From positions 1-64,000 of the forward strand of contig NZ_JYNQ01000001.1 of assembly GCF_000934685.1 (NCBI RefSeq): DNA of 64,000 bases, read 5' to 3'. A model generated the notes under the pieces. It had not been told where the DNA came from, searched no databases, and worked only from the letters and a program-made list of their open reading frames with translations. The position numbers were made by a program, and so were the translations under genes. The stretch is from Lacinutrix sp. Hel_I_90 (GTDB taxonomy: Bacteria > Bacteroidota > Bacteroidia > Flavobacteriales > Flavobacteriaceae). Position 1 is the first letter of the stretch, and every line of letters begins with the position of its first letter. Below are positions 1-64,000 of the stretch, in pieces.

Positions 1-1
1 A

Positions 2-3000
2 GTGTTTAATGGCAATAATGTTCTTAATTTAGATCCTGCTATAGCGACCAATTGGGACATCATAGTTAGAGATGCTAACGGTTGTGAATTCCCACTTTCG
101 GTAATAATTGCAGAAGATGCAGTACCAACAATAGATCCAGTAGCCGCACAATGTTATGTAGGTTCTCCTTTAAATATTACCTTATCAGGCACAACGTATA
201 ATGGAACAGCGACTTACAGTATAGGAGGTCCATTTCAAAGCAGTCCAAACTTTACAATAACAACACCAGGGACTTATACCCTTAGCATCCAAGATGATAA
301 TGGATGTGTAGCAACAACCCCTTATGTTGTTAATGACCAGCTGATATTAAGCGCAGCCTTAACTAAGGACTTAGATTGTACAGCAACCCCTGATGCTACT
401 ATCACATTAACAGCAACGGGCGGAGATACCGTGTATACCTATGAAGTATCCACCGATGGTGGTGCGACCTATAGCCCAATGGGTTCTAATGTATATACCG
501 CTACTACTGCAGGTACCTACACTTTTAGTGTAACAGATGGCGCGGGATGTGAAGCCACAACAACGTATGTTTTAGATCCAATTCCAGCTATTGTTTTTAC
601 TACCGTAGAAACCGATGTAAGCTGTAATGGCGGAAGTGATGGTAGTATTAGCGTAACTGTTACAGGAGGAGCTGGTCCTTTCCAATACCAATTGGACGCA
701 GGAGCCCTTCAGAATTCAAATGTATTTACAGGCTTATCACAAGGGACTACTTATATTATTACTGTAATAGATGCGCAATCGTGTACACAAGCAAGTGCGC
801 CAATAACCATAAGTGAACCAACAGTATTAAGCGCTTCAGCTACATTATCTGTAAATACGACCTGTGATGTAGAGACTATAATCACCGTATTAGGACAAGA
901 TGGGACGCCTACGGGAACAGGAACAGGTTATTACTATAGTTTTAATGGCAATGGCTTTACCACAACAAATACTTACACGGTTAATAATAATGGCAGCGTT
1001 CAAACGGTTAATTATATTGTAAGAGATGCTAATGGCTGTGAAGTACCAGGTTCAGTAAACGTAGATCCATTGGATCCACCTACCGACTTAGACTTTAGCG
1101 CCACAGCAATTACCTGTTTAGTGTCTACTAGTGATGTAACGTTAACAACAACCAATGGTGTAACACCATTGAGTTATGAAATTCTATCACCAGCAAGTGC
1201 TACAACTAATACAACGGGCGCTTCAACAGGAATATTTACTGGCTTACCAGCAGATGACTATATTTTCCAAGTAACCGATGCCAATGGGTGTACTTACCAA
1301 GAGCTATACACTGTTGCAGACGTTGAAAATATTACTGTTACAGGCCAATTAATTAGCGATGTGACTTGTAATCCAGGAGCAAATGGAGAAGTCTTATTTA
1401 CTATTTCCAACTTTGCAGGGACTTATAGCTATTCTATTAACGGGGCTCCAGCAGTAACCGGGCAATCAAGTCCAACGGTTACGGTTTCTGGCTTAACAGG
1501 ACCAAGCACCCAAACAATAGTAGTTACCGATGAAACTACGGGTTGTCAATCAACAACATCAGTTGATGTCGCACAACCAGCAGCCTTAGGTTTAATCTTA
1601 GATACGAATATTAATGCGACCTGTAATATGGGAGCACAAGTAAGTGTTATTGCTTCTGGCGGTATAACTCCATATTCATACTCTTTTGTAGTAAGCGGTA
1701 GTCCAGCAGGACCTTATTCGTCTTCAAATACAGCGATTTTAGATCCTGCGGTTTCAACGACATGGGACGTGTATGTTCAAGATGGTAATGCTTGTGTTAT
1801 TACAACGCCATTAACCGTTACTATTGCAACAGACCCAGTGCCTTCAGGAATCACAATTTCAGGATTAAGTCAATGCCCAAGTGCAACAAACGACTATACC
1901 TTTACAGTAAACGTTGGTAGTGGAATAGCCCCTTATGAATATAGTATAGGCAACGGATTCCAAACGAGTCCAACCTTTACGGTGAACAGCTCAGGAAACT
2001 ATATTGTAACGGTAAGAGATGCCAATGGGTGTACCAATACAATCCCTGTTGATATTTTACCAGCTTTAGAATTTTCAGCAAGCATAAGCACTTTACCAAG
2101 CTGTTCAGATGATGACGGGGAAATTACGGTAACCGGTTCAGGAGGTTCAGGTACTTATAGCTATTCTATAAACCCAAATACAGGAATTACTTTTGCAGGT
2201 AATGTGTTTTCAGGCGTACCATCAGGGACGTTTACGGTAACGATGACAGATACTACAACGGGATGTACAGAAGACATCAGCTTAACCTTAGGGGCAGCAA
2301 CACCGGTAACATTCACTACGTCTGTAAACGATGTAAGTTGTAACGGCGGTAGTGATGGTGTGATTACGGTTACTTTACCAGCGAGTAATGATAACCCAGT
2401 GTATACTTATGAGATAACGGCACCTATAGTTGTAGGCCCGCAAAACTCTAATGTATTTGCAGGATTACCAGCAGGTACCTATACAGTACAGGTAAATTCA
2501 GGTAGAGGCTGTTTAGAAACTGCAGATGTTGTGGTTGGTGAACCTGTTTTATTAGACGTTTCAGCCACAGCAACAGATTTTGCTTGTGCAGCAAATAATT
2601 CAGTGAATACGTCTACCATAACCATTACAGAAACAGGTGGTACAGCACCTTATACTTATAGTATTAACGGTACTAATTATTTCACGACCAATATTTTTGA
2701 CATTAGCGATACAGGAAGCGTGCAAAACTTTACGGTCTATGTACAGGATGCTAATGGCTGTATTGCAACAAATACTGTTGCCATCGCACCATTACCAGTA
2801 ATAACAGATGCTATTGTAACAATTAATTCGCCAATAGACTGTAATACTACCGGTTCGGTGATTATTACTGTTACAGGAGGTTCAGGGAATTTCACTTACC
2901 AGATGTTACCAAATGGAACAGCACAAGGTTCAAATATCTTTGCGATCACAACCCCTGGCACTTATTATTTCCAGGTGAATGATTTAGATACGGGTTGTAC

Positions 3001-5557
3001 CTTTGCAACAGCGCCTTTTACAGTGGCTCCGTTTGATACAGTAGATGCCGTAGCGACAGCGACGACACCAGTAACGTGTTTTGGAGATACCAATGGAACC
3101 TTAGAAATTAATGTAAGTGGCTATACTGGTAACTATACTTATGAAGTCTTTGACGCTTCAGGAACTTCGGTAGGAGGAGTAGTAGCGGCTAATACAGCAA
3201 CAAATCCACAAGTGATTACAGGCTTATCAGGCGGTAATTACACCGTAGAAGTTGTAGAAACCGACAGTCCGTTTTGTACCACAACAACCAATACGGTTAC
3301 TATTGGTTCACCAGCTAGTGCTCTAACAGTAACAGCTACAGAAACTTCCAATGTTACCTGTACCAATACTCAAGGGACTATTAACGCGGTTGCCAGTGGC
3401 GGTTGGGGTAATTATCAATATGAGTTAACAGGGGCAGCTACAGTGCCATATTCTACTAATGGTACCTTTGAAGGCTTATCAGCAGGAACTTACACAGTAA
3501 ACGTTATAGATTCAGCAGGCTGTATCGCATCAGATACAGTGACCCTTGATGAACCAACACCAATAACAGCAACGTTTACACCAAGTACTACGATGCTCCC
3601 TTGTTTTGGAGATACCAATGCGAGTATTACGGTAAGTAATGTCACTGGCGGACAAGGCAGTAATTATGTTTATATATTAAACACGACCTCCCCAGTACCG
3701 AGCGCCTCAGGGCCTCAATCTTCACCAGTATTTGATGGGCTAGGAGCAGGCACGTATAGTGTTAGTGTTACCGATGGGTATAGTTGTCTTGTGACTTCTG
3801 TAGATATCGTTATATCACCACCCACTCAGGTAGAAGCGAGTTTAGTAGTAAACGCAACACAAAGCTGTTTAACGGAGTCAACGCTAACCCTGAATGCTAA
3901 TGGAGGCACAGGGCCATACAGCTATAGTGAAGACAGTACCTTCACAACCGTGTTAGGTTCATTTGTATCATCGACCACGTTTTCAGTACCAGTAGGAACG
4001 TATTCTTATTATGTTCAGGATGCCAATGGTTGTATCTCTAATGTATCGAATGACATTACTATAGAACCGTTACCAACGTTAGTCCTTAATTTAGTATCCT
4101 CTAATCCAACCATTAACTGTGCTGGAGATAATACAGGAATGATAAGTGCAACAGCAGAAGGCGGTTTAGGCAACTATGTGTATACCTTAGAAGATACATC
4201 AGGAAATCCAATACCAGCGACTCAAAACAGCCCAGGGATCTTTACAGAACTAGTGGCAGGGACTTATGTGGTTCATGTGGATAGCGGCGATTGTGAGTCT
4301 ACCACAGCACCAATAACAATAACCGAACCAGCTAACCCATTAGCAGTTACTTTCGTTGTTACAGATGTTCAATGTTTTGGAGCTAATAATGGTACGATAG
4401 AGATCACGGCTACAGGAGGTACAGGGATTATAAAATATGCCATCTCACCACAGTTGAATCAATTTTTTGAGACGAATATATTTGATAATCTATCACAAGG
4501 CACTTATGATGTTATTGTACAAGATGAGTTAGGCTGTTATGTGATTATTAATTTCACGGTATCAGAACCAGCAGCAGTGCTTCTTAATATTGTAGCTAAT
4601 TCAATTATACCAGAGGTTTGTGAAGGCGATAATGATGGCGAGTTTAGTATAGAGCTCTCAGGCGGAACAGAACCTTACAGTGTAAGTTTAGACGATTATA
4701 ATGGCGTTTACACGGTAGGCGCTATAGGTCAAACCCAGTTTGATTTTACAGGCTTAGCAGGTGGCGACCACATTGTCTATGTTCGTGATAGCGCGAGTTG
4801 TGAATCAGAATGGAATATCACCTTCCCAGAATCGGTAAGATTAGACCCAGAAGTGGTCATTGATTATACGTGTATAGACAATGCAGCAGCTAATACGGTT
4901 AGCGTTAGTGTAGATGAGAGTATCACAGATCTTACAGATGTAGATTATTCATTAGACGGCGCAGCTTACCAAGCGAGTAATGTCTTTATCAATGTCGCAG
5001 CAGGGGTAGGACATTATATAGATGTAAGACATACCAATGGTTGTATTGTACGAACAGAGTTATTTGATATTATAGGCTTTGCTCCTTTAACACTAACCTT
5101 AAGTCAAGGCGGGTTAAATGAGATTGTAGCAGAGGCCAATGGGGGTGCTACACCATACCAGTTCACATTAAATGGAGAAGATTATGGTAGCACCAATACC
5201 TTTATTATATATGCTTCAGGCGTTTATAGGGTAACTGTTACAGATAATAACGGTTGTACGGCAGAAGCTGAAATACCAATGGAGTTTATAGATGTTTGTA
5301 TACCAAATTATTTCACACCAAATGGAGACGGCGTTGCTGATGGTTGGGGCCCAGGCTGTGCAGAGATTTACAGAAATCTTGAAGTAGATATCTTCGATAG
5401 ATATGGTCGTAAAGTAGCGGTCTTACGCGTAGGAGAATACTGGGATGGTAAATATGAAGACAAAGAATTACCAACTGGAGATTACTGGTATGTCGTGAAG
5501 TTAAATAGTTCAGAAAACGAGCGTGATTTTGTAGGTCATTTCACACTATATAGATAA
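2..5557 (+). CDS. SprB-repeat giant surface adhesin with T9SS type B sorting domain (5' end outside window)
   Basis: The frame is open to the left edge, so this is the C-terminal 1851 residues of a larger protein. It is built of roughly twenty degenerate repeats of about 80-90 residues, each with a Cys near its start (SCNGGSDGSISVTVTGG-like), a YxYxLD/N-like core and a final DxxGC. This is the pattern of SprB repeats, found in mobile gliding adhesins and other cell-surface fibres. Residues about 1766-1851 form the gliding-motility-associated C-terminal domain: CIPNYFTPNGDGVADGW, then IFDRYGRKV, WDGKY, LPTGDYWYVV and a terminal FVGHFTLYR. That domain directs secretion by T9SS with a SprF-type partner. 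The following gene encodes such a partner, as is usual for sprB-sprF pairs. The family call is secure; the ligand and a role in gliding are inferred. Confidence 0.93.
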   Translation: MFNGNNVLNLDPAIATNWDIIVRDANGCEFPLSVIIAEDAVPTIDPVAAQCYVGSPLNITLSGTTYNGTATYSIGGPFQSSPNFTITTPGTYTLSIQDDNGCVATTPYVVNDQLILSAALTKDLDCTATPDATITLTATGGDTVYTYEVSTDGGATYSPMGSNVYTATTAGTYTFSVTDGAGCEATTTYVLDPIPAIVFTTVETDVSCNGGSDGSISVTVTGGAGPFQYQLDAGALQNSNVFTGLSQGTTYIITVIDAQSCTQASAPITISEPTVLSASATLSVNTTCDVETIITVLGQDGTPTGTGTGYYYSFNGNGFTTTNTYTVNNNGSVQTVNYIVRDANGCEVPGSVNVDPLDPPTDLDFSATAITCLVSTSDVTLTTTNGVTPLSYEILSPASATTNTTGASTGIFTGLPADDYIFQVTDANGCTYQELYTVADVENITVTGQLISDVTCNPGANGEVLFTISNFAGTYSYSINGAPAVTGQSSPTVTVSGLTGPSTQTIVVTDETTGCQSTTSVDVAQPAALGLILDTNINATCNMGAQVSVIASGGITPYSYSFVVSGSPAGPYSSSNTAILDPAVSTTWDVYVQDGNACVITTPLTVTIATDPVPSGITISGLSQCPSATNDYTFTVNVGSGIAPYEYSIGNGFQTSPTFTVNSSGNYIVTVRDANGCTNTIPVDILPALEFSASISTLPSCSDDDGEITVTGSGGSGTYSYSINPNTGITFAGNVFSGVPSGTFTVTMTDTTTGCTEDISLTLGAATPVTFTTSVNDVSCNGGSDGVITVTLPASNDNPVYTYEITAPIVVGPQNSNVFAGLPAGTYTVQVNSGRGCLETADVVVGEPVLLDVSATATDFACAANNSVNTSTITITETGGTAPYTYSINGTNYFTTNIFDISDTGSVQNFTVYVQDANGCIATNTVAIAPLPVITDAIVTINSPIDCNTTGSVIITVTGGSGNFTYQMLPNGTAQGSNIFAITTPGTYYFQVNDLDTGCTFATAPFTVAPFDTVDAVATATTPVTCFGDTNGTLEINVSGYTGNYTYEVFDASGTSVGGVVAANTATNPQVITGLSGGNYTVEVVETDSPFCTTTTNTVTIGSPASALTVTATETSNVTCTNTQGTINAVASGGWGNYQYELTGAATVPYSTNGTFEGLSAGTYTVNVIDSAGCIASDTVTLDEPTPITATFTPSTTMLPCFGDTNASITVSNVTGGQGSNYVYILNTTSPVPSASGPQSSPVFDGLGAGTYSVSVTDGYSCLVTSVDIVISPPTQVEASLVVNATQSCLTESTLTLNANGGTGPYSYSEDSTFTTVLGSFVSSTTFSVPVGTYSYYVQDANGCISNVSNDITIEPLPTLVLNLVSSNPTINCAGDNTGMISATAEGGLGNYVYTLEDTSGNPIPATQNSPGIFTELVAGTYVVHVDSGDCESTTAPITITEPANPLAVTFVVTDVQCFGANNGTIEITATGGTGIIKYAISPQLNQFFETNIFDNLSQGTYDVIVQDELGCYVIINFTVSEPAAVLLNIVANSIIPEVCEGDNDGEFSIELSGGTEPYSVSLDDYNGVYTVGAIGQTQFDFTGLAGGDHIVYVRDSASCESEWNITFPESVRLDPEVVIDYTCIDNAAANTVSVSVDESITDLTDVDYSLDGAAYQASNVFINVAAGVGHYIDVRHTNGCIVRTELFDIIGFAPLTLTLSQGGLNEIVAEANGGATPYQFTLNGEDYGSTNTFIIYASGVYRVTVTDNNGCTAEAEIPMEFIDVCIPNYFTPNGDGVADGWGPGCAEIYRNLEVDIFDRYGRKVAVLRVGEYWDGKYEDKELPTGDYWYVVKLNSSENERDFVGHFTLYR

Positions 5558-5599
5558 TCATAACAGATAGGGATGTTATCTTAAAAAAAAATAATCCAA

Positions 5600-6574
5600 A
5601 TGAAAAAAGTACTAACATATATATTTCTACTGGTATTACTCAAAGGGTATGCACAGGAATTAAATTTACCAGTTTGGACGCAATATTTGGCAGATAATGA
5701 TTTTGTAATCTCGCCTACTTATGCGGGTATTGGGGATAATTTAAGAATACGCGCCAACGGCTTAACCCAATGGGTAGGTATCAAAGATGCGCCAGATAAC
5801 CAGTCGTTGTTTGCCGATTTTAGAATCGCAGACCGCTCGGGTATTGGTTTATCCTTGTATAACGATAAGAATGGAAACACGCGTCAAAAAGGGGTTAAGT
5901 TCTCTTTTGCACAGCATTTAATTTTAGATTACAAATCCAAACAGTATTTGTCCTTAGGACTCTCTTATAATCTGAATAGTTTTAAAATAGACATTAACAA
6001 CTTTGAGGGTAGCTATGAAATGCCTATTGTCGATCCAAGTATCGTTGATGACCGTTCGATATCAAACCATAACTTTGATGTAGGGGCCCTATACCGCTAC
6101 AAGGACTATTATTTAAGTTTAAATGCGAATAATATCTTACCCAAGGACATCGATAATTTTACAGGCATAGAACCAAGTTTGCTATTAAACTACCAGGTAT
6201 ATACGGGTTATGTGATGAAAAGCCCGTCCAATAAAAACGTTGAATTTGAACCCTCTCTTTACTATCAATTATTTAGTAGTGACGGGCGTTCAAGTACGGA
6301 TATAAACTTTAAATACCGAAAATTCAGCAGGAATGAAAATTACTACTGGGTTGGCGCCTCGTATCGTTTTCTTAACGATCAGTTTTTTGAGCCTTTAAAC
6401 CTGGGGCCTATGGCAGGCATCATGCAAAATAAATTTTACTTTGCGTATTCTTACCAGATGACCATGAATGATTTATCAGGATACAACTCAGGAACACACA
6501 TGATTACCATAGGTATCGATTTTCTACAAGGTATGAGTAACTGTCCGTGTACAAAATCAACGGTAAGGCATTAG
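5600..6574 (+). CDS. PorP/SprF family type IX secretion outer-membrane protein
   Basis: This 324-residue protein begins with a signal peptide (MKKVLTYIFLLVLLKGYAQ, cut after the Ala/Gln region). The mature part opens with LPVWTQYLADNDFVISPTYAG, the typical PorP/SprF start. It continues as alternating beta-strand segments ending in a GTHMITIGIDF strand, as expected for an outer-membrane barrel of about 300 residues. SprF-type proteins are needed for export or surface attachment of type B sorting-domain substrates. The gene lies 42 bases after the SprB-like adhesin and is followed by a terminator, so the two form an adhesin-partner unit. The family call is strong; specificity for the upstream adhesin is inferred from position. 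Confidence 0.92.
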   Translation: MKKVLTYIFLLVLLKGYAQELNLPVWTQYLADNDFVISPTYAGIGDNLRIRANGLTQWVGIKDAPDNQSLFADFRIADRSGIGLSLYNDKNGNTRQKGVKFSFAQHLILDYKSKQYLSLGLSYNLNSFKIDINNFEGSYEMPIVDPSIVDDRSISNHNFDVGALYRYKDYYLSLNANNILPKDIDNFTGIEPSLLLNYQVYTGYVMKSPSNKNVEFEPSLYYQLFSSDGRSSTDINFKYRKFSRNENYYWVGASYRFLNDQFFEPLNLGPMAGIMQNKFYFAYSYQMTMNDLSGYNSGTHMITIGIDFLQGMSNCPCTKSTVRH

Positions 6575-6596
6575 ATATCAATTTGTTAAAAAAATA

Positions 6597-6621
6597 AGTA
6601 GCGATAGCTGCTTTTTTTTTT
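6597..6621 (+). terminator. Rho-independent terminator after the adhesin/SprF pair
   Basis: A 6-bp stem (AGTAGC / GCTGCT, one G-U pair) with a GATA loop is followed by about ten Ts and preceded by an A-run. It lies 23 bases after the stop of the PorP/SprF gene and just before a promoter, so it separates the adhesin unit from the RHS unit. Confidence 0.75.
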
Positions 6622-6651
6622 GCTAATTTTAACATTTTTTTAATACTTTTG
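6619..6651 (+). promoter_or_regulatory. Bacteroidota-type promoter for the RHS operon
   Basis: A TTTG element at 6619-6622 and an exact TAnnTTTG -7 box (TACTTTTG, 6644-6651) are separated by 21 bases. This matches the -33/-7 promoter of Bacteroides and Flavobacterium. The predicted transcription start is about 8-10 bases before the TTG start at 6666, so the leader would be very short. It is the only good promoter seen before the 25-kb run of co-directed genes. Confidence 0.7.
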
Positions 6652-6665
6652 CACGACTAACTAAG

Positions 6666-7175
6666 TTGCAACCAACATTGAAAAAAAACCTACCATTCAT
6701 TAATGGTCTATTGATAATAGGCCTTATTCTTTTTATAGCATTTTCTTATTTTTCTCCTCAAGAAAAAAAACAAGTCTACATTGACAATATAAAATTGTTC
6801 AACAATTTTAAAATGTCTAAAGAAATGAATCTTTTACATAAAAATAAAATAGAGACACAAGCCAAAAAGGTAGACAGTCTCTATCAATTATTTCAAATAT
6901 CAATACAAGAAAAAAAAGAGGATAAATTACTTCAATATAATTTACAACAAGAAAACAACAAACTTGAAGAGTATCAAAATTATTTCACAACTTCTGTAAG
7001 TGACCAGGTATGGCAGCGCCTGAATGGTTATATAAATGACTATGGAGAATTAAAAAAATATGATATCATATTAGGTACGTCTGGTAATGGTAATATCATG
7101 TATTCAAAGGATGAATTTAATATAACAGAAGATATTATAATTTTTGCAAATTCAAAATACGAAGGTGTTCAATAG
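6666..7175 (+). CDS. OmpH/Skp-like envelope protein with TTG start
   Basis: This 169-residue protein has one N-terminal hydrophobic helix (residues about 10-27, INGLLIIGLILFIAFSYF). A Lys/Glu/Gln-rich, probably coiled-coil middle follows (residues about 45-105). The end contains YDIILGTSGNGNIMYSKDEFNIT, the recurring C-terminal signature of OmpH/Skp-family proteins. Skp homologues are periplasmic chaperones for outer-membrane proteins. No ATG or GTG lies in frame near the 5' end, so TTG at 6666 is taken as the start; it sits 15 bases after the -7 box. Its place as first gene before giant secreted proteins suggests a chaperone-like or anchoring role for them, which is inference. The 3' end overlaps the next gene. 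Confidence 0.75.
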   Translation: MQPTLKKNLPFINGLLIIGLILFIAFSYFSPQEKKQVYIDNIKLFNNFKMSKEMNLLHKNKIETQAKKVDSLYQLFQISIQEKKEDKLLQYNLQQENNKLEEYQNYFTTSVSDQVWQRLNGYINDYGELKKYDIILGTSGNGNIMYSKDEFNITEDIIIFANSKYEGVQ

Positions 7176-7758
7176 AATTGTAATATTCCTAATTTTTTGT
7201 GTGACTTCTCTTTCTTGTGTTAAGGAAAAAAATGAAGTGACTACAAGTGAAGACATCAACCTAAGACTTGATAACCTCTCTAATGGCGGTTGGAAAACGA
7301 AAAAAATCAACCAATATATCGGTAACATAAACTACACAGCTACCGAAGTTCCCATTGAATATTACATTATAAAGCAACAAGGCTTAAACGATTTGAGCAC
7401 CATCGATTCTATTAGTAAAGCGAATAGTAGAGAGCGAATTATTGAGTTTCAGTTTTCTCACGATGAAGAAAAAGACTTGTTCTTAAACGAGTTTACGAAG
7501 AAGGATTACGAAGAAACGGTGAAATATGCTGCTTTTAAGATCAGTGAAGACTACTCTGTAGTAACCTCTAAAGGCGATACTATTGCTTGTGTTGGTGCTA
7601 CTTTAGAACGTAACTTCAAAGTAGCGCCTTTTAAAAGAGTACTCCTTTTTTTTACAGGAATCCCTGAAAATGAGAACCTACAATTAATATATAATGACCA
7701 ATTATTTGGTAACGGATTAATAAAATTTAGTTTCAACCAGAAACCATTTAAGTTATAA
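7144..7758 (+). CDS. Hypothetical lipoprotein of the RHS operon
   Basis: This product is up to 204 residues and I do not recognise its family. Its start is either TTG 7144 or, equally plausible, GTG 7165 (MFNRIVIFLIFCVTSLSC...). Both give a lipoprotein signal with LSC at the lipobox, so it is expected to be lipidated on the periplasmic side or outer membrane. The mature part is polar and contains a KTKKINQYIGNINYTATEVPIEYY stretch. It overlaps the 3' end of the OmpH-like gene in another frame and ends 4 bases before the 1955-residue protein, so the three are probably translationally coupled. It may be a local assembly or anchoring factor for the large proteins, but no motif proves this. Confidence 0.7.
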   Translation: MQIQNTKVFNRIVIFLIFCVTSLSCVKEKNEVTTSEDINLRLDNLSNGGWKTKKINQYIGNINYTATEVPIEYYIIKQQGLNDLSTIDSISKANSRERIIEFQFSHDEEKDLFLNEFTKKDYEETVKYAAFKISEDYSVVTSKGDTIACVGATLERNFKVAPFKRVLLFFTGIPENENLQLIYNDQLFGNGLIKFSFNQKPFKL

Positions 7759-7762
7759 AAGC

Positions 7763-10700
7763 ATGAGTTTTAAGAAAATAAGAAAAGGTAAATTAACAAA
7801 AGTTGTTGCCTGTTATTTAGCATTACAATTAATTATTACCATTGTACAGCCTACTGCAGCTTTTGCATTAACCAGTGGGCCATCTCAGCCAGAATTTAAC
7901 GCTTTCACGCCTATTGGAACTTCTGATATGGTGAATCTGTCTAGCGGTGATTTTAATTACAATTTACCAATCATGGATGTAGGAGGTTATCCTATTAACC
8001 TGGCCTACGATTCTGGTATTGCTATGGGACAAGAAGCCTCTTGGGTAGGGCTGGGTTGGAATGTAAATGTTGGACAAATTGCAAGAAATGTCCGTGGCTT
8101 ACCAGATGATTTTAATGGTGATAAAATGGTCTATGAAAATAATATTAGAGCAAATAATACTTTTGGTGTAACGACGAGTTTAAGAGTGCCAATTTTAGGG
8201 TTTGATACAGATGATTTTTTACCAGTTAGTTTAAGCGCTAGTTTAGGAGTTAAATTTAATAATTATAATGGGATTACTTTTAATTCTTCGTTTGGGCCTA
8301 GTTTTGATATTTCTAATAATGTAGGATTAAATTTCAATGTAGGCGCTACGAATGGAGAAGGTGCTAATGTTAATGCAAGTGTTAGTATAAAACAAAAAGG
8401 GAAAGATAAGACCACAAGTGCTGTAAATGGATTTAAAACTACTTTAGGTATTGGTCTTAATTCAAGACAGTCATTACCCACATTTAGTGCCAATGTTACA
8501 AAATTAAAAGGAGGGACAAAAACATATACTAATTCTGGCGGCACAACACGTAGCAGTGCATCAGGAGCAGCAAAAGGTAGTGGAGGCATAGGACTATCTT
8601 TCAACGATAGCATGTTATTTACCCCAGCAAATGATTTGTCTTACACAAATTTGAACCTTTCTTTAAACCTTGGGTTTGGTGTAGAAATATTTGGTTTTGA
8701 AGGAGATGCACGACTTCAAGGTTGGGCGACATTACAGAATCTTCAGAATGATGAAAAAAATAAACAAATTAATGCTTTTGGCTATTTAAACACAGAAAAT
8801 GGAGCGGTAGGAACTAGTATTCTAGATTTTAATAGAGAAAATGATCGTACTGTAAGTGAAAGAACTAATGTTTTGCCATTGACAAATTACACTTATGATA
8901 TTTATTCTGTGCAAGGACAAGGCATTGGTGGTATGTTTAGACCCTTTAGAAGTGAAGTAGGTACTATTTACGATGTAAATAGTGGGAATTTTGGTGTTGG
9001 AGGCAACGTAGGCGTTGAGCTTGGAGTAGGGGCTTATGCTGAAGGTGGTGTAGATGTGAAAATTAATGCCTCTAACAGTTATTCTGGAGTTTGGGGCACC
9101 CAAGCACTTGAAAAATTTATTTATGATAGCGAAGCACCAAACCAGAAGATTGGCTATGAGCCGGTCTATTATAAAATGGTTGGTGAATTGACTTCAGATG
9201 CAGAAGTGGATCTGTTCGAAAATAAAATGTATGATAATGCCCCTGTAAAATTTGATATTGTCGGAAGTAAATTTAATAGAGAAACGAATAATAAATATCA
9301 AATAAAGAAATACAATTCAAATTTAAGTATCAACTATGTAAATAGTTTGATTAACAAGGTAAAAAGAGACAATCGTTTGCAGCGTACGCAAACGATACAA
9401 ATGATTACTAAAAAAGATGCGAATGCTGCTGGCGATGGTTTAATAGAAATCAATCCATTAGCTAAAAATCACCATCATGCAGGTATAAAAATATTAAAAG
9501 GCGATGGGAGTCGTTATGTTTTTGGGGAAACAGCTTACAATAAGACCAAACGTGAAGTCACTTTTGCTTTACCTAGAGGTAATAATGATACAAATTGTGC
9601 GACAGGTTTGGTCAACTATAATACAAGCTGGAACACTACTGGTAATAGTAATGGGAAAGATCATTTCTTTAACGCAATAAACACACCAGCGTATGCGCAC
9701 ACTTATGCATTGAGCTCTGTTTTGTCATCAGATTATGAAGATTTAACAAGCAATGGTCCTACCTTAGATGATTTAGGCGCTTACACTAAATTTAGTTATC
9801 AAACGACAGGTGACTATAAATGGCGTACCCCTTATTTAGCTAATACAGCTCTATATAATGCAGGGTTAAATACAGAAGATGAAGACCAAAAAGCCAGTTA
9901 TGTTTATGGTACAAAAGAATTAAAGTTTTTAGAGAAAATAGAAACAAAAACACATACTGCTGTTTTTTATCTAAGTGATCGTCATGATGCTATAGGTAGT
10001 GCTGGAGAAAATGGAGGACTAGGCGCAGGTAGAATGCAACAAATAGACAGTATTAGACTGTATTCAAGACCAGAATATGATGCCAATCCATCTACAGCCG
10101 AACCCATTAAAGTAGCGCATTTTGAATATGATTATTCACTCTGTCCTAATATAGAAAATAACGATGGCGCATTTTATGATGGCGATAATGACGGAGAGGA
10201 TGATAACCTTAATAAAGGAAAATTAACACTTAAGAAAGTATATTTCACCTATAGAAATTCTAATATGGGCAAATACACGCCTTACGAATTCAATTACAAT
10301 ACTTTCAATCCTAAGTACAATTTAAAAGGTCATGATATTTGGGGTAATTATAAAAAAAATGCTTCAGCCCCAGAAGAGACTCCTGCTATTGGATGTGGTG
10401 ATAACGATTTACCAACTACTGCAGAATTTCCCTTTGTAGACCAAAACCAGACAAAAGAACAAGCAGACAAAAATGCGAATGCTTGGACCCTATCGTCTAT
10501 TAATTTGCCTTCAGGCGGTAAGTTAGAATTGGAAATGGAGTCCGACGATTACCGCTTTGTTCAAGATCGTAAAGCCATGCAAATGTTTAAAGTTGCTGGG
10601 GTAAATAATCAGGCAGCGAATAATCCTTCAGGTACTGTGTTATATAATAGTTCCAGCCACAACTATTTTATGCATATTGAATTACCAGAAAATGTAGATG

Positions 10701-13630
10701 CCACAACTTTCAAAGAAAATTACTTGTTGGATACAGAAAATGCTGGTTTAGGTTATATTGGTAGTGAATCTAATCCCTTGTATTTTAAATTTTTATTAAA
10801 TACGACACAAAGCCAATTTGACTATGTTACAGGCTACGCAATACTCGATCTTTCGACTATTAATACTTATTTACATACAGATGGAAAAACATATGCTTCT
10901 GTTAAGTTCAGAAGTGTAGATAGAGAAGGGGGTATTTTTAATTCTGGTTTACAAGTGAATCCAGTCTCAAAAGCAGGTTGGTATTTTTCTAGAAAATATT
11001 TAAACAGACGTGTATATAATCTGCCAGATGCAAATTTTGATGGTCCAGGAGACTTTCTTCAGGTTGGTAAAGCTGTTGTGAGTGCCTTTGGAAACATTGC
11101 TGAGATTTTTCAAGGTCCTAATCAAGTATTACAGCGAAAGAAAAATGCAAGAGAATTTAAAAAAGAAAAATCCTGGGTAAGATTATACCATGCTCAAGGA
11201 CGAAAATATGGCGGTGGCTTAAGAGTTAAAACAATCCAATTACATGATAATTGGGATGTCATGACCGATAATATTGATAATGAATTTTATAAAAAAAATT
11301 ACGGACAAGAGTATACTTATAATGATGATTTAGGTTTAAGTTCTGGTGTGGCTACCTTTGAACCTAATGGGTCTAGAGAAAATCCAATTGTGCAACCCTT
11401 TTATGATGATGCACAACGCTTACAGGCCCCAAAGGAGTCTAACTATGTAGAAAAACCTATTGGAGAATCCTTATTCCCTTCGCCAACCATCACGTATTCT
11501 AAAGTGGTTGTTAAAAACCTGCAACGCGTTGATGACAATGATCCTACACTTGTTGTTAAAAAACATGCCACAGGAGAAGTGATTAGTGAATTTTACACAT
11601 CAAGAGATTTTCCAACCTTAACAGATCATACAGATATAACCAACAATTTTGATACCAGTGGTTTTATAGGGAAATTACTTAAGGTAAAAACGCAAAGTAC
11701 CATTGCCTTGTCTCAAGGGTTTACTGTTGAAACGAATGACATGAATGGAAAGCAGAAAAGCCAACGTGTACGATCGGAATCTCAAGAACCTGGTGAATTT
11801 TTATCGGGCGTCGATTATATATATTCATTAGAAAACAGTAAAAAACTAAATAATAAATTAAATGTTGTAAATGCCAATGGTACCGTAACAGAAAATCTTA
11901 TTGGTGTGCAATATGATATGATTACAGATTTTAGACGAAATACAACGGAAACAGTAGTTGGTGGTTTTGACGGAAATTTATCGGTTTTATTGGGATTGTT
12001 TGGAATTCCAATTCCACTTGGGTTTGTTTTTCCAGTGATTCAAACCGATAAAAATGATTTAAAAATGGCTACTGCAACAAAGGTTATTCATAGAACAGGA
12101 ATCATGACTAAGAAGGTTGCTTACGATTTAGGGTCCTCTGTAGAAACCGAGAACTTAGCCTTCGATGCACAGACAGGAGATGTCTTGTTAACAAAAACAA
12201 TAAACGAATACGGTGATCATTATTTCAACTTCAATTATCCTGCAAACTGGCATTACGACCACATGAAATCGGCGAGTAATAATATCAATTTACAAGGAAG
12301 ATTAAAGGCGTCTGGTGAATTTCATTCTATTTTGCACCCATTTAGTACCTCTCAAATACATATTAATAATCATACGCTAATTGAAGGGGATAGACTTATT
12401 GTAGATGGTGTTGGTGTATTCTGGGTTGTAGAAAGAAATGCTTCCAACCAAGTTAAATTAATGGATGCTAACGGGCAAATTAAAACCGTAAGTGATACTA
12501 AGGCCTTTAAAGTATATCGATCGGGTTATAAAAACCAACCTATGGCGAGTATGGCTTCTATAACTACACAAAAAAATCCATTAGCATCTGGTCGTATTAG
12601 TACGAGTACAGATTTTACACCTTTTCAAGTAGTAAATGCAAGTGCTGTGGAGTACAGTGATGCATGGAATAGTCAATGTGAATTTAGGTTACCTTATAAT
12701 GATGTTGAAGGCTTGTTTGACGACCAAGGTAATATTGCTGATATAAATATGGTAGGTTTTAACCCTTATCTGCACAATGTAAAAGGAGAGTGGCGCGCCA
12801 TAAAATCGTATGCCTATTTGACCTCTCGTAATAATGGCGTGGTAGGTTATAACCCAAGAAAAGAAGGCTTCTTTAAAACCTTCACACCATTTTATAGAGT
12901 GAATGCTGCCGGTGCTTGGAGTAAGAATGATACCAATTGGACCTTTGCAAGTGAAGTCACAACATACAGTCCTTATGGTACAGAATTAGAGAATAAAGAT
13001 GCCTTAAATCGTTATTCTGCTGCGCAATATGGGTATCGTTATACTTTACCAACTGCAGTGGGTTCAAATACAAAATATCAGGAACTCGCTTTTGATGGTT
13101 TTGAAGATTACGACTATACACCCAACGTCTCTGGAGCATCTAGTGAACCTGTGAATGCGCACTTTAGTTTTAAAGATGAGTTAAGTACAGACGCCATTTT
13201 AGATTATAACAACTCACACACCGGGCGCTCTAGTTTAAAAGTGGTTAAAGATAAACGTGTGTCATTACTTAAAAATTTGGATGGCGTTAATGAAAACCCA
13301 TGTCAAACCATACCTAGTGGTATTGAGGTATTACTTGAAGATTCTGGAAGTAATGAATGCTCTAAAACATATTTAATAAGAGCAAATTGCACTAATATTT
13401 ATTACAATAGTGTTATGGATCAAGCCGATACTTTTATAAGAGTTTTAGATAGAGATGGTAATGAGCTTGCTAGTATAGAGGATTCTGCTACTGGAGCGAT
13501 TACATTACCCTTTAGTCAAGATGCTTTTATAGAAATTGTGTCTTGTGAAGATGGTATTCAAGACAATACATATATAGAACTTAAGTGTAATACAGCGAGT
13601 TGTACTGTTGTAAGGTTTGACTTAAATTAA
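7763..13630 (+). CDS. Giant secreted RHS-associated protein with SpvB/TcB-like head region
   Basis: This 1955-residue protein has an N-terminal signal peptide ending near PTAAFA (residue about 36). Residues about 50-115 contain NLSSGDFNYNLPIMDVGG, then NLAYDSGIAMGQEASWVGLGWNVN and NVRGLPDDFNGD. This is the opening motif shared by SpvB/TcB-type and Bacteroidota RHS proteins, where it begins the beta-rich shell. Later landmarks are ENGAVGTSILDFNREND, a LPSGGKLELEMESDDY segment and FNFNYPANWHYDHMKSAS (about residue 1500). There is no toxin tip and no T9SS sorting domain; the protein stops at CTVVRFDLN. It lies 4 bases after the lipoprotein gene and 7 bases before the next secreted protein. It is probably the N-terminal part of a split RHS shell. 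The export route is unknown. Confidence 0.8.
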   Translation: MSFKKIRKGKLTKVVACYLALQLIITIVQPTAAFALTSGPSQPEFNAFTPIGTSDMVNLSSGDFNYNLPIMDVGGYPINLAYDSGIAMGQEASWVGLGWNVNVGQIARNVRGLPDDFNGDKMVYENNIRANNTFGVTTSLRVPILGFDTDDFLPVSLSASLGVKFNNYNGITFNSSFGPSFDISNNVGLNFNVGATNGEGANVNASVSIKQKGKDKTTSAVNGFKTTLGIGLNSRQSLPTFSANVTKLKGGTKTYTNSGGTTRSSASGAAKGSGGIGLSFNDSMLFTPANDLSYTNLNLSLNLGFGVEIFGFEGDARLQGWATLQNLQNDEKNKQINAFGYLNTENGAVGTSILDFNRENDRTVSERTNVLPLTNYTYDIYSVQGQGIGGMFRPFRSEVGTIYDVNSGNFGVGGNVGVELGVGAYAEGGVDVKINASNSYSGVWGTQALEKFIYDSEAPNQKIGYEPVYYKMVGELTSDAEVDLFENKMYDNAPVKFDIVGSKFNRETNNKYQIKKYNSNLSINYVNSLINKVKRDNRLQRTQTIQMITKKDANAAGDGLIEINPLAKNHHHAGIKILKGDGSRYVFGETAYNKTKREVTFALPRGNNDTNCATGLVNYNTSWNTTGNSNGKDHFFNAINTPAYAHTYALSSVLSSDYEDLTSNGPTLDDLGAYTKFSYQTTGDYKWRTPYLANTALYNAGLNTEDEDQKASYVYGTKELKFLEKIETKTHTAVFYLSDRHDAIGSAGENGGLGAGRMQQIDSIRLYSRPEYDANPSTAEPIKVAHFEYDYSLCPNIENNDGAFYDGDNDGEDDNLNKGKLTLKKVYFTYRNSNMGKYTPYEFNYNTFNPKYNLKGHDIWGNYKKNASAPEETPAIGCGDNDLPTTAEFPFVDQNQTKEQADKNANAWTLSSINLPSGGKLELEMESDDYRFVQDRKAMQMFKVAGVNNQAANNPSGTVLYNSSSHNYFMHIELPENVDATTFKENYLLDTENAGLGYIGSESNPLYFKFLLNTTQSQFDYVTGYAILDLSTINTYLHTDGKTYASVKFRSVDREGGIFNSGLQVNPVSKAGWYFSRKYLNRRVYNLPDANFDGPGDFLQVGKAVVSAFGNIAEIFQGPNQVLQRKKNAREFKKEKSWVRLYHAQGRKYGGGLRVKTIQLHDNWDVMTDNIDNEFYKKNYGQEYTYNDDLGLSSGVATFEPNGSRENPIVQPFYDDAQRLQAPKESNYVEKPIGESLFPSPTITYSKVVVKNLQRVDDNDPTLVVKKHATGEVISEFYTSRDFPTLTDHTDITNNFDTSGFIGKLLKVKTQSTIALSQGFTVETNDMNGKQKSQRVRSESQEPGEFLSGVDYIYSLENSKKLNNKLNVVNANGTVTENLIGVQYDMITDFRRNTTETVVGGFDGNLSVLLGLFGIPIPLGFVFPVIQTDKNDLKMATATKVIHRTGIMTKKVAYDLGSSVETENLAFDAQTGDVLLTKTINEYGDHYFNFNYPANWHYDHMKSASNNINLQGRLKASGEFHSILHPFSTSQIHINNHTLIEGDRLIVDGVGVFWVVERNASNQVKLMDANGQIKTVSDTKAFKVYRSGYKNQPMASMASITTQKNPLASGRISTSTDFTPFQVVNASAVEYSDAWNSQCEFRLPYNDVEGLFDDQGNIADINMVGFNPYLHNVKGEWRAIKSYAYLTSRNNGVVGYNPRKEGFFKTFTPFYRVNAAGAWSKNDTNWTFASEVTTYSPYGTELENKDALNRYSAAQYGYRYTLPTAVGSNTKYQELAFDGFEDYDYTPNVSGASSEPVNAHFSFKDELSTDAILDYNNSHTGRSSLKVVKDKRVSLLKNLDGVNENPCQTIPSGIEVLLEDSGSNECSKTYLIRANCTNIYYNSVMDQADTFIRVLDRDGNELASIEDSATGAITLPFSQDAFIEIVSCEDGIQDNTYIELKCNTASCTVVRFDLN

Positions 13631-13637
13631 AATAGAG

Positions 13638-16600
13638 ATGAGAAAAATAATATATACACTAATACTACTTAGTTTTGTAAATCTTTCGTTTGCACAGGGT
13701 AATTACTTAATGAATACTAATGATCCAGATATGGTTCCATTAACTGGTACTAACCTAGATGGGATTTTAGGAATTAATCTTTGTGTTTCGCAAGGAATTT
13801 ATACAATAACTCCAGTTATAATTAATTTAAATAATACAAGTGAAGTCGCACCAGCCGATTTAGAATATGAACTAATTTCCACTTCGCAAACAAATACTGT
13901 TACTCTGCCTACTCAACCTCCTGTACTTGGTTCTATTCAAATTAATCTAGAGGATTTAAGAAATAATTTAAATATGACTAATCGTCAAAGAAGGATAGTT
14001 TCATTTGCAATAAAAGTTAAAGAGTATCCTAATAGTGATCCAAGAAGTGTATACAATAATATAGATAGAGTTTTTAATATAGAATTAAGTAATGATGAGC
14101 CACTTACTGGGAATAGTGTTCAAGACATAACAATATCTTGTGGTAATCAAGCACGTTTAAGTAATATTATTACTAACTCAATTTATGGTTATATATCTTA
14201 CTATGATAATCAAGGTAATTTAGTTACAGGTAACGCAAATGTTAATGAAGGTGATGTTTATTTACTTTATCCAAGATTTAGTTCTATAATTGGAAATAAT
14301 GGTGGTACATGTAATATTTCACCATTACAGATTACTATTGGAACTGTATCTGAAACCAATGCAGAGCCTTACGTAGGGCCTAGGTTAGGTAATAACTATG
14401 GTGACATTTCAGTCTGCGACGTCAATAGTGAGATTATAATACCTCTTTTAAGTTATGAATCAAGCTTCCCTCTAGACCATACTGATGGAACGTATAGGTT
14501 AAGAAGATCAAATTCAACGTCAATAGCATTAACGAACCCAGTATTTGTTAATGGTGTTTTTTCTCATTTTTTAGTCGACCTATCGACTTTTTATAGTAGC
14601 TCAACTTACGATTCAAGTTATAGAGTACAGTATATACCATCTAATCCACTAGATTCTAATGGTAACCCAACTCAGCTGTGTTCTGATATATATTCAAATT
14701 CTTTTTTTATTGATATAACGAATGAATTTACAAATGTGTTTCACAATTTTGACAGAGGCTATTTTACAAACGGATTAGATGATTTGGATTACGATGGTGT
14801 TCAAGAAGATGAATTAACATACAAAGCGATGTATAATTTGTTTTTAAGAGGACAACAAGGCTATTTTAATAATGAAGGTTTGACAGCTGCACCAGACTTA
14901 CAAGGCTTTTTGCAATACCTAGGTTATACATATATGATGTATAAAGATGATGGTGCTGGAAATAAAGTTCAAATTACTACTAATGCCGAATATAATAGCA
15001 TCGTAGCCGAACTAAGTGATTTAGAAGTTAATTGCAATGAAGTATTCTATTTTAAAGTGACTAGTAATTGTGGTGATTATCATTTTGATAATGATTATGA
15101 AGAATATAAAACTTTAACAATTAATCTAAGAGACCTAATAACTACTTATACAAATCCTGATCAATACTTTTGTAGTGCAGATGATCCAACAGTACTAAGT
15201 CTATCATTAAATAGAAGTGTTACGGGTAATCCGTTAACCTTATGGGGATCGAAATATGGCAATGATTTGCTTTATGATGCAGCGGGTAACGGGGTTATTT
15301 CTGCAACGACACCACTAGAAGAAGGAGATGAATTTTGGATTCAAGAATTTGGAGTGCCCACATTTACAGCTAATTGTACTGGTAATCTGTCAAATATGTA
15401 TTCATCGCAACGTTTCTATATTAAAGTTCATATTGTAAATAATTGCAGCCCCGAAACTGGCGAATGCCTATGTAACTCCTTTGAGTTAGAACGTGGCGAT
15501 AAATACATTGTTAGTGCTTGGGTTAAAGAAGACCAGGATAAACAAGTGGTATCATACGAAAACGCAAAATTAGATTTAACCTTTTTAGAGGGAGACCAAG
15601 TTAAAGAAGCGTTCTCATTTTCACCCTCTGGAGAAATTATAGAAGGTTGGCAGCGTGTTGTTGGTGAGTTTTTTGTGCCTATTACAGCAACAAAAGTGCG
15701 CATCGATTTAAATAATGCTGATGCTCCAGAAACAGTACCTTTTAATATTAGTGATTATTTTGTACCTAGACCACCACAGGTATTTGGCATTCAAACGTAT
15801 ACCATAAATTTTTTAAATGACGATTTTTCAAATTGCGGAGCCAGCTCTACATATAGCTATAGAATACTAAGTAATGGACCATTAGAAGAAAATATAGTAT
15901 ACAGGTATACGCCATTATTTGGATATCCCCCAGTTCCAAATGCTAGTTCTGGATATATAACGGTAACTAATGAAACTAATAATGTAGCACCGCTTTTGGG
16001 AACTGTAACAAACCAGGCTACAATTTCATGCAATCAATTTTCACAATTAATTATTGCTAATCCAGAACCATTAGATCCACAGGTAGTAAATTTAGACCCC
16101 TACTTTGATGATTTACCATCAGTTTTCCCTGGTGTTACAAGACGCTACGATGTGGTTGATGTAGGTAATGAGTTTACCAACTGCGATGGTATACCAACAA
16201 CACAGATTAAAATACAATCAAGTGAAGAGTTATTGCCCAATAAAGTTTATAAACTGAGTACCTCACGAGGGTTACCAAATAATGTACCCTTAGATTTACT
16301 CTCACCTTATATTAAGGTTAGTAATCCTACTATTGCAAGACGTGGAAGATCACGATTTGTAGAAAAAGTTGCTACTATTTCTTGTGATGCATTAGCAGAT
16401 TTATTTATAATAACAGAACCAGAGCCTAATGAACGCGTAGATGTGTTTTACGACGATATTAGAATTCACCCCTTTAATGGTAACATGAAAAGTTTTGTTT
16501 ACGATCCCATCACGCAACGTTTAATGGCAGAGTTGGATGAGAATAACTATGCCACCATGTATGAGTATGATGAAGAAGGCGGATTGGTTAGAGTAAAGAA

Positions 16601-16664
16601 GGAAACAGAGAAAGGGGTTTTTACCATTCAGGAAACACGATCTAAAAGCGCAACCAAAGAATAA
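13638..16664 (+). CDS. Secreted RHS-operon protein with carbohydrate-binding-like segment
   Basis: This 1008-residue protein has a signal peptide (MRKIIYTLILLSFVNLSFAQ). Most of it is beta-rich repeats with spaced Cys. Residues about 610-700 (FELERGDKYIVSAWVKEDQ ... GWQRVVGEFFVP ... ATKVRIDLNN) resemble the jelly-roll or carbohydrate-binding modules common in Bacteroidota surface proteins. The last 80 residues (VFYDDIRIHPFNGNMKSFVYDP, then YATMYEYDEEGGLVRVKKETEKG) are an RHS-linked ending with one YD-type repeat. That ending would be expected at the C-terminus of the preceding head protein, so the two genes look like pieces of one ancestral protein. Its stop overlaps the ATG of the next gene by one base (TAATG). 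Function beyond this is unknown. Confidence 0.75.
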   Translation: MRKIIYTLILLSFVNLSFAQGNYLMNTNDPDMVPLTGTNLDGILGINLCVSQGIYTITPVIINLNNTSEVAPADLEYELISTSQTNTVTLPTQPPVLGSIQINLEDLRNNLNMTNRQRRIVSFAIKVKEYPNSDPRSVYNNIDRVFNIELSNDEPLTGNSVQDITISCGNQARLSNIITNSIYGYISYYDNQGNLVTGNANVNEGDVYLLYPRFSSIIGNNGGTCNISPLQITIGTVSETNAEPYVGPRLGNNYGDISVCDVNSEIIIPLLSYESSFPLDHTDGTYRLRRSNSTSIALTNPVFVNGVFSHFLVDLSTFYSSSTYDSSYRVQYIPSNPLDSNGNPTQLCSDIYSNSFFIDITNEFTNVFHNFDRGYFTNGLDDLDYDGVQEDELTYKAMYNLFLRGQQGYFNNEGLTAAPDLQGFLQYLGYTYMMYKDDGAGNKVQITTNAEYNSIVAELSDLEVNCNEVFYFKVTSNCGDYHFDNDYEEYKTLTINLRDLITTYTNPDQYFCSADDPTVLSLSLNRSVTGNPLTLWGSKYGNDLLYDAAGNGVISATTPLEEGDEFWIQEFGVPTFTANCTGNLSNMYSSQRFYIKVHIVNNCSPETGECLCNSFELERGDKYIVSAWVKEDQDKQVVSYENAKLDLTFLEGDQVKEAFSFSPSGEIIEGWQRVVGEFFVPITATKVRIDLNNADAPETVPFNISDYFVPRPPQVFGIQTYTINFLNDDFSNCGASSTYSYRILSNGPLEENIVYRYTPLFGYPPVPNASSGYITVTNETNNVAPLLGTVTNQATISCNQFSQLIIANPEPLDPQVVNLDPYFDDLPSVFPGVTRRYDVVDVGNEFTNCDGIPTTQIKIQSSEELLPNKVYKLSTSRGLPNNVPLDLLSPYIKVSNPTIARRGRSRFVEKVATISCDALADLFIITEPEPNERVDVFYDDIRIHPFNGNMKSFVYDPITQRLMAELDENNYATMYEYDEEGGLVRVKKETEKGVFTIQETRSKSATKE

Positions 16665-17389
16665 TGAAAAAAATTACTATACTATTATTTTTATTAACGG
16701 TTACGGGTGTTAGTGCACAAACGTTCGACGAGGTTTTTAATCAGTTTAGTGCTGTAAAAAAGAAGCAAACAGACTACCAAGTAACACTTAATTACAACCT
16801 TTATAAAGGCATAAAAGGGACCAAGTCTTATGAGCAGTATTCTGGCTTGATGGCCAAATATAACACTCACACCTATCAGGAAATTGGAGCTATGGTTCAT
16901 CTTCAAATGCCTAAAGGCTTCATAAAATTAAATACGGAAGAAAAAGCCATGCTCGTGGGGTTATCATCAGAGGATGTACAACCGAGTCTTGAGGCAATAG
17001 ATCCTGATTTAATTTATTCATATTATGATAAAGGCACACTGGAAGTTACTAAAACAACCTATAAACTGAGTTTTAGTGCTAAGGAATATTCGAGTTTGCC
17101 AACATCTAGGATAGAGTTTCACCTCGATAAAAACACTTACCAACAGTCCAAAGTTGTTATTTACTATTCGAGCTTAAAAGATTTTTCATTTTATGAAAAA
17201 GACCATTTAGAGAAAAAGACAGATGCATTAGTCGATTTCCCAAGATTAGAAATAAGCTATTCAGATTATAGCTCTAAGATTAAAATCAACAAAAATTATT
17301 TTTCACAAGACACCTATATAAAAGTTACACCTAATAAGATTTCAGGAGTATCGCAATACAAAAATTTCGAAATCATTTTAGCACAATAA
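16664..17389 (+). CDS. Small secreted protein of the RHS operon, unknown function
   Basis: This 241-residue protein has a signal peptide ([19 protein letters not shown]) and starts in a TAATG overlap with the previous gene. The mature part has alternating beta-like segments, including [27 protein letters not shown] and [14 protein letters not shown]. These recall LolA/outer-membrane lipoprotein-sorting-type folds, but no diagnostic motif is present, so the family is left open. It sits between the 1008-residue and 4447-residue proteins, with 23 bases to the latter. A role in delivery or assembly of these proteins is only suggested by position. Confidence 0.7.
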
Positions 17390-17412
17390 GTAACGGATCA
17401 AAATTTAGCCAC

Positions 17413-20400
17413 ATGAATTATTTAGTTTATCTAAAAAATAATATTTTACCCGCAGTAGTCTTTTGCATTACTTTTTTCAGCTTTGCTAACGAAAAGCAAT
17501 TTTCAAATGGAGCCATTGCTGTAAATACAATGCCATCGACCTACCAATTTGTGGATCCAGAATTAGGTGCTGTTAATGTTACTTCTGTTAATCCTACCGC
17601 ATATTTAACATTAAAAATTAATGACGATATACCATTTAATAGTAATTTCACCTATGTGCTAAACGCTACTGTTTACCCTATTTTACCAGATGGCACGATA
17701 GAAACAGCGGCAGCTGAGCAAAAAATATTTGAAATTGAGTATAATAAAGACGCAGGTAATTTTCAATACGTTGACGAAGTCTATTTTGAAATAAAAAATA
17801 GATATGGAATACAAATAGTGGTAAACTCATCGGTAGCCTTTAGTTCTAATGGGGCGGGTATGAACAGCATTCCAGATAATGTATCTATTGAATTAGGTCT
17901 CAAAGTAGACCGTTATTATCAATTACCTCCAGATACACTACCTTCGTTATCGTACCAAGAATTACCGTCAGCTTCAGAACCGTGTTCTTTAAATATTGAT
18001 TGGTCAAATTCTAGTAGTGCCCTATTAAATGCTGCTGAAGAATATGAATTAGAGTGGACGTGGATAGATAGTTATGGATTTAATACGCCTGTACGTTTGG
18101 CTTCCGATATCGATTTTTCAAGTAGAGACTTCGAATTAAATAGTACGCGAATAGAAACTAAAGGTACATCATATGAGATTCCTTTAATTTATTCTAGAGG
18201 TTATATTATTTATCGATTAAGAGCAGTCACGCGTTTTGCAGAAGATATCACTAAACGCTATTTTGGCCCATGGACGTCTGGTAATAATGGCGAAATAAAA
18301 GTAGGTGATTGGTCTGATGTGTATCTGCTTTTAAATTCTCATGAACAAGATAAAAACTGGCAATTTCAAACCAGTTATGCCGAGGACGGTAAAAATAAAT
18401 CGGTGGCTAGTTATTTTGATGGAACACTAAGAAACCGTCAAACCGTAACGAAAATTAATAGTGATGACAATGCGGTAGTTGGAGAAGTTATATACGATAT
18501 GCAGGGAAGACCAGCTATTGAAGTACTTCCAGTTCCTACAGATAATAATAAAATAAAGTACTACCCAAATTTTAATATCAGTGAACAGGTAGTAGATCCC
18601 ACAACCGGCAACCTTGCCATTTATTCACCTAAAGATTTTGATTGGGATACCCCTGTTTCAACAGAAGAGGATCCAACTTGTGAGGTAAACTTATTTGGTA
18701 TGTCTGATATTTCGGGTTCAAGTAAGTATTATTCTTCTAATAATACGCCTAATTCAGCCAAGCCTTTTCAGGATTTAGTACCAGACGCACAGAATTTTCC
18801 GTTTAGTCAAATCGTTTATACGCCAGATAATACAGGTAGAATAAGAAGTAAAGGCGGTGTTGGAGTACAACACCAAATAGGTAGCAATCATGAGATGAAA
18901 TATTACTATTCTCAACCAAATTCTGCTTTAGAATTAAACCGATTGTTTGGATACCAGGTGGGGAATTACAAGCATTACAAAAAGAATGTTGTAGTAGACC
19001 CTAACGGGCAAGTAAGTGTTAGTTATATAGATCCGCAAGGAAGAACGATTGCTACAGCTTTGGCTGGAGGAAATCCTAGTAAAACAGACCCAAATAATCC
19101 GGAACTTCAACAAGCCATATTATTGCCATTAGATGATGAAATTGATGCTGCATTAGAATTGCATGATAGAGTAGCATCAGATTTATTAAATAAATTGAAT
19201 CAAGGAGATAAAGATACTAGCGAAGATAACAATAACAGATACGCTACAGGTAATTTTGGTGTTCTACAAGATGGTTTAAGAGTTGATAAGCAAATTGTTG
19301 TTATCGAGAATTTTTCTGACTACAGATTGGAATATGAATTAGAAAACACTGGTGATTTTACTTTTAATGAATCATGTGGAGACATTACTTTTCCATTCGT
19401 TTATGATATAGCCATAGCATTGAGTGACGATTGTAATTCTGAATTGATTTCAGAAAATAAAATGGAATCTTTTTCGAGAACGGAAGCTACAGGCAATCCA
19501 ATTGATAGAGTGTGGAATACTGGAGAATATGGTATTTCTAAGCGCTTGACAGTGAATAAAGAAAACCTGAATGCCGCATGGAATAACTTTTTAAACAGTG
19601 CTCCTGATGGTTGTATTTTAACAGAGGAAGCGTTTATTCCTCAGTTTATAAGTATCGATTGTGATGAAGTAAATTGCGAATCTGTTGCAAATGGGAGGAC
19701 CATTTTTATGACAGAAAAATTAAACGCCTTATTTGGTGCAAACGCCTATACAGAGTCTGGTGGTGTTTTTACGTCTAGCGATAGTAATGTGACCATTGCC
19801 ATTGCAGAATTGCAGGAATCATTCCTCATTTTAGAAGACTTGTGTACAGAATCACAAACCTGTGATGTTAATTCAGCCATGCTATTATCAGACATGAGCC
19901 CCTATGGTCAATATGGTAGATTAGACTACACCTTAACTTATGATGCAGATGAAGCCATTGTAGAGCCCATCATTTTTGTCGATCAATTAAGTGTTTTTAA
20001 TGATGCCAATCAATTATATTATCAAGGTAATATTAACGATCCAGCAAATACAGCCCATACATTTACATGGAGAAATCCTGTTACACCTTATCAAGAAGAT
20101 GGATTTAACTCTGTAATTGAAGTGAATTGGGTAAATGACCAATGGTTACCAGCTATAGCAGTTGATGATTCTGGAGCACTTGTGCAAGAACCAAGTTTAG
20201 GGTCTACATTTAGTGGTGCCTATGGGGACTTAATAGATAGTAAATATTACATAAACCCTAAAGACCTAAGATATGTAACAGACTTTGTAACCAATTGGAA
20301 AACAGATTGGTCACAGGCCTTATTGCCATACCATCCAGAATATTGTTATTTAGCCTATAATGAATCTATTTGTGCCAATAATTACCAAAGCACGACCTCT

Positions 20401-23400
20401 TTTGAATTTGATACCCTTTTAAGTACAACTATAACTTATACTGAGGCACAAACGGCAGGTTTCATTCCTGCTTCCGCGTCCAGTAACACTAACATTGTTA
20501 ATAGCGATCCGTTTTTTAACGTGAACTATATAGGTGAAGCGACCAATAATTACGCTGCACAACGTAAAGCACTCATGCGAGAAGCGATGGGAACTAATTA
20601 CGATGGTACAGGTGTTTCTATGGCACAGTTAGCCTATACCATGGTAAAATGTGGGAATTTAGCAACGACCTGTGGACCCTATTCATTTGGAAGCTTAAAT
20701 CCTGAACAAAGACAAACGTTTTGGAACCTATATAAAGGCTTTTACCAAGGCTTAAAAACAAGGTTGTATGATGTGTTTATATCAATCCATGCTGAGAAAA
20801 ATGGCTGTTATAATCCTTGTCTTGGAGGTGAAGATAGAACGATTGCAGACTACATGTCTTTAATACAAACGTATACACAGCAAAGTACTATTGCTCAATA
20901 TAATGACGCACCAGCTACACTTCAATTATGTACTTCTCCCTCTTCAGCTCTTTATGGAGATGTAGGAACAGATGGTACTGACTTATATGAAAAGCGTTTT
21001 ATTCCTTCAGATTTTCTATTTAATGATTTAGGGGTAGACGTTTCAACAGATCCTCCAACGGTTGATGGCAGTGTGATTCCTAATTATTATCAAGAGACAG
21101 GTAAGTGTAAAATACAAGTGGATCTAGAGCTGTTTTTGAATGGGTTTCTAACTAAAAATAACTTAGCAAGTCCATACCTATATGAAGATGGATTCATGGT
21201 ATTAGACTTATTCACAGCTTTAGGTGGGGAAGAAGCAGATGCTAATGGATTAACAATAAACAACGTCATCAATAGCAATGAATTAGTTATTAGTACCTCT
21301 TTAGAAAGTATTTGTGATAAACCGATAACCTTAAACTTGCCAGAAAATCAAAGTTGGAATGCTTCACATTCATGGAATAATATAGGTAGCTCTTGGGAGT
21401 TGTTGAGTCTGTCGCATTCTTTTCACGATGTAGCGGTAACGGTCGATGGTACCTATGCTTATCAATTATTGGGTAAAGTAAAATTATCTAACGGTACGAT
21501 TAAAGAATACGTATTTAAGGGAACTACATGTGTTAACTTGTTAAATTGTATTCCGGAATGTCAAACAGAATTACCTTCAGATTGTGATACCCCAGCAGAG
21601 AAAGATTTTTCCAATTTTGTATTAAACGATTTTGCAGATTTTCTAATGTACTTAGATAATAATGGCGGCTTTTGGCATACCACCTATGAAAATCTAGAAG
21701 GAATCTATGATTTCAACATGCCAGAGTGTATTACTGCAAGCTTTACGCATAATAATCTTGGTCCTAATGGCACTGCTATTACTACACTGTCTTTTGTTTC
21801 AGAGAATGACCCGAATGAGTTTTATAACGTAACTATAACTTATTATCCATCGAGGTTAAGTAATAATACAAATACGTTATCAAATACCATTGAAATAATC
21901 CCTGATGAGGGTGATAACTTTTTATTAGTCTACAATGGTCAAATATTTAATGCGCTTATAGAACAGACTGATAATAACTTGTTAAGTTGTTGTATTGAAG
22001 AAGAGGGCTGTACAACTGTTTTAGAGGATGGTTTTGAGTCTGCTTATAATAGTTTACAAACTTATATAGATACTCATTCTGAAACGAATGCATTACCATG
22101 TTTAACAGGTAATTCAAATTTCACATGGATTTCTCAAACAGAATGGGTTAATACTAATAATCACGTAGATTTTTGGTTGCCAAAAACTAACTATCCGGCA
22201 AATTTCTTCAATGAGTGTACAGGAACTGGCTCTAGCTACGTTTTGCCAGATCATAAGGCGTCTCCTGATGGTGGCGTTTTCATTAGTATGGCATATAATC
22301 AAGGGTATTTACAGTTTTCAGACGGAATAAAATCTTCAAATTACAATTTAGAAACTGGGAAAACATATAAAATTTCGTTTTATATGGCCAATCTTGGTAG
22401 ACAACACTCTGGTCCTTCACAAGGCAATCCTGTTGGAGAATTGGGAATTAAGTTACAATTGTCTAATGGACAGCAATTTTTATCTCCATTATTAGGATAT
22501 TCTAACACAACATCAAACGATTGGCAACGTGTAGAGTTTGAATATACGCCAACAGAAAATATAGTTTCAGATTTTAGCTTCATAGCTTATTCAGATATTA
22601 ATAATTCAATAAGTGAAAGAGGAGCCATTTGTATTGATGGTATTAAGATTAAAGAGTGTGAAAATGATACAGTACCATGTGTTCCTGAACACATCGCTTT
22701 TGCAAGTATCGTTCCTGGTATGGGAGCTAACAATATAACGAATGGTTTTGATAGAGAGAATATTGGTAACGCCATCGTAGATTTTGTAAATAATAATCTA
22801 GAGGACCTATATTTTACTGGATACGATGCCATTTCTGGTGGAGGCGTAAGACTAAGAGCAAATAATCAACTCATGAGTGATGCTCTACCTCAGTCAACAA
22901 ATTCTTCAGGAGCGACACTTCCTGTTGATGCCGGTAGTGAAATACATGTTGGCGGATTATCAACAATTTTACAACTTCAAAATTCAACGTATGGTTATGC
23001 ATTTGATGTTATAAACCAAGATATATTAAACAAAGATTATGATGGTGAAAGTTTAAAAACGGTTTTCTATTTAGTGAGCCAGTATAACGTAAGTCTTAAT
23101 AAGATACTTTTTCAAGAGGCTATTCTTGACAAAAATATAAAACCGTTCTTTATTATTTTTGAACAGACTAACAACACAGCAGATGCCTTTACAAATACTA
23201 ATTTGGCGACTCTTTTTGATAGACCTGTAATTGATTATCAAATGAATAATTCAATAGCAACTTCTGATTATATTAAATTTAATACAGATTTTGATTTTAA
23301 ATCAGATTTAACCTCATTCTTAGATGGTGCTTATCAACAAATACAAGATTGTGATGATGAGGTACCTGGACCAGTTAAGTATATGTACCCAGAAGTGTCT

Positions 23401-26400
23401 CTAAGAAAGCAAGTATCTAATGCAGGCACAAATAATGTTATCTTATATGATGATGTTACCTTTAAAGTGCCTAGCGTTAAATTTGCTGTAGGTGAAGTGT
23501 TCGATTTTGACTTCTATATTAATTCAAGTGATTATTCAGAGTCAAGTGATTATAGCAGTGCAAAATTAACTATTAATGGAGTAGAGTATACAACTGCTAA
23601 TGGATTAATTGTCACCACAAGTTTTGATAATGATGCTTTTGGATTTGTTATTTGTCCGCCTAGTGATATGCTATCTCAAAGTGGTTTTTATTCAGCAAAT
23701 TACCAAATGGATTATATTAATTATGACTTTAATGCTGTAAATAAGGCCTTTGATTTTAATTTTAACTCCTTGCAGTCTTCTGATAATTCTATCACCATGA
23801 CGACAACAAAAACAGATATTTGGTCAGGAGTAAACTTACCGTCTGGTTATATTAACATCACTGGTGAATCTCCATCCTCTAGTTGTAACTCTATAAATCC
23901 AAAATGGAATGATAGCATTCCTTATAATTTTGATGAAGGAGTCTTAATTAATTTTAGTACAAAATTAAAAATCACCGCAGATATTTACGATTTTGGTCCA
24001 GGTTATGATTATTTTGGTAACATTGCACATTTAAATCACAATGCGGTTCATACCAATGAGCTTGGTGTGTTGGAAGATGCTCAATATTCACTTTTAGTAT
24101 ATATGGCAGGTGTTGAAGGTTCAGCAACCTCGAATAAAGCAAGAGGTCTTACTTCTTTAACAAAAAACAATACGCCACCAGCATTTGCAGACAATTCTAT
24201 TGTTGCTAAAAAAGTGGTTACCAGTAGTAATCACAAAGCGAGACAAAAATCAAAGCAAAGCGCCTTTGCTAAAAACAGCACTAATTCACAACGTTTCCTT
24301 GAAGAAGATTGTGAAGATTGTGTTGTGCAACAAGTAGCCCCTTTAAGTTGTAACGAAAAGTATGAGGCCTATATGCAATTCATGAATTTCCAACCAACTT
24401 ACTTTGATGGAGCAGAAACCGACAATCAAGGCAATCAAATTCCTATAAATGTAGAAGTGCAAGTGTCTACTACCATTGCAAATTATGAGTTATTACCATT
24501 ATTTAATGAAGATTATTTCTGTAATGCTAATTTTGCTTACATAACAGACGCTTACATTTACTATATTACAGAAAAAGGAGTAGACAGTGTTGACCACCCC
24601 TTATTTTTAAGCATTGGTGAATTTGGTAATACTACCGTAAATTATGGCTATGATAATTTAGATACTCTTGCCAATGAAATGCATCTTTTAATAGATGGCT
24701 ATACTGGAAATATCGATGAAAATGGTATTGCCACTCAAACCTGGAGTGATTATATAGATTCACAAGTTATAAATCAAGACGGTAGTTTAAAGGTTTGTAT
24801 ACCAAATCCGTTTGGTTTCTATTTAGACGTTCCCTCGGTAGACCTTTGCGATGGTGTCGCTCAAGCGTTGATAGAAACATACATTCGTGATAGCTACATA
24901 ACGTACTTAGACCAATTGAGAAATCAATTTGAGACGGCGTATATTAATGCAGCAATGGAAAATGCCGTAGAGCATTTTTCTATGGAATATCCAGATAAAG
25001 AATACCAATACACACTATATTATTACGATCAGGCGGGCAATTTAATACAAACCGTAGCGCCAGAGGGCGTTGATAGATTAGGGAATGGTTTAACAATAGA
25101 AGAGAAAGAAGTACTTTCCAATGCTATTGATATTACTAGAGATGCAAATCCAAATACGGCAGTTCCTGCGCAGTTACCAGTGCATAGAATGCCAACACAG
25201 TATAAATATAATTCTCTAAACCAGCTCGTTTGGCAAAAAACTCCAGACGGCGGGATTACAAAATTTGCTTATGATGATTTAGGTAGAATTATAGCTTCGC
25301 AAAACGCAAAGCAAGAACAGGCATATAGCCCGGTAATTAGTGGGCCAAGACCTATTGCGCGTTTAAGATTTAGTTATACTAATTATGATGCAATAGGACG
25401 AATAACAGAGGCTGGAGAAATAGATACTTTTGTTACAGAGCAATATACCATAGATAATAATGGTAAGTTGTTGAAAGCAGGCGTTGTACAACAGGATTTT
25501 TCTAATGCTAATTTTGTAGAACGTAGAGAGGTTACCTATACAACGTATGATAATCCTTTACTGTTAGGAACAGGAACTAGTGATGCCTCTTTATTATTTG
25601 AAACAGCCTATCAGGGATACAATTCTAGAAACAGAGTCACTTCAGTTTTATACTTTGATAAAGTGGTCACCAGTACGATTGATCTTAATAGTTTCAATAA
25701 TGCATTATTCTATAATTATGATGTACATGGGAATGTAAAAGAATTGGTGGTTCAAAATAATGAGATGGCCATTCAAAACAGTGATCAGGAATATAAGCGA
25801 TTACAATATGAATACGATTTAATTAGCGGAAACGTGAATCGTGTCGTCTATCAAAAAGGTAAGAAGGATCAGTTTATGCATCGTTATACTTACGATGCAG
25901 ATAATAGAATTGTGAGTATTGAAACTTCTACTGATGCTGCTATTTGGGAGAATGATGCTACTTATGAATATTATGAGCATGGACCATTGGCAAGAATGAA
26001 TTTGGGTAACAAGCAAGTTCAGGGATTAGACTATATCTATACCATTCAAGGTTGGCTAAAATCTGTTAATTCTGAAGCCGTACTTTCAGAAAACGATTAC
26101 AGTCAAGATGGTGTATTAGGGAGTGCAAATGAAACGGTAGCAAGAGATGCCTATGGGTTTTCATTACAGTATTTTGATAATGATTATACGTCAAGAATTC
26201 CTGGAGCCGATGCCAATATTTTTACCAAGAGTAGCTTAGAGTCTAGCACAACCAACTTGTATAATGGTAACATTAAACAAATGGTCTCAAGCATGAGACA
26301 TTTGAGTGTCGATGGAATCACGCCGAACAATTCTCGCACCTTTACACAAAATGCGCAATATTTTTACGATCAACTTAACCGAATTAAATCTATGAACGCT

Positions 26401-29400
26401 AGTAGTATGGCGGTTAATGATAAGAATATAATTGAATTTCAAAAAGACAATGCCTATTCTGCAACTTACAATTACGACAGAAACGGAAACTTAACAGGTT
26501 TAACAAGACATGCACTAAGAGAGGGGAGTACTGTTGCTATTGATAACTTTGAATACTTATATAACAAAGATGCTAATGGTAATATTGTAAACAACCAGTT
26601 AACGGCTGTTAGTGATCCATTGCGAGTACAAGTATCTTCAGATTTAGATGATCAATTACTCGTGCTACAAGAAGAGCTAGGTATTACCTTTAATCCTAAT
26701 AATGAAGCTACACATAACTACGTTTATGATGCCATAGGTCAGCTAACTCAAGATAAAACAGAAGGTTTAATTATTGAATGGCGCGTAGATGGGAAAGTAA
26801 GAAAAGTGATTAAGAGAGCGGTCAATAAGCCTTATGATATTAAGCGTCAAGAAATTGTCTTCCAATACGATGGTTTAGGTAACCGAATTGGTAAAAACGT
26901 GATCGACTTTAATAAAAAAGGACGTATTAAAAAGCAAACACCTACTTTTTATAATCGTGATGCACAAGGCAATGTCATGGCCATTTACGAAAAGGAAATT
27001 AAAGGGGGTAAAAAGGCTAAAGAAAAAATGTTCTTAAAAGAACATCATATTTATGGTAGCTCAAGATTAGGTCTACAAGAAAGCAATGAATTGTTAGCCT
27101 CTAGTGATCAAAAAGAAATCATATTAAAAGAAACGAAAGCAACAAAATTTAGATTGCCATTTGAAGATGTAGATGGGGTGTCACAAAATGATCTTGTTGC
27201 TAGTGAGTTAGCATCAGAACTGGCTATTGCATTTAATAGCATATGGGATAAAAAGACAAACAAAAAGACGTCTAAAAAAGAGCAATTAAAAGAACTAGAA
27301 CAGATCATTGCTAAAAAGATAAAGACTTCTTATCCAGAACAAGGGAGTGAGGAATTAATACTGGCTATCACTAATAAGATTTCTGCTTACCGAGATACGC
27401 TAACGAGTACAGAAGATCTAATAGCATCAATTTCATATAATGCTTTAAGTCAAAAACTGAGTAACGATATAGAGCCCATACTTAATAGCTTTATTGTGCC
27501 TCGATTAATAGATGAGAGTGCATTAGCTAAAATAAATACACAGGCTATGCAACGCTCTGATGTTTCAGGTTTTGCATTGGATTTCTCAGGGAATAATATT
27601 ACGTATTGGAATGATGATAGAATTTTTAATTTATTAAGAGCGGGTAATTATAGTATTGAAACGTCTATAAATATTACGAATACCCTTCCAGATGGAGACT
27701 ATCTAATCTCAATAATAAGAAGTAGACCAATGCGTAGAGGTCAAAACATCATGTATTTATACGTGAAAAAAGAAGGTGCATTATTTTATCCTTACATAAA
27801 ACTAAAGCGATATGAAACTTCAAACATTATTGGACCAGACGGGATTCCTTTTGTTAATTACCAAGAAGTAATCTATAGCTCAAATCAAGGCTTTTCAACA
27901 CCACAGTTGGATATTGATTTTCAAGCGAGTTTAGTAAACAGTACTAGCATAACAGCTAATACTGCAGTCTTATCGGTTAACGATGTTGTCTTTAGCTTGA
28001 GTAATGGGGGGTTAATAACAACGACATCTACCACGCCAAGTTTAGATAATATCTTAACATTAAACACGAATACCATTGGTGCAGATGCTCGTATTAATTA
28101 CACCATGTGTTATTATAATTATTCGACTACAGACTTCACTGGTGTTGCCACTCAAAGATCATACTTATTTGATACTGGTTCAGGCACGGTGGCCACAGAA
28201 GAAGCAGGTGATATAAACTTTAACATGACTTTATCGAATACTGCGATGTGGATAGATGGGGCTTGTGGAGATCCTATAGTTTACCCAGACTCAGATAACG
28301 ATGGGATAACAGATAACATTGATTTAGACGATGATAACGATGGTATTTTAGATACCGTAGAGAATGCAGGAGGTATTGACACAGATACCGATAATGATGG
28401 GGTTATAAACAGTCTGGATTTAGATAGTGATGATGATGGCATCGATGATATTTACGAATCGGGTGTATTAAATACAGGTAATGTAGTAGACGCTAACAAT
28501 GATGGCGCTATAGATTTTACAAATGCATCTGTTTTTGGTGCTAATGGTTTACATAACGCATTAGAAACAACTACTGATTCTGGAATAGTAAATTATACGA
28601 TAGTTAATACGTTCCCTTCAACCGCCGTAAATTTCTTAAACGATGACGATGATGGCGATTCTGTATTAACCAAAGATGAAGATTTTGATGTTGCCGGTAT
28701 AGGCAATGCGATTAATGAAGATACAGATGAAGATGGTATAGCAAACTATTTAGATCCAGATGATGATAACGATACCGTAATCACGTATCAGGAAGCACAA
28801 GATTTAATTACCTACTATGGTGTTACCACAACCATAGGTGCGCGTGCCGATTTAGATGGAGATGGCATACTAAACTATTTAGATACAGACGATGATGAAG
28901 ACGGGTTCTATACCTACGAAGAGGATACAGCCTCTGCTGGTAACCCACAAGGAACAGATACCGATGGCGATGGTATACCAGATTATATTGATGCTATAGA
29001 TAACCTGTATGGGCAACCATTAGGGCAAATAGATTTTGCAGATTATGCAAACCTTATAGGAGATAAACGTTATGAGTTATCTAACCATTTGGGTAATGTA
29101 TTAAGTGTAGTCACAGATAGAAAGTTGTTTAATAGAAGTGGAGCGTTAAGTACACCAGTGTATACGACAACGTTTACCAGTAGCCAAACACCTTGGGCCG
29201 CTAGTGAGAATACTCAAAGTGCGACAGTAGAAAACGGTCGATTAAAAGTAGTCACTGGCGCGCATTTAAATGGCGCGAACGGATATTACGATTTAGAAGC
29301 TAATAAAACATATAATGTTAGTGTTTATATTGATAAATCTGAATTCACACCACAGTTAGAATTTGGAATATGGAAAGGTAACAGCAAACTATACAGTGAA

Positions 29401-30756
29401 TATGTTACGCAATCTGGAACAATAAGTACCACATTCACACCAACGCAAACCAATACATATAGACTAAACCTAAGACTACGAGAAAGTGGGTACTCTGGAG
29501 AAGCACTCCCTTTTTACGTAGATAATGTTACTATTATTGATGTGACGAACAGTAACGATATCGTTAATTTAAACCAATTTTCACCAGACGTTATTGCGTA
29601 CAATGATTACTATCCTTTTGGGATGCTATTACCTAATAGACATAAAAGTAGCTCTAGCTATCGCTATGGCTTCCAGGGGCAGGAGAAAGATGATGAGCTT
29701 AAAGGGGAAGGGAATTCTATGAATTTCACTTTTAGGATGTATGACCCTAGAATTGGTAGATTTTTTACTGTTGACCCTTTAGCGAAACAATATCCTTTTT
29801 ATTCACCTTATCAATTTAGTGGTAACAATGTTATATCTCACAAAGAGCTTGAAGGCGGAGAAGAATTAATTGCGATTACACCAAAGGAAGAAGGGGCTTC
29901 TTTTTTCTCTACAGTAAACGGTGAAGCGATTTCAGTAGGTGTAGTGACAAAAGGATTAGAAATCATTGGAGAAAAAGCAACTGCTTTTTCTTATTCTTTT
30001 GCATACAAAGAATTAGGTAAAGGAAAATTAAAAGGAACAAACGGTAAGATATATACTGTTAATGAGTTAATAGTTAGAGATGTAACGTTGATAGATGGAA
30101 CTGTTGTTGAGGATATTACCATGGCAGCTAGAAATTTAGGAAATCAGCACTTCAATACTAAACAGATAAATCAAGTAGAAGCATTTAGAAGTAGGTCTCT
30201 TAAACATCTTGGTAGTGTTTTAGAGAAAGTTGGAGATGGTTGGGATGTAGTTTCATTAGTCAGTGAGACAGCTAACAATGATGGTCAAGTAGATGCAAAT
30301 TCTCTATTAGGAACAGGTATAACAACATATATAGCCTCTTCTGGTGGTTTCTTACCAGCTTTAGCGGCAGGGTTAGTTATTGACTTACTAGGAAATGAAG
30401 CTCAAAAAATGATAGATGACATAAAAGAAGCTAGAAGAGATTATGTACTAAATGTATCTAGAAACAATCCTGTTTCATCTTTACAGAATGTTGTAGGAAA
30501 TGGTGTTATTAAAGATAATTTTGAAGTTATAAGTTTACCAACGTCTTTATTAGGTGATTTTTTAACTGGACAAATTAAAACTAAAGAAGAGTTAGATAAT
30601 GCTATTTGGAGTGATGAAAACGCAATGTTACAAAGAGATAGTGCTATTTTAATTGAATACTCTGATGATGGAGAAAGTATTCGTGTGCATAGAGCATACC
30701 TCAATACGGAAAACCGTGTTGAATCAAGTCCAAAAACTAAATCAGATAAAAAATAA
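17413..30756 (+). CDS. 4447-residue RHS repeat protein with calcium-repeat insert and variable C-terminal tip
   Basis: An N-terminal signal peptide ends near FFSFA (residue about 26). RHS/YD repeats start around residue 340 ([18 protein letters not shown]) and dominate from about 2530 to 3230 ([55 protein letters not shown]). A carbohydrate-binding-like module lies near 1560-1760. An Asp-rich thrombospondin-3-like repeat block ([19 protein letters not shown], several times) occupies about 3626-3863. The conserved core end follows: [18 protein letters not shown] near 3887, then [18 protein letters not shown] and [18 protein letters not shown] at about 4065-4125. Residues about 4145-4447 are a variable tip with a Gly/Ala-rich hydrophobic segment ([22 protein letters not shown]) and no catalytic motif I recognise. 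RHS proteins enclose and deliver such tips as toxins, which is the likely but unproven role here. Two small genes follow directly. Confidence 0.92.
29605..29840 (+). repeat. RHS core-end sequence, copy 1 (inverted second copy at 35228-35476)
   Basis: This segment encodes [18 protein letters not shown] through about FSGNNVIS. Its first 44 bases (29605-29648) are identical to the reverse complement of 35433-35476, and strong similarity continues through the GEGNS codons. Similarity then fades through the FRM-DPR-GRFF region into the tip. The two copies face each other about 5.4 kb apart, with the tyrosine recombinase between them. Confidence 0.9.
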
Positions 30757-31213
30757 ATTTGTGTATTATTTTATAACAATATTAATAATTGGTGTAATTA
30801 TATTTTTTCTCAATCAAAAATTGAAATCAGATAGTTCTTCTTTATTGCAAGGAAAAAAATTGGCAATAGAAAGAATAAAAAATAATGGAACAATTATTGA
30901 GTTAGATGCAGAGAATTGTGAAGTAATAAAAAATGATACTATATTAAAGCATAATTATTATGAGTCCTCTGAAACATATGGATTGAAATTTTTGAAGATA
31001 GCCAAGTATAATGTTAAAGATAAATATCAGATACAATCATTATTGGTTTGTAGATATATTAATTCAAAAGGTCTTGAACAAAAATTTGTGAAACAAATTC
31101 CTATGGATAGCACAATTTTAAGGATTAAAATAAATATGCAAAAAAAAGTAAAAATTCACATTAATGCTTTGAATAATAACTACTATATCGATTTAAATTT
31201 TTTAAATAATTAA
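30716..31213 (+). CDS. Candidate immunity protein with one membrane helix
   Basis: The longest frame opens with TTG 30653 inside the RHS gene. I prefer GTG 30716, giving 165 residues that start [18 protein letters not shown] 30761, 4 bases after the RHS stop, is also possible. One hydrophobic helix ([16 protein letters not shown]) follows a basic stretch, then a soluble domain rich in Lys, Ile and Asn ends in [10 protein letters not shown]. The frame overlaps the RHS C-terminus and the next gene begins 2 bases after its stop. A small membrane-anchored protein right after an RHS tip is the usual place for an immunity gene, so this is inferred to protect against the 4145-4447 tip. I recognise no family. 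Confidence 0.6.
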
Positions 31214-31215
31214 AT

Positions 31216-31692
31216 ATGAAATATTTCCTTTTTTTTATTGTCTTTTCTTTTTTCACAAATGAAAATGAGTGCGAGATTGATTTTAATTCAGTTGGAATAA
31301 ATGACTATGATTTAAACATTTCTTGTTCTGACTTAAAAAATATTATACCAGAATTAAAAAAAGATTCTAATAGTAAATTAGATGATGATATATCCATTTA
31401 TTCTTATATTATAAATCAAAAGATACTCAATATAAACAGAAAAGTTGAATACTATTTTGCTTTTAAAGAAGATAAACTACAGGCTTATGTTTTTAATGTT
31501 TATTCCGGAAGAGATATAAAATATTATAAATTTTTTGTTAAAAAAGCTAGGGAAAATAACGCTTTTATATCCGAAAAAGGAACATCTTTTTTGGAAACAA
31601 AAAACAATTGCGAAAAATTTTTAAGAATAAAATCTAATCCTAATCAAATAATAATCTTTGGAGGCATTAGTAAAATAGGGAGTTATTGGTAA
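31216..31692 (+). CDS. Small exported protein, second candidate immunity gene
   Basis: This 158-residue protein has a short hydrophobic N-terminus (MKYFLFFIVFSFFTNENE) that looks like a signal peptide. A mixed alpha/beta part follows with four Cys; YYFAFKEDKLQAYVFNVYSG suggests a beta sheet. The family is not recognised. It starts 2 bases after the preceding stop and is visibly more A+T-rich than the RHS core, as is typical of recently exchanged tip/immunity genes. It could be immunity to the RHS tip or a remnant from an earlier cassette. Its last base overlaps an ATG that opens a 26-codon frame of doubtful coding value. Confidence 0.6.
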   Translation: MKYFLFFIVFSFFTNENECEIDFNSVGINDYDLNISCSDLKNIIPELKKDSNSKLDDDISIYSYIINQKILNINRKVEYYFAFKEDKLQAYVFNVYSGRDIKYYKFFVKKARENNAFISEKGTSFLETKNNCEKFLRIKSNPNQIIIFGGISKIGSYW

Positions 31693-31702
31693 TGCCCAGC
31701 TT

Positions 31703-31723
31703 GCGCTCGTCTGTGACGAGTGC
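31703..31723 (+). repeat. 9-bp hairpin directly after the immunity genes
   Basis: GCGCTCGTC and GACGAGTGC pair over 9 bp (one G-U) around a TGT loop, starting 10 bases after the stop codon. It is G+C-rich in a very A+T-rich neighbourhood and has no T-run, so it is not a terminator by itself. It may be a cassette boundary or an RNA-stabilising structure. Confidence 0.55.
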
Positions 31724-31750
31724 CATGTCGAGTAAGAAAGAAATTAGACA

Positions 31751-31786
31751 AAAAGCTTTTACAGGAATGTAAAGGCTTTTCGTTTT
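31751..31786 (+). terminator. Terminator at the end of the RHS operon
   Basis: The arms AAAAGCTTTTACA and TGTAAAGGCTTTT form a 13-bp stem (one G-U) with a GGAA loop, followed by CGTTTT. It lies 59 bases after the last candidate immunity gene and before the recombinase. Confidence 0.75.
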
Positions 31787-31860
31787 AAAAAATCTCTCAC
31801 CCTCAACAACAATTTACAATTATATAAAATAGTTACATTTACAGTCAGATAAAAGAACCC

Positions 31861-32910
31861 ATGAAAAAGCCAGAACCTGTAATTCCCTTATTCAAAAAAT
31901 TCATTCGTGAAACGGAAACAGGGAAGCGTCTTAAAAAAAATGGAGAGCGTATAAAGAAAGGCAGTATAGAGAATTACAAATACACACTTAACAATCTTAC
32001 AAAATTCTCGATAGAGGCTGGTTTTGAATTGCGCATTTGTGACGCTTCTAAGCTTAACAAACGGGAGTTAACATCGGAGAAAAACTACTGGAAAAAGTTT
32101 TATAAAAAATTCACAGAATATCTTTATAAAAATGGCTGTTATGACAACTATGTTGGCGCAAACATCAAAACCATTCGCACCTTTTTCAATTATCTAAAAC
32201 ACGATAAAGATATTAATACAGGTGACTTCCAACGGTTGTTTTATGTCCGCAATGAACAGGTAGAAATTTTCGTGTTGTCTCCAGAACAGTTAAAATTTTT
32301 AATACACGACACTATTTTTGAGGAGTCTTTAACCCCAACTCTGAAACGCATCAAAGATATTTTTGTCTTTGGTTGTACTACAGGACTGCGGTATTCAGAT
32401 ATTTTCAATCTCACCAACAAAAACTTCGAGTTACAAGAAGGTGATTGGTATTTAAAAATAAAATCTCAAAAAACAAAAACGTATAGTTTTATTAAATTAC
32501 CAGATTATGCTGTATCCATTTATAAAAAATATGAGCCTAAAAGCGCCAAAACAGCGGTATTTAAAAACATCACCTTGTTTAATTTTAATAAGAACTTAAA
32601 ACTATTAGGCGAGAAAGCAGATTTTACTACTCCTGTTGCGATCTCTCGAGAAAAGCAAGGCAAAGCCTCGCAAGTTAATAAAAGTGCTGTAAAAATTACG
32701 CAAACACGTTTTTGTGATAAGATGAGTTCTCACATGATGCGGCGTACTGCTATTACTACTTTGTTAATTTTAGGAATGCCAGAGCATTTAGTTCGTAAAA
32801 TTAGTGGGCATAGTCATGCCAGTAACTCCTTTAACCGTTATGTCCATTATGCACAAGTCTATGTGGATAAGGAGATTGAAAAGGTACATGAGAAATTGAA
32901 TACTTATTAA
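31861..32910 (+). CDS. Tyrosine recombinase/integrase
   Basis: This 349-residue site-specific recombinase has an N-terminal SAM-like core-binding domain (about 10-125). The catalytic domain carries Arg177 (TTGLRYSD), a Lys in KSQKTK near 204, His291-x-x-Arg294 (SSHMMRR), His317 (GHSH) and the nucleophile Tyr327 (NRYVHY), so all key residues are present. This is the Bacteroidota phage-integrase-like type that acts on DNA through a 3'-phosphotyrosine link. It stands alone, with no phage or conjugation genes, between the RHS operon and an inverted RHS cassette. A weak TACATTTA -7-like box lies at 31834. It may catalyse cassette gain or inversion; this is inferred only from location. Confidence 0.9.
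   Translation: MKKPEPVIPLFKKFIRETETGKRLKKNGERIKKGSIENYKYTLNNLTKFSIEAGFELRICDASKLNKRELTSEKNYWKKFYKKFTEYLYKNGCYDNYVGANIKTIRTFFNYLKHDKDINTGDFQRLFYVRNEQVEIFVLSPEQLKFLIHDTIFEESLTPTLKRIKDIFVFGCTTGLRYSDIFNLTNKNFELQEGDWYLKIKSQKTKTYSFIKLPDYAVSIYKKYEPKSAKTAVFKNITLFNFNKNLKLLGEKADFTTPVAISREKQGKASQVNKSAVKITQTRFCDKMSSHMMRRTAITTLLILGMPEHLVRKISGHSHASNSFNRYVHYAQVYVDKEIEKVHEKLNTY
32876..32894 (+). repeat. 19-bp direct repeat, copy 1 (inside recombinase 3' end)
   Basis: The 19 bases TTGAAAAGGTACATGAGAA recur exactly at 33073-33091, 197 bases downstream. Copy 1 encodes the EKVHEK end of the recombinase. Confidence 0.85.
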
Positions 32911-33056
32911 TTCTCTTAGTTTACAAGCTATTCTGCATTTTTCAGCTATTAATAATGAGAATAATCTTTTTTTCTTTGGTCAGTTCGGTTTTTGGGTAAA
33001 TTTACAATGTGTTTAAAAATTAGACACGCTTCACAGAAGCGCGCCAATCTAAACAT

Positions 33057-33107
33057 ATGTCTTACGAGCGGGTTGAAAAGGTACATGAGAAGTTAAACAA
33101 CTACTAA
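33057..33107 (+). pseudogene. Remnant 3' end of a second tyrosine recombinase
   Basis: The frame reads MSYERVEKVHEKLNNY and stop. Its last eleven residues match the C-terminus of the intact recombinase (IEKVHEKLNTY) almost exactly, and it includes the second copy of the 19-bp direct repeat (33073-33091). Some synonymous bases differ (AAGTTAAAC against AAATTGAAT), so it looks like the tail of a related but distinct recombinase rather than a very recent duplication. A 6-bp hairpin (CGCTTC-ACA-GAAGCG) lies just upstream at about 33027-33041. Together these suggest an old insertion/excision boundary. The rest of 32911-33201 holds nothing recognisable. Confidence 0.6.
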
Positions 33108-33201
33108 TTTTATTATAAAATAATAGAAGCCTTCTTTTTTTTATATAGTATTATAGGAGTTCATTACAAATCCCATCTAACGGAGATTAGAAATCTATTC
33201 G

Positions 33202-34383
33202 CTAAATAGCTTTATTGTAAATATTTTCACCAAATTTTATATAGTATTTACCACTTCTTTTATCAAATATTTGTTTTAAATCTTGATTGTTATTAATTTT
33301 AATGTTCTCAAAATTATTAGTGGTCAGATTTAATATGTATGAAGAATTTTTTGATTTTGAGACGTGAACTATAATTTTATCTTCTAAAAAAAATATTTGA
33401 TTTTTATGATCTATCTTCTCTTTCAAAAACACTTCCTTTATAACCTGTCCATTATCTGATACTTGAATGACTTTTGTGCTGTTATGGTTATTACATATAA
33501 TAACTAGTCTATCATTGTAAAAATATATATTTAAAATGTTTGCATTAAATGTTTTTTTCCATTTCTCTTTTCCATTAATCTTGTCTAAGCCAACCAGGTT
33601 GTTATTATACTTTACTACAAATAGACTATTTAAATTATAAATTTTAGAATTAAAAAATGTACCGTTACTAGTCTTTTTAAGAGGTATTTTTTTTTGCCAC
33701 TCTTTCTTGTTATAAAAGCAAAAAATATTTAATGAATCATTTTTAAGATATGAAAAAACATTTCTTTTTTTCAAGGGGAGTGAGAGGCTATTATAGTCAG
33801 CATTTTCTGTTGAAAATATTGATTTTTCATGAAAAATATAGTTTTTAAAATTAAAAACACACCCCCCTTTAAGGTCCTTAGTATAGTATGTGGTTCTATC
33901 AACTACATTAAATTCAAAAGGTGTATACTTATCTATACCTTCAAATAACTGCTTCTTTTCAAATTTCGCATTTTTATCCCTTATATTATTAACATATATA
34001 GTCTCTGACGAAGTGTTTTTTAATAAGTAAAACATTCCATTATCTAAAGAATATCTCAAACCAACATATTCATCTATAGGACTTTCTAGTATCTTCAATA
34101 ATTTCTTGTCATCTAAATCAATAAAATAGAAAAGTATTCTTTTTTCAATACTTTCATTTTGAATTATAGATGATAAAATCAATATTCCATCCTCTATTGA
34201 GGTGTTTTTTAATAATACTAAATCATCATTATAAAATTCATATTTCTTTAAATCTAATATTGACTCAAAAAATGTCTCAGAAGATTTTGGATTACATCCA
34301 GAAAGAAATAATAACGATAGAACTAATTTAACCTTTAGGTTTTTCTGAAGGTTTTTCTTTAATGTTTTTTTCATAATATTCAT
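33202..34383 (-). CDS. Lipoprotein with PQQ-like beta-propeller repeats, partner of the orphan RHS tip
   Basis: Up to 393 residues start from ATG 34383; a second ATG at 34374 gives MKKTLKKNLQKN. The signal ends in a lipobox (LLFLSGC), so the protein is lipidated. The mature part is a run of beta blades, including NLVGLDKINGKEKWKKTF, a PQQ-like/WD-type propeller motif, and FYNDRLVIICNNHNS. Propeller lipoproteins serve as binding scaffolds. The gene overlaps the 3' end of the orphan RHS cassette by about 50 bases, which is the position of an immunity gene, so it is a candidate antidote to that tip. It is unlike the immunity candidates after the main RHS gene. A+T content is high. Confidence 0.65.
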   Translation of the reverse strand: MNIMKKTLKKNLQKNLKVKLVLSLLFLSGCNPKSSETFFESILDLKKYEFYNDDLVLLKNTSIEDGILILSSIIQNESIEKRILFYFIDLDDKKLLKILESPIDEYVGLRYSLDNGMFYLLKNTSSETIYVNNIRDKNAKFEKKQLFEGIDKYTPFEFNVVDRTTYYTKDLKGGCVFNFKNYIFHEKSIFSTENADYNSLSLPLKKRNVFSYLKNDSLNIFCFYNKKEWQKKIPLKKTSNGTFFNSKIYNLNSLFVVKYNNNLVGLDKINGKEKWKKTFNANILNIYFYNDRLVIICNNHNSTKVIQVSDNGQVIKEVFLKEKIDHKNQIFFLEDKIIVHVSKSKNSSYILNLTTNNFENIKINNNQDLKQIFDKRSGKYYIKFGENIYNKAI

Positions 34384-35458
34384 TGACTTGTTTGTTAGCT
34401 CTTTTTACGTCGCTAAGCTGGTCTTCATTCAAGCTAGTATTGTTTTTTGTTTGATGTTTATCTGGGTATAACATAAACATTGGTATGTTATATCTTCCTA
34501 CCGAACCAAATTCATCGTCTGAGCTTAGCAAGCTTACTCCAAAAAGCGAAAAGTCAGGAAAAAAATGTTTAGATATAGCTATATTACCCATAAGACCTGA
34601 TTTAGTAGCTAAGCTATTTGCAAAAGACAAAGCACTTTTGTCTGCATTTTGATAAACATCTAAAGCTACTACGGTTTGCTCGTGCCAAACAAAATTTGAA
34701 TCCCATTTATACCAATCATCTACTACTTCTTTTTCAAATAAAATGTCATTAAATTTTTCAGTTGCATATTTTGCAATACCTAAATTCAAACTTTTCATTA
34801 ATTTTCCTAATCCAGGAGTAAATGCTCCAGTCGCTATACTATTATCCGACTCTAGTTCCCATGTGTCAGCAAGTTCGTCGACTAAATAAGCAGCACCTTT
34901 AGCCCATTGTGATTTAAATCCTTTTTTGTCAACTTCTCTTTGAACCCATTTATAATAATCTCTAACAATACCAAAGCTATAATTGTCAGTTGTAGGAGTT
35001 TCCACATATGTATAACCAATTGAGGTTGCTGTCATTCCTTTTGAAACAAATAGTTCAGATGATTCATTTTGAGTAATAAATTTCATAGCATTTTTCCATC
35101 TATGAGTTTCATTAACTCTATCTTGAGTTAGCCAAACCCCATTATTCCCATCTAAATCATCAACTGTTATTTTTGCATCACCTGTATGTAAAACATAAGC
35201 TTCGAAACTAGAGTATTCTTCTAATCCTTCCAGTTCTCTATGGCTAATAACTTTATTTCCACTAAAACTATATGGCGTATAATGAGGATAAGTAGCGGCT
35301 AACGGATCCACCGCAAAAAATCTTCCAACTCTTGGGTCGTGCATTCTAAAGGTATAGTTTAGACTATTCCCTTCACCTTTAAGCTCATCATCTTTCTCCT
35401 GTCCCTGGAAGCCATACCTATAACTAGAACTGCTTTTATGTCTATTAGGTAATAGCAT
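34328..35458 (-). CDS. Orphan RHS C-terminal cassette (silent toxin tip)
   Basis: A 376-codon frame begins at an internal Met of the RHS core. Homology to the big RHS gene starts further upstream at 35476, but eight codons before that an in-frame TGA closes the frame, and there is no signal peptide or promoter. Residues about 1-80 ([20 protein letters not shown] ... FRMHDPRVGRFFAVDPLA ... FSGNKVISHRELEG) match the core end of the 4447-residue protein. From about residue 80 the tip is completely different (EEYSSFEAYVLHTGDAKITV ... VWHEQTVVALDVYQN), with no recognised nuclease or other catalytic motif. This is the structure of a displaced rhs-CT cassette that becomes active only after recombination into the main gene. 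The partner lipoprotein overlaps its end. Confidence 0.8.
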   Translation of the reverse strand: MLLPNRHKSSSSYRYGFQGQEKDDELKGEGNSLNYTFRMHDPRVGRFFAVDPLAATYPHYTPYSFSGNKVISHRELEGLEEYSSFEAYVLHTGDAKITVDDLDGNNGVWLTQDRVNETHRWKNAMKFITQNESSELFVSKGMTATSIGYTYVETPTTDNYSFGIVRDYYKWVQREVDKKGFKSQWAKGAAYLVDELADTWELESDNSIATGAFTPGLGKLMKSLNLGIAKYATEKFNDILFEKEVVDDWYKWDSNFVWHEQTVVALDVYQNADKSALSFANSLATKSGLMGNIAISKHFFPDFSLFGVSLLSSDDEFGSVGRYNIPMFMLYPDKHQTKNNTSLNEDQLSDVKRANKQVNEYYEKNIKEKPSEKPKG

Positions 35459-35476
35459 CCCAAAAGGATAGTAATC
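35228..35476 (-). repeat. RHS core-end sequence, copy 2 (inverted relative to 29605-29840)
   Basis: On the minus strand this begins with the same 44 bases as 29605-29648, then shows several synonymous differences through the GEGNS codons and weaker similarity to the FSGN region. The upstream edge of similarity is sharp at 35476, the expected trace of a recombination junction. Confidence 0.88.
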
Positions 35477-35622
35477 TAATATGTCTTGAAATCAATAAAT
35501 AAAAGAACTTATACCTTATAAAAATAGTAAATAATAACCACTTTATGCTAAAAACGCACTTTTTTGATGCATAAAATAATATAGAAATAGACCTAGTTAT
35601 TCTGTTAGAAAAATAAATTGTG

Positions 35623-35630
35623 TAATTTCG
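35623..35630 (+). promoter_or_regulatory. -7 box of the secretion operon
   Basis: TAATTTCG resembles TAnnTTTG with one change (C for T). It lies 20 bases before the ATG at 35651. No clear TTG -33 element was found. A similar box (TATTTTCG) occurs inside the operon at 39530. Confidence 0.45.
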
Positions 35631-35650
35631 CAGCTTTAGAAGCTAAACGA

Positions 35651-36364
35651 ATGAAAATAAAACTCCTACTTATTATTTTACTGGTAGTATCCTGTGGTGC
35701 AAGTAAAGAATCCCTGCACCAAAAAAAGATACAAACCACAACCTTTAAAGAAGACTTTATGGTCACTAAAGAGCCCACGCATACAAATACTAGTAGAACG
35801 TATTATTGGTATAAGTCTAATAATATTCAACAATCTAAAGGTGGGTATAGTGGCGATTTGTTACATGGTGAGTACATACAATATTACATTACCAATCAAC
35901 TAGCAGAGAAAGGCGTCTTTAATCATGGTCTAAAAACCAAAACATGGAAAAGCTGGTTTAAAAACGGTCAATTAAAAACAGTAGAGCACTATAGTAATGG
36001 GAAATTGAATGGCAAATTTGAATTGTATGGTGATGATGGGAATGTGGTAACACGAGGGCGTTATAAAAACGATATTAAAAACGGAAAATGGATCGATTAT
36101 ATTGCAAAGGATACGCTTCGATATAAAAAAGGGAAACAGGTTGTAAAAGACTCTATTACTATAGATGAAAAACCGTCGTTTTTTAAACGTCTGTTTAAGA
36201 AAAAAGAAACGGAAGAAAAGGGTGAGCTAAAAGAAAAGACACCAAAGCCTTTAACACAAAATAAAAAGAAAACTGTTAAAAAAGAAAAGACCCAGCAACC
36301 AAAAAAAGAGCCGTTTCTAAAACGTTTGTTTAGTAAGAAAGAGAATACTAATGCTAAAGGCTAG
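35651..36364 (+). CDS. MORN/YwqK-type repeat lipoprotein, first gene of pilus-like operon
   Basis: The start is ATG 35651, because it gives a lipoprotein signal (MKIKLLLIILLVVSC, lipobox VVSC) just after the promoter-like box; the longer frame upstream is not supported. The product is 237 residues. Residues about 65-150 carry MORN/YwqK-type repeats (LLHGEYIQYY, KTWKSWFKNGQLKTVEHYSNG, KNGKWIDYI). The C-terminal third is highly basic (FFKRLFKKKETEEKGE, FLKRLFSKK). The repeat type is usual in Bacteroidota envelope proteins and is not itself an antitoxin. Its 3' end overlaps the next gene by 14 bases, tying it to the secretion system, perhaps as an outer-membrane accessory. The exact role is unknown. 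Confidence 0.75.
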   Translation: MKIKLLLIILLVVSCGASKESLHQKKIQTTTFKEDFMVTKEPTHTNTSRTYYWYKSNNIQQSKGGYSGDLLHGEYIQYYITNQLAEKGVFNHGLKTKTWKSWFKNGQLKTVEHYSNGKLNGKFELYGDDGNVVTRGRYKNDIKNGKWIDYIAKDTLRYKKGKQVVKDSITIDEKPSFFKRLFKKKETEEKGELKEKTPKPLTQNKKKTVKKEKTQQPKKEPFLKRLFSKKENTNAKG

Positions 36365-37577
36365 TTCATTATTGTATGCTATTTTTATATGTTTAGTGGT
36401 CTCGCTACTGTGTGGGAGTCTTATTCTTATTTTTAATTACCAATACCGATTAAAACAACAGTTTTTTTTAGAAAACGAGTTAGTAAACTACAGCAACTCT
36501 AGTTTTCTAAAATTTATAGACCTGTTAAATACGACAACAAATACTTCTAAAGGAAGTATTATTAGTGACGATAATCGACTAACCACGAATTACACACTAT
36601 CAAAATGGGGGTTCTATGATCTCGTAAAAGCCAAAACCTATTTTAAAAACGACACGCTTTATAAAACAGGCCTTATTGGGAGTAAAACAACAGAAAAAGA
36701 CTTAGCGTTGTATTTAACAGAATACAATGCCCCTTTAAAAATAGGAGGTAAAACACGTGTAGTGGGCGATGTTAAAATTTCTAGTTATGGTGTGGAACAA
36801 GCCTATTTAAGCCACCAGAACTTTACGGGAGGTAAGTTAATAGAAGGGAAAATAGGACACTCTAGCGATAGGTTACCTAGATTAGAATGGAAAGCAGATG
36901 CTCGGTTTACAATGAGCGAAAGAGAACTGTACTACGAAGAAATTGTAAATAAACCACTGTACAATAGTTTTTATGAGCCTACGATAACTGTTATTGTTGA
37001 TGGGATCACCCATTTAAGTGAGGTAACATTATCTGGAAATTTTATCATTCAGTCTAAAGATTCACTGGTGATAAAAGAAACAGCAAAATTAAAAGACGTG
37101 CTTATTAAAGCGCCAAAAGTCACGTTTAGCTCTGGTTTTAATGGTAGTGTTCAAGTGTTTGCTAAAGCACGAGTCCATTTAGAAAAGCGGGTACATTTAC
37201 AATACCCTTCTAGTATTTATCTAAATAATGACAATGAAGACAAAAGTATTGAAATATTTATAGATGAACACAGTAAAATCGCAGGCGGTGTGGTTTTAAC
37301 AGGGAATACCTACGAGGGGTCTTTAAAGCGCTTGATAACGATAGAAAAAGATGCAGAAGTGGTAGGTGATGTGTATTGCTATGGGAAAACCCAACTTAAA
37401 GGCAAAGTAACGGGTACGGTGTATACCGATCGGTTTTATTTAAAAACAGATGGGGGTACTTATGAGAATTATTTGGTTAATGGTAGTATAAATAAAAAAG
37501 AGTTACCAAGTGCCTTTGTTGGTTTGCCACTATTTGCTAATAATACAAGAGTATATGAACTTATTAAAGAATTATAA
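36351..37577 (+). CDS. Large GspK/PilX-like minor pseudopilin candidate
   Basis: This 408-residue protein has a single N-terminal helix (LKASSLLYAIFICLVVSLLCGSLILIF). Its KA-SSLLY start closely resembles the QA-SSLIE prepilin site of the next gene but has Tyr where prepilins have Glu5. Lack of Glu5 and large size are features of GspK, the pseudopilus tip subunit. The rest is beta-rich with a repetitive hydrophobic pattern (SLVIKETAKLKDVLIKAPKV, AEVVGDVYCYGKTQLKGKV) that recalls polymer-forming bactofilin-like or beta-helix folds. It overlaps the preceding and following genes. The tip assignment is inference from the N-terminus, order and missing Glu5. Confidence 0.65.
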   Translation: MLKASSLLYAIFICLVVSLLCGSLILIFNYQYRLKQQFFLENELVNYSNSSFLKFIDLLNTTTNTSKGSIISDDNRLTTNYTLSKWGFYDLVKAKTYFKNDTLYKTGLIGSKTTEKDLALYLTEYNAPLKIGGKTRVVGDVKISSYGVEQAYLSHQNFTGGKLIEGKIGHSSDRLPRLEWKADARFTMSERELYYEEIVNKPLYNSFYEPTITVIVDGITHLSEVTLSGNFIIQSKDSLVIKETAKLKDVLIKAPKVTFSSGFNGSVQVFAKARVHLEKRVHLQYPSSIYLNNDNEDKSIEIFIDEHSKIAGGVVLTGNTYEGSLKRLITIEKDAEVVGDVYCYGKTQLKGKVTGTVYTDRFYLKTDGGTYENYLVNGSINKKELPSAFVGLPLFANNTRVYELIKEL

Positions 37578-37914
37578 ATTACAGGCCAGTTCGCTTATAG
37601 AATCTGTCATGGCGATTGCCATTATTTCCATCTGCGTTTTTATAGCAACGATGGTTTATGTGAAGCTCTTGGACTCTGATTACGAAGTGAGTTACTATAA
37701 AGCGATGCAAAAAGTCACGCAGCTACATTTAGAAACTATAGAACAACAGGCTTTTGAAGATGAAGTCTATGATTATAAATCATTTAAAATTGATAAAACG
37801 GTTAATGACTACAGTGTGTTTTTAAAAGAAGTGGCTTTTCGTGTAGAAACCAAAAACAAAAAAGAAACCTTTAAATATTTAGTTAAAGTAAAACCATTTG
37901 AAACCAACAACTAA
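37555..37914 (+). CDS. Prepilin-type minor pseudopilin (GspI-like)
   Basis: The longest frame opens at 37510, but ATG 37555 is chosen because it gives the short leader MNLLKNYKLQA before the cleavage motif A/SSLIESVMAIAIISI; it overlaps the end of the previous gene by 23 bases. The product is 119 residues. Glu5 and the following 20-residue hydrophobic helix are typical of type IV pilins and pseudopilins, which are cut and assembled in the inner membrane. Residue -1 is Ala rather than Gly. The small globular part places it among minor pseudopilins. Position between the GspK-like and second minor pseudopilin fits a GspI-like subunit, which is inferred. Confidence 0.78.
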   Translation: MNLLKNYKLQASSLIESVMAIAIISICVFIATMVYVKLLDSDYEVSYYKAMQKVTQLHLETIEQQAFEDEVYDYKSFKIDKTVNDYSVFLKEVAFRVETKNKKETFKYLVKVKPFETNN

Positions 37915-38392
37915 AAAAATAAAAGCCTTTACTATCCTAGAGGTGGTAATGAGTCTAGCGATTATGAGTATTATAATAGTGATGGTGTACACTATATTTA
38001 CCTTATTGTCTAAGCAGTTGTATGCGTATAGTCATTTAACAGAGGAGATTAATAATTACAATCAATTAGATACCGCTTTAAAACGAGACTTGCACAATGC
38101 AAACGATATCCAGTTTTCGAATAATGTGTTGTTACTCATATCAAAAGGGGATAGTTTAAAATACACGTATACTAAAAATAGATTGATTAGAGGGTCACTA
38201 ACCAGTATTGACACCTTTTCAGTAGCGATAAAAGCCTTTGATTTTAAAAAGGAAAATCAACTATTAGAGAGAGGTATAAAACAAGTCACGCTCACTTATA
38301 ATTTTTTAGAACAAGATCTTAAAGCGGTTTATTTTAAAGATGTTGGTGTTGCAAACCAAATAAATAAGCGATTTTTTAAGCATGGGAATTGA
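37898..38392 (+). CDS. Prepilin-type minor pseudopilin (GspJ-like), TTG start
   Basis: This 164-residue product starts at TTG 37898 (MKPTTKKIKA), since no ATG precedes the cleavage site in frame. The motif is KA/FTILEVVMSLAIMSIIIVMVYT, with Phe+1, Glu5 and a long hydrophobic helix, so it is a clear prepilin-like protein. A soluble domain of about 125 residues follows (YNQLDTALKRDLHNANDIQF), reminiscent of GspJ/PilW. It overlaps the preceding gene by 17 bases and the gspF-like gene by 11 bases, so it is part of one operon. Ala at -1 is shared with the other two Glu5 prepilins here. Confidence 0.82.
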   Translation: MKPTTKKIKAFTILEVVMSLAIMSIIIVMVYTIFTLLSKQLYAYSHLTEEINNYNQLDTALKRDLHNANDIQFSNNVLLLISKGDSLKYTYTKNRLIRGSLTSIDTFSVAIKAFDFKKENQLLERGIKQVTLTYNFLEQDLKAVYFKDVGVANQINKRFFKHGN

Positions 38393-39503
38393 TTTAGCGA
38401 CATACACTAAAAAGGGCGTGTCTAAAACTAAGAAAACGAGTTTTCTAGACCGAGACGTGCGTTTTGTGTCTGGATTTTCAGATAAGAAAAAAGAACGCTT
38501 CTATAAAGAACTGGCGTTACTCATACAGTCTGGAATAGACTTTAAGCAAGCGCTGGAAATTATTACAGAACAATATAAGAGCAAAACAGATCGCGCACTA
38601 ATTACCACGATTAAACAAGAAGTAGTGCAGGGTAAGTCTTTACACGAAGCTATGAAGCAGAGTAAAAAATTCTCTGCTTATGAGTATTTTAGTGTAAAAA
38701 TAGGAGAAGAGACCAGAAAATTAGACAAAGTACTTATAGAATTACAAAAGTATTTTGATCGTAAGATAAAAATGAAAAGGCAACTCATTTCTGTGTTTAC
38801 GTATCCTGCTTTTGTACTGGCAGTGACTTTTGGGGTCTTGTATTTTATGATGAATAATGTCGTGCCTATGTTCTCATCTGTTTTTAAACAGTTTGGAGCG
38901 GAACTACCACCACTAACTCAAAAAATAATCAATCTTTCTCACAACTTTTCAACCCTTTCTGGTGTTTTTATTTTTAGTGTTCTTGCGATTATTGCGTTTC
39001 ATCACTTAAGTAAGAAAAAAGAATGGTATAGGCATTTTACGTCTAAAATGGTTTTACGGATTCCTTTCTTTGGAGCCTTAATCAAAAAAATCTATTTATC
39101 ACGGTTATGCCAATCGCTTAGTTTGCTGTTATCAGCAAAAACGCCTTTAGTCATGTCATTAGATTTAACGCATAAGATGATTGATTTCTTTCCTATCGAA
39201 ACCAGTCTTGAGGCAGTAAAAAGTGATATTTTAAAAGGAAGTGCTTTGGGAGAAAGTTTGTCTAAATATCGCATTTATGATTATAAGTTTGTTTCCATGA
39301 TTAAAGTGGCAGAACAAATAAACAAGCTCGATGACATGTTTGAAAGACTCTCAGAGCAATACAATGAAGAAATAGAACATCAAACGAAGATGATAGGTGT
39401 CGTGCTCGAACCTTTAATAATAATTATTATCGGTTTAATTGTTGGTGTGATAATGGTGGCTATGTATTCACCAATGTTTGATTTAAGTAAAATTATAGGC
39501 TAA
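38382..39503 (+). CDS. gspF: Type II secretion/type IV pilus inner-membrane platform protein GspF
   Basis: This 373-residue protein has the GspF/PilC architecture of two cytoplasmic T2SSF domains. The first (about 35-150) contains FYKELALLIQSGIDFKQAL and GKSLHEAMKQSKKFSAYEY. Two hydrophobic segments follow (YPAFVLAVTFGVLYFMMNN; GVFIFSVLAIIAF). The second T2SSF domain contains RLCQSLSLLLSAKTPLVMSL, and a last helix (IIIIIGLIVGVIMVAMYSPMF) ends the protein. GspF forms the inner-membrane platform that links the ATPase to pilin assembly. It overlaps the upstream pseudopilin gene and is followed by an 81-base gap with a promoter-like box. Confidence 0.92.
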   Translation: MGIDLATYTKKGVSKTKKTSFLDRDVRFVSGFSDKKKERFYKELALLIQSGIDFKQALEIITEQYKSKTDRALITTIKQEVVQGKSLHEAMKQSKKFSAYEYFSVKIGEETRKLDKVLIELQKYFDRKIKMKRQLISVFTYPAFVLAVTFGVLYFMMNNVVPMFSSVFKQFGAELPPLTQKIINLSHNFSTLSGVFIFSVLAIIAFHHLSKKKEWYRHFTSKMVLRIPFFGALIKKIYLSRLCQSLSLLLSAKTPLVMSLDLTHKMIDFFPIETSLEAVKSDILKGSALGESLSKYRIYDYKFVSMIKVAEQINKLDDMFERLSEQYNEEIEHQTKMIGVVLEPLIIIIIGLIVGVIMVAMYSPMFDLSKIIG

Positions 39504-39529
39504 GAGACGTGTAAGAATAAAAAAAGTGA

Positions 39530-39537
39530 TATTTTCG
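39530..39537 (+). promoter_or_regulatory. Possible internal -7 box before the major pseudopilin gene
   Basis: TATTTTCG lies in the 81-base gap between the gspF-like gene and the major pseudopilin gene and matches TAnnTTTG except at one base. A separate promoter here would allow higher expression of the major subunit. No -33 element is evident. Confidence 0.4.
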
Positions 39538-39584
39538 CGAATTATTACCTGCTAAAGACATCGAAACCATTAATATTCAATGAT

Positions 39585-40001
39585 ATGAATAAGAAAATAA
39601 ATAGAAAGGAATATTTAGAGGCCTACTCTTTAACAGAGATCTTAATAGTACTAGCTATAATAGGTATATTATTAATGATGGTATTGCCTAATCAAACGTC
39701 AGTTGTGGCACAAGCCAGAAGTATAGAAGCTCAAAAAATGCTCAATCATTTATATGGATTAGAAAAAAGCTATAACTTCAGGTTTTCTAAATATTCTTCA
39801 AGTTTTGAAGAAATAGGCTTTGAACAAGAATTAACAATAGATCAGGGAGGGCAAGGCGTTTACAAGATTGAAATTATAGACGCATCTGTTAATACATTTA
39901 AAGCCAGAGCAGTTTCGGTTAAAGATTTTGATGATGATGGTAATTACAATACTTGGGAAATTGACCATAGAAAAATTCTCTTAGAAACCGTCAAAGATTA
40001 A
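39585..40001 (+). CDS. Major pseudopilin (GspG-like)
   Basis: This 138-residue protein has a 13-residue leader MNKKINRKEYLEA and cleavage motif A/YSLTEILIVLAIIGILLMMVLPN. Glu5 is present and the helix is the classic EILIVLAIIGIL of major pilins and pseudopilins. An acidic segment near the end (VKDFDDDGNYNTWEID) resembles the calcium-binding C-terminus of GspG-type pseudopilins. Residue -1 is Ala and +1 is Tyr, both less common than Gly/Phe. The gene is preceded by its own promoter-like box and followed after 4 bases by the prepilin peptidase. It is likely the main shaft subunit. Confidence 0.82.
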   Translation: MNKKINRKEYLEAYSLTEILIVLAIIGILLMMVLPNQTSVVAQARSIEAQKMLNHLYGLEKSYNFRFSKYSSSFEEIGFEQELTIDQGGQGVYKIEIIDASVNTFKARAVSVKDFDDDGNYNTWEIDHRKILLETVKD

Positions 40002-40005
40002 ATTT

Positions 40006-40497
40006 TTGCTCCTAACTACTACCATAATACTTATTGTTATCCTACTTTTAATCCTTGTTCAGGATGTAAAGCATAGGGCTATTCACTATGTTTTACCTTT
40101 AGCCTTGTTTGTTGTAGGTCTTAGCCGTTTTATATATTTAAAGCAAAATTTTAACGAGTTATTCATAACCTCAAGCTTTTTGTTTTTAGTCTTGCTAGGT
40201 CTTTTTATCTATTTTTCAATAAAGTCTAAAAAAATAATCAATCCAATAAATAGTGCAATAGGCTTAGGTGACATTATCTTTTTTATAGCGATAATCCCTT
40301 TGTTTTATTCAACCACTTATATTCTATTCTTTATTACAGGCATGTTGTTTTCTGCACTATGCCATTTGCTTTTTAATAAAAGGAAAGAGTTACACGTGCC
40401 TTTAGCAGGCTACCTCTCTCTCTATTTATTAGTCTTTATTCTGTTAAACAAAGCCACTACTACAGAGTTGTTTTATACCCACAACATTTTATGGTAA
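40006..40497 (+). CDS. Compact A24 family prepilin peptidase, TTG start
   Basis: This 163-residue integral membrane protein starts at TTG 40006, as no other start is available before the first helix. The two catalytic Asp of type IV prepilin peptidases are seen: Asp20 in QDVKHRAIHY and Asp89 in GLGDIIFF. It has about six membrane helices. At 163 residues it is only the peptidase half; the N-terminal Cys-containing methyltransferase domain of PilD/GspO is absent, as in archaeal-type or CpaA-like short enzymes. It should cut the prepilins of this operon, all with Ala at -1. It overlaps the gspE-like start by 7 bases. Confidence 0.85.
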   Translation: MLLTTTIILIVILLLILVQDVKHRAIHYVLPLALFVVGLSRFIYLKQNFNELFITSSFLFLVLLGLFIYFSIKSKKIINPINSAIGLGDIIFFIAIIPLFYSTTYILFFITGMLFSALCHLLFNKRKELHVPLAGYLSLYLLVFILLNKATTTELFYTHNILW

Positions 40498-41900
40498 ATA
40501 GCGATGACATCCATATTAGCGTAGAGATACAGCAACTAATAAATGCTGAAGTTGCTCAGCACTATAGAGTGATTCCCAGTGCTATTTCTAATAATGAGTT
40601 AATTTTATATACTGCAGATTCTAATACTAACGATAGTCTTGAAGAATTAGAGATGATTCTTGGGTATTCTATAAAATTAATGCCGATTTCAGAACAGAGG
40701 ATTTCGAAAGCATTATCGGTATATTATCGTAAAAACGAATATAAAACAGAAGACAAAACAGTAAATTTAAATAACGAAGATTTTCTAGAAAATCTCATTT
40801 TTGAAGCAAAAGGAATGTCTAGTAGTGATATTCATTTTGAGGTTTATGAGGAAGAAGCGAGAGTACGTTTAAGAATCGATGGTTTACTTATTGAGAAATA
40901 CAGAATCCCAAAAGAAAATTATTTAGAACTCGTTAATAAAGTTAAGATTAAAGCAAATCTTGATATTACCGAAAAACGCTTACCTCAAGACGGTAGAATA
41001 AATTATAGCGATTTTGATATTCGTGTGTCTATTTTACCAACATTGCATGGCGAAAAAATAGTGATGCGTATTTTAGGAAAAGATGCTTCAAACATAGATT
41101 TGGATCAACTTGGTTTTGAAGCTGAAGAAAAAGAAATTTATCTTGAAGGGGTTAAAAACACTAACGGTATAGTATTAATAAGTGGGCCAACAGGATCGGG
41201 AAAAACAACCACACTGTATGCAACTTTAAAGCTTTTAAATAAAATTAGAAGCAATATTGTAACCGTTGAAGACCCTATAGAATATACACTTAAAGGCATT
41301 AATCAAGTGCAGCTTAAAGAAGATATTGGGCTAACATTCACGAGTGCTTTACGTTCCTTTTTAAGACAGGATCCAGACATTATTATGCTGGGTGAAATAA
41401 GAGATGCAGAAACAGCTAAAATGGCGATTAGAGCATCCTTAACTGGACATTTGGTTTTGTCTACCATACACACAAACTCGGCTTTAGGAACCATTTCTAG
41501 GTTAGTAGATATGGGTGTACCTGCTTTTCTAATTGCTGAAACATTAAACGTTTCGGTGGCACAGCGTTTATTAAGAAAATTATGTGTGTCTTGCAAAGAA
41601 GTGCATGATTTTGATGAAAAAGAACTCCCAAGAAATTTCAATCCGCCTCACAAAATTAAAGCGCATTATAAAGCTAAGGGGTGTGAAGCATGTTATTACA
41701 CAGGTTATAAGGGACGTCGAGCTATTTACGAAGTTATCCCTGTAAATCAAGAGTTAGCCAATAGAATAAAAACAGATGCTCAAAACTTAGAGCAAAATAG
41801 AATAGAAAATATAGAAAAACTATCAGATAAAGCATTTAAGCTATTTGCTAGTGGGGAGACCTCATTAGAAGAAGTATATGCGATATTGATAAACGGATAA
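40491..41900 (+). CDS. gspE: GspE/PulE/PilB family secretion ATPase
   Basis: This is a 469-residue hexameric assembly ATPase. Walker A is SGPTGSGKTTTLYATL at about 230-245, the Asp box is VEDPIEYTL, Walker B is DPDIIMLGEIRDAETAK near 292-308, and the His box is GHLVLSTIHTNSA. Two CxxC pairs (CVSCKE near 364 and CEACYYTGYKGRRAIYE near 398) form the zinc site typical of GspE/PilB and absent from PilT, so this is an extension/secretion ATPase. The N-terminal domain is short. It acts on the cytoplasmic face with GspF. The secretin gene follows after one base. The assignment is secure. Confidence 0.95.
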   Translation: MVNSDDIHISVEIQQLINAEVAQHYRVIPSAISNNELILYTADSNTNDSLEELEMILGYSIKLMPISEQRISKALSVYYRKNEYKTEDKTVNLNNEDFLENLIFEAKGMSSSDIHFEVYEEEARVRLRIDGLLIEKYRIPKENYLELVNKVKIKANLDITEKRLPQDGRINYSDFDIRVSILPTLHGEKIVMRILGKDASNIDLDQLGFEAEEKEIYLEGVKNTNGIVLISGPTGSGKTTTLYATLKLLNKIRSNIVTVEDPIEYTLKGINQVQLKEDIGLTFTSALRSFLRQDPDIIMLGEIRDAETAKMAIRASLTGHLVLSTIHTNSALGTISRLVDMGVPAFLIAETLNVSVAQRLLRKLCVSCKEVHDFDEKELPRNFNPPHKIKAHYKAKGCEACYYTGYKGRRAIYEVIPVNQELANRIKTDAQNLEQNRIENIEKLSDKAFKLFASGETSLEEVYAILING

Positions 41901-41901
41901 T

Positions 41902-43839
41902 ATGAAAAAAACAGTTATAGTATTAATGTTGTTTTTTGCTTACTTATGTCAGGGACAACAACTGACATTAAATGAGATAGAGCAAAAATTTGAAGTACTG
42001 TCTAAAGAGCAGCCTGGACTTAACGAGAAAGTAGAATCTGAAGTCACAGGTCTTAATTTATACACCTTTATAAGTTCGTTGGCGTTAGAACATAAGTTGA
42101 ATGTCGATGTTGACCCAAGTTTAAACACAATAGTAGAGAGTAATTATTTTGACGTTCCTGTAAAGGAGGTTTTGACTTTCTTAATTAAGCAGCACAATAT
42201 TGAAGTTGAATTTGTAAATCAATTTATTGTTTTTAAGAAGCAAAAGGAAAAAGAAAAAGTCATAGAAAAGCGCGTAGAAAAACTTATAGACGTTAAATAC
42301 AACAAAGCAAATCAATTTTTGTCTGTAAATTTAAAAAATGATTCTTTACCAGGAGTAGCAGAAAAAATAACCAAGGAATCTGGAAAAAATATTATTATTT
42401 CACCTGCTGTTAAAGGTATTAAAGTCACAGGGTACTTTCAAAATAGGCCATTTGATGATATTTTAAACATGATTGGGCAATCCAACGGTTTAATAGTCAC
42501 TAAAAATGAAAATGGTTCTTATTTTATTGAAAAAGACGAAACACCAAAAGAGATAAAAACTGTTGTCACTAATTCGAATATATCAAACAGAAGAAGAAAA
42601 GGAACACAAAATAATACAGGGCAATCTGAAGGAGAAGGGTTTTATGAAGTAACCACTTCAAACTCTGGGTTTCTAAATATTAATGCTAAAGAAGCAGAAG
42701 TTACCGACCTTTTAATGGAAGCAGCAGAGCAGTTGAAGCTAAACTATTACATGTATTCCTTACCAGACGATATAAAAACAACATTAGTGGCTAGCGAAAT
42801 TAGTTTTAATGATCTTTTAACTATTGCTTTTCGAGGTAAAGAGTATACTTACAATCAAGACGATTCTGGGTTTTATTTTATAGGGAAAAGAAGTGAAGAG
42901 GGGCTGCGTGAGACAGAATTAATTCAATTAGAGAATAGAACTATTGAAAGTGTGATGAACTCTATTCCTGCAGAATTAAAAAAAGATCTCGAAGTTAAAG
43001 AATTTCCAGAATTAAATGGTTTAATTGTTTCTGGGTCCAAGCCCAAAATTGAAGAATTGCGACTCTATATTTATCAAATTGATATCGTAGTCCCAATGGT
43101 ACAATTGGAAGTTTTTATTGTTCAGTATAATAAATCTCATGACATTCAAACAGGATTAAAAGCAGGTTTAGATCCTGATGGAAAAGATAGAGTAACCTCT
43201 GGTATTTTATTTCCTACTGGTGATGTCAATTTGAATGCGAAGTCTGTCAATAACTTAATAGATATCTTTAATGGTTTTGGTATTTTTAATTTAGGAAAAG
43301 TTACAGAGCAGTTTTATGCGAGTTTACAGTATTTAGAAAATAATTCAATAGTAAAACTGGAATCTACTCCTAAAATAGCAACTTTAAGTGGTCATGAAGC
43401 AACGTTAACCATAGGAGAAACCAGTTATTATTTTGAACAGAATAATAATATTTTTAATTCAGGATTGAACCCTACAATAACACAGTCTGGAACTTGGAAG
43501 CCAACAGAAGCCAATCTAAGCGTAACAATTAAGCCTTTTGTTTCAAAAGATGAGCAAATTACTTTAAAATTAAGGGTTGAAAAAAACTCATTCCTAGGTA
43601 GGGCAGGAGAGAACGCACCTCCAGGAAAAGCGACGCAATCTTTCGATTCTGAAATACGAGTTAAAAATAACGAAATGACACTTCTTGGCGGTTTAGATGA
43701 ACTCACAAGAGAAAACTCGGGAACTGGTGTGCCCTTTTTATCTAGAATTCCAGTCTTGAAATGGTTCTTTAGTGGTCGGTCTAAAAAGAAATCGAAATCA
43801 AAATTACATATTTTGATTAAACCAACAGTCACGTATTGA
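41902..43839 (+). CDS. gspD: Outer-membrane secretin, GspD/PilQ type
   Basis: This 645-residue protein has a signal peptide (MKKTVIVLMLFFAYLCQGQ). Periplasmic domains follow: an STN/N0-like domain (LYTFISSLALEHKLNVDVDP ... VPVKEVLTFLIKQHNIEVEF), a second similar module near 140-200, and N1-like modules to about 395. The secretin barrel spans about 400-645, with VPMVQLEVFIVQYNKS, ESTPKIATLSGHEATLTIGE and GVPFLSRIPVLKWFF, the hallmark secretin ending. A low-complexity linker (SNRRRKGTQNNTGQSEGEG) separates the N-domains. It would form the outer-membrane pore of the system. It overlaps the GspL-like gene by 4 bases. No lipobox is seen, so targeting may need one of the lipoproteins of the operon. 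Confidence 0.92.
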   Translation: MKKTVIVLMLFFAYLCQGQQLTLNEIEQKFEVLSKEQPGLNEKVESEVTGLNLYTFISSLALEHKLNVDVDPSLNTIVESNYFDVPVKEVLTFLIKQHNIEVEFVNQFIVFKKQKEKEKVIEKRVEKLIDVKYNKANQFLSVNLKNDSLPGVAEKITKESGKNIIISPAVKGIKVTGYFQNRPFDDILNMIGQSNGLIVTKNENGSYFIEKDETPKEIKTVVTNSNISNRRRKGTQNNTGQSEGEGFYEVTTSNSGFLNINAKEAEVTDLLMEAAEQLKLNYYMYSLPDDIKTTLVASEISFNDLLTIAFRGKEYTYNQDDSGFYFIGKRSEEGLRETELIQLENRTIESVMNSIPAELKKDLEVKEFPELNGLIVSGSKPKIEELRLYIYQIDIVVPMVQLEVFIVQYNKSHDIQTGLKAGLDPDGKDRVTSGILFPTGDVNLNAKSVNNLIDIFNGFGIFNLGKVTEQFYASLQYLENNSIVKLESTPKIATLSGHEATLTIGETSYYFEQNNNIFNSGLNPTITQSGTWKPTEANLSVTIKPFVSKDEQITLKLRVEKNSFLGRAGENAPPGKATQSFDSEIRVKNNEMTLLGGLDELTRENSGTGVPFLSRIPVLKWFFSGRSKKKSKSKLHILIKPTVTY

Positions 43840-45017
43840 TGATTAGTAGTTTAAAAAATAAATTATTAAAACATACAGCAGTAACCGTTGTAGGCTTACA
43901 CTTTAAAAATGAAGGTGTAGTCTATAACGTCTTAAAAGTATCTCAAGAAAAAAATAAATTATTAATTATAGAGCAATCATCATACGATACGTTTGATGCA
44001 TTGGAAAAAGCCGTAGACAATAAATCTCCTGTTATATTAAACTTTTCTGGAAAAGGGGTTCTAAACAAAAAAACAGCCAATGTTCCAGATTACAAATCTA
44101 AAGCATTGCTAAATGTTGATAAAAATGATTTTTATTTTTATGAACACCTTCAGAAAAAGCATGTTTTCATTTCTGTTATAAGAAAAGAGAAAGTACAGGA
44201 ATATATTAGTCTCTTCAATGCCTCTAATTATTTAATTATAGATTATAGTATAGGTCCATTTATCACGTCTCTATTAGCGTATGTTACAGAAAAAGAAAGT
44301 TTTATTGCCAACACGACGGAGTTGTTTGTTTCTGAAAATAAGCTGTCAGATTTTAAAATAACACAAGAGAAGAGCGTATTAACCATAGATGATCAAGAGC
44401 TATCTGAAAAAGAAACGGTGCTTTTAGGTTCTGCTATTAATTATTTTCAACCTTCTGAGGAGTTTGTTTATGATAAGGATTTTCTGATAAAGAATAAAGA
44501 AGAAGCCAGTTTTAAAAAGTATTATCAGTTATTAGGAATGTTTATTCTTGGTGGTTTTTTTGTTTTATTATTACTTAGTTATTTGTTGTTAGGTCATTAT
44601 AATGATAAGGTTGTAAATACCAATTCAAGTATTCAATCGGTACAGGAAACGTTTGATATTATTAAAGAACTTCAAAGCGATAGAGATAATAAAAGAGAGA
44701 TTTTAAATGAATCTGGTGTTTTCACTAATAGGTTTCTTTCATTTTATGCCAACGAATTAACCACAAATCTGCCTAGTACGATCACATTAAGTGAGTTTCA
44801 TGTTTTTCCTTACAGCAAAAAGGTCAAGCCATTAGAGAAAATTAAATTTAATGAAAATAGCATCACTCTAAAAGGAGAATCAGCATCAAATATTAACTTT
44901 AATAACTGGTATAAAGGACTTAAAAAAGTAGAGTGGATTTCAAAATTAGACATTATAGTCTATAAATCGAATAAGAGTAATAATTACGATTTCGAAATTA
45001 AACTGATGATTAAATAA
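43836..45017 (+). CDS. GspL-like (PilM-PilN fusion type) inner-membrane protein
   Basis: This 393-residue protein has a cytoplasmic N-terminal half of about 225 residues with an actin-like/PilM flavour (TVVGLHFKNEGVVYNVLKVS; YLIIDYSIGPFITSLLAYV). One membrane helix follows (YQLLGMFILGGFFVLLLLSYLLL, about 229-251), then a periplasmic coiled coil (SSIQSVQETFDIIKELQSDRD) and a PilN-like ferredoxin-like part (LPSTITLSEFHVFPYS ... WISKLDIIVYKS). This layout is that of GspL, the link between ATPase and pseudopilus. Assignment rests on topology, fold-like pattern and location between secretin and GspM-like gene; sequence identity to known GspL cannot be judged here. Confidence 0.72.
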   Translation: MMISSLKNKLLKHTAVTVVGLHFKNEGVVYNVLKVSQEKNKLLIIEQSSYDTFDALEKAVDNKSPVILNFSGKGVLNKKTANVPDYKSKALLNVDKNDFYFYEHLQKKHVFISVIRKEKVQEYISLFNASNYLIIDYSIGPFITSLLAYVTEKESFIANTTELFVSENKLSDFKITQEKSVLTIDDQELSEKETVLLGSAINYFQPSEEFVYDKDFLIKNKEEASFKKYYQLLGMFILGGFFVLLLLSYLLLGHYNDKVVNTNSSIQSVQETFDIIKELQSDRDNKREILNESGVFTNRFLSFYANELTTNLPSTITLSEFHVFPYSKKVKPLEKIKFNENSITLKGESASNINFNNWYKGLKKVEWISKLDIIVYKSNKSNNYDFEIKLMIK

Positions 45018-45018
45018 G

Positions 45019-45555
45019 ATGTTTGATAATTTAACATATAAGCAGAAGTTCTATATCTTAATACTCATTGGAGTTGTTTTAAGTATTACAGCCTATAAGA
45101 GATCTTTCAAATTAACACTTAATTCGTATAACGAAAGCAAACAATTGTCTGAAAGATTAGATTTTATAAACGAATCGTCTAGCGATATTGGAGTATTAGA
45201 CAGCGAAATTAAATTCCTAAATAACTTAATTGGAGAAGACGGGGTAGAGCCAGAACTAGTACAACAAGAAATACTTAATTTTGTTACAAATACTAGTGAT
45301 AAAGTGTCTGTTGTCACGATTGAGGAAGTTCATAATGCAAGTGATAATGGTTTTGTTATTTACTCTAATCAATTAACTCTAGAAGGCAGCTTTGAAGACT
45401 TATTAACTACAGTATATCGTTTTGAGAGAGAATTTTCTTTTTCAAGACTTGTTAATGTTAGTTTTTTTAAGAAGAAGGATTATAAAACAAGACAACAAAA
45501 ATTATATTCAAAAATTATATTTCAAAATTATGAAAAAGAGATTCAAAATAAATAA
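45019..45555 (+). CDS. GspM/PilO-like inner-membrane protein
   Basis: This 178-residue protein has a single N-terminal membrane helix (QKFYILILIGVVLSITAYK). A coiled-coil stretch follows (YNESKQLSERLDFINESSSDIGVLDSEIKFLNNLIG), then a ferredoxin-like periplasmic domain (VSVVTIEEVHNASDNGF ... LTLEGSFEDLLTTVYRFEREF), the PilO/GspM topology. PilO-type proteins pair with PilN/GspL to form the inner-membrane alignment complex. It begins one base after the GspL-like stop and its 3' end overlaps the lipoprotein gene by 26 bases. The call relies on topology and position. Confidence 0.75.
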   Translation: MFDNLTYKQKFYILILIGVVLSITAYKRSFKLTLNSYNESKQLSERLDFINESSSDIGVLDSEIKFLNNLIGEDGVEPELVQQEILNFVTNTSDKVSVVTIEEVHNASDNGFVIYSNQLTLEGSFEDLLTTVYRFEREFSFSRLVNVSFFKKKDYKTRQQKLYSKIIFQNYEKEIQNK

Positions 45556-46516
45556 GACACTAATTAGTAGTTTATTATCACTACTGGTCTTGTCTGTTTT
45601 TAGTTGTGATGATATTGTTGAAGAAGATCTAGCAAATGATCTAGTAGTAACCATTACGCCAAGTTCTGGACAAGTAATTACCTCTAACGCGGTCTCATTT
45701 CAATGGAACAATTTAGAAGGTGCAGATGACTATCGGGTTCAAATAGAAAATAATACCAATGTGGTTATTTTAGATTCTGTGGTGTCAACAACCACTTTAG
45801 AGTATCCTCTAAATCCTGGGGCTTTTAAATGGAGAGTAAGAGGAGAAAATTTTGCTTATCACACGGCTTATACTTTTCCAATAGCGTTTTCGGTTGAGGC
45901 GTCAAACGATTTAACAAACCAAACCGTTTTTTTAAATACACCTACAAATAATTATTATACTAACTCCGGAAATGGCATTATTACCACTTGGGCAAGTATA
46001 AACTCTGCAGACTCCTATACCTTTGAATTGGAAAAACGACTATCTGGTAATACAACGACACTTTATCAAGAAGCAGGAATTACAGCAACCACCTACACTA
46101 TAGATGGTAGTTATCTTAATGAAGATGCGGCATATATTTGGAAAGTAAAAGCGCTTAATACAACTACAATGACAGAAACAATATATGCCAGCAGAAGTAT
46201 TCTTTTTGACTCAACAGTTCCTAATGTACCAGGTCTGTTGAGTCCAGCCAATAATGCTACGGCCGTAGTAAATACAAATGTTGTTTTTAACTGGGATTCT
46301 GGAACGGATCCGGGTAATATTAATGCACCATTAACACATCTACTTGAAATTGCGACAAATACAAATTTCAGCAACGCAGAAGTATATTCAACGACAACAC
46401 TAACACAAGGCATTACTTTTGTAGTAACAGGAGATTATTATTGGAGAGTAAAAACCCGCGACCAGGCGGGTAATGAAAGCGCCTATTCTGGTTATAATAA
46501 GATTACAGTAAATTAA
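45530..46516 (+). CDS. Lipoprotein with fibronectin III-like domains in secretion operon
   Basis: A longer frame begins at 45422, but ATG 45530 is chosen because it gives a lipoprotein signal (MKKRFKINKTLISSLLSLLVLSVFSC). The product is 328 residues. The mature part has three similar segments with FN3/Ig-like spacing: ITPSSGQVITSNAVSFQWNN ... FKWRVRGEN; TNSGNGIITTWASINSADSYTFELE ... YIWKVKALN; and LLSPANNATAVVNTNVVFNWDSG ... YYWRVKTRDQAGNESAYSG. Such domains bind polymers or proteins at the surface or periplasm. As a lipoprotein inside the operon it could be a pilotin-like or secretin-associated factor; no homologue of classical GspS is recognised, so this is inference. Confidence 0.75.
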   Translation: MKKRFKINKTLISSLLSLLVLSVFSCDDIVEEDLANDLVVTITPSSGQVITSNAVSFQWNNLEGADDYRVQIENNTNVVILDSVVSTTTLEYPLNPGAFKWRVRGENFAYHTAYTFPIAFSVEASNDLTNQTVFLNTPTNNYYTNSGNGIITTWASINSADSYTFELEKRLSGNTTTLYQEAGITATTYTIDGSYLNEDAAYIWKVKALNTTTMTETIYASRSILFDSTVPNVPGLLSPANNATAVVNTNVVFNWDSGTDPGNINAPLTHLLEIATNTNFSNAEVYSTTTLTQGITFVVTGDYYWRVKTRDQAGNESAYSGYNKITVN

Positions 46517-46521
46517 TATAG

Positions 46522-47004
46522 ATGTCGAAAAAAAACATTAATAGAGTCTTAATAGTAGGGGTCACCATAATATGGAGCATTTTACTGTATAAGTTTATTA
46601 ATACTATGGTTTTTGATGAGGATACCGAAATAGCGACCGAAAACCTTCCTGAAGCAAAAATAATTGCTCAGGTAGCCAAAGACACGATTAATCTTAAAGA
46701 TTATCAAAGAGACCCTTTTTTAGGCAATTTTAAAACGCCTAAAGAAGTGAAGTCCAATTTAGGTGCAACAAAAAAAGTAATAAAACAAGCAATACCTACA
46801 AATCAGAAATGGCCACTTATTGATTATCTAGGGTTTGTTAAAGAGGCGCATGGTAAACCGCTTTTGCTAATTAAGATAAACAAGAAGCTCTATAGAAAAA
46901 AAGCATCAGAAGCTTTTATTGAAGGCTTTAATGTGGTTGCTTTTTATAAAGATTCTATTGAAGTCGCTTTTAATAACGAAAAGCGAATAATAAGGAAAAA
47001 CTAG
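46522..47004 (+). CDS. GspC/PilP-like inner-membrane protein, last gene of operon
   Basis: This 160-residue protein has one N-terminal helix (RVLIVGVTIIWSILLYKFI). A linker with YQRDPFLGNFKTP, like the RDPF motif of PilP/GspC-type proteins, precedes a small beta domain (WPLIDYLGFVKEAHGKPLLLIKINKKLYRKKASEAFIEGF ... VAFYKDSIEV). This domain resembles the homology region of GspC/PilP, which contacts the secretin N-domains. It lies 5 bases after the lipoprotein gene and before a bidirectional terminator. The call is moderate, from motif and topology; it completes the envelope-spanning set GspC-D-L-M. Confidence 0.62.
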   Translation: MSKKNINRVLIVGVTIIWSILLYKFINTMVFDEDTEIATENLPEAKIIAQVAKDTINLKDYQRDPFLGNFKTPKEVKSNLGATKKVIKQAIPTNQKWPLIDYLGFVKEAHGKPLLLIKINKKLYRKKASEAFIEGFNVVAFYKDSIEVAFNNEKRIIRKN

Positions 47005-47085
47005 TTCTTAAATTGAAATACAGTTTGTATAAAAGAATGACCTACTGCGATTTCGAGACCTAATGGTTTGACCATATATAATATA

Positions 47086-47120
47086 AAAAAAATGAGAGAA
47101 TCGCTTCTCTCATTTTTTTT
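47086..47120. terminator. Bidirectional terminator between secretion operon and T9SS substrate gene
   Basis: The inverted repeat ATGAGAGAA / TTCTCTCAT has a TCGC loop, with an A-run on the left and a T-run of about nine on the right. It can end transcription from both sides and lies between convergent genes. The remainder of 47005-47138 holds no gene. Confidence 0.85.
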
Positions 47121-47138
47121 TATGCCATTAAAACAATT

Positions 47139-49376
47139 TTATTTCACAACTAATTGTTTTCTATAGGTCTTCCCAGTTTTGCTAGTTACTTCAACAAAGT
47201 ACACACCAGGTTTTAAACTAGTAATACGCATGCTATTCGCATTACTTTGTTTTACAATAATACCCATTAAGTTTCTTAAGACAGTACGTTCTATTTGTTC
47301 AGACGTATTGTTTAGTCTAACATTAAAAGTATCTCTTGCAGGATTAGGGTAGATGGATAATGTCTTTTTATCTTTAAAGCAATCTACTACTAGTTCTACA
47401 TCTCCTCTGTAACATAATTCACCAGTCTCTTCGTCAAATATAGATAAGACTTCGATATAGTTACCATTCTCAGTATATAAAAATGTCGTATTTGCTCCAT
47501 TGGTAGGAACATTAATATCTGTTCCTTGATGTGTTAAAACAACGTTATAGCCTTTATAATCACCCTTTGGCGCTTTGATTCTATATTTCCCACATTTTCC
47601 TTGGGGCGCTATTGAGCCAGCAAAAGCATCAAAAATAACATTACAGGCTTCAGAATAATCACAACTTTGAAATACTATTTTAAAACGTTCATTAAATTCA
47701 CCCACTTCAGAGGTAAAGAAATAAGGAGAATCAGTTAAATTATGGCAAACATTTAATAAATTATCAACTAAGAACGTAGTGCGGTTTTGAATAAATTCAC
47801 CCTGAAATTGCGTAATTGAGATTGCAAATTCCTCTGGCGCAGCATCTACAGCTTCAATAGAGTTATAGAAACCAAGAGAGACTTCCTCATTACTGTTTAA
47901 GTCGCTTGGATTTTTACCTTGTATTCTAAACTTTTCTTCTGATTCGTCTATATTAAAGTAAATTAAGCTGTAAGGTATAGCATAAGGGATATCTAAATCT
48001 AAATCATAAGACCTTCCATCATTAGCACTTGTAGCTCCATTTACATAACTTAATAAAATATTTTCATTTATTCCAGATGAACTATTTAAGTTAAGCCAAA
48101 GTTTATTACTTAAAGGAGTGCTTTTAGAGCTTGAAGAGGTTTTATAAAAATTCTCATTTAAATCTACAATTCGCATGGCGTTATTAAATATTACTTTACC
48201 AGTTGTTGGTAAAGGAGACATTGATGGGATATCGTCAGAGAAGTTAGCAAAAAAACCTTGCGCTGATGAAATAGAGGGGTCTGGTGTAGGAGAAGGCGTA
48301 CCACCGGCATCTGGTGCACAAGTCGTAAATGGCAACGATTCGCAAACGTTTAAGGTTGGGCCTGAAAAATTCATATAAAAATAATCAGATACGCTATAAT
48401 TTAAACTTTCATTTCCATTATTATTACTAATTGGTGGCGCAGAAGCAGACCATAAAGCGACACAGCCATCAAGAATTCCGGTAGTATTGTTAACAGGATC
48501 ATAGGTGTTTTTGAGTAAAAAAGCCTCTAGACTTATTGCTGAAGCATAAGGGTTGCCTATAAATACGTTATTATTATCATTGCCTGGAGCTGTGCCGGCA
48601 GGCGGCGATAAATTTGCGTCATTTCTAGTAATAGGAACTTCTATATAACCGTTGTTGAATTCTCCATCAAAGGCATAATTAAAAGTGCCTATGCCAGCAG
48701 AACCAGGAGCTTGTCTTGTAATATAACCCACACCAGACTCAACAGGTAAATTTAAATATGCAAAATTCCAAGCAAAGGGAGCTCCATCGTCTATACCATC
48801 AACACCAATACCTGGATTCGTTGCGTTATTATTATTTTCCTCATAAGTTAAGTCTTGAAAGTTTTCAGTTTTATAATAATAACGGTATCCACCAAAAGAG
48901 GGTGTGTTGGTAAAAGTTTCATCAATTGTTTCCCCTTTTATAGGGGAACTCCATAACTTGACAGCAGTAGAAAAAGTAGAGTTAAAACTTTTATTTACTG
49001 TAGCACTTCCAGTTGGTCCAACTATAAAAGCGTTTATTAAGTCTTCTTTTTGAACAAAAGAACCTTGATGTTGTACTATAAGGTTACCATTTATTTTGGC
49101 TATAGTTCTTACTTCTACATAATTAGAGGGAGCTATAGTTAGTGTGTAAGGTGCATTTATTGTAAGTTGGCAGCACGTAAAGCTTTCTATTCCTAATAAG
49201 TTTGTATCATAATCTCCATCTATAATAGCTTCTATTCCAAGATTAGGACCCGTAATATTGCTCCAGCTTGAACCGTTCCAGACAGTTATAGGGCAGCCAA
49301 CAGGTGGAGGACCTTGCGCATTAATAGAAAAATTAAATAAAAGTACTAATAAAAAGAAAAGAGAAAGGTGTTTCAT
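47139..49376 (-). CDS. T9SS type A sorting-domain surface protein
   Basis: This 745-residue protein has a signal peptide (MKHLSLFFLLVLLFNFSINAQ). The mature part begins with GPPPVGCPITVWNGSSW. A repeat-poor beta-rich region with NAPYTLTIAPSNYVEVRTIAKINGNLIVQHQGSFVQ (about 70-110) is typical of flavobacterial surface proteins. The last 75 residues form the type A sorting domain: LSIYPNPARDTFNVRLNN, then LRNLMGIIVKQSN, and ITSLKPGVYFVEV ending KQLVVK. This domain directs export by the type IX system and attachment to the cell surface. The central function is unknown. It is transcribed towards the bidirectional terminator and is probably monocistronic. Confidence 0.92.
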   Translation of the reverse strand: MKHLSLFFLLVLLFNFSINAQGPPPVGCPITVWNGSSWSNITGPNLGIEAIIDGDYDTNLLGIESFTCCQLTINAPYTLTIAPSNYVEVRTIAKINGNLIVQHQGSFVQKEDLINAFIVGPTGSATVNKSFNSTFSTAVKLWSSPIKGETIDETFTNTPSFGGYRYYYKTENFQDLTYEENNNNATNPGIGVDGIDDGAPFAWNFAYLNLPVESGVGYITRQAPGSAGIGTFNYAFDGEFNNGYIEVPITRNDANLSPPAGTAPGNDNNNVFIGNPYASAISLEAFLLKNTYDPVNNTTGILDGCVALWSASAPPISNNNGNESLNYSVSDYFYMNFSGPTLNVCESLPFTTCAPDAGGTPSPTPDPSISSAQGFFANFSDDIPSMSPLPTTGKVIFNNAMRIVDLNENFYKTSSSSKSTPLSNKLWLNLNSSSGINENILLSYVNGATSANDGRSYDLDLDIPYAIPYSLIYFNIDESEEKFRIQGKNPSDLNSNEEVSLGFYNSIEAVDAAPEEFAISITQFQGEFIQNRTTFLVDNLLNVCHNLTDSPYFFTSEVGEFNERFKIVFQSCDYSEACNVIFDAFAGSIAPQGKCGKYRIKAPKGDYKGYNVVLTHQGTDINVPTNGANTTFLYTENGNYIEVLSIFDEETGELCYRGDVELVVDCFKDKKTLSIYPNPARDTFNVRLNNTSEQIERTVLRNLMGIIVKQSNANSMRITSLKPGVYFVEVTSKTGKTYRKQLVVK

Positions 49377-49905
49377 AAAAGCATGGCTTAAAAGTTAAAG
49401 TTTAATTTGAAATTTTTTATGTTTAGAAAGTCAATAATTTTTGTCTGTTTGAATTTACGTTTAATGGTTTATGTACCTCTTTTAACAGAGGCTAATTTTA
49501 AATAGTAATGACTTGAAGATACTGTTTAAAGATTGCTTTACTTTTTAAGGTCATAGCTATTCAATTCAAAAAACTGGTGTCCTTAATATCTAATAAATTA
49601 CAGCATTTACTATAATACATTTTACTGTGAAAGATTTAAACTATTGTGTATTTAAAATTGGAATAGTCCGTTGTTCCTTTTTTATATTAAACAGATATAA
49701 GGTGTTATTATAAAAACCAATGCTGCTAAAAAAAAATGTTGTTGAAATGCGTAATTCCATCTTAATAGATTTATTTGAAGCGCTAAGATACTGATTAATT
49801 ATAAAGTTAAAATAGAAACTTACTGTTTATATCGGTTTAACTTATCACATTTTCATAGTAAAACAATGGTACAGTTTAGTAGCTTAGATTATCTATTTTA
49901 TTTCA
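49377..49905. other. 529-bp intergenic region
   Basis: No reading frame with coding character was seen on either strand. It should hold the promoter of the T9SS type A gene, but no exact TAnnTTTG box was found on the minus strand. The only structure noted is a weak hairpin at 49476-49491 (CCTCT / AGAGG). Confidence 0.5.
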
Positions 49906-51108
49906 TTATTTTTTAGGAATATTAAATAGAAAACGACTACCTACAGATGGAGAAGACGCCACGCTTATTTTACCGTTTTGACTTTCAATAAGTTTTTTTA
50001 CTGAAGCTAAACCTATACCTGTCCCCATATTGCCATTTCTGTCAGTAACACCTTCTGTAGCAAATAAATCGAATATAGTAGCTATTTTCTCTTTAGCAAT
50101 ACCTTTTCCGTTGTCAGAAACTGTAAAATGATAATCTTTTGCGCTTTCTTTTAAATTAACGCTAATTTCGATGGTGTCTTTATCATTATACTTTATAGCA
50201 TTTATAACCAAATTAACCAAAATTCTTAAAATTGCAGATTTGTTAATGGTTAGATCCCCCGCGTTTTCTGTAAACGTAAAACTAATCTTGTCGTCATTAG
50301 GAATAGCTATTTTTTGAATCTCATGCATTAAACTATTAAATGAAACCGTTTCTTTATCAAATTTAAGAAGGTCATCATTTTTGTAGTAGGCTAAAATACC
50401 ATCTATATAATCTTTTAAAGCGTTTGATGAAGATTTTAGGTAATTAAGATAGGTTTTTGAGTCTTCGCTTAATTTACCCTCATTTTCTTGTTCTAATAAT
50501 TCTGTTAAAGAGATAATGTTTGCTAGTGGTGATTTTAAATCGTGAGAAACCACATTTGCAAATTTTTCCAGTTCTGTATTTCTGTTTGTTATAATATTTT
50601 GAGACGTTTTAAGAAGCTTATTCTGCAGTCTTAATTCAAAGAGATGAACCACTTGCTTGGCCATGTTTCTCAAAGCATCAATTTGTGCTGGATTTAGGGT
50701 TTTAGGTTTGTGATCATAAACACATAATGTGCCTAATTTGTAGCCTTTAGAATTTATTAATGGTGCACCAGCATAAAATATAAGTTGGTGTTCTATAACT
50801 AGTGGGTTGTCTTTAAAACGGTCATCTTTTCTGGCATCTTCAACAAGTAATATATCTTCTTGATTTATTGCATGACCACAAAACGACAGGGCTCTTGGCG
50901 ATTCTTTGACAGAAAAGCCATAATTAGATTTAATATAGTTACGATCATTATCTAATAAGGTGATAAACGAAATTGGACTATCGGTAATAAAACTCATGAT
51001 TGAAGTTATATTATCGTAAGATTCCTCTTCAAAAGAGTCTAAAACATGGTATTTTTCAACTTCTTTCTGTCTTTCACATTCATTTAAAGGTGTTTTTGGG
51101 ACTAACAT
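49906..51108 (-). CDS. GAF-domain sensor histidine kinase
   Basis: This 400-residue soluble kinase has an N-terminal GAF domain (about 25-150; ITLLDNDRNYIKSNYG, PLVIEHQLIFYAGAPLINSKGYKLGTLCV). HisKA has the phosphorylated His189 in VVSHDLKSPLANI. The HATPase domain shows the N box (NLVINAIKYN), G1 (DNGKGIAKEKI) and G2 (GTGIGLASVKKLIE) motifs, all intact. There is no membrane segment and no receiver domain, so it senses a cytoplasmic signal and signals to a partner not seen nearby. Its GAF-HisKA-HATPase layout is common in Bacteroidota. A perfect 10-3-10 palindrome lies 3 bases upstream of its start codon. Confidence 0.93.
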   Translation of the reverse strand: MLVPKTPLNECERQKEVEKYHVLDSFEEESYDNITSIMSFITDSPISFITLLDNDRNYIKSNYGFSVKESPRALSFCGHAINQEDILLVEDARKDDRFKDNPLVIEHQLIFYAGAPLINSKGYKLGTLCVYDHKPKTLNPAQIDALRNMAKQVVHLFELRLQNKLLKTSQNIITNRNTELEKFANVVSHDLKSPLANIISLTELLEQENEGKLSEDSKTYLNYLKSSSNALKDYIDGILAYYKNDDLLKFDKETVSFNSLMHEIQKIAIPNDDKISFTFTENAGDLTINKSAILRILVNLVINAIKYNDKDTIEISVNLKESAKDYHFTVSDNGKGIAKEKIATIFDLFATEGVTDRNGNMGTGIGLASVKKLIESQNGKISVASSPSVGSRFLFNIPKK

Positions 51109-51111
51109 ATG

Positions 51112-51134
51112 CTACATTTACAAAGTAAATGTAG
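51112..51134 (-). promoter_or_regulatory. Perfect 23-bp palindrome abutting the histidine kinase start
   Basis: CTACATTTAC and GTAAATGTAG are exact inverted arms around AAA. The site ends 3 bases upstream of the kinase ATG, where the ribosome binds. It could be an operator or an mRNA hairpin that limits translation initiation. It has no T-run in either direction, so it is not a terminator. No other copy was noticed in the window. Confidence 0.7.
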
Positions 51135-51177
51135 TCAAATAGCTCAGGTTTACTGTGCAATTAACTTTTATTTAGTA

Positions 51178-51816
51178 TTAGTTTATATGAATAGATAAAA
51201 AATTAGTAATCACCTTATCTGCAAGTGAATAATCCTGGTTTTTAGAATGAAAACTATCAAATCCAATACAATAAATGCCTGCTGCTTTTGCCGCTTTTAT
51301 ACCATTCGTAGAATCTTCAATGACCATACATTCCTGTTTTTTAAAACCTGAAAGCTCAGCCGCTTTTTCAAAAATTTCAGGATGTGGTTTCGAGGCTTTT
51401 AAATCGGCACCACTTATTTTAGCCTTAAAATATTGATCTAAATCAAAGCGCGTAAATACATTATCAATCGTAGTCATAGAAGCAGAAGAGGCTAAGACTA
51501 GGGTTAAGCCATTATTATAATAATTCTTTATCAAGTCTAAAACACCATCAATAAGTTTTAAATCGGGATCATTAAAAAATAAGGCTTTAAAGTACTCCCG
51601 TTTTTTACTCACAAGCACTTCTGCTGGATGCTCTAAATTGAAAACCGAGCAAACCTGTTTGCACACATTGATTGTAGATTGTCCTGTAAAGCTCTGAAAG
51701 AGTGTGTCTGAGACAGCGATATTATAATGATTAAACATCATATAATACGCTTTTTTGTGCAGTGGTTCTGTATCTACAATCACACCATCCATGTCAAATA
51801 AAACAGCTTTATGCAT
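51178..51816 (-). CDS. HAD family phosphatase (beta-phosphoglucomutase/GPH-like subgroup)
   Basis: This 212-residue protein shows all HAD motifs. Motif I is LFDMDGVIVDTEPLH with nucleophile Asp8 and acid/base Asp10. Motif II is LVLASSAS, the motif III Lys is in KASKPHPEIF, and motif IV is CMVIEDSTNGIKAAKAAG. A helical cap lies between residues about 15 and 85. The family hydrolyses small phosphorylated metabolites or interconverts sugar phosphates; the substrate cannot be told. It has its own promoter on the minus strand, divergent from the MtfA-like gene. Confidence 0.9.
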   Translation of the reverse strand: MHKAVLFDMDGVIVDTEPLHKKAYYMMFNHYNIAVSDTLFQSFTGQSTINVCKQVCSVFNLEHPAEVLVSKKREYFKALFFNDPDLKLIDGVLDLIKNYYNNGLTLVLASSASMTTIDNVFTRFDLDQYFKAKISGADLKASKPHPEIFEKAAELSGFKKQECMVIEDSTNGIKAAKAAGIYCIGFDSFHSKNQDYSLADKVITNFLSIHIN

Positions 51817-51838
51817 TGGAGTTTTTCTTTTAGTTTCG

Positions 51839-51871
51839 CAAAGATAATTATTATAGGCGCTTTTACGACAA
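51839..51871 (-). promoter_or_regulatory. Promoter of the HAD phosphatase gene
   Basis: On the minus strand an exact -7 box TATCTTTG (51839-51846) lies 22 bases downstream of a TTG element (51869-51871) and 22 bases before the HAD start codon. Confidence 0.6.
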
Positions 51872-51924
51872 GTTATTTTTTTCTCTCTATAAATTGCGAT
51901 AATTTGCGGTCATACATTTCTTAT

Positions 51925-52698
51925 ATGATTTATATATTTATTTTTATTCTTTTAGTAGCCTTTGTTATATATGCGTTTACCAAGGTTAAGACTAAAAAAG
52001 CAGCCATTTTCCCAAACCATTGGCATCCTAGTTTGTTAAAGCATGTGTTGTTTTATAAAAACCTTTCAGAATCAAAACAAGCAGATTTCAAGAAGCGAAT
52101 CATGCTGTTTCTAAGCGAAATTCATATTGAAGGTGTTAAAACGGAGATTGATGAACTAGATAAAATACTTATTGCATCAAGCGGCGTTATACCTGTTTTT
52201 GGTTTCCCAAATTGGAGCTATAATAATCTCTCTGGTATTATAGTATATCCCGATGCTTTTGATGAAGATTTACAGTTTGCTGCCGCTAATAAAAACAGAA
52301 AAATATGGGGTATGGTTGGTACAGGCCGTTTTGAAAATCAGATGATTTTATCTCGAAAAGCCATTAGACAGGCTTTTAGTAACAAAACCGATAAACAAAA
52401 CACACCAATACATGAATTTGTGCATTTACTAGATAAAATGGATAATAATATAGACGGTATTCCGGATTATTTTGTGGGTAAAGCATTTATTGAACCCTGG
52501 TTGGAATTAATGCACAAAGAAATGGAAGCGATTAATAAGGATGATTCAGATATTAGAACCTACGGTGGTACAAGTCAGGCTGAGTTTTTTGCTGTAGCTT
52601 CAGAGTATTTCTTTGAACGCCCCAAGCTTTTTGAACAGAAACATCCAGAGTTGTATAAGATGTTATCGCTTTGTTTTCAGCAGCCAAAAACCATATGA
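51925..52698 (+). CDS. MtfA-like zinc peptidase (M90 type)
   Basis: The longest frame opens at 51811 across the HAD gene, but ATG 51925 is preferred. It gives MIYIFIFILLVAFVIYAFT, a membrane anchor, and leaves room for the divergent promoters; a TAATTTG box is at 51900-51906. The product is 257 residues. The soluble part carries TPIHEFVHLLDKMDNNIDG, with the HExxH zinc motif plus a downstream Asp, and RTYGGTSQAEFFAVASEYFFERP, a signature of the MtfA/M90 family. MtfA of Escherichia coli is a metallopeptidase acting on Mlc; in Bacteroidota the substrate is unknown. The active residues are intact. Confidence 0.88.
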   Translation: MIYIFIFILLVAFVIYAFTKVKTKKAAIFPNHWHPSLLKHVLFYKNLSESKQADFKKRIMLFLSEIHIEGVKTEIDELDKILIASSGVIPVFGFPNWSYNNLSGIIVYPDAFDEDLQFAAANKNRKIWGMVGTGRFENQMILSRKAIRQAFSNKTDKQNTPIHEFVHLLDKMDNNIDGIPDYFVGKAFIEPWLELMHKEMEAINKDDSDIRTYGGTSQAEFFAVASEYFFERPKLFEQKHPELYKMLSLCFQQPKTI

Positions 52699-52769
52699 CT
52701 TTGAGCGGACCTATTTGTTTTATGCCTAAATATTGAATAATTTAACCTCGGATAAATATTAAAAGTTAA

Positions 52770-53402
52770 ATGCTAGAAAACCTTAAATCACAATATGGCT
52801 ATTTGTTTGAAGATGAATTGCTTCAGGAAATCGAAAAAGTAGGGAGCTATAAAGAAGTTCCAGAAGACTTTATGCTCATTGATATCGGACAAAAAATAAA
52901 AGCCATGCCTTTATTATTGTCAGGAGCAATTAAAATTCTTCGTGAAGATGAAAAGGGAGATGAACTTATTCTTTATTTTATAGAACAAGGTGACACCTGT
53001 GCTATGACGATAACCTGTTGCATAGGAGATAAAAAAAGTGAAATTAGAGCCATTGCTGAAACACAGACAAAGCTTATTATGATACCTGTTGAAAAAATGA
53101 GTGAATGGATGGGTAAGTATAAAAGCTGGCAAAATTTTATACTCCAAAGCTACCACGAAAGACTTATGGAGATGCTTGAAACTATCGATAATATTGCCTT
53201 TCTTAAAATGGATGAACGCTTACTTAAATATTTAAGAGATAAAGCCAAAGTAAACCACAACGATTGTTTACAAACAACACACCAAGAGATTGCAAATGAC
53301 TTACATACCTCTAGAGTTGTTATTTCCAGATTGCTAAAAGCCCTAGAAAACAATAAACAAATACAATTACAACGTAACTTTATTAAAATAATAGATTTGT
53401 AA
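52770..53402 (+). CDS. Crp/Fnr family transcriptional regulator of sulfur module
   Basis: This 210-residue protein has a cyclic-nucleotide-binding-like domain (about 15-125, ending TKLIMIPVEKMSEWM), a long dimer helix, and a C-terminal HTH (CLQTTHQEIANDLHTSRVVISRLLKALENN). Cys77, Cys83 and Cys84 (DTCAMTITCCIGD) sit where a sensor could react with sulfur species; the N-terminal Fe-S Cys set of FNR is absent. Its stop codon overlaps a palindromic operator in front of the exporter gene. It probably activates the two downstream promoters. No copy of the operator was found before its own gene. A thiol-based sulfur-sensing mechanism is inference. Confidence 0.9.
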   Translation: MLENLKSQYGYLFEDELLQEIEKVGSYKEVPEDFMLIDIGQKIKAMPLLLSGAIKILREDEKGDELILYFIEQGDTCAMTITCCIGDKKSEIRAIAETQTKLIMIPVEKMSEWMGKYKSWQNFILQSYHERLMEMLETIDNIAFLKMDERLLKYLRDKAKVNHNDCLQTTHQEIANDLHTSRVVISRLLKALENNKQIQLQRNFIKIIDL

Positions 53403-53412
53403 CATTAGTCAC
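53399..53412 (+). promoter_or_regulatory. Operator 1: GTAAC-ATTA-GTCAC
   Basis: The arms GTAAC and GTCAC form an imperfect palindrome (one mismatch) with 4-bp spacer. The centre is at 53405.5, exactly 29.5 bases before the -7 box that starts at 53435. This would be about position -43 to the expected transcription start, the place of a Crp-type activator. It overlaps the stop codon of the Crp/Fnr gene. Confidence 0.65.
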
Positions 53413-53434
53413 ATTACCTACCAATATAAGGCTA

Positions 53435-53442
53435 TACATTTG
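53435..53442 (+). promoter_or_regulatory. -7 box of the TauE/SafE promoter
   Basis: TACATTTG is an exact TAnnTTTG box, 14 bases before the ATG at 53457. There is no TTG -33 element at the usual spacing, which fits dependence on an activator bound at operator 1. Confidence 0.65.
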
Positions 53443-53456
53443 CAGAAATTAAGTGT

Positions 53457-54263
53457 ATGAATACAATAGAAATTTTTGGATATTTCGGAGCAATACTAAT
53501 AGGAATTCTATTAGGGTTAATAGGTGGCGGTGGCTCTATTTTAGCCGTTCCGGTGTTGGCCTATTTATTTTCGGTAAATGAAAAAGTGGCGACCGCATAT
53601 TCGCTGTTCATTGTAGGCTCAAGTGCTTTGTTTGGCGGAATAAAACAACATTATAAAGGCTATGTAGATTGGCGAACGGCTGTTGTGTTTGGAATTCCAG
53701 CTATTATAGGGGTAACCTTAGTGCGCCATTACCTTGTTCCTGTGTTGCCTAATGTGCTATTTAGTATATACGATTTTGAGTTCACTAGGCGCATGGGCAT
53801 GTTCGGTCTCTTTGCCATTTTAATGATTCCTGCTGCCATTTCCATGTTAAAAAAGGACAAGGAAAGAGAAATAACTGGTGCAATAAAATACAATTACGTA
53901 CTTATTTTAATTGAAGGTTTAGTTGTTGGAGGAATAACAGGATTCATAGGCGCAGGCGGTGGCTTTTTAATCATTCCTGCACTGGTGATCTTAGCGAATG
54001 TAAAAATGAAAATCGCTGTGGGTACGTCTCTTATTATCATTGCCTTTAAATCCTTACTAGGTTTCTTTTTAGGAGATGCATTTACCATGACTATAGATTG
54101 GGAATTTCTAATAGTATTTACGGTATTATCGCTAATAGGTATTGTTATAGGAAGCTATTTAAGCAACTTCGTCGACGGAAAAAAGCTAAAAAAAGGCTTT
54201 GGCTATTTTATATTAGTAATGGCCATTTTCATTTTTTATATTGAATTTTTTGTAAACCACTAA
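53457..54263 (+). CDS. TauE/SafE family sulfite/organosulfonate exporter
   Basis: This 268-residue integral membrane protein has about eight helices. The two internal Gly-rich repeat motifs of the family are present: LLGLIGGGGSILAVPVLAYLF near residue 20 and ITGFIGAGGGFLIIPALVILANVK near 160-180. Family members export sulfite, sulfoacetate or related anions. Genomic context (Crp/Fnr regulator before, persulfide dioxygenase-rhodanese and YeeE/YedE genes after) supports export of sulfite made by persulfide oxidation. It is preceded by a palindromic operator and a TAnnTTTG box; a second operator separates it from the next gene, so the two have separate but co-regulated promoters. Confidence 0.9.
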   Translation: MNTIEIFGYFGAILIGILLGLIGGGGSILAVPVLAYLFSVNEKVATAYSLFIVGSSALFGGIKQHYKGYVDWRTAVVFGIPAIIGVTLVRHYLVPVLPNVLFSIYDFEFTRRMGMFGLFAILMIPAAISMLKKDKEREITGAIKYNYVLILIEGLVVGGITGFIGAGGGFLIIPALVILANVKMKIAVGTSLIIIAFKSLLGFFLGDAFTMTIDWEFLIVFTVLSLIGIVIGSYLSNFVDGKKLKKGFGYFILVMAIFIFYIEFFVNH

Positions 54264-54265
54264 CT

Positions 54266-54279
54266 GTAACATAGGTTAC
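54266..54279 (+). promoter_or_regulatory. Operator 2: GTAAC-ATAG-GTTAC
   Basis: This is a perfect 5-4-5 palindrome centred at 54272.5, exactly 29.5 bases before the -7 box at 54302. It has the same arm sequence and the same spacing as operator 1, so both are likely bound by the Crp/Fnr regulator of this module. Confidence 0.72.
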
Positions 54280-54301
54280 TTTCAAAATGAATAATCTTCG
54301 T

Positions 54302-54309
54302 TAACTTTG
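54302..54309 (+). promoter_or_regulatory. -7 box of the persulfide dioxygenase promoter
   Basis: TAACTTTG is an exact TAnnTTTG box, 30 bases before ATG 54339. No TTG -33 element is seen at 19-23 bases upstream, as in the TauE promoter, which again suggests an activator. Confidence 0.65.
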
Positions 54310-54338
54310 TAACGTTGAAAAAAATAAATACAAATTTT

Positions 54339-55757
54339 ATGAAAATAGAACAAATATATACAGGTTGTTTAGCGCAAGGCGCATATTATATAGAGAGTGA
54401 AGGGGAAGTAGCAATCATAGACCCGTTGCGAGAAGTTAAAGATTACATTGCTCAAGCGGAAGAGAATAACGCCAAAATAAAATACATTTTTGAGACGCAT
54501 TTTCATGCCGATTTTGTAAGTGGGCATGTAACGCTCTCTAAAGAAACAGGTGCGCCAATAGTTTATGGTCCAACAGCAAAGCCATCGTTTGATGCCATTA
54601 TTGCTACAGATGGACAGGAGTTTAAATTAGGGAAAATAACCATTAAAGCGTTGCATACACCTGGACATACCATGGAAAGCACGACCTATCTTCTAAAGGA
54701 TGAAAACGGAAAAGATCATGCTATTTTTAGTGGCGATACGCTGTTCTTAGGAGATGTTGGGCGACCAGATTTGGCCCAAAAAGCGGCAAATATGACTATG
54801 GAGGATTTAGCTGGTTTGTCTTTTGATAGTTTGCGAAATAAAATCATGCCTTTGGCAGATGATGTTATTGTGTATCCTGGACATGGTGCCGGTTCTGCCT
54901 GTGGAAAGAATATGATGAAAGAAACGGTAGATACTCTAGGCAACCAGAAGCAAATGAATTATGCCTTACGTGCCGATATGACTAAAGAAGAATTTGTAAA
55001 AGAGGTGACCGAAGGCTTGTTACCACCACCAAAATACTTCCCGCTAAATGTAAAAATGAATAAGGAAGGCTACGCGCATATTGATGATGTCATTGCTAAA
55101 GGCGCACAAGCACTATCTTCAGACGACTTTGAGGCTGCGGCAAATGAAACGGAAGCCTTAGTATTAGATGTACGTCATCAATCAGATTTTGTAAAAGGAC
55201 ATATTCCACGGTCTATTTTTATTGGTCTTAAAGGGGGCTTTGCACCCTGGGTTGGGGCTTTAATCGCAGATGTAAAACAGCCCTTATTATTAGTGGTTGA
55301 TGAAGGGAATGAAGAAGAAGCAATTACACGGTTATCACGTGTTGGTTTTGATAATACAATTGGTTATTTAAAAGGTGGTTTTGCGGCCTGGAAAAGCTCA
55401 GGAAAACAAACAGATGATCTATTGTCTATTTCAGCTGAAACTTTTAAAGACAGACTTGAAGCCAATAAAGATATCCCTGTATTTGATGTTAGAAAAGAAG
55501 GTGAATTTATTGCGGGTCATATAGAAGGTGCAAATTTCACGCCTTTAGATGATTTGAATAAGTATTTGAGTGAGTTTCCAGAAGAAGAACCCTTTTATAT
55601 GCATTGTGCTGGTGGTTATCGATCGGTAATTGCAGCTTCAATTTTAAAAAGTCGGGGCATTCATAACATGATTGATATTGCAGGAGGTATGGGAGCTATT
55701 AAGCAAGTAGGTATTCCGGTTTCAGACTTCGTTTGTCCATCAACACTAAAAAAATAA
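54339..55757 (+). CDS. Persulfide dioxygenase-rhodanese fusion (MBL fold plus two rhodanese domains)
   Basis: ATG 54339 is chosen over TTG 54315 because it gives MKIEQIYTGCLAQGAYYIE, the usual start of this family, and suits the promoter. The product is 472 residues. The MBL domain (1-250) has THFHADFVSGH, LHTPGHTMEST, FSGDTLFLGDVGRPD and VYPGHGAGSACGKN, the mononuclear-iron ligands of ETHE1-like persulfide dioxygenases. Rhodanese domain 1 (about 265-365) has no catalytic Cys (LLLVVDEGNEEEA at the loop). Domain 2 (about 375-465) has it (MHCAGGYRS). It probably oxidises glutathione-type or bacillithiol persulfide to sulfite and transfers sulfane sulfur. The YeeE gene starts 18 bases downstream. 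Confidence 0.9.
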   Translation: MKIEQIYTGCLAQGAYYIESEGEVAIIDPLREVKDYIAQAEENNAKIKYIFETHFHADFVSGHVTLSKETGAPIVYGPTAKPSFDAIIATDGQEFKLGKITIKALHTPGHTMESTTYLLKDENGKDHAIFSGDTLFLGDVGRPDLAQKAANMTMEDLAGLSFDSLRNKIMPLADDVIVYPGHGAGSACGKNMMKETVDTLGNQKQMNYALRADMTKEEFVKEVTEGLLPPPKYFPLNVKMNKEGYAHIDDVIAKGAQALSSDDFEAAANETEALVLDVRHQSDFVKGHIPRSIFIGLKGGFAPWVGALIADVKQPLLLVVDEGNEEEAITRLSRVGFDNTIGYLKGGFAAWKSSGKQTDDLLSISAETFKDRLEANKDIPVFDVRKEGEFIAGHIEGANFTPLDDLNKYLSEFPEEEPFYMHCAGGYRSVIAASILKSRGIHNMIDIAGGMGAIKQVGIPVSDFVCPSTLKK

Positions 55758-55775
55758 AAAAAATATAAATCTTTT

Positions 55776-56330
55776 ATGGAATTAATTTACAATACCTGGC
55801 CTTGGTATGTTGCAGGGCCATTAATTGCGCTTGTCATGTTTTTACTTCTTAAAATGGGTAAAAAATTCGGAATGTCCTCCAATTTAAGAGCCATGTGTTC
55901 TATTGGTGGGGCAGGGAAATTTTCAGATTTTTTTAAGTATGACTGGAAGTCTTCAAAATGGAATTTGTATGTCGTTGCTGGTGTTATCGTCGGTGGTATT
56001 ATTGCCTTTCAATTTTTAACACCTCATGCCCCACAAGTGCATCCAGATGTTGTTGACCAATTACAAGGCTTAGGTATTACTAGTACCAACACCTCCTTTT
56101 TGCCAACAGAGCTATTTAGTTTAGAAAGTTTGCTAACCCTTAAAGGGTTTTCCATCTTACTTATTGGAGGATTCCTGGTTGGTTTTGGTGCGCGCTATGC
56201 AGGAGGTTGTACTTCTGGTCATGCGATTTCAGGGATTAGTGATTTGCAGTTACCATCGCTAATAGCGGTTATTGGTTTCTTTATTGGCGGCTTAGTTATG
56301 ATTCATTTAATTTTTCCAATTATATTTTAA
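55776..56330 (+). CDS. YeeE/YedE family sulfur transporter, first half
   Basis: This 184-residue membrane protein has about four to five helices and the family motif GARYAGGCTSGHAISGIS near residue 145, with the conserved Cys used for thiosulfate or sulfane-sulfur transfer in YeeE-type permeases. Full-length YeeE has about ten helices in one chain; here it is split into two genes, the second starting one base after this stop. The gene follows the persulfide dioxygenase-rhodanese gene by 18 bases. It likely moves thiosulfate or a related sulfur compound; the direction is inferred from family knowledge. Confidence 0.88.
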   Translation: MELIYNTWPWYVAGPLIALVMFLLLKMGKKFGMSSNLRAMCSIGGAGKFSDFFKYDWKSSKWNLYVVAGVIVGGIIAFQFLTPHAPQVHPDVVDQLQGLGITSTNTSFLPTELFSLESLLTLKGFSILLIGGFLVGFGARYAGGCTSGHAISGISDLQLPSLIAVIGFFIGGLVMIHLIFPIIF

Positions 56331-56331
56331 T

Positions 56332-56751
56332 ATGCGACAGTTTTTATCATTTTTCAGTATCGGTTTATTATTAGGCGTGCTATTTATAAAATCGGAAGTC
56401 GCTTCTTGGTTTCGTATTTATGAGATGTTTCAGTTTAAAAGCTTTCACATGTATGGCATAATAGGTTCGGCTATTGTCCTAGGAATCATTATCACTACCT
56501 ATTTTAAATATACTCAAGCAAAAGATTTTAGCGGAAAGGACATCATTATTGAACCAAAAGATAAAGGGTTCACTCGTTATATGGTTGGGGGTATTATTTT
56601 TGGTTTAGGTTGGGCTTTGGCTGGTGCATGCCCAGGGCCCATGTATGTGTTGCTAGGATCCGGATTTATTAGCAGCATTTTAGTGTTAATTTTTGGAGCG
56701 CTTTTGGGAACCTTTGCTTATGGTTTGTTAAGAAAAAAATTACCTCATTAA
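56332..56751 (+). CDS. YeeE/YedE family sulfur transporter, second half (DUF6691-type)
   Basis: This 139-residue membrane protein has about four helices. The conserved motif is GWALAGACPGPMYVLLGSG near residue 95-110, the second-half counterpart of the GGCTSGH motif. It begins one base after the preceding gene and ends the sulfur module. Split two-gene YeeE/YedE pairs are common in Bacteroidota and are expected to form a heterodimeric channel. A terminator-like hairpin lies about 190 bases downstream. Confidence 0.87.
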   Translation: MRQFLSFFSIGLLLGVLFIKSEVASWFRIYEMFQFKSFHMYGIIGSAIVLGIIITTYFKYTQAKDFSGKDIIIEPKDKGFTRYMVGGIIFGLGWALAGACPGPMYVLLGSGFISSILVLIFGALLGTFAYGLLRKKLPH

Positions 56752-57084
56752 TATTTTTAGGCATTTTATCCTGCACGTTTTTAAGAACCTTGAAGGTAGT
56801 ACGCTATAGGATTTAAAATAGGTTTTGCGATTTGCCGTTAAACCTTCCGCTTGCTTCTTCAAAAAAAACATCTGCCTTCAATTAAATGAAGTAACGGGGA
56901 TTTTGATAGTATAAATGAGTACTACAGATCTGGGGATGTATAGCTCTTTTTAAAAAAAGAGCATGATTTTTTTAATCAAAAGAAAGCGGATTTAGTCAGC
57001 TCTAAAATTATTTTTTGTCAATTTCTTGTAACATTTTAAAAGATTGAACGTCATATAAGTATCAATCATCAAATCGCTACAATC
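56752..57084. other. 333-bp intergenic region after the sulfur module
   Basis: No gene is seen. It contains a terminator-like hairpin at 56943-56973 and should hold the promoter of the DUF4870 gene, for which no exact TAnnTTTG box was found. Confidence 0.5.
56943..56973 (+). terminator. Terminator-like hairpin downstream of YeeE/YedE genes
   Basis: GCTCTTTTT pairs with AAAAAGAGC across a 2-base A loop; the stem will open slightly in practice. It is followed closely by a run of seven Ts. It lies about 190 bases after the last gene of the module, so it may end a long 3' UTR. Confidence 0.5.
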
Positions 57085-57423
57085 ATGAAAGAAGAGAGAC
57101 AATTATTAGTCGTAACCCATTTAAGTCAGTTGCTAACAGTCCTCACAGGCTTTGGCGGTTTAATTGTACCATTAATTATTTGGTTAAGCAAACGGAATGA
57201 ATCGTACCAGTTAGATGAACATGGAAAAAACATCATCAATTTTCAATTAAGTTTAATTGTAAACTGTATCATCTGTATTCCTCTAATCTTATTTTTTGGT
57301 TTAGGCTTGTTAGGCTTCCTTGTTTTAGGTGTTGTTTCGGTCTTATTCCCCATTGTAAATGCGATTAAAGCCAGTCATGGTGAAAACCCAAAATATCCTT
57401 TATCTTTTAATTTTATTAGTTAG
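57085..57423 (+). CDS. DUF4870 small membrane protein
   Basis: This 112-residue protein has three hydrophobic segments (LLTVLTGFGGLIVPLIIWL; SLIVNCIICIPLILFFGLG; LGFLVLGVVSVLFPIVNAI). It also has the family signature HLSQLLTVLTGFGGLIVPLIIWLSKR followed by DEHGKNIINFQLS. This is the DUF4870/TIC20-like small membrane family of unknown role that is common in Bacteroidota. It stands alone, closed by a terminator. Function cannot be inferred from context. Confidence 0.9.
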   Translation: MKEERQLLVVTHLSQLLTVLTGFGGLIVPLIIWLSKRNESYQLDEHGKNIINFQLSLIVNCIICIPLILFFGLGLLGFLVLGVVSVLFPIVNAIKASHGENPKYPLSFNFIS

Positions 57424-57497
57424 TGTTTTCCTGCGAATGCAGAAATCTCACGAGTTGGTTTTATTAGTTAGTTATAATTAATTAAGAGATAAAAGGT

Positions 57498-57526
57498 AAA
57501 CGCGTACTGAAAAGTACGCGTTTTTT
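57498..57526 (+). terminator. Strong terminator after the DUF4870 gene
   Basis: A perfect stem ACGCGTACT / AGTACGCGT with GAAA tetraloop is flanked by As and followed by six Ts. It lies 74 bases after the stop of the DUF4870 gene. Confidence 0.88.
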
Positions 57527-57676
57527 AGTTCCTAATAGTTTGTTGTTTTTTTTATGACGCCTTGGATTCCTAGTAGATTTACTTAAACGAATAATACCGT
57601 ATAAGTACCTGTTTTTATATCTATTTAAGTTATTAATTTTATCAATTATTAATAGTATCAAAACAAACTAGGATAT

Positions 57677-58444
57677 ATGACTACAGTAATAGATTCCAAT
57701 ATTAAAAAACCAGTTAGAAGCAATGCTGTTGATACTTCAAAATCAGGAATATCTCAGGATATTATTGATGAATTAAGTACTGAGATTAATAATATGTTAT
57801 CCTTCGCTGTCTATAACGGTATCATAATTAATACAGATATAAACACATTAATTCAAAACAGTACAGTTGATGATTTAATTAATGCTCACAATCTCTTATG
57901 TAAAAATGTAGCACCAGCGACACCAAAATCTATTGAGTTTACTAAAAAACTGCATCAGGAAGGTGAAAATAAATCGCTTATAAATAAGTTACCATTGGTT
58001 AGAAACTTAATCATTTTAGCCGTTATGTTTTTAGTTATTTTTATAGTTACAGGCATTTCACCTGATGTTAATAATAATTCTTTAGATAAAGGAATTATGA
58101 ATAATCAAGGGCTTTCACTACTGTTAAATCTTGGTTACTTGGCATCGGTTTCAGGATTGGGTGTCTTATTCTATTTGTTGAAAGACGTGAGTACTGCCGT
58201 TAAAAAGGGCATTTTACTTCCGGAAGAGTCTATAGAATATATGGCACAAATTGTCTTAGGAATTATTGCTGGTTTAATTTTAGCCGAAGTACTCTCACTC
58301 TATTTAACAGACCCTAATCACATAAACTTGTTTAATAAAAGTATACTAGCATTAATTGGAGGCTTTTCTTCTGATGCTATTTTTAGCATTTTACAAGGTG
58401 TTATAAACAGAATTAAATCAATTTTTATTCCTGTTAATTCTTAA
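57677..58444 (+). CDS. Unrecognised multi-helix membrane protein, gene 1 of a three-gene module
   Basis: This 255-residue protein has a soluble N-terminal region of about 105 residues, predicted helical, with DIIDELSTEINNMLSFAVYNG. Three or four membrane helices follow (LIILAVMFLVIFIVTGIS; LLLNLGYLASVSGLGVLFYLL; IVLGIIAGLILAEVLSLYL; a weaker last one in LALIGGFSSDAIFSILQGVI). No family motif is recognised. It starts 151 bases after a strong terminator, so it opens a new transcription unit, followed after 14 bases by a lipoprotein gene and then a small helical protein gene. The three may form one membrane complex. Confidence 0.75.
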   Translation: MTTVIDSNIKKPVRSNAVDTSKSGISQDIIDELSTEINNMLSFAVYNGIIINTDINTLIQNSTVDDLINAHNLLCKNVAPATPKSIEFTKKLHQEGENKSLINKLPLVRNLIILAVMFLVIFIVTGISPDVNNNSLDKGIMNNQGLSLLLNLGYLASVSGLGVLFYLLKDVSTAVKKGILLPEESIEYMAQIVLGIIAGLILAEVLSLYLTDPNHINLFNKSILALIGGFSSDAIFSILQGVINRIKSIFIPVNS

Positions 58445-58458
58445 AACTAAAATCGAGT

Positions 58459-59055
58459 ATGAAAAATATAAGTTATGTAATAGTGTGTATTTGCAGTCTA
58501 CTCTTTTTAGGATGCGCTTCTATACCACCCACAACAGTCACCCTAACTCAAGAAATAATAAAAGAGGCTGATGAAATGCACCAACTAAATATTATTTTAG
58601 TCAATCAGCTTTTCGAAGAAAGAAAGCAGGTTATTAATGCGTTTATAACAAACGAATATACGCCTACTATAATAAAAAAATACGAAGCACTATTACCTGA
58701 TAGTTTAGATTATAAAAAGGCGCTTCCTAACATTATGAAAAGTGTTATTCCAGTAATCAATAGGAAAAAAGATTCGCTTCAAAATGTTCTGAGCGACCAG
58801 CAACAGAACATAATAACCAGTTTAAATACTAATTATGTGAGCTATAGTAAAGCAACAATAGCCTTACAGCAATTAATTAATTCTGCGGTAAAACTTAAAA
58901 AAGCTGAAAATAATGCTTTATCTTCTATACAAGACTTAACAGGAGATTCTGTAGATGTAAAAAAAGTAGAAAGCACAATAGATGGTTTATTGATTAAGAC
59001 TGGAACCGATATGAGTAAGCTATTAGAAGTGAATAACATTTTGAAACTAAATTAA
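58459..59055 (+). CDS. Helical lipoprotein, gene 2 of a three-gene module
   Basis: This 198-residue protein has a clear lipoprotein signal (MKNISYVIVCICSLLFLGC, lipobox LFLGC). The mature part is nearly all helix: EIIKEADEMHQLNIILVNQLFEERKQVINAFI, a middle stretch KDSLQNVLSDQQQNIITSLN, and an end with SVDVKKVESTIDGLLIKTG. It suggests a coiled-coil or helical-bundle spacer attached to a membrane. The gene lies between the multi-helix protein and a small helical protein with 12-14 base gaps. The family is not recognised and function is unknown. Confidence 0.75.
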   Translation: MKNISYVIVCICSLLFLGCASIPPTTVTLTQEIIKEADEMHQLNIILVNQLFEERKQVINAFITNEYTPTIIKKYEALLPDSLDYKKALPNIMKSVIPVINRKKDSLQNVLSDQQQNIITSLNTNYVSYSKATIALQQLINSAVKLKKAENNALSSIQDLTGDSVDVKKVESTIDGLLIKTGTDMSKLLEVNNILKLN

Positions 59056-59067
59056 AACGAGAACATT

Positions 59068-59337
59068 ATGGCAGATATCAATTGGAATGATTTAGCAGAA
59101 AATGCAGCTTCGCAAACCGATGCAGAACTCAATACACAAATGGCAAGTTTAACAAGCTTGAACGTTTCAGAAATTAATGATTTTATAACTCAAAGTAAAA
59201 TTACTAATGCAAATGCTATAAAAGTATTACAGGAAATACATAATGCAACGAGCTCTAATGATCAAAAAGCATCAGCAATTTCTAATATAAATAATGGTGT
59301 AGGCTTTTTAATTCGTTTAGTGTCTAAAGTCGTGTAA
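59068..59337 (+). CDS. Small helical protein, gene 3 of a three-gene module
   Basis: This 89-residue protein has no signal peptide or membrane helix. It is helical and acidic in its first half (MADINWNDLAENAASQTDAELNTQ) and ends in a mildly amphipathic stretch (GVGFLIRLVSKVV). ATG 59068 is 12 bases after the lipoprotein stop, with a purine-rich stretch (AAAACGAGAACATT) upstream. The size and acidity suit a cytoplasmic accessory or regulator of the two membrane-associated neighbours. It is not recognised and the role is open. Confidence 0.7.
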   Translation: MADINWNDLAENAASQTDAELNTQMASLTSLNVSEINDFITQSKITNANAIKVLQEIHNATSSNDQKASAISNINNGVGFLIRLVSKVV

Positions 59338-59818
59338 GTCTAAAACAAGGTGTACTTAAACCTTTAATTCAAACAGGCTTTACATTACCTTATTTTGATA
59401 ATGTTAGGCTCTAATTTTGGGATTTGCAGCGATACAGTGTATATAAACAACAGCAGCATTGTTTCGCTCTTCCCAAATTGATGACTCGAAAAGTAATAAT
59501 AAATGCAAAAATAACGCAGTCATTAATCACTGTTTTAAAAACCTTGTTTGCATTCATTTCTATTGCAATATGAATAGACAGCATTTGGTTGATGTACCGT
59601 AAAACGTTTCTTTAAGTTGGTTATAAGGTTAGCCTACCCTTCGAATAACGTTTTTTTTTTGATGCTATTTATCATGTTCATTGATTACTTCATTGAAAAA
59701 AAGCCTGACAGCCCAGTAACTTCAATACGTTCGTTTATTATTCAAAACAAAAAAACCACAACGCTATAAGAATTGTGGCTTTTTAAAAATCTTTTTTAGG
59801 ACTAACGCTGCTCGTTTT
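59338..59818. other. 481-bp intergenic region between convergent units
   Basis: No gene with coding character was seen. It contains the dnaN terminator at 59745-59785 and an A+T-rich stretch. A 6-bp inverted repeat (ACATTA / TAATGT) with an 11-base loop near 59382 is too weak to call. Confidence 0.5.
59745..59785 (-). terminator. Terminator of dnaN
   Basis: On the minus strand AAAAGCCACAA pairs with TTGTGGTTTT (one G-U) around an 11-base loop, and the transcript then runs into a U-rich tract. It begins about 35 bases after the dnaN stop. Confidence 0.75.
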
Positions 59819-60937
59819 CTAAGAATTTAGCATCACTGGCATCACCAACATAGTCACATGCTCACCTTCATCTAAACCATCTACTGGTGTTAAAATTCCT
59901 GCTCTGTTAGGCATACTCATTTCCAATTGTACGTCTGTAGCGTTTAGGTTATTCAACATTTCCGTTAAAAAACGAGAATTAAAGCCTATTTGCATATCAT
60001 CTCCCTGATAATCACAGGTTAATCGTTCTTCTGCTTTGTTACTATAATCAATATCTTCTGCAGAGATATTCAATTCAGCACCCGCAATTTTTAAACGAAT
60101 TTGATGTGTTGTTTTGTTTGAGAAAATACTCACACGCTTTACAGAGTTTAAAAACTGTGTACGGTCAATAGTAAGTTTATTCGGATTCTCTTTAGGGATT
60201 ACCGCTTCGTAATTAGGATATTTCCCATCTATTAAACGACAAATTAAAATCGTATTCTCAAATGTAAATTTCGCATTAGAATCGTTGTACTCAATCGTTA
60301 CATTTTCATCACTTGCCGCTAAAATGCCTTTAAGTAATGTTAAGGGTTTCTTTGGCATAATAAACTCTGCAACTTGAGAGGCACTTACATCTTCACGCGT
60401 ATACTTTACTAATTTGTGAGCGTCTGTTGCTACAAAAGTTAAATTATCTGTAGAAAACTGAAAAAAGACACCACTCATTACAGGTCTTAAATCATCGTTT
60501 CCAGCAGCAAAAATAGTTTTGCTAATTGCCGTTGCTAAAATATGACCTGCAATGGTTGTAGCACTAGGATCTTCAAGTGCTACCGCTTTTGGAAACTCAG
60601 CACCATCGGCATAAGCCAATGCGTATTTACCATGATTAGAATTAATTTCAACGATGTTATTATCTTCAATAGTAAACGTTAAGGGCTGCTCAGGAAAGGT
60701 TTTTAAAGTATCTAATAATAGACGCGCAGGAATTGCAACACTTCCTTTACTATCACTTTCTATCTCTAAAGTTGAAGACATTGTTGTTTCTAAATCACTA
60801 GCCGAAACGGTTAATGCGTTATTATCAATATCGAAAAGGAAATTGTCTAAAATTGGTAAGGTGTTTGAACTGTTTATGACACCGCCTAAAACTTGTAATT
60901 GCTTGAGTAAATAAGTACTTGAAACTATAAACTTCAT
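59819..60937 (-). CDS. dnaN: DNA polymerase III subunit beta (sliding clamp)
   Basis: This full-length clamp of 372 residues has the three repeated clamp domains. Typical landmarks are MKFIVSSTYLLKQLQVLGGVI at the start, VSASDLETTMSSTLEIES (about 40-57), RPVMSGVFFQFSTDNLTFVATDAHKLVKYTR in domain 2, and a C-terminal TPVDGLDEGEHVTMLVMPVMLNS. The ring dimer encircles DNA and tethers polymerase. The gene is separated from gldG by 202 bases, with its own TATATTTG promoter, and has a terminator downstream. It is not next to dnaA in this window. The call is certain. Confidence 0.98.
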   Translation of the reverse strand: MKFIVSSTYLLKQLQVLGGVINSSNTLPILDNFLFDIDNNALTVSASDLETTMSSTLEIESDSKGSVAIPARLLLDTLKTFPEQPLTFTIEDNNIVEINSNHGKYALAYADGAEFPKAVALEDPSATTIAGHILATAISKTIFAAGNDDLRPVMSGVFFQFSTDNLTFVATDAHKLVKYTREDVSASQVAEFIMPKKPLTLLKGILAASDENVTIEYNDSNAKFTFENTILICRLIDGKYPNYEAVIPKENPNKLTIDRTQFLNSVKRVSIFSNKTTHQIRLKIAGAELNISAEDIDYSNKAEERLTCDYQGDDMQIGFNSRFLTEMLNNLNATDVQLEMSMPNRAGILTPVDGLDEGEHVTMLVMPVMLNS

Positions 60938-61068
60938 TTTGTTTTTTATGTTTTTTTAGATGTAAAATAGTGCATTCTTTTTGAGGTTATAGTTAAAAAA
61001 TAAGCTTAAATTAATGACTAGTTATTATCTGTTTTTTTGGTCGTTTAATTCTGAATAATTAATTACTA

Positions 61069-61104
61069 CAAATATATTGTTTAACAGCCTAAAACTGAAA
61101 CAAA
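61069..61104 (-). promoter_or_regulatory. Likely dnaN promoter
   Basis: On the minus strand TATATTTG (61069-61076) is an exact -7 box, with a TTTG at 61101-61104, 24 bases upstream, slightly longer than usual. The leader to dnaN would be about 125 bases. It lies between gldG and dnaN. Confidence 0.5.
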
Positions 61105-61139
61105 CTTATTAACAGCCTGTTTACCCAAAAGCTAAAAAT

Positions 61140-62828
61140 TTAGACTGTTTTCTTTGCATATTTTTTCTTTCGGTAGACGTTAAATAGAAATCCAAAAAGC
61201 CCTAAAAGCAAGAGCGGAAGGACAATATTGATGATTTGCCATTTTGCTTTTTCTTCCGTAATTTTTAATTGATCTAAAAAGGCCACTTTCACTTCTTTTG
61301 TGCGAATGTTTATAAGTCCGTCGTCATCCAAGAGATAATTCACGGCATTGAGTAAAAATTCTTTGTTTCCAAAAACTTGACCTGTACTACGATCAAACCC
61401 TAATTCTTCGGGACCATTGCGACCAATGCGGTTTTTTATAATATCGCCATCACCAATTACAATCATCTTTGTCGCAGGACTTTTCGTTTTATCCTCTAAT
61501 GCCTTTATTGGTTTTACGCGATTATTATAAACCGAAGTAAATTCACCTTCTAATAAAACGGCTAAGGTTTGCTCTCCTTTAGTAAAGGCCTTTGGGTCTT
61601 GCTCTTTTAGTGCGGCTTCTAAACTAATCTCCCGAGGGGTGCCTTCTAATCTGCTTAACGGGCCGCTTTGTAATAATATGGTTTTTTTTATGTCATTTTT
61701 TAAAGTGTCTAGCGGACTGGCGAAATCAAACTTCAGGAAATTCAAATTATTCACTATGGGGTGTTTACTATCACTTTTTGCAAGTGGAGAGTAGGTCCAA
61801 GGAAACTGTTGAAAACGCGATTCACTGCCGCTACCAGACGCTAAAGTAATAGGAGCAGAGTACATAGAACTTACTAATAATGCATTGATACGCACCCCAT
61901 ATTTAAAAAAGAAATCCGTTAAATTTAAATCTCTGGGTACCGCAATATTCTTACCCGCTTCGTTAAATAAGCTGTCTTGATCCATGGCTATAGCGTCAAC
62001 CAGCCATAGACTTTTACCACCATGCATGGTGTATTGATCAAGTACATATTTTTCTTCCTCGGTAAATGCCTCTGTTGGTTTCGCGGCAATGATTAAATCG
62101 TAAGTGTTTAGTGATTTAGATGTTTTTTGAGGGTTAGTAGCCACACTATCTAAAGTAAACGGGGCAATAAAATAGTATTGCCCTAGTGTTTTAAGGAAAT
62201 CGGCAACATTTTCATCCGGCAACTCACTATTTCCTTTTAAAATGGCGATTTTACGACGTTTCGGATTCACCAATTTACTAAAACCTGCTGCAAAGGCATA
62301 TTCTAAATGTTGCACAGAATTGGTAACCAGCTCCTGTTGTGTGGCTCCAATCTTATTTTTTACCAACGAAATTTTTACGGTTTGGTCGTTATAACTCGCC
62401 AAAGCCCAAGGGAAAATAACCGTTTGCGATTGTTTTCCATTTTCCTGAACACTCATTTGCATGGGTGTTAAACCGCGCTGGTTGAGCTGTTGTATGTTTT
62501 GATTGCGCGTGGCTTCGTCTTCTATAGGGTTGATGAAATTAAAAGTAATATTGTTGTTATAAGCAGAAAACTCTTCTAATAATTGTCTGGTTTCGGTTTG
62601 CAGTCTTCTAAATTCTGAAGGAAAATCGGCGCCTTCTAAAAACACATCAATCACTATGGGCGATGCAACCCCTTTAACCACTTGTAAAGAAGCGTCGTTT
62701 AATGTGTAACGTTGATCTGAAGTTAAGTCGAAACGTTTATAAACCTTTTGGGCCAAAATATTAATTAATAATAAGCCTATGACTAAGATGACAATATGTT
62801 GGATGGATTTATTCAAATTTTTTCTCAA
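61140..62828 (-). CDS. gldG: Gliding motility ABC transporter component GldG
   Basis: This 562-residue protein has an N-terminal membrane helix (IQHIVILVIGLLLINILAQK). Then comes the GldG signature KVYKRFDLTSDQRYTLNDASLQVVKG and the extracytoplasmic domain of ABC-type uncharacterised transport proteins (LEGADFPSEFRRLQTETRQLLEEF; RKIAILKGNSELPDENVADF; YVLDQYTMHGGKSLWLVDAI). A final helix (IINIVLPLLLLGLFGFLFNVY) and a basic tail close it. GldA/GldF/GldG form an ABC transporter needed for gliding in many Flavobacteria. Its start overlaps the next upstream gene by 20 bases. The call is secure from signatures and context. Confidence 0.95.
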   Translation of the reverse strand: MRKNLNKSIQHIVILVIGLLLINILAQKVYKRFDLTSDQRYTLNDASLQVVKGVASPIVIDVFLEGADFPSEFRRLQTETRQLLEEFSAYNNNITFNFINPIEDEATRNQNIQQLNQRGLTPMQMSVQENGKQSQTVIFPWALASYNDQTVKISLVKNKIGATQQELVTNSVQHLEYAFAAGFSKLVNPKRRKIAILKGNSELPDENVADFLKTLGQYYFIAPFTLDSVATNPQKTSKSLNTYDLIIAAKPTEAFTEEEKYVLDQYTMHGGKSLWLVDAIAMDQDSLFNEAGKNIAVPRDLNLTDFFFKYGVRINALLVSSMYSAPITLASGSGSESRFQQFPWTYSPLAKSDSKHPIVNNLNFLKFDFASPLDTLKNDIKKTILLQSGPLSRLEGTPREISLEAALKEQDPKAFTKGEQTLAVLLEGEFTSVYNNRVKPIKALEDKTKSPATKMIVIGDGDIIKNRIGRNGPEELGFDRSTGQVFGNKEFLLNAVNYLLDDDGLINIRTKEVKVAFLDQLKITEEKAKWQIINIVLPLLLLGLFGFLFNVYRKKKYAKKTV

Positions 62829-63294
62829 GTTGATAGGTTTCTAAGGTAACTACAGTGTCATTTTTAAACATAATTTCTATACACTCTTGCTGTTTGTTAA
62901 AAGCACCAGGTTTAAAGCCCATATTATAATTCCATTGGTTTTTTGAATTAGCTTTAATACTATCATCCCAGCCATACCAGCCGGCAGCACCAAAATCGCT
63001 TTCAATCTCTGCTTTCGTTTTCCCTATGAGTTGATTATTGTTATTTAATTGCGCCATCATTTCAAAACGTAATTCAGGATTCGCCTTCCAGTTTTCTGCA
63101 TTAAAATATTTTTGATGATGGTAACTAGAAAAGATATTAAAAATGGGATAAAAGAGATAAAAATAAAGTAGAGGTGTAGCAAGAGTACTTAATAGTAAAA
63201 GAAGCCATTTATTAGTTTCAATAGTTTTTATAAATAACCAGGCTAGGATAAAAATAATAACAAAGGATAGGACTAAAACAGGAGTAATAACCAT
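62809..63294 (-). CDS. Small membrane protein inserted between gldF and gldG
   Basis: This 161-residue protein has two N-terminal helices (LVLSFVIIFILAWLFIKTI; WLLLLLSTLATPLLYFYLFYPIF). A soluble part then starts with YHHQKYFNAENWKANPELRFEMM, has GKTKAEIESDFGAAGWYGWDDS, reminiscent of a BamE/SmpA-like small fold, and ends IMFKNDTVVTLETYQLEKKFE. I do not recognise its family. It starts 2 bases after gldF stops and overlaps gldG by 20 bases, so it is co-transcribed and probably coupled. gldF and gldG are usually adjacent, so its presence is unusual. Confidence 0.75.
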   Translation of the reverse strand: MVITPVLVLSFVIIFILAWLFIKTIETNKWLLLLLSTLATPLLYFYLFYPIFNIFSSYHHQKYFNAENWKANPELRFEMMAQLNNNNQLIGKTKAEIESDFGAAGWYGWDDSIKANSKNQWNYNMGFKPGAFNKQQECIEIMFKNDTVVTLETYQLEKKFE

Positions 63295-63296
63295 AA

Positions 63297-64000
63297 TTAT
63301 TGTTTTTTTATGTTGAATTTAGTTAACATAATAAATAAAAAAGTAACACTTAAAAAATAAACACAATCTCTAGTGTCTAACACACCACGACTCATGCTTT
63401 TGTAATGTGTACTCATTCCTAGTTGTTCTACAAAAGGAGCAGTAAAATCTGCGACACCTTCAAAACCAACATAGAAGAAAAAGCATAAAAATACAGCGAT
63501 GATAAAGGCTACAATTTGATTGTCGCTCAACGTAGAGGAAAAGATGCCAATAGCGGTATAAGCTGCCACTAAAAACAATAACCCCAAATAAGAACCAAGA
63601 GTACTTCCAAAATCTAAATTTCCCACAGGATCCCCTAAGGCATTAATTGTATAAACATAGAGCAGTGTAGGAATTAAAGCCAAAAGAATAAGTGTAAAAG
63701 CACCAAAATATTTTCCAAGTACAATTTGCAAATGAGAAATTGGTTTGGTAAGCAATAGCTCTAAAGTACCTTGTTTTTTTTCATCACTAAAACTGCGCAT
63801 GGTCACAGCAGGAATTAAAAAAATAAGAATCCAAGGTGCTAATAAAAAGAAGGCTGATAAATCGGCGAAGCCATAATCTAATAGGTTGAACTCGCCTTTA
63901 AATAGCCAGAGGAATAGGCCGTTTAGCAATAAAAAAATGGCAATCACCAAATAACCAATGGGTGAAGCGAAAAAGGAATTGATTTCTTTTTTTAAAATAG
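63297..64000 (-). CDS. gldF: Gliding motility ABC transporter permease GldF (5' end outside window)
   Basis: The reading frame continues past the right edge (ILKKEINSFFASPIGYLVIA), so the GTG at 63950 is not the true start and about the first ten residues lie outside. The visible part has about six helices and family motifs FADLSAFFLLAPWILIFLIPAVTMRSFSDEKKQGTLE, typical of ABC-2 permeases and GldF. GldF is the membrane permease of the GldA-F-G transporter required for gliding motility. The gene is first of the minus-strand set gldF, small membrane protein, gldG. The assignment is secure. Confidence 0.93.
   Translation of the reverse strand, partial: ILKKEINSFFASPIGYLVIAIFLLLNGLFLWLFKGEFNLLDYGFADLSAFFLLAPWILIFLIPAVTMRSFSDEKKQGTLELLLTKPISHLQIVLGKYFGAFTLILLALIPTLLYVYTINALGDPVGNLDFGSTLGSYLGLLFLVAAYTAIGIFSSTLSDNQIVAFIIAVFLCFFFYVGFEGVADFTAPFVEQLGMSTHYKSMSRGVLDTRDCVYFLSVTFLFIMLTKFNIKKQ

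Follow-up and report, generated by a model that had tools for sequence, protein, structure and literature searches.

Known displaced orphan rhs-CT cassettes share the strand of the main gene that they accompany. For Salmonella and other enterobacteria, the parts of the published work on which we draw describe orphan rhs-CT/rhsI modules as tip and immunity fragments that lie downstream of the main gene, lack a translation start and can be fused to the main rhs, and propose that they are used through duplication and homologous recombination (PMC3967940). Two further systems resemble other aspects of what we report here. In the R64 shufflon, an invertase (Rci) and inversion choose among the C-terminal segments of one protein, the pilV variants (PMC11852207, in the sections cited here), and invertase-driven shuffling in Bacteroidota is described, in the portions cited, for the Tsr0667 SusC/SusD shufflon and other invertible regions of Bacteroides fragilis (PMC11852207; PMC4747536). 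In a stretch of 64,000 nucleotides from Lacinutrix sp. Hel_I_90, which we call the window, there is a locus that is very probably a shufflon for the tips of an Rhs polymorphic toxin, driven by a recombinase at a site encoding DYYPFGM. Its orphan cassette is inverted, rather than lying downstream of the main gene on the same strand as a displaced (tandem) orphan does. The known displaced rhs-CT architecture to which an earlier note on this DNA had assigned it fits less well, the cassettes being inverted, beside a recombinase, at a conserved site and spread over many genera.

The expressed Rhs gene (17413..30756, plus strand) is an open reading frame of 4447 aa with matches to Pfam DUF6443 and RHS_repeat and to TIGR03696; its N terminus looks signal-peptide-like by eye. 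It has the make-up of a polymorphic toxin, an Rhs core (RHS_repeat) with the Rhs-associated core domain (TIGR03696) preceding a variable tip. This first core-end (29605..29856, plus; E 6.4e-12) leads into tip A (29857..30753, plus; 299 aa), which is expressed in the window isoform and has relatives in L104, L110, L111, L113 and L027. On the minus strand, a second core-end (35225..35476; TIGR03696 E 1.6e-09), 86% identical to the first and without upstream core, leads into tip B (34331..35224; 298 aa), which is silent in the window isoform. The earlier note had read this minus-strand frame as a repeat of the core end with a completely different tip, and both readings hold: the 84 residues common to the two copies are the NCBIfam Rhs_assc_core domain TIGR03696, whose match begins at residue 2 of the shared block and is above cut-off on both copies, and tips A and B have no similarity at E 1e-4.

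The candidate immunity genes are small open reading frames and one gene for a predicted lipoprotein, which overlap the tips or follow them. Overlapping the end of tip A is a frame (30653..31213, plus) that is a candidate by position, with no family in Pfam or NCBIfam and a weak match to a PHROG of unknown function (E 0.003); behind it lies a second candidate immunity or partner gene (31216..31692, plus), and L027 has a 30% relative of this gene 0.6 kb downstream of its relative of tip A. The predicted lipoprotein (33202..34383, minus) overlaps tip B at its end; it has a lipobox-like LSGC recognized by eye and a weak match, below cut-off, to PQQ/BamB propellers. No convincing match was obtained for tip A in Pfam, NCBIfam or PADLOC, for tip B in these or in PHROGs, or for either among PDB sequences (best E 0.11); tip B has a 38% relative (42% in a separate alignment) in L073, a Chitinophagaceae MAG. 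Among 145 tips, some match PT-HINT, Ntox21, WHH, GH-E, LHH, Colicin-DNase, lysozyme, CHAP or YkuD, each such match being limited to one to three members. Only 1 of 165 tip pairs within loci is similar, and 44 similar pairs occur between loci: the tips are polymorphic, unrelated within a locus and shared across loci. They are presumably antibacterial toxins, and the partner genes their immunity genes; that this role is solely antibacterial is a presumption, because the window tips match no known toxin family, and among the 145 tips there are two matches to Peptidase_M91, which is described as a family of effectors.

Both core-ends open with the same 44 bp. The site at the expressed gene (29605..29648, plus) equals the reverse complement of the orphan, or anchor, copy (35433..35476, minus) in 44/44 bases, which confirms the identical junction claimed earlier. 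The arms agree at 85% of positions over 179 bp and at 79% over 262 bp, with 26 bp as the next longest identical run. Upstream of the two sites identity falls to 22% over 60 bases, so similarity has a sharp edge there, as had been stated for position 35476. The in-frame TGA that had been placed eight codons upstream of the orphan site is present (35492..35494, minus), at a distance of six codons from the GAT at 35476, with five open codons between. The same assembly also has a contig, C2, that corresponds to the window except that precisely 29605..35476 is inverted; it is composed of window positions 22054-29604, the reverse complement of 29605-35476, and 35477-43852. Both orientations are present in the assembly, with both C2 junctions inside the 44-bp identical block, and at the crossover the core and tip B are joined in frame. 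As in a shufflon, inversion between inverted sites is thus observed; the flip and exchange of the expressed tip that had been predicted from a crossover between the copies exist in C2, and the segment exchanged (29605..35476, no strand assigned) measures 5,872 bp and not 5.4 kb.

We propose that a tyrosine recombinase encoded inside the segment would recombine the two inverted site copies, which lie in coding sequence, where DYYPFGM marks the beginning of the Rhs-associated core domain. Inversion would put tip B and its partner, in frame, behind the 4,064-codon core in place of tip A and its partner genes, and the other tip would be parked in a silent slot without the core and the core's start. 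With a boxA-like leader, RNA polymerase might then continue across the untranslated tip as far as the immunity gene, and immunity expressed from the silent cassette would allow cells to survive siblings that have flipped.

The leader of the silent cassette (AAGTTCTTTTATTTATTGAT; 35491..35510, minus) was scored with a matrix from 17 16S leaders of 11 genomes, and in two runs 2 of 3450 and 1 of 3360 dinucleotide shuffles scored as high; the window's anchor matches the rRNA leader box of its own lineage. Such a leader opens many silent cassettes. The stronger statement that all orphans carry the long rRNA box was dropped, as stored copies mostly have a shorter form and many orphans none. From its sequence, the leader perhaps serves to transcribe immunity genes; the term silent, as applied earlier, would then be right for the tip and wrong for the cassette as a whole, which the leader suggests may be transcribed.

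The same element could instead be a recombinase-binding arm rather than an antitermination signal, which we regard as a serious but somewhat doubtful alternative. It would explain the fixed distance from the site, the matrix start lying at -34 in most matching anchors, and the position of [GC]TTCTT. In stored cassettes this string mostly stands from -14 to -16 (statistics that still took in L045, L051 and L055), and 8 of 33 active copies have it at -15, within coding sequence. Moreover, with the long rRNA matrix only 5 of 65 stored copies reach the 99% null, the 65 being what is left of 68 without those three copies, which are cut by a contig start and whose upstream was misread. Against a binding arm, 18 of 47 anchors (20 of 47 in another run) exceed the 95% null for the extended rRNA leader motif and 11 of 47 the 99% null, whereas on the other strand of the same anchors 3 of 47 and 0 of 47 do so. 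In addition, a TAnnTTTR element stands just upstream of the box in 20 of 33 stored copies with a box near the site, as compared with 7% in base shuffles.

Another view accepts the inversion and attributes it to RecA, through homologous recombination between the core-ends, with the recombinase as a passenger mobile-element integrase. We judge this unlikely, even though the 44-bp block lies within 262 bp of 79% identity and RecA acting in it would yield the same C2, and even though use by homologous recombination has been proposed for the Salmonella orphans in the cited parts of that source (PMC3967940). The candidate invertase (31861..32910, plus; 349 aa; PF00589 E 1.7e-15) lies inside the segment and probably performs the inversion. 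Its best PHROG matches are phage integrase families, as a passenger would lead one to expect, but R177, K204, H291, R294, H317 and Y327 are invariant across 63 aligned recombinases, a set that includes the window copy, with L067, L077 and L081 set aside by name and L056, L058 and L075 dropped for length. Four recombinases appear to be defective: in L056, L058 and L075 the frame stops early, and in L067 the match length is not a multiple of three. An integron integrase was rejected, NF040815, a model that includes these enzymes, giving 36.6 bits against a cut-off of 220. The earlier note, written without sight of C2, had not mentioned the recombinase.

The position of the recombinase also argues against a passenger. 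In a family sample, and among the core-end matches listed (119, down to about 1e-19, weaker ones being left out), a core-end lies within 12 kb of at least 17 of 18 recombinase genes, or of at least 16 of 17 with the window locus and its C2 isoform taken as one, compared with a chance expectation of 0.11 of 18 derived from 354 core-ends in 395 genomes of an assumed 3.8 Mb each. Across the 68 loci with recombinase relatives, 60 have Rhs core-ends within 10 kb, and at the remaining 8 the match is within 1.3 kb of one end of the available sequence; the recombinase is linked to the sites, as in a shufflon. Its orientation relative to the expressed core varies only when it is inside the segment, where 12 loci have the same and 9 the opposite direction, as against 9 and 0 just outside (Fisher 0.029, 30 loci, with L020 dropped for 67 open codons of N, and L049, L067 and L038 scored as inside only because the interval from core to recombinase showed no opposite copy).

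The site itself points the same way. Expressed and anchor copies are 24-36% identical in the 60 upstream bases and 96% over the first 20 bases. The left edge of identity falls at -2 to +4 in 24 of 25 expressed/anchor pairs, the same in loci of two classes, and the right edge anywhere from 18 to 223; at L066 the site match is broken. Copies were sorted into active, anchor and stored by a rule based on whether the frame is open upstream and whether bases 4-11 read TACTATCC; some of the anchors so defined (L036 and L102 5638) resemble expressed genes that have been cut short. Eight pairs (L023, L028, L031, L039, L056, L058, L063 and L070) have only about 18-29 identical bases at the site, which is short for RecA. 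GATTACTATCC encodes DYYP in 58 of 62 recombinase-linked copies versus 13 of 35 control copies; against the shufflon reading, it is also present in 13 of 29 control genomes.

Both Flavobacteriia and Chitinophagia show the recombinase-Rhs linkage, the convergent layout and the conserved site. Among the loci that have more than one core-end, the window being one of them, the arrangement is strictly convergent (+n-m) in 45 of 48 and divergent in none. Fetched loci have up to six core-ends or cassettes, though in L020 the six include two pieces beside an N run that may be one copy, and G129 has at least nine core-ends in a row; several segments would thus be interchangeable, exchange having been observed for the two in the window only. 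The same layout is seen in dozens of related genomes of many genera. Some sequences, among them L042, L048 and L053, have a core-end at both their start and their end; we gave such assembly breaks at the sites no weight, because repeats by themselves interrupt short-read assemblies. Core-ends are present in 105 of 395 family genomes and the recombinase in only 16, so most such Rhs genes do without it; within the genus it occurs in 2 of 13 genomes. Some convergent pairs without a recombinase nearby speak for RecA: the fetched stretches of convergent arrays G230 and G369 and of two-copy pairs G176:C1, G176:C2 and G010:C1:455-457 kb contain no relative of it. However, G176 and G010 carry a relative elsewhere, and in G176, with three convergent pairs and one recombinase found among the matches listed, a single enzyme may act in trans on several Rhs loci.

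That C2 arose as an artefact of the assembly or the library, and that the locus is a frozen relic, is very improbable. C2 is short and has 30 gap columns against C1, and its coverage is for that reason probably low; in all it differs from the window at 31 columns in 21.8 kb, 30 single-column gaps and one substitution. However, 28 of the 31 lie within 2.4 kb of a contig end, and C2, with flanks of 7.5 and 8.4 kb, crosses both junctions, each exactly at the site, a precision at two places not expected of a random chimera; the comparative evidence is, moreover, independent of C2. Least credible of all is that C2 represents a second true copy of the locus, by duplication or on a plasmid, rather than an isoform: one assembly does list both arrangements, but C2 aligns to the window from first base to last, starts and ends inside genes and carries that single substitution over its whole length.

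Taking the recombinase-driven shufflon as our reading, a wider proposal has, in our view, somewhat less than an even chance of being right. Bacteroidota would keep toxin-tip libraries in recombinase-driven inversion arrays, so that clonal populations always contain differently armed cells, with transcription of stored cassettes starting at promoters of their own and passing an rRNA-type antitermination box, which keeps the immunity genes on. On the shufflon reading itself, Rhs tip replacement, which the cited parts of the literature describe as homologous recombination under selection (PMC3967940), would become a dedicated reversible switch, and it would become testable how clones diversify their weapons without killing themselves. 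This reading would also suggest an unexpected use of rRNA-type antitermination boxes, in immunity-gene expression behind untranslated toxin fragments, and point to a tyrosine recombinase family with a natural in-frame coding site. Our searches for papers on Rhs or on inversion turned up no such tip-switching system.

The described systems each differ from this locus in their own way. The Salmonella orphan modules, so far as the cited sections of their description extend, lie downstream of the main gene and are proposed to depend on duplication and homologous recombination, whereas here a segment inverts at a conserved site beside a recombinase. The invertible regions of B. fragilis, in the accounts cited, alter promoters or outer-membrane proteins, and here it would be toxin tips that change. 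In comparison with the R64 shufflon, the protein is Rhs toxin-like, each segment comes with candidate partner genes, the hosts are Bacteroidota, and the recombinase often lies inside the inverted segment.

The assembly comprises a 3.80-Mb and a 21.8-kb contig, and the smaller of these (C2) aligns to positions 22054-43852 of the window with exactly 29605-35476 inverted. The flip, which the earlier note had predicted would exchange the expressed tip, is thus present in the assembly itself: at one junction the tip B copy of DYYPFGM follows the core of the Rhs protein (…SPDVIAYN) in frame, and at the other the silent slot is now occupied by the tip A copy. In the window, tip A belongs to the expressed Rhs gene, an open reading frame of 4447 aa at 17413-30756 on the plus strand, and tip B to a minus-strand orphan frame at 34328-35476 that shares the end of the core with it. 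As claimed previously, pairwise comparison finds a 44-base block in two inverted copies (29605-29648, plus; 35433-35476, minus) that are alike at all 44 bases. The arms around this block are 79% identical over 262 bp, and the 60 bases upstream of the two sites show 22% identity. Since both C2 junctions keep whole arms, the crossover falls inside the 44-bp block. C2 and the window differ in 31 columns (30 gaps and one substitution), 28 of them within 2.4 kb of a contig end, a pattern that would be expected from thinly covered long reads. The orphan does have an in-frame TGA upstream of its site, but at a distance of six codons (35494-35492) rather than the eight reported earlier.

The domain common to both window copies is NCBIfam TIGR03696 (Rhs_assc_core, here called the core-end), which begins one residue into the block they share. 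Across loci, its copies were classed as active (open frame upstream, expressed), anchor (a silent slot with the shared site) or stored (other array cassettes). Across 25 expressed/anchor pairs, the 60 bases upstream are 24-36% identical, bases 1-20 are 96% identical, and the stretch past base 110 is 44-72% identical; the left edge of the similarity falls between bases -2 and +4 in 24 pairs, all but L066, and in these its right edge ranges from 18 to 223. DYYP is encoded by GATTACTATCC in 58 of 62 recombinase-linked copies (39 of 43 loci); the figure for sampled genomes without the window recombinase is 13 of 35 (13 of 29 when counted by genome), these controls being 40 one-kilobase regions hand-picked from the list of core-end matches, plus L108 (Fisher 3e-9 for copies, 3e-5 for loci/genomes). 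Given this preference, the site seems to be constrained as DNA, beyond the protein alone. Stored array cassettes in L017, L032, L040, L042 and L060 have about 10 variable bases between the box and a CTTTTGGAATGCT-like right half-site, in contrast to the GATTACTATCC common to expressed and anchor copies. In L116 and L118, from genomes without the window recombinase, orphan core-ends follow a different common leader, TTTTTTGNNAAAAAACGCAAT, which suggests another cassette family.

The two site copies enclose the gene of a tyrosine recombinase (31861-32910, 349 aa; PF00589, E 1.7e-15), which probably carries out the inversion. Residues R177, K204, H291, R294, H317 and Y327, which we take to be the catalytic positions, are invariant across 63 aligned recombinases; the window protein reached no NCBIfam model cut-off, and a search of solved structures by sequence gave nothing at E 0.001. 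The orientation of the gene serves as a natural control. Where it lies inside the segment (21 loci), it has the same direction as the expressed core in 12 cases and the opposite direction in nine; where it lies just past the silent slot (126-685 bp; nine loci), the direction is the same in all nine (Fisher 0.029, 30 loci), and the expressed gene is directed towards the recombinase in all 30 counted. This is the pattern predicted for a freely inverting segment, seen here in small numbers (21 and nine loci). Recombinase genes appear broken in L056, L058 and L075, judging from the alignment, and in L067, judging from match length, so some loci may be locked. In the window, 43 bases that take in the end of the recombinase gene (32876-32918) resemble 33073-33115, 197 bp downstream, at 81% identity; the latter may be what is left of a second recombinase end. 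Small palindromes, REP-type-like by eye (e.g. CTCGTCTGTGACGAG, GCTTCACAGAAGC), flank the gene at 31690-31740 and 33025-33070.

One scan of species genomes with the window recombinase as query gave 68 loci, ranging from Flavobacteriaceae (Hyunsoonleella, Seonamhaeicola, Flavobacterium, Aquimarina, Maribacter, Mesonia, Winogradskyella and others) to Chitinophagaceae, and counting L081, whose 63-base recombinase match is probably false. A core-end lies within 10 kb of the recombinase in 60 of them; in the other eight, the match is at most 1.3 kb from an end of the available sequence. Two or more copies are present in 48 loci, the window among them: 45 of these are convergent, with plus-strand core-ends followed by minus-strand ones, three have all copies on one strand and none is divergent. 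Six copies on both strands are present in L065, L048, L020 and L017, and five in L057, L042 and L032; L040 and L027 have five on one strand, and in genome G129 nine consecutive core-ends lie to one side of the recombinase.

In an independent sample of 395 genomes of the family, the recombinase is found in 16 and a core-end (E 1e-8) in at least 105. Here a strong core-end is found no more than 12 kb from 17 of the 18 recombinase genes (16 of 17 independent ones, since the window locus is represented a second time by its C2 isoform), versus a chance expectation of 0.11 of 18, from 354 core-ends among the matches listed and an assumed 3.8 Mb per genome. Among the best 119 core-end matches, from 37 genomes, neighbouring pairs less than 20 kb apart are convergent in 13 cases (the window contig and C2 counted apart), divergent in none and tandem in 41. 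The recombinase lies within seven of the 13 and just outside two; the remaining four are on two contigs of G176 (C1 and C2), which has the recombinase elsewhere in its genome, and in G230 and G369, where the fetched stretch around the convergent arrays holds no relative of the window recombinase. In the G230 locus (L101), two flanking ORFs share their starting residues, and an ORF near the end resembles another tyrosine recombinase by eye; in that of G369 (L102), the core is truncated and one ORF looks transposase-like. A survey of 13 genomes of the genus found the recombinase in two and a core-end in four, one genome (G010) having two convergent pairs and one recombinase. The recombinase may also act in trans.

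Tips are similar in only one of 165 pairs inside a locus (in L031), but 44 similar pairs are found between loci (146 tips), suggesting that they are polymorphic modules that move between loci. A relative of tip A occupies the G176:C2 silent slot (L104, 51%), and others occur in L110 and L111 (89%), L113 (67%) and the L027 array (29%); a Chitinophagaceae MAG has a relative of tip B in its silent slot (L073, 38%). In Pfam, matches among 145 tips involve 30 families, each found in one to three tips; the 25 listed include PT-HINT, Ntox21, WHH, GH-E, LHH, Tox-PL-2, Ntox43, RES, Colicin-DNase, phage lysozyme, CHAP and YkuD. As several of these families target bacterial DNA or the cell wall, an antibacterial role is likely, probably with immunity partners. 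Two tips match Peptidase_M91, described as an effector protein, so targets of other kinds are possible. Tips A and B matched no family in Pfam or NCBIfam.

The region upstream, at 2-6574, has type IX secretion features, namely PorP/SprF and an SprB-repeat protein with a CHU_C signal; the one downstream, at 36351-45017, holds a cluster resembling those of type II secretion or type IV pili, with domains of the N_methyl, T2SSF, T2SSE, secretin and PilN kinds. Titles and abstract starts on Rhs, orphans, shufflons and inversion, with preprints and most subscription journals outside this coverage, yielded no Rhs shufflon or recombinase-driven Rhs inversion, and the word Rhs is absent from the available portions of PMC5903667 and PMC11852207; an earlier description of such an Rhs system elsewhere is possible.

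Some silent copies have a leader box resembling that of ribosomal RNA operons. The motif [GC]TTCTT occurs within 60 bases of 26/47 anchors and 41/65 stored copies (about 4% in base shuffles), on the opposite strand in 2/47 and 1/65, and near 9/33 active copies. The 16S genes of the window genome and ten others (17 leaders out of 18 loci tried, another six being left out) are preceded, at 120-159 bases from the 16S start, by GTTCATTNACATATTG-like boxes. With a matrix built from them, the 95% and 99% nulls are passed by 18 and 11 of 47 anchors (20 and 11 in another run), 6 and 5 of 65 stored copies and 4 and 1 of 34 active copies, and by 3 and 0 of 47 anchors on the opposite strand. The leader of the window anchor (35491-35510, minus) has a score matched by 2/3450 and 1/3360 shuffles, and shows no good -7 element by eye. 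TAnnTTTR, the Bacteroidota -7 element, stands just upstream in 20 of 33 stored copies having a box near the site (7% in base shuffles), and an in-frame stop lies exactly six codons upstream in 12/47 anchors, the window included. If the leader box is a boxA, as we read it, it would keep polymerase running across the untranslated tip as far as the candidate immunity gene, and silent cassettes might express immunity by the same kind of leader that precedes 16S genes.
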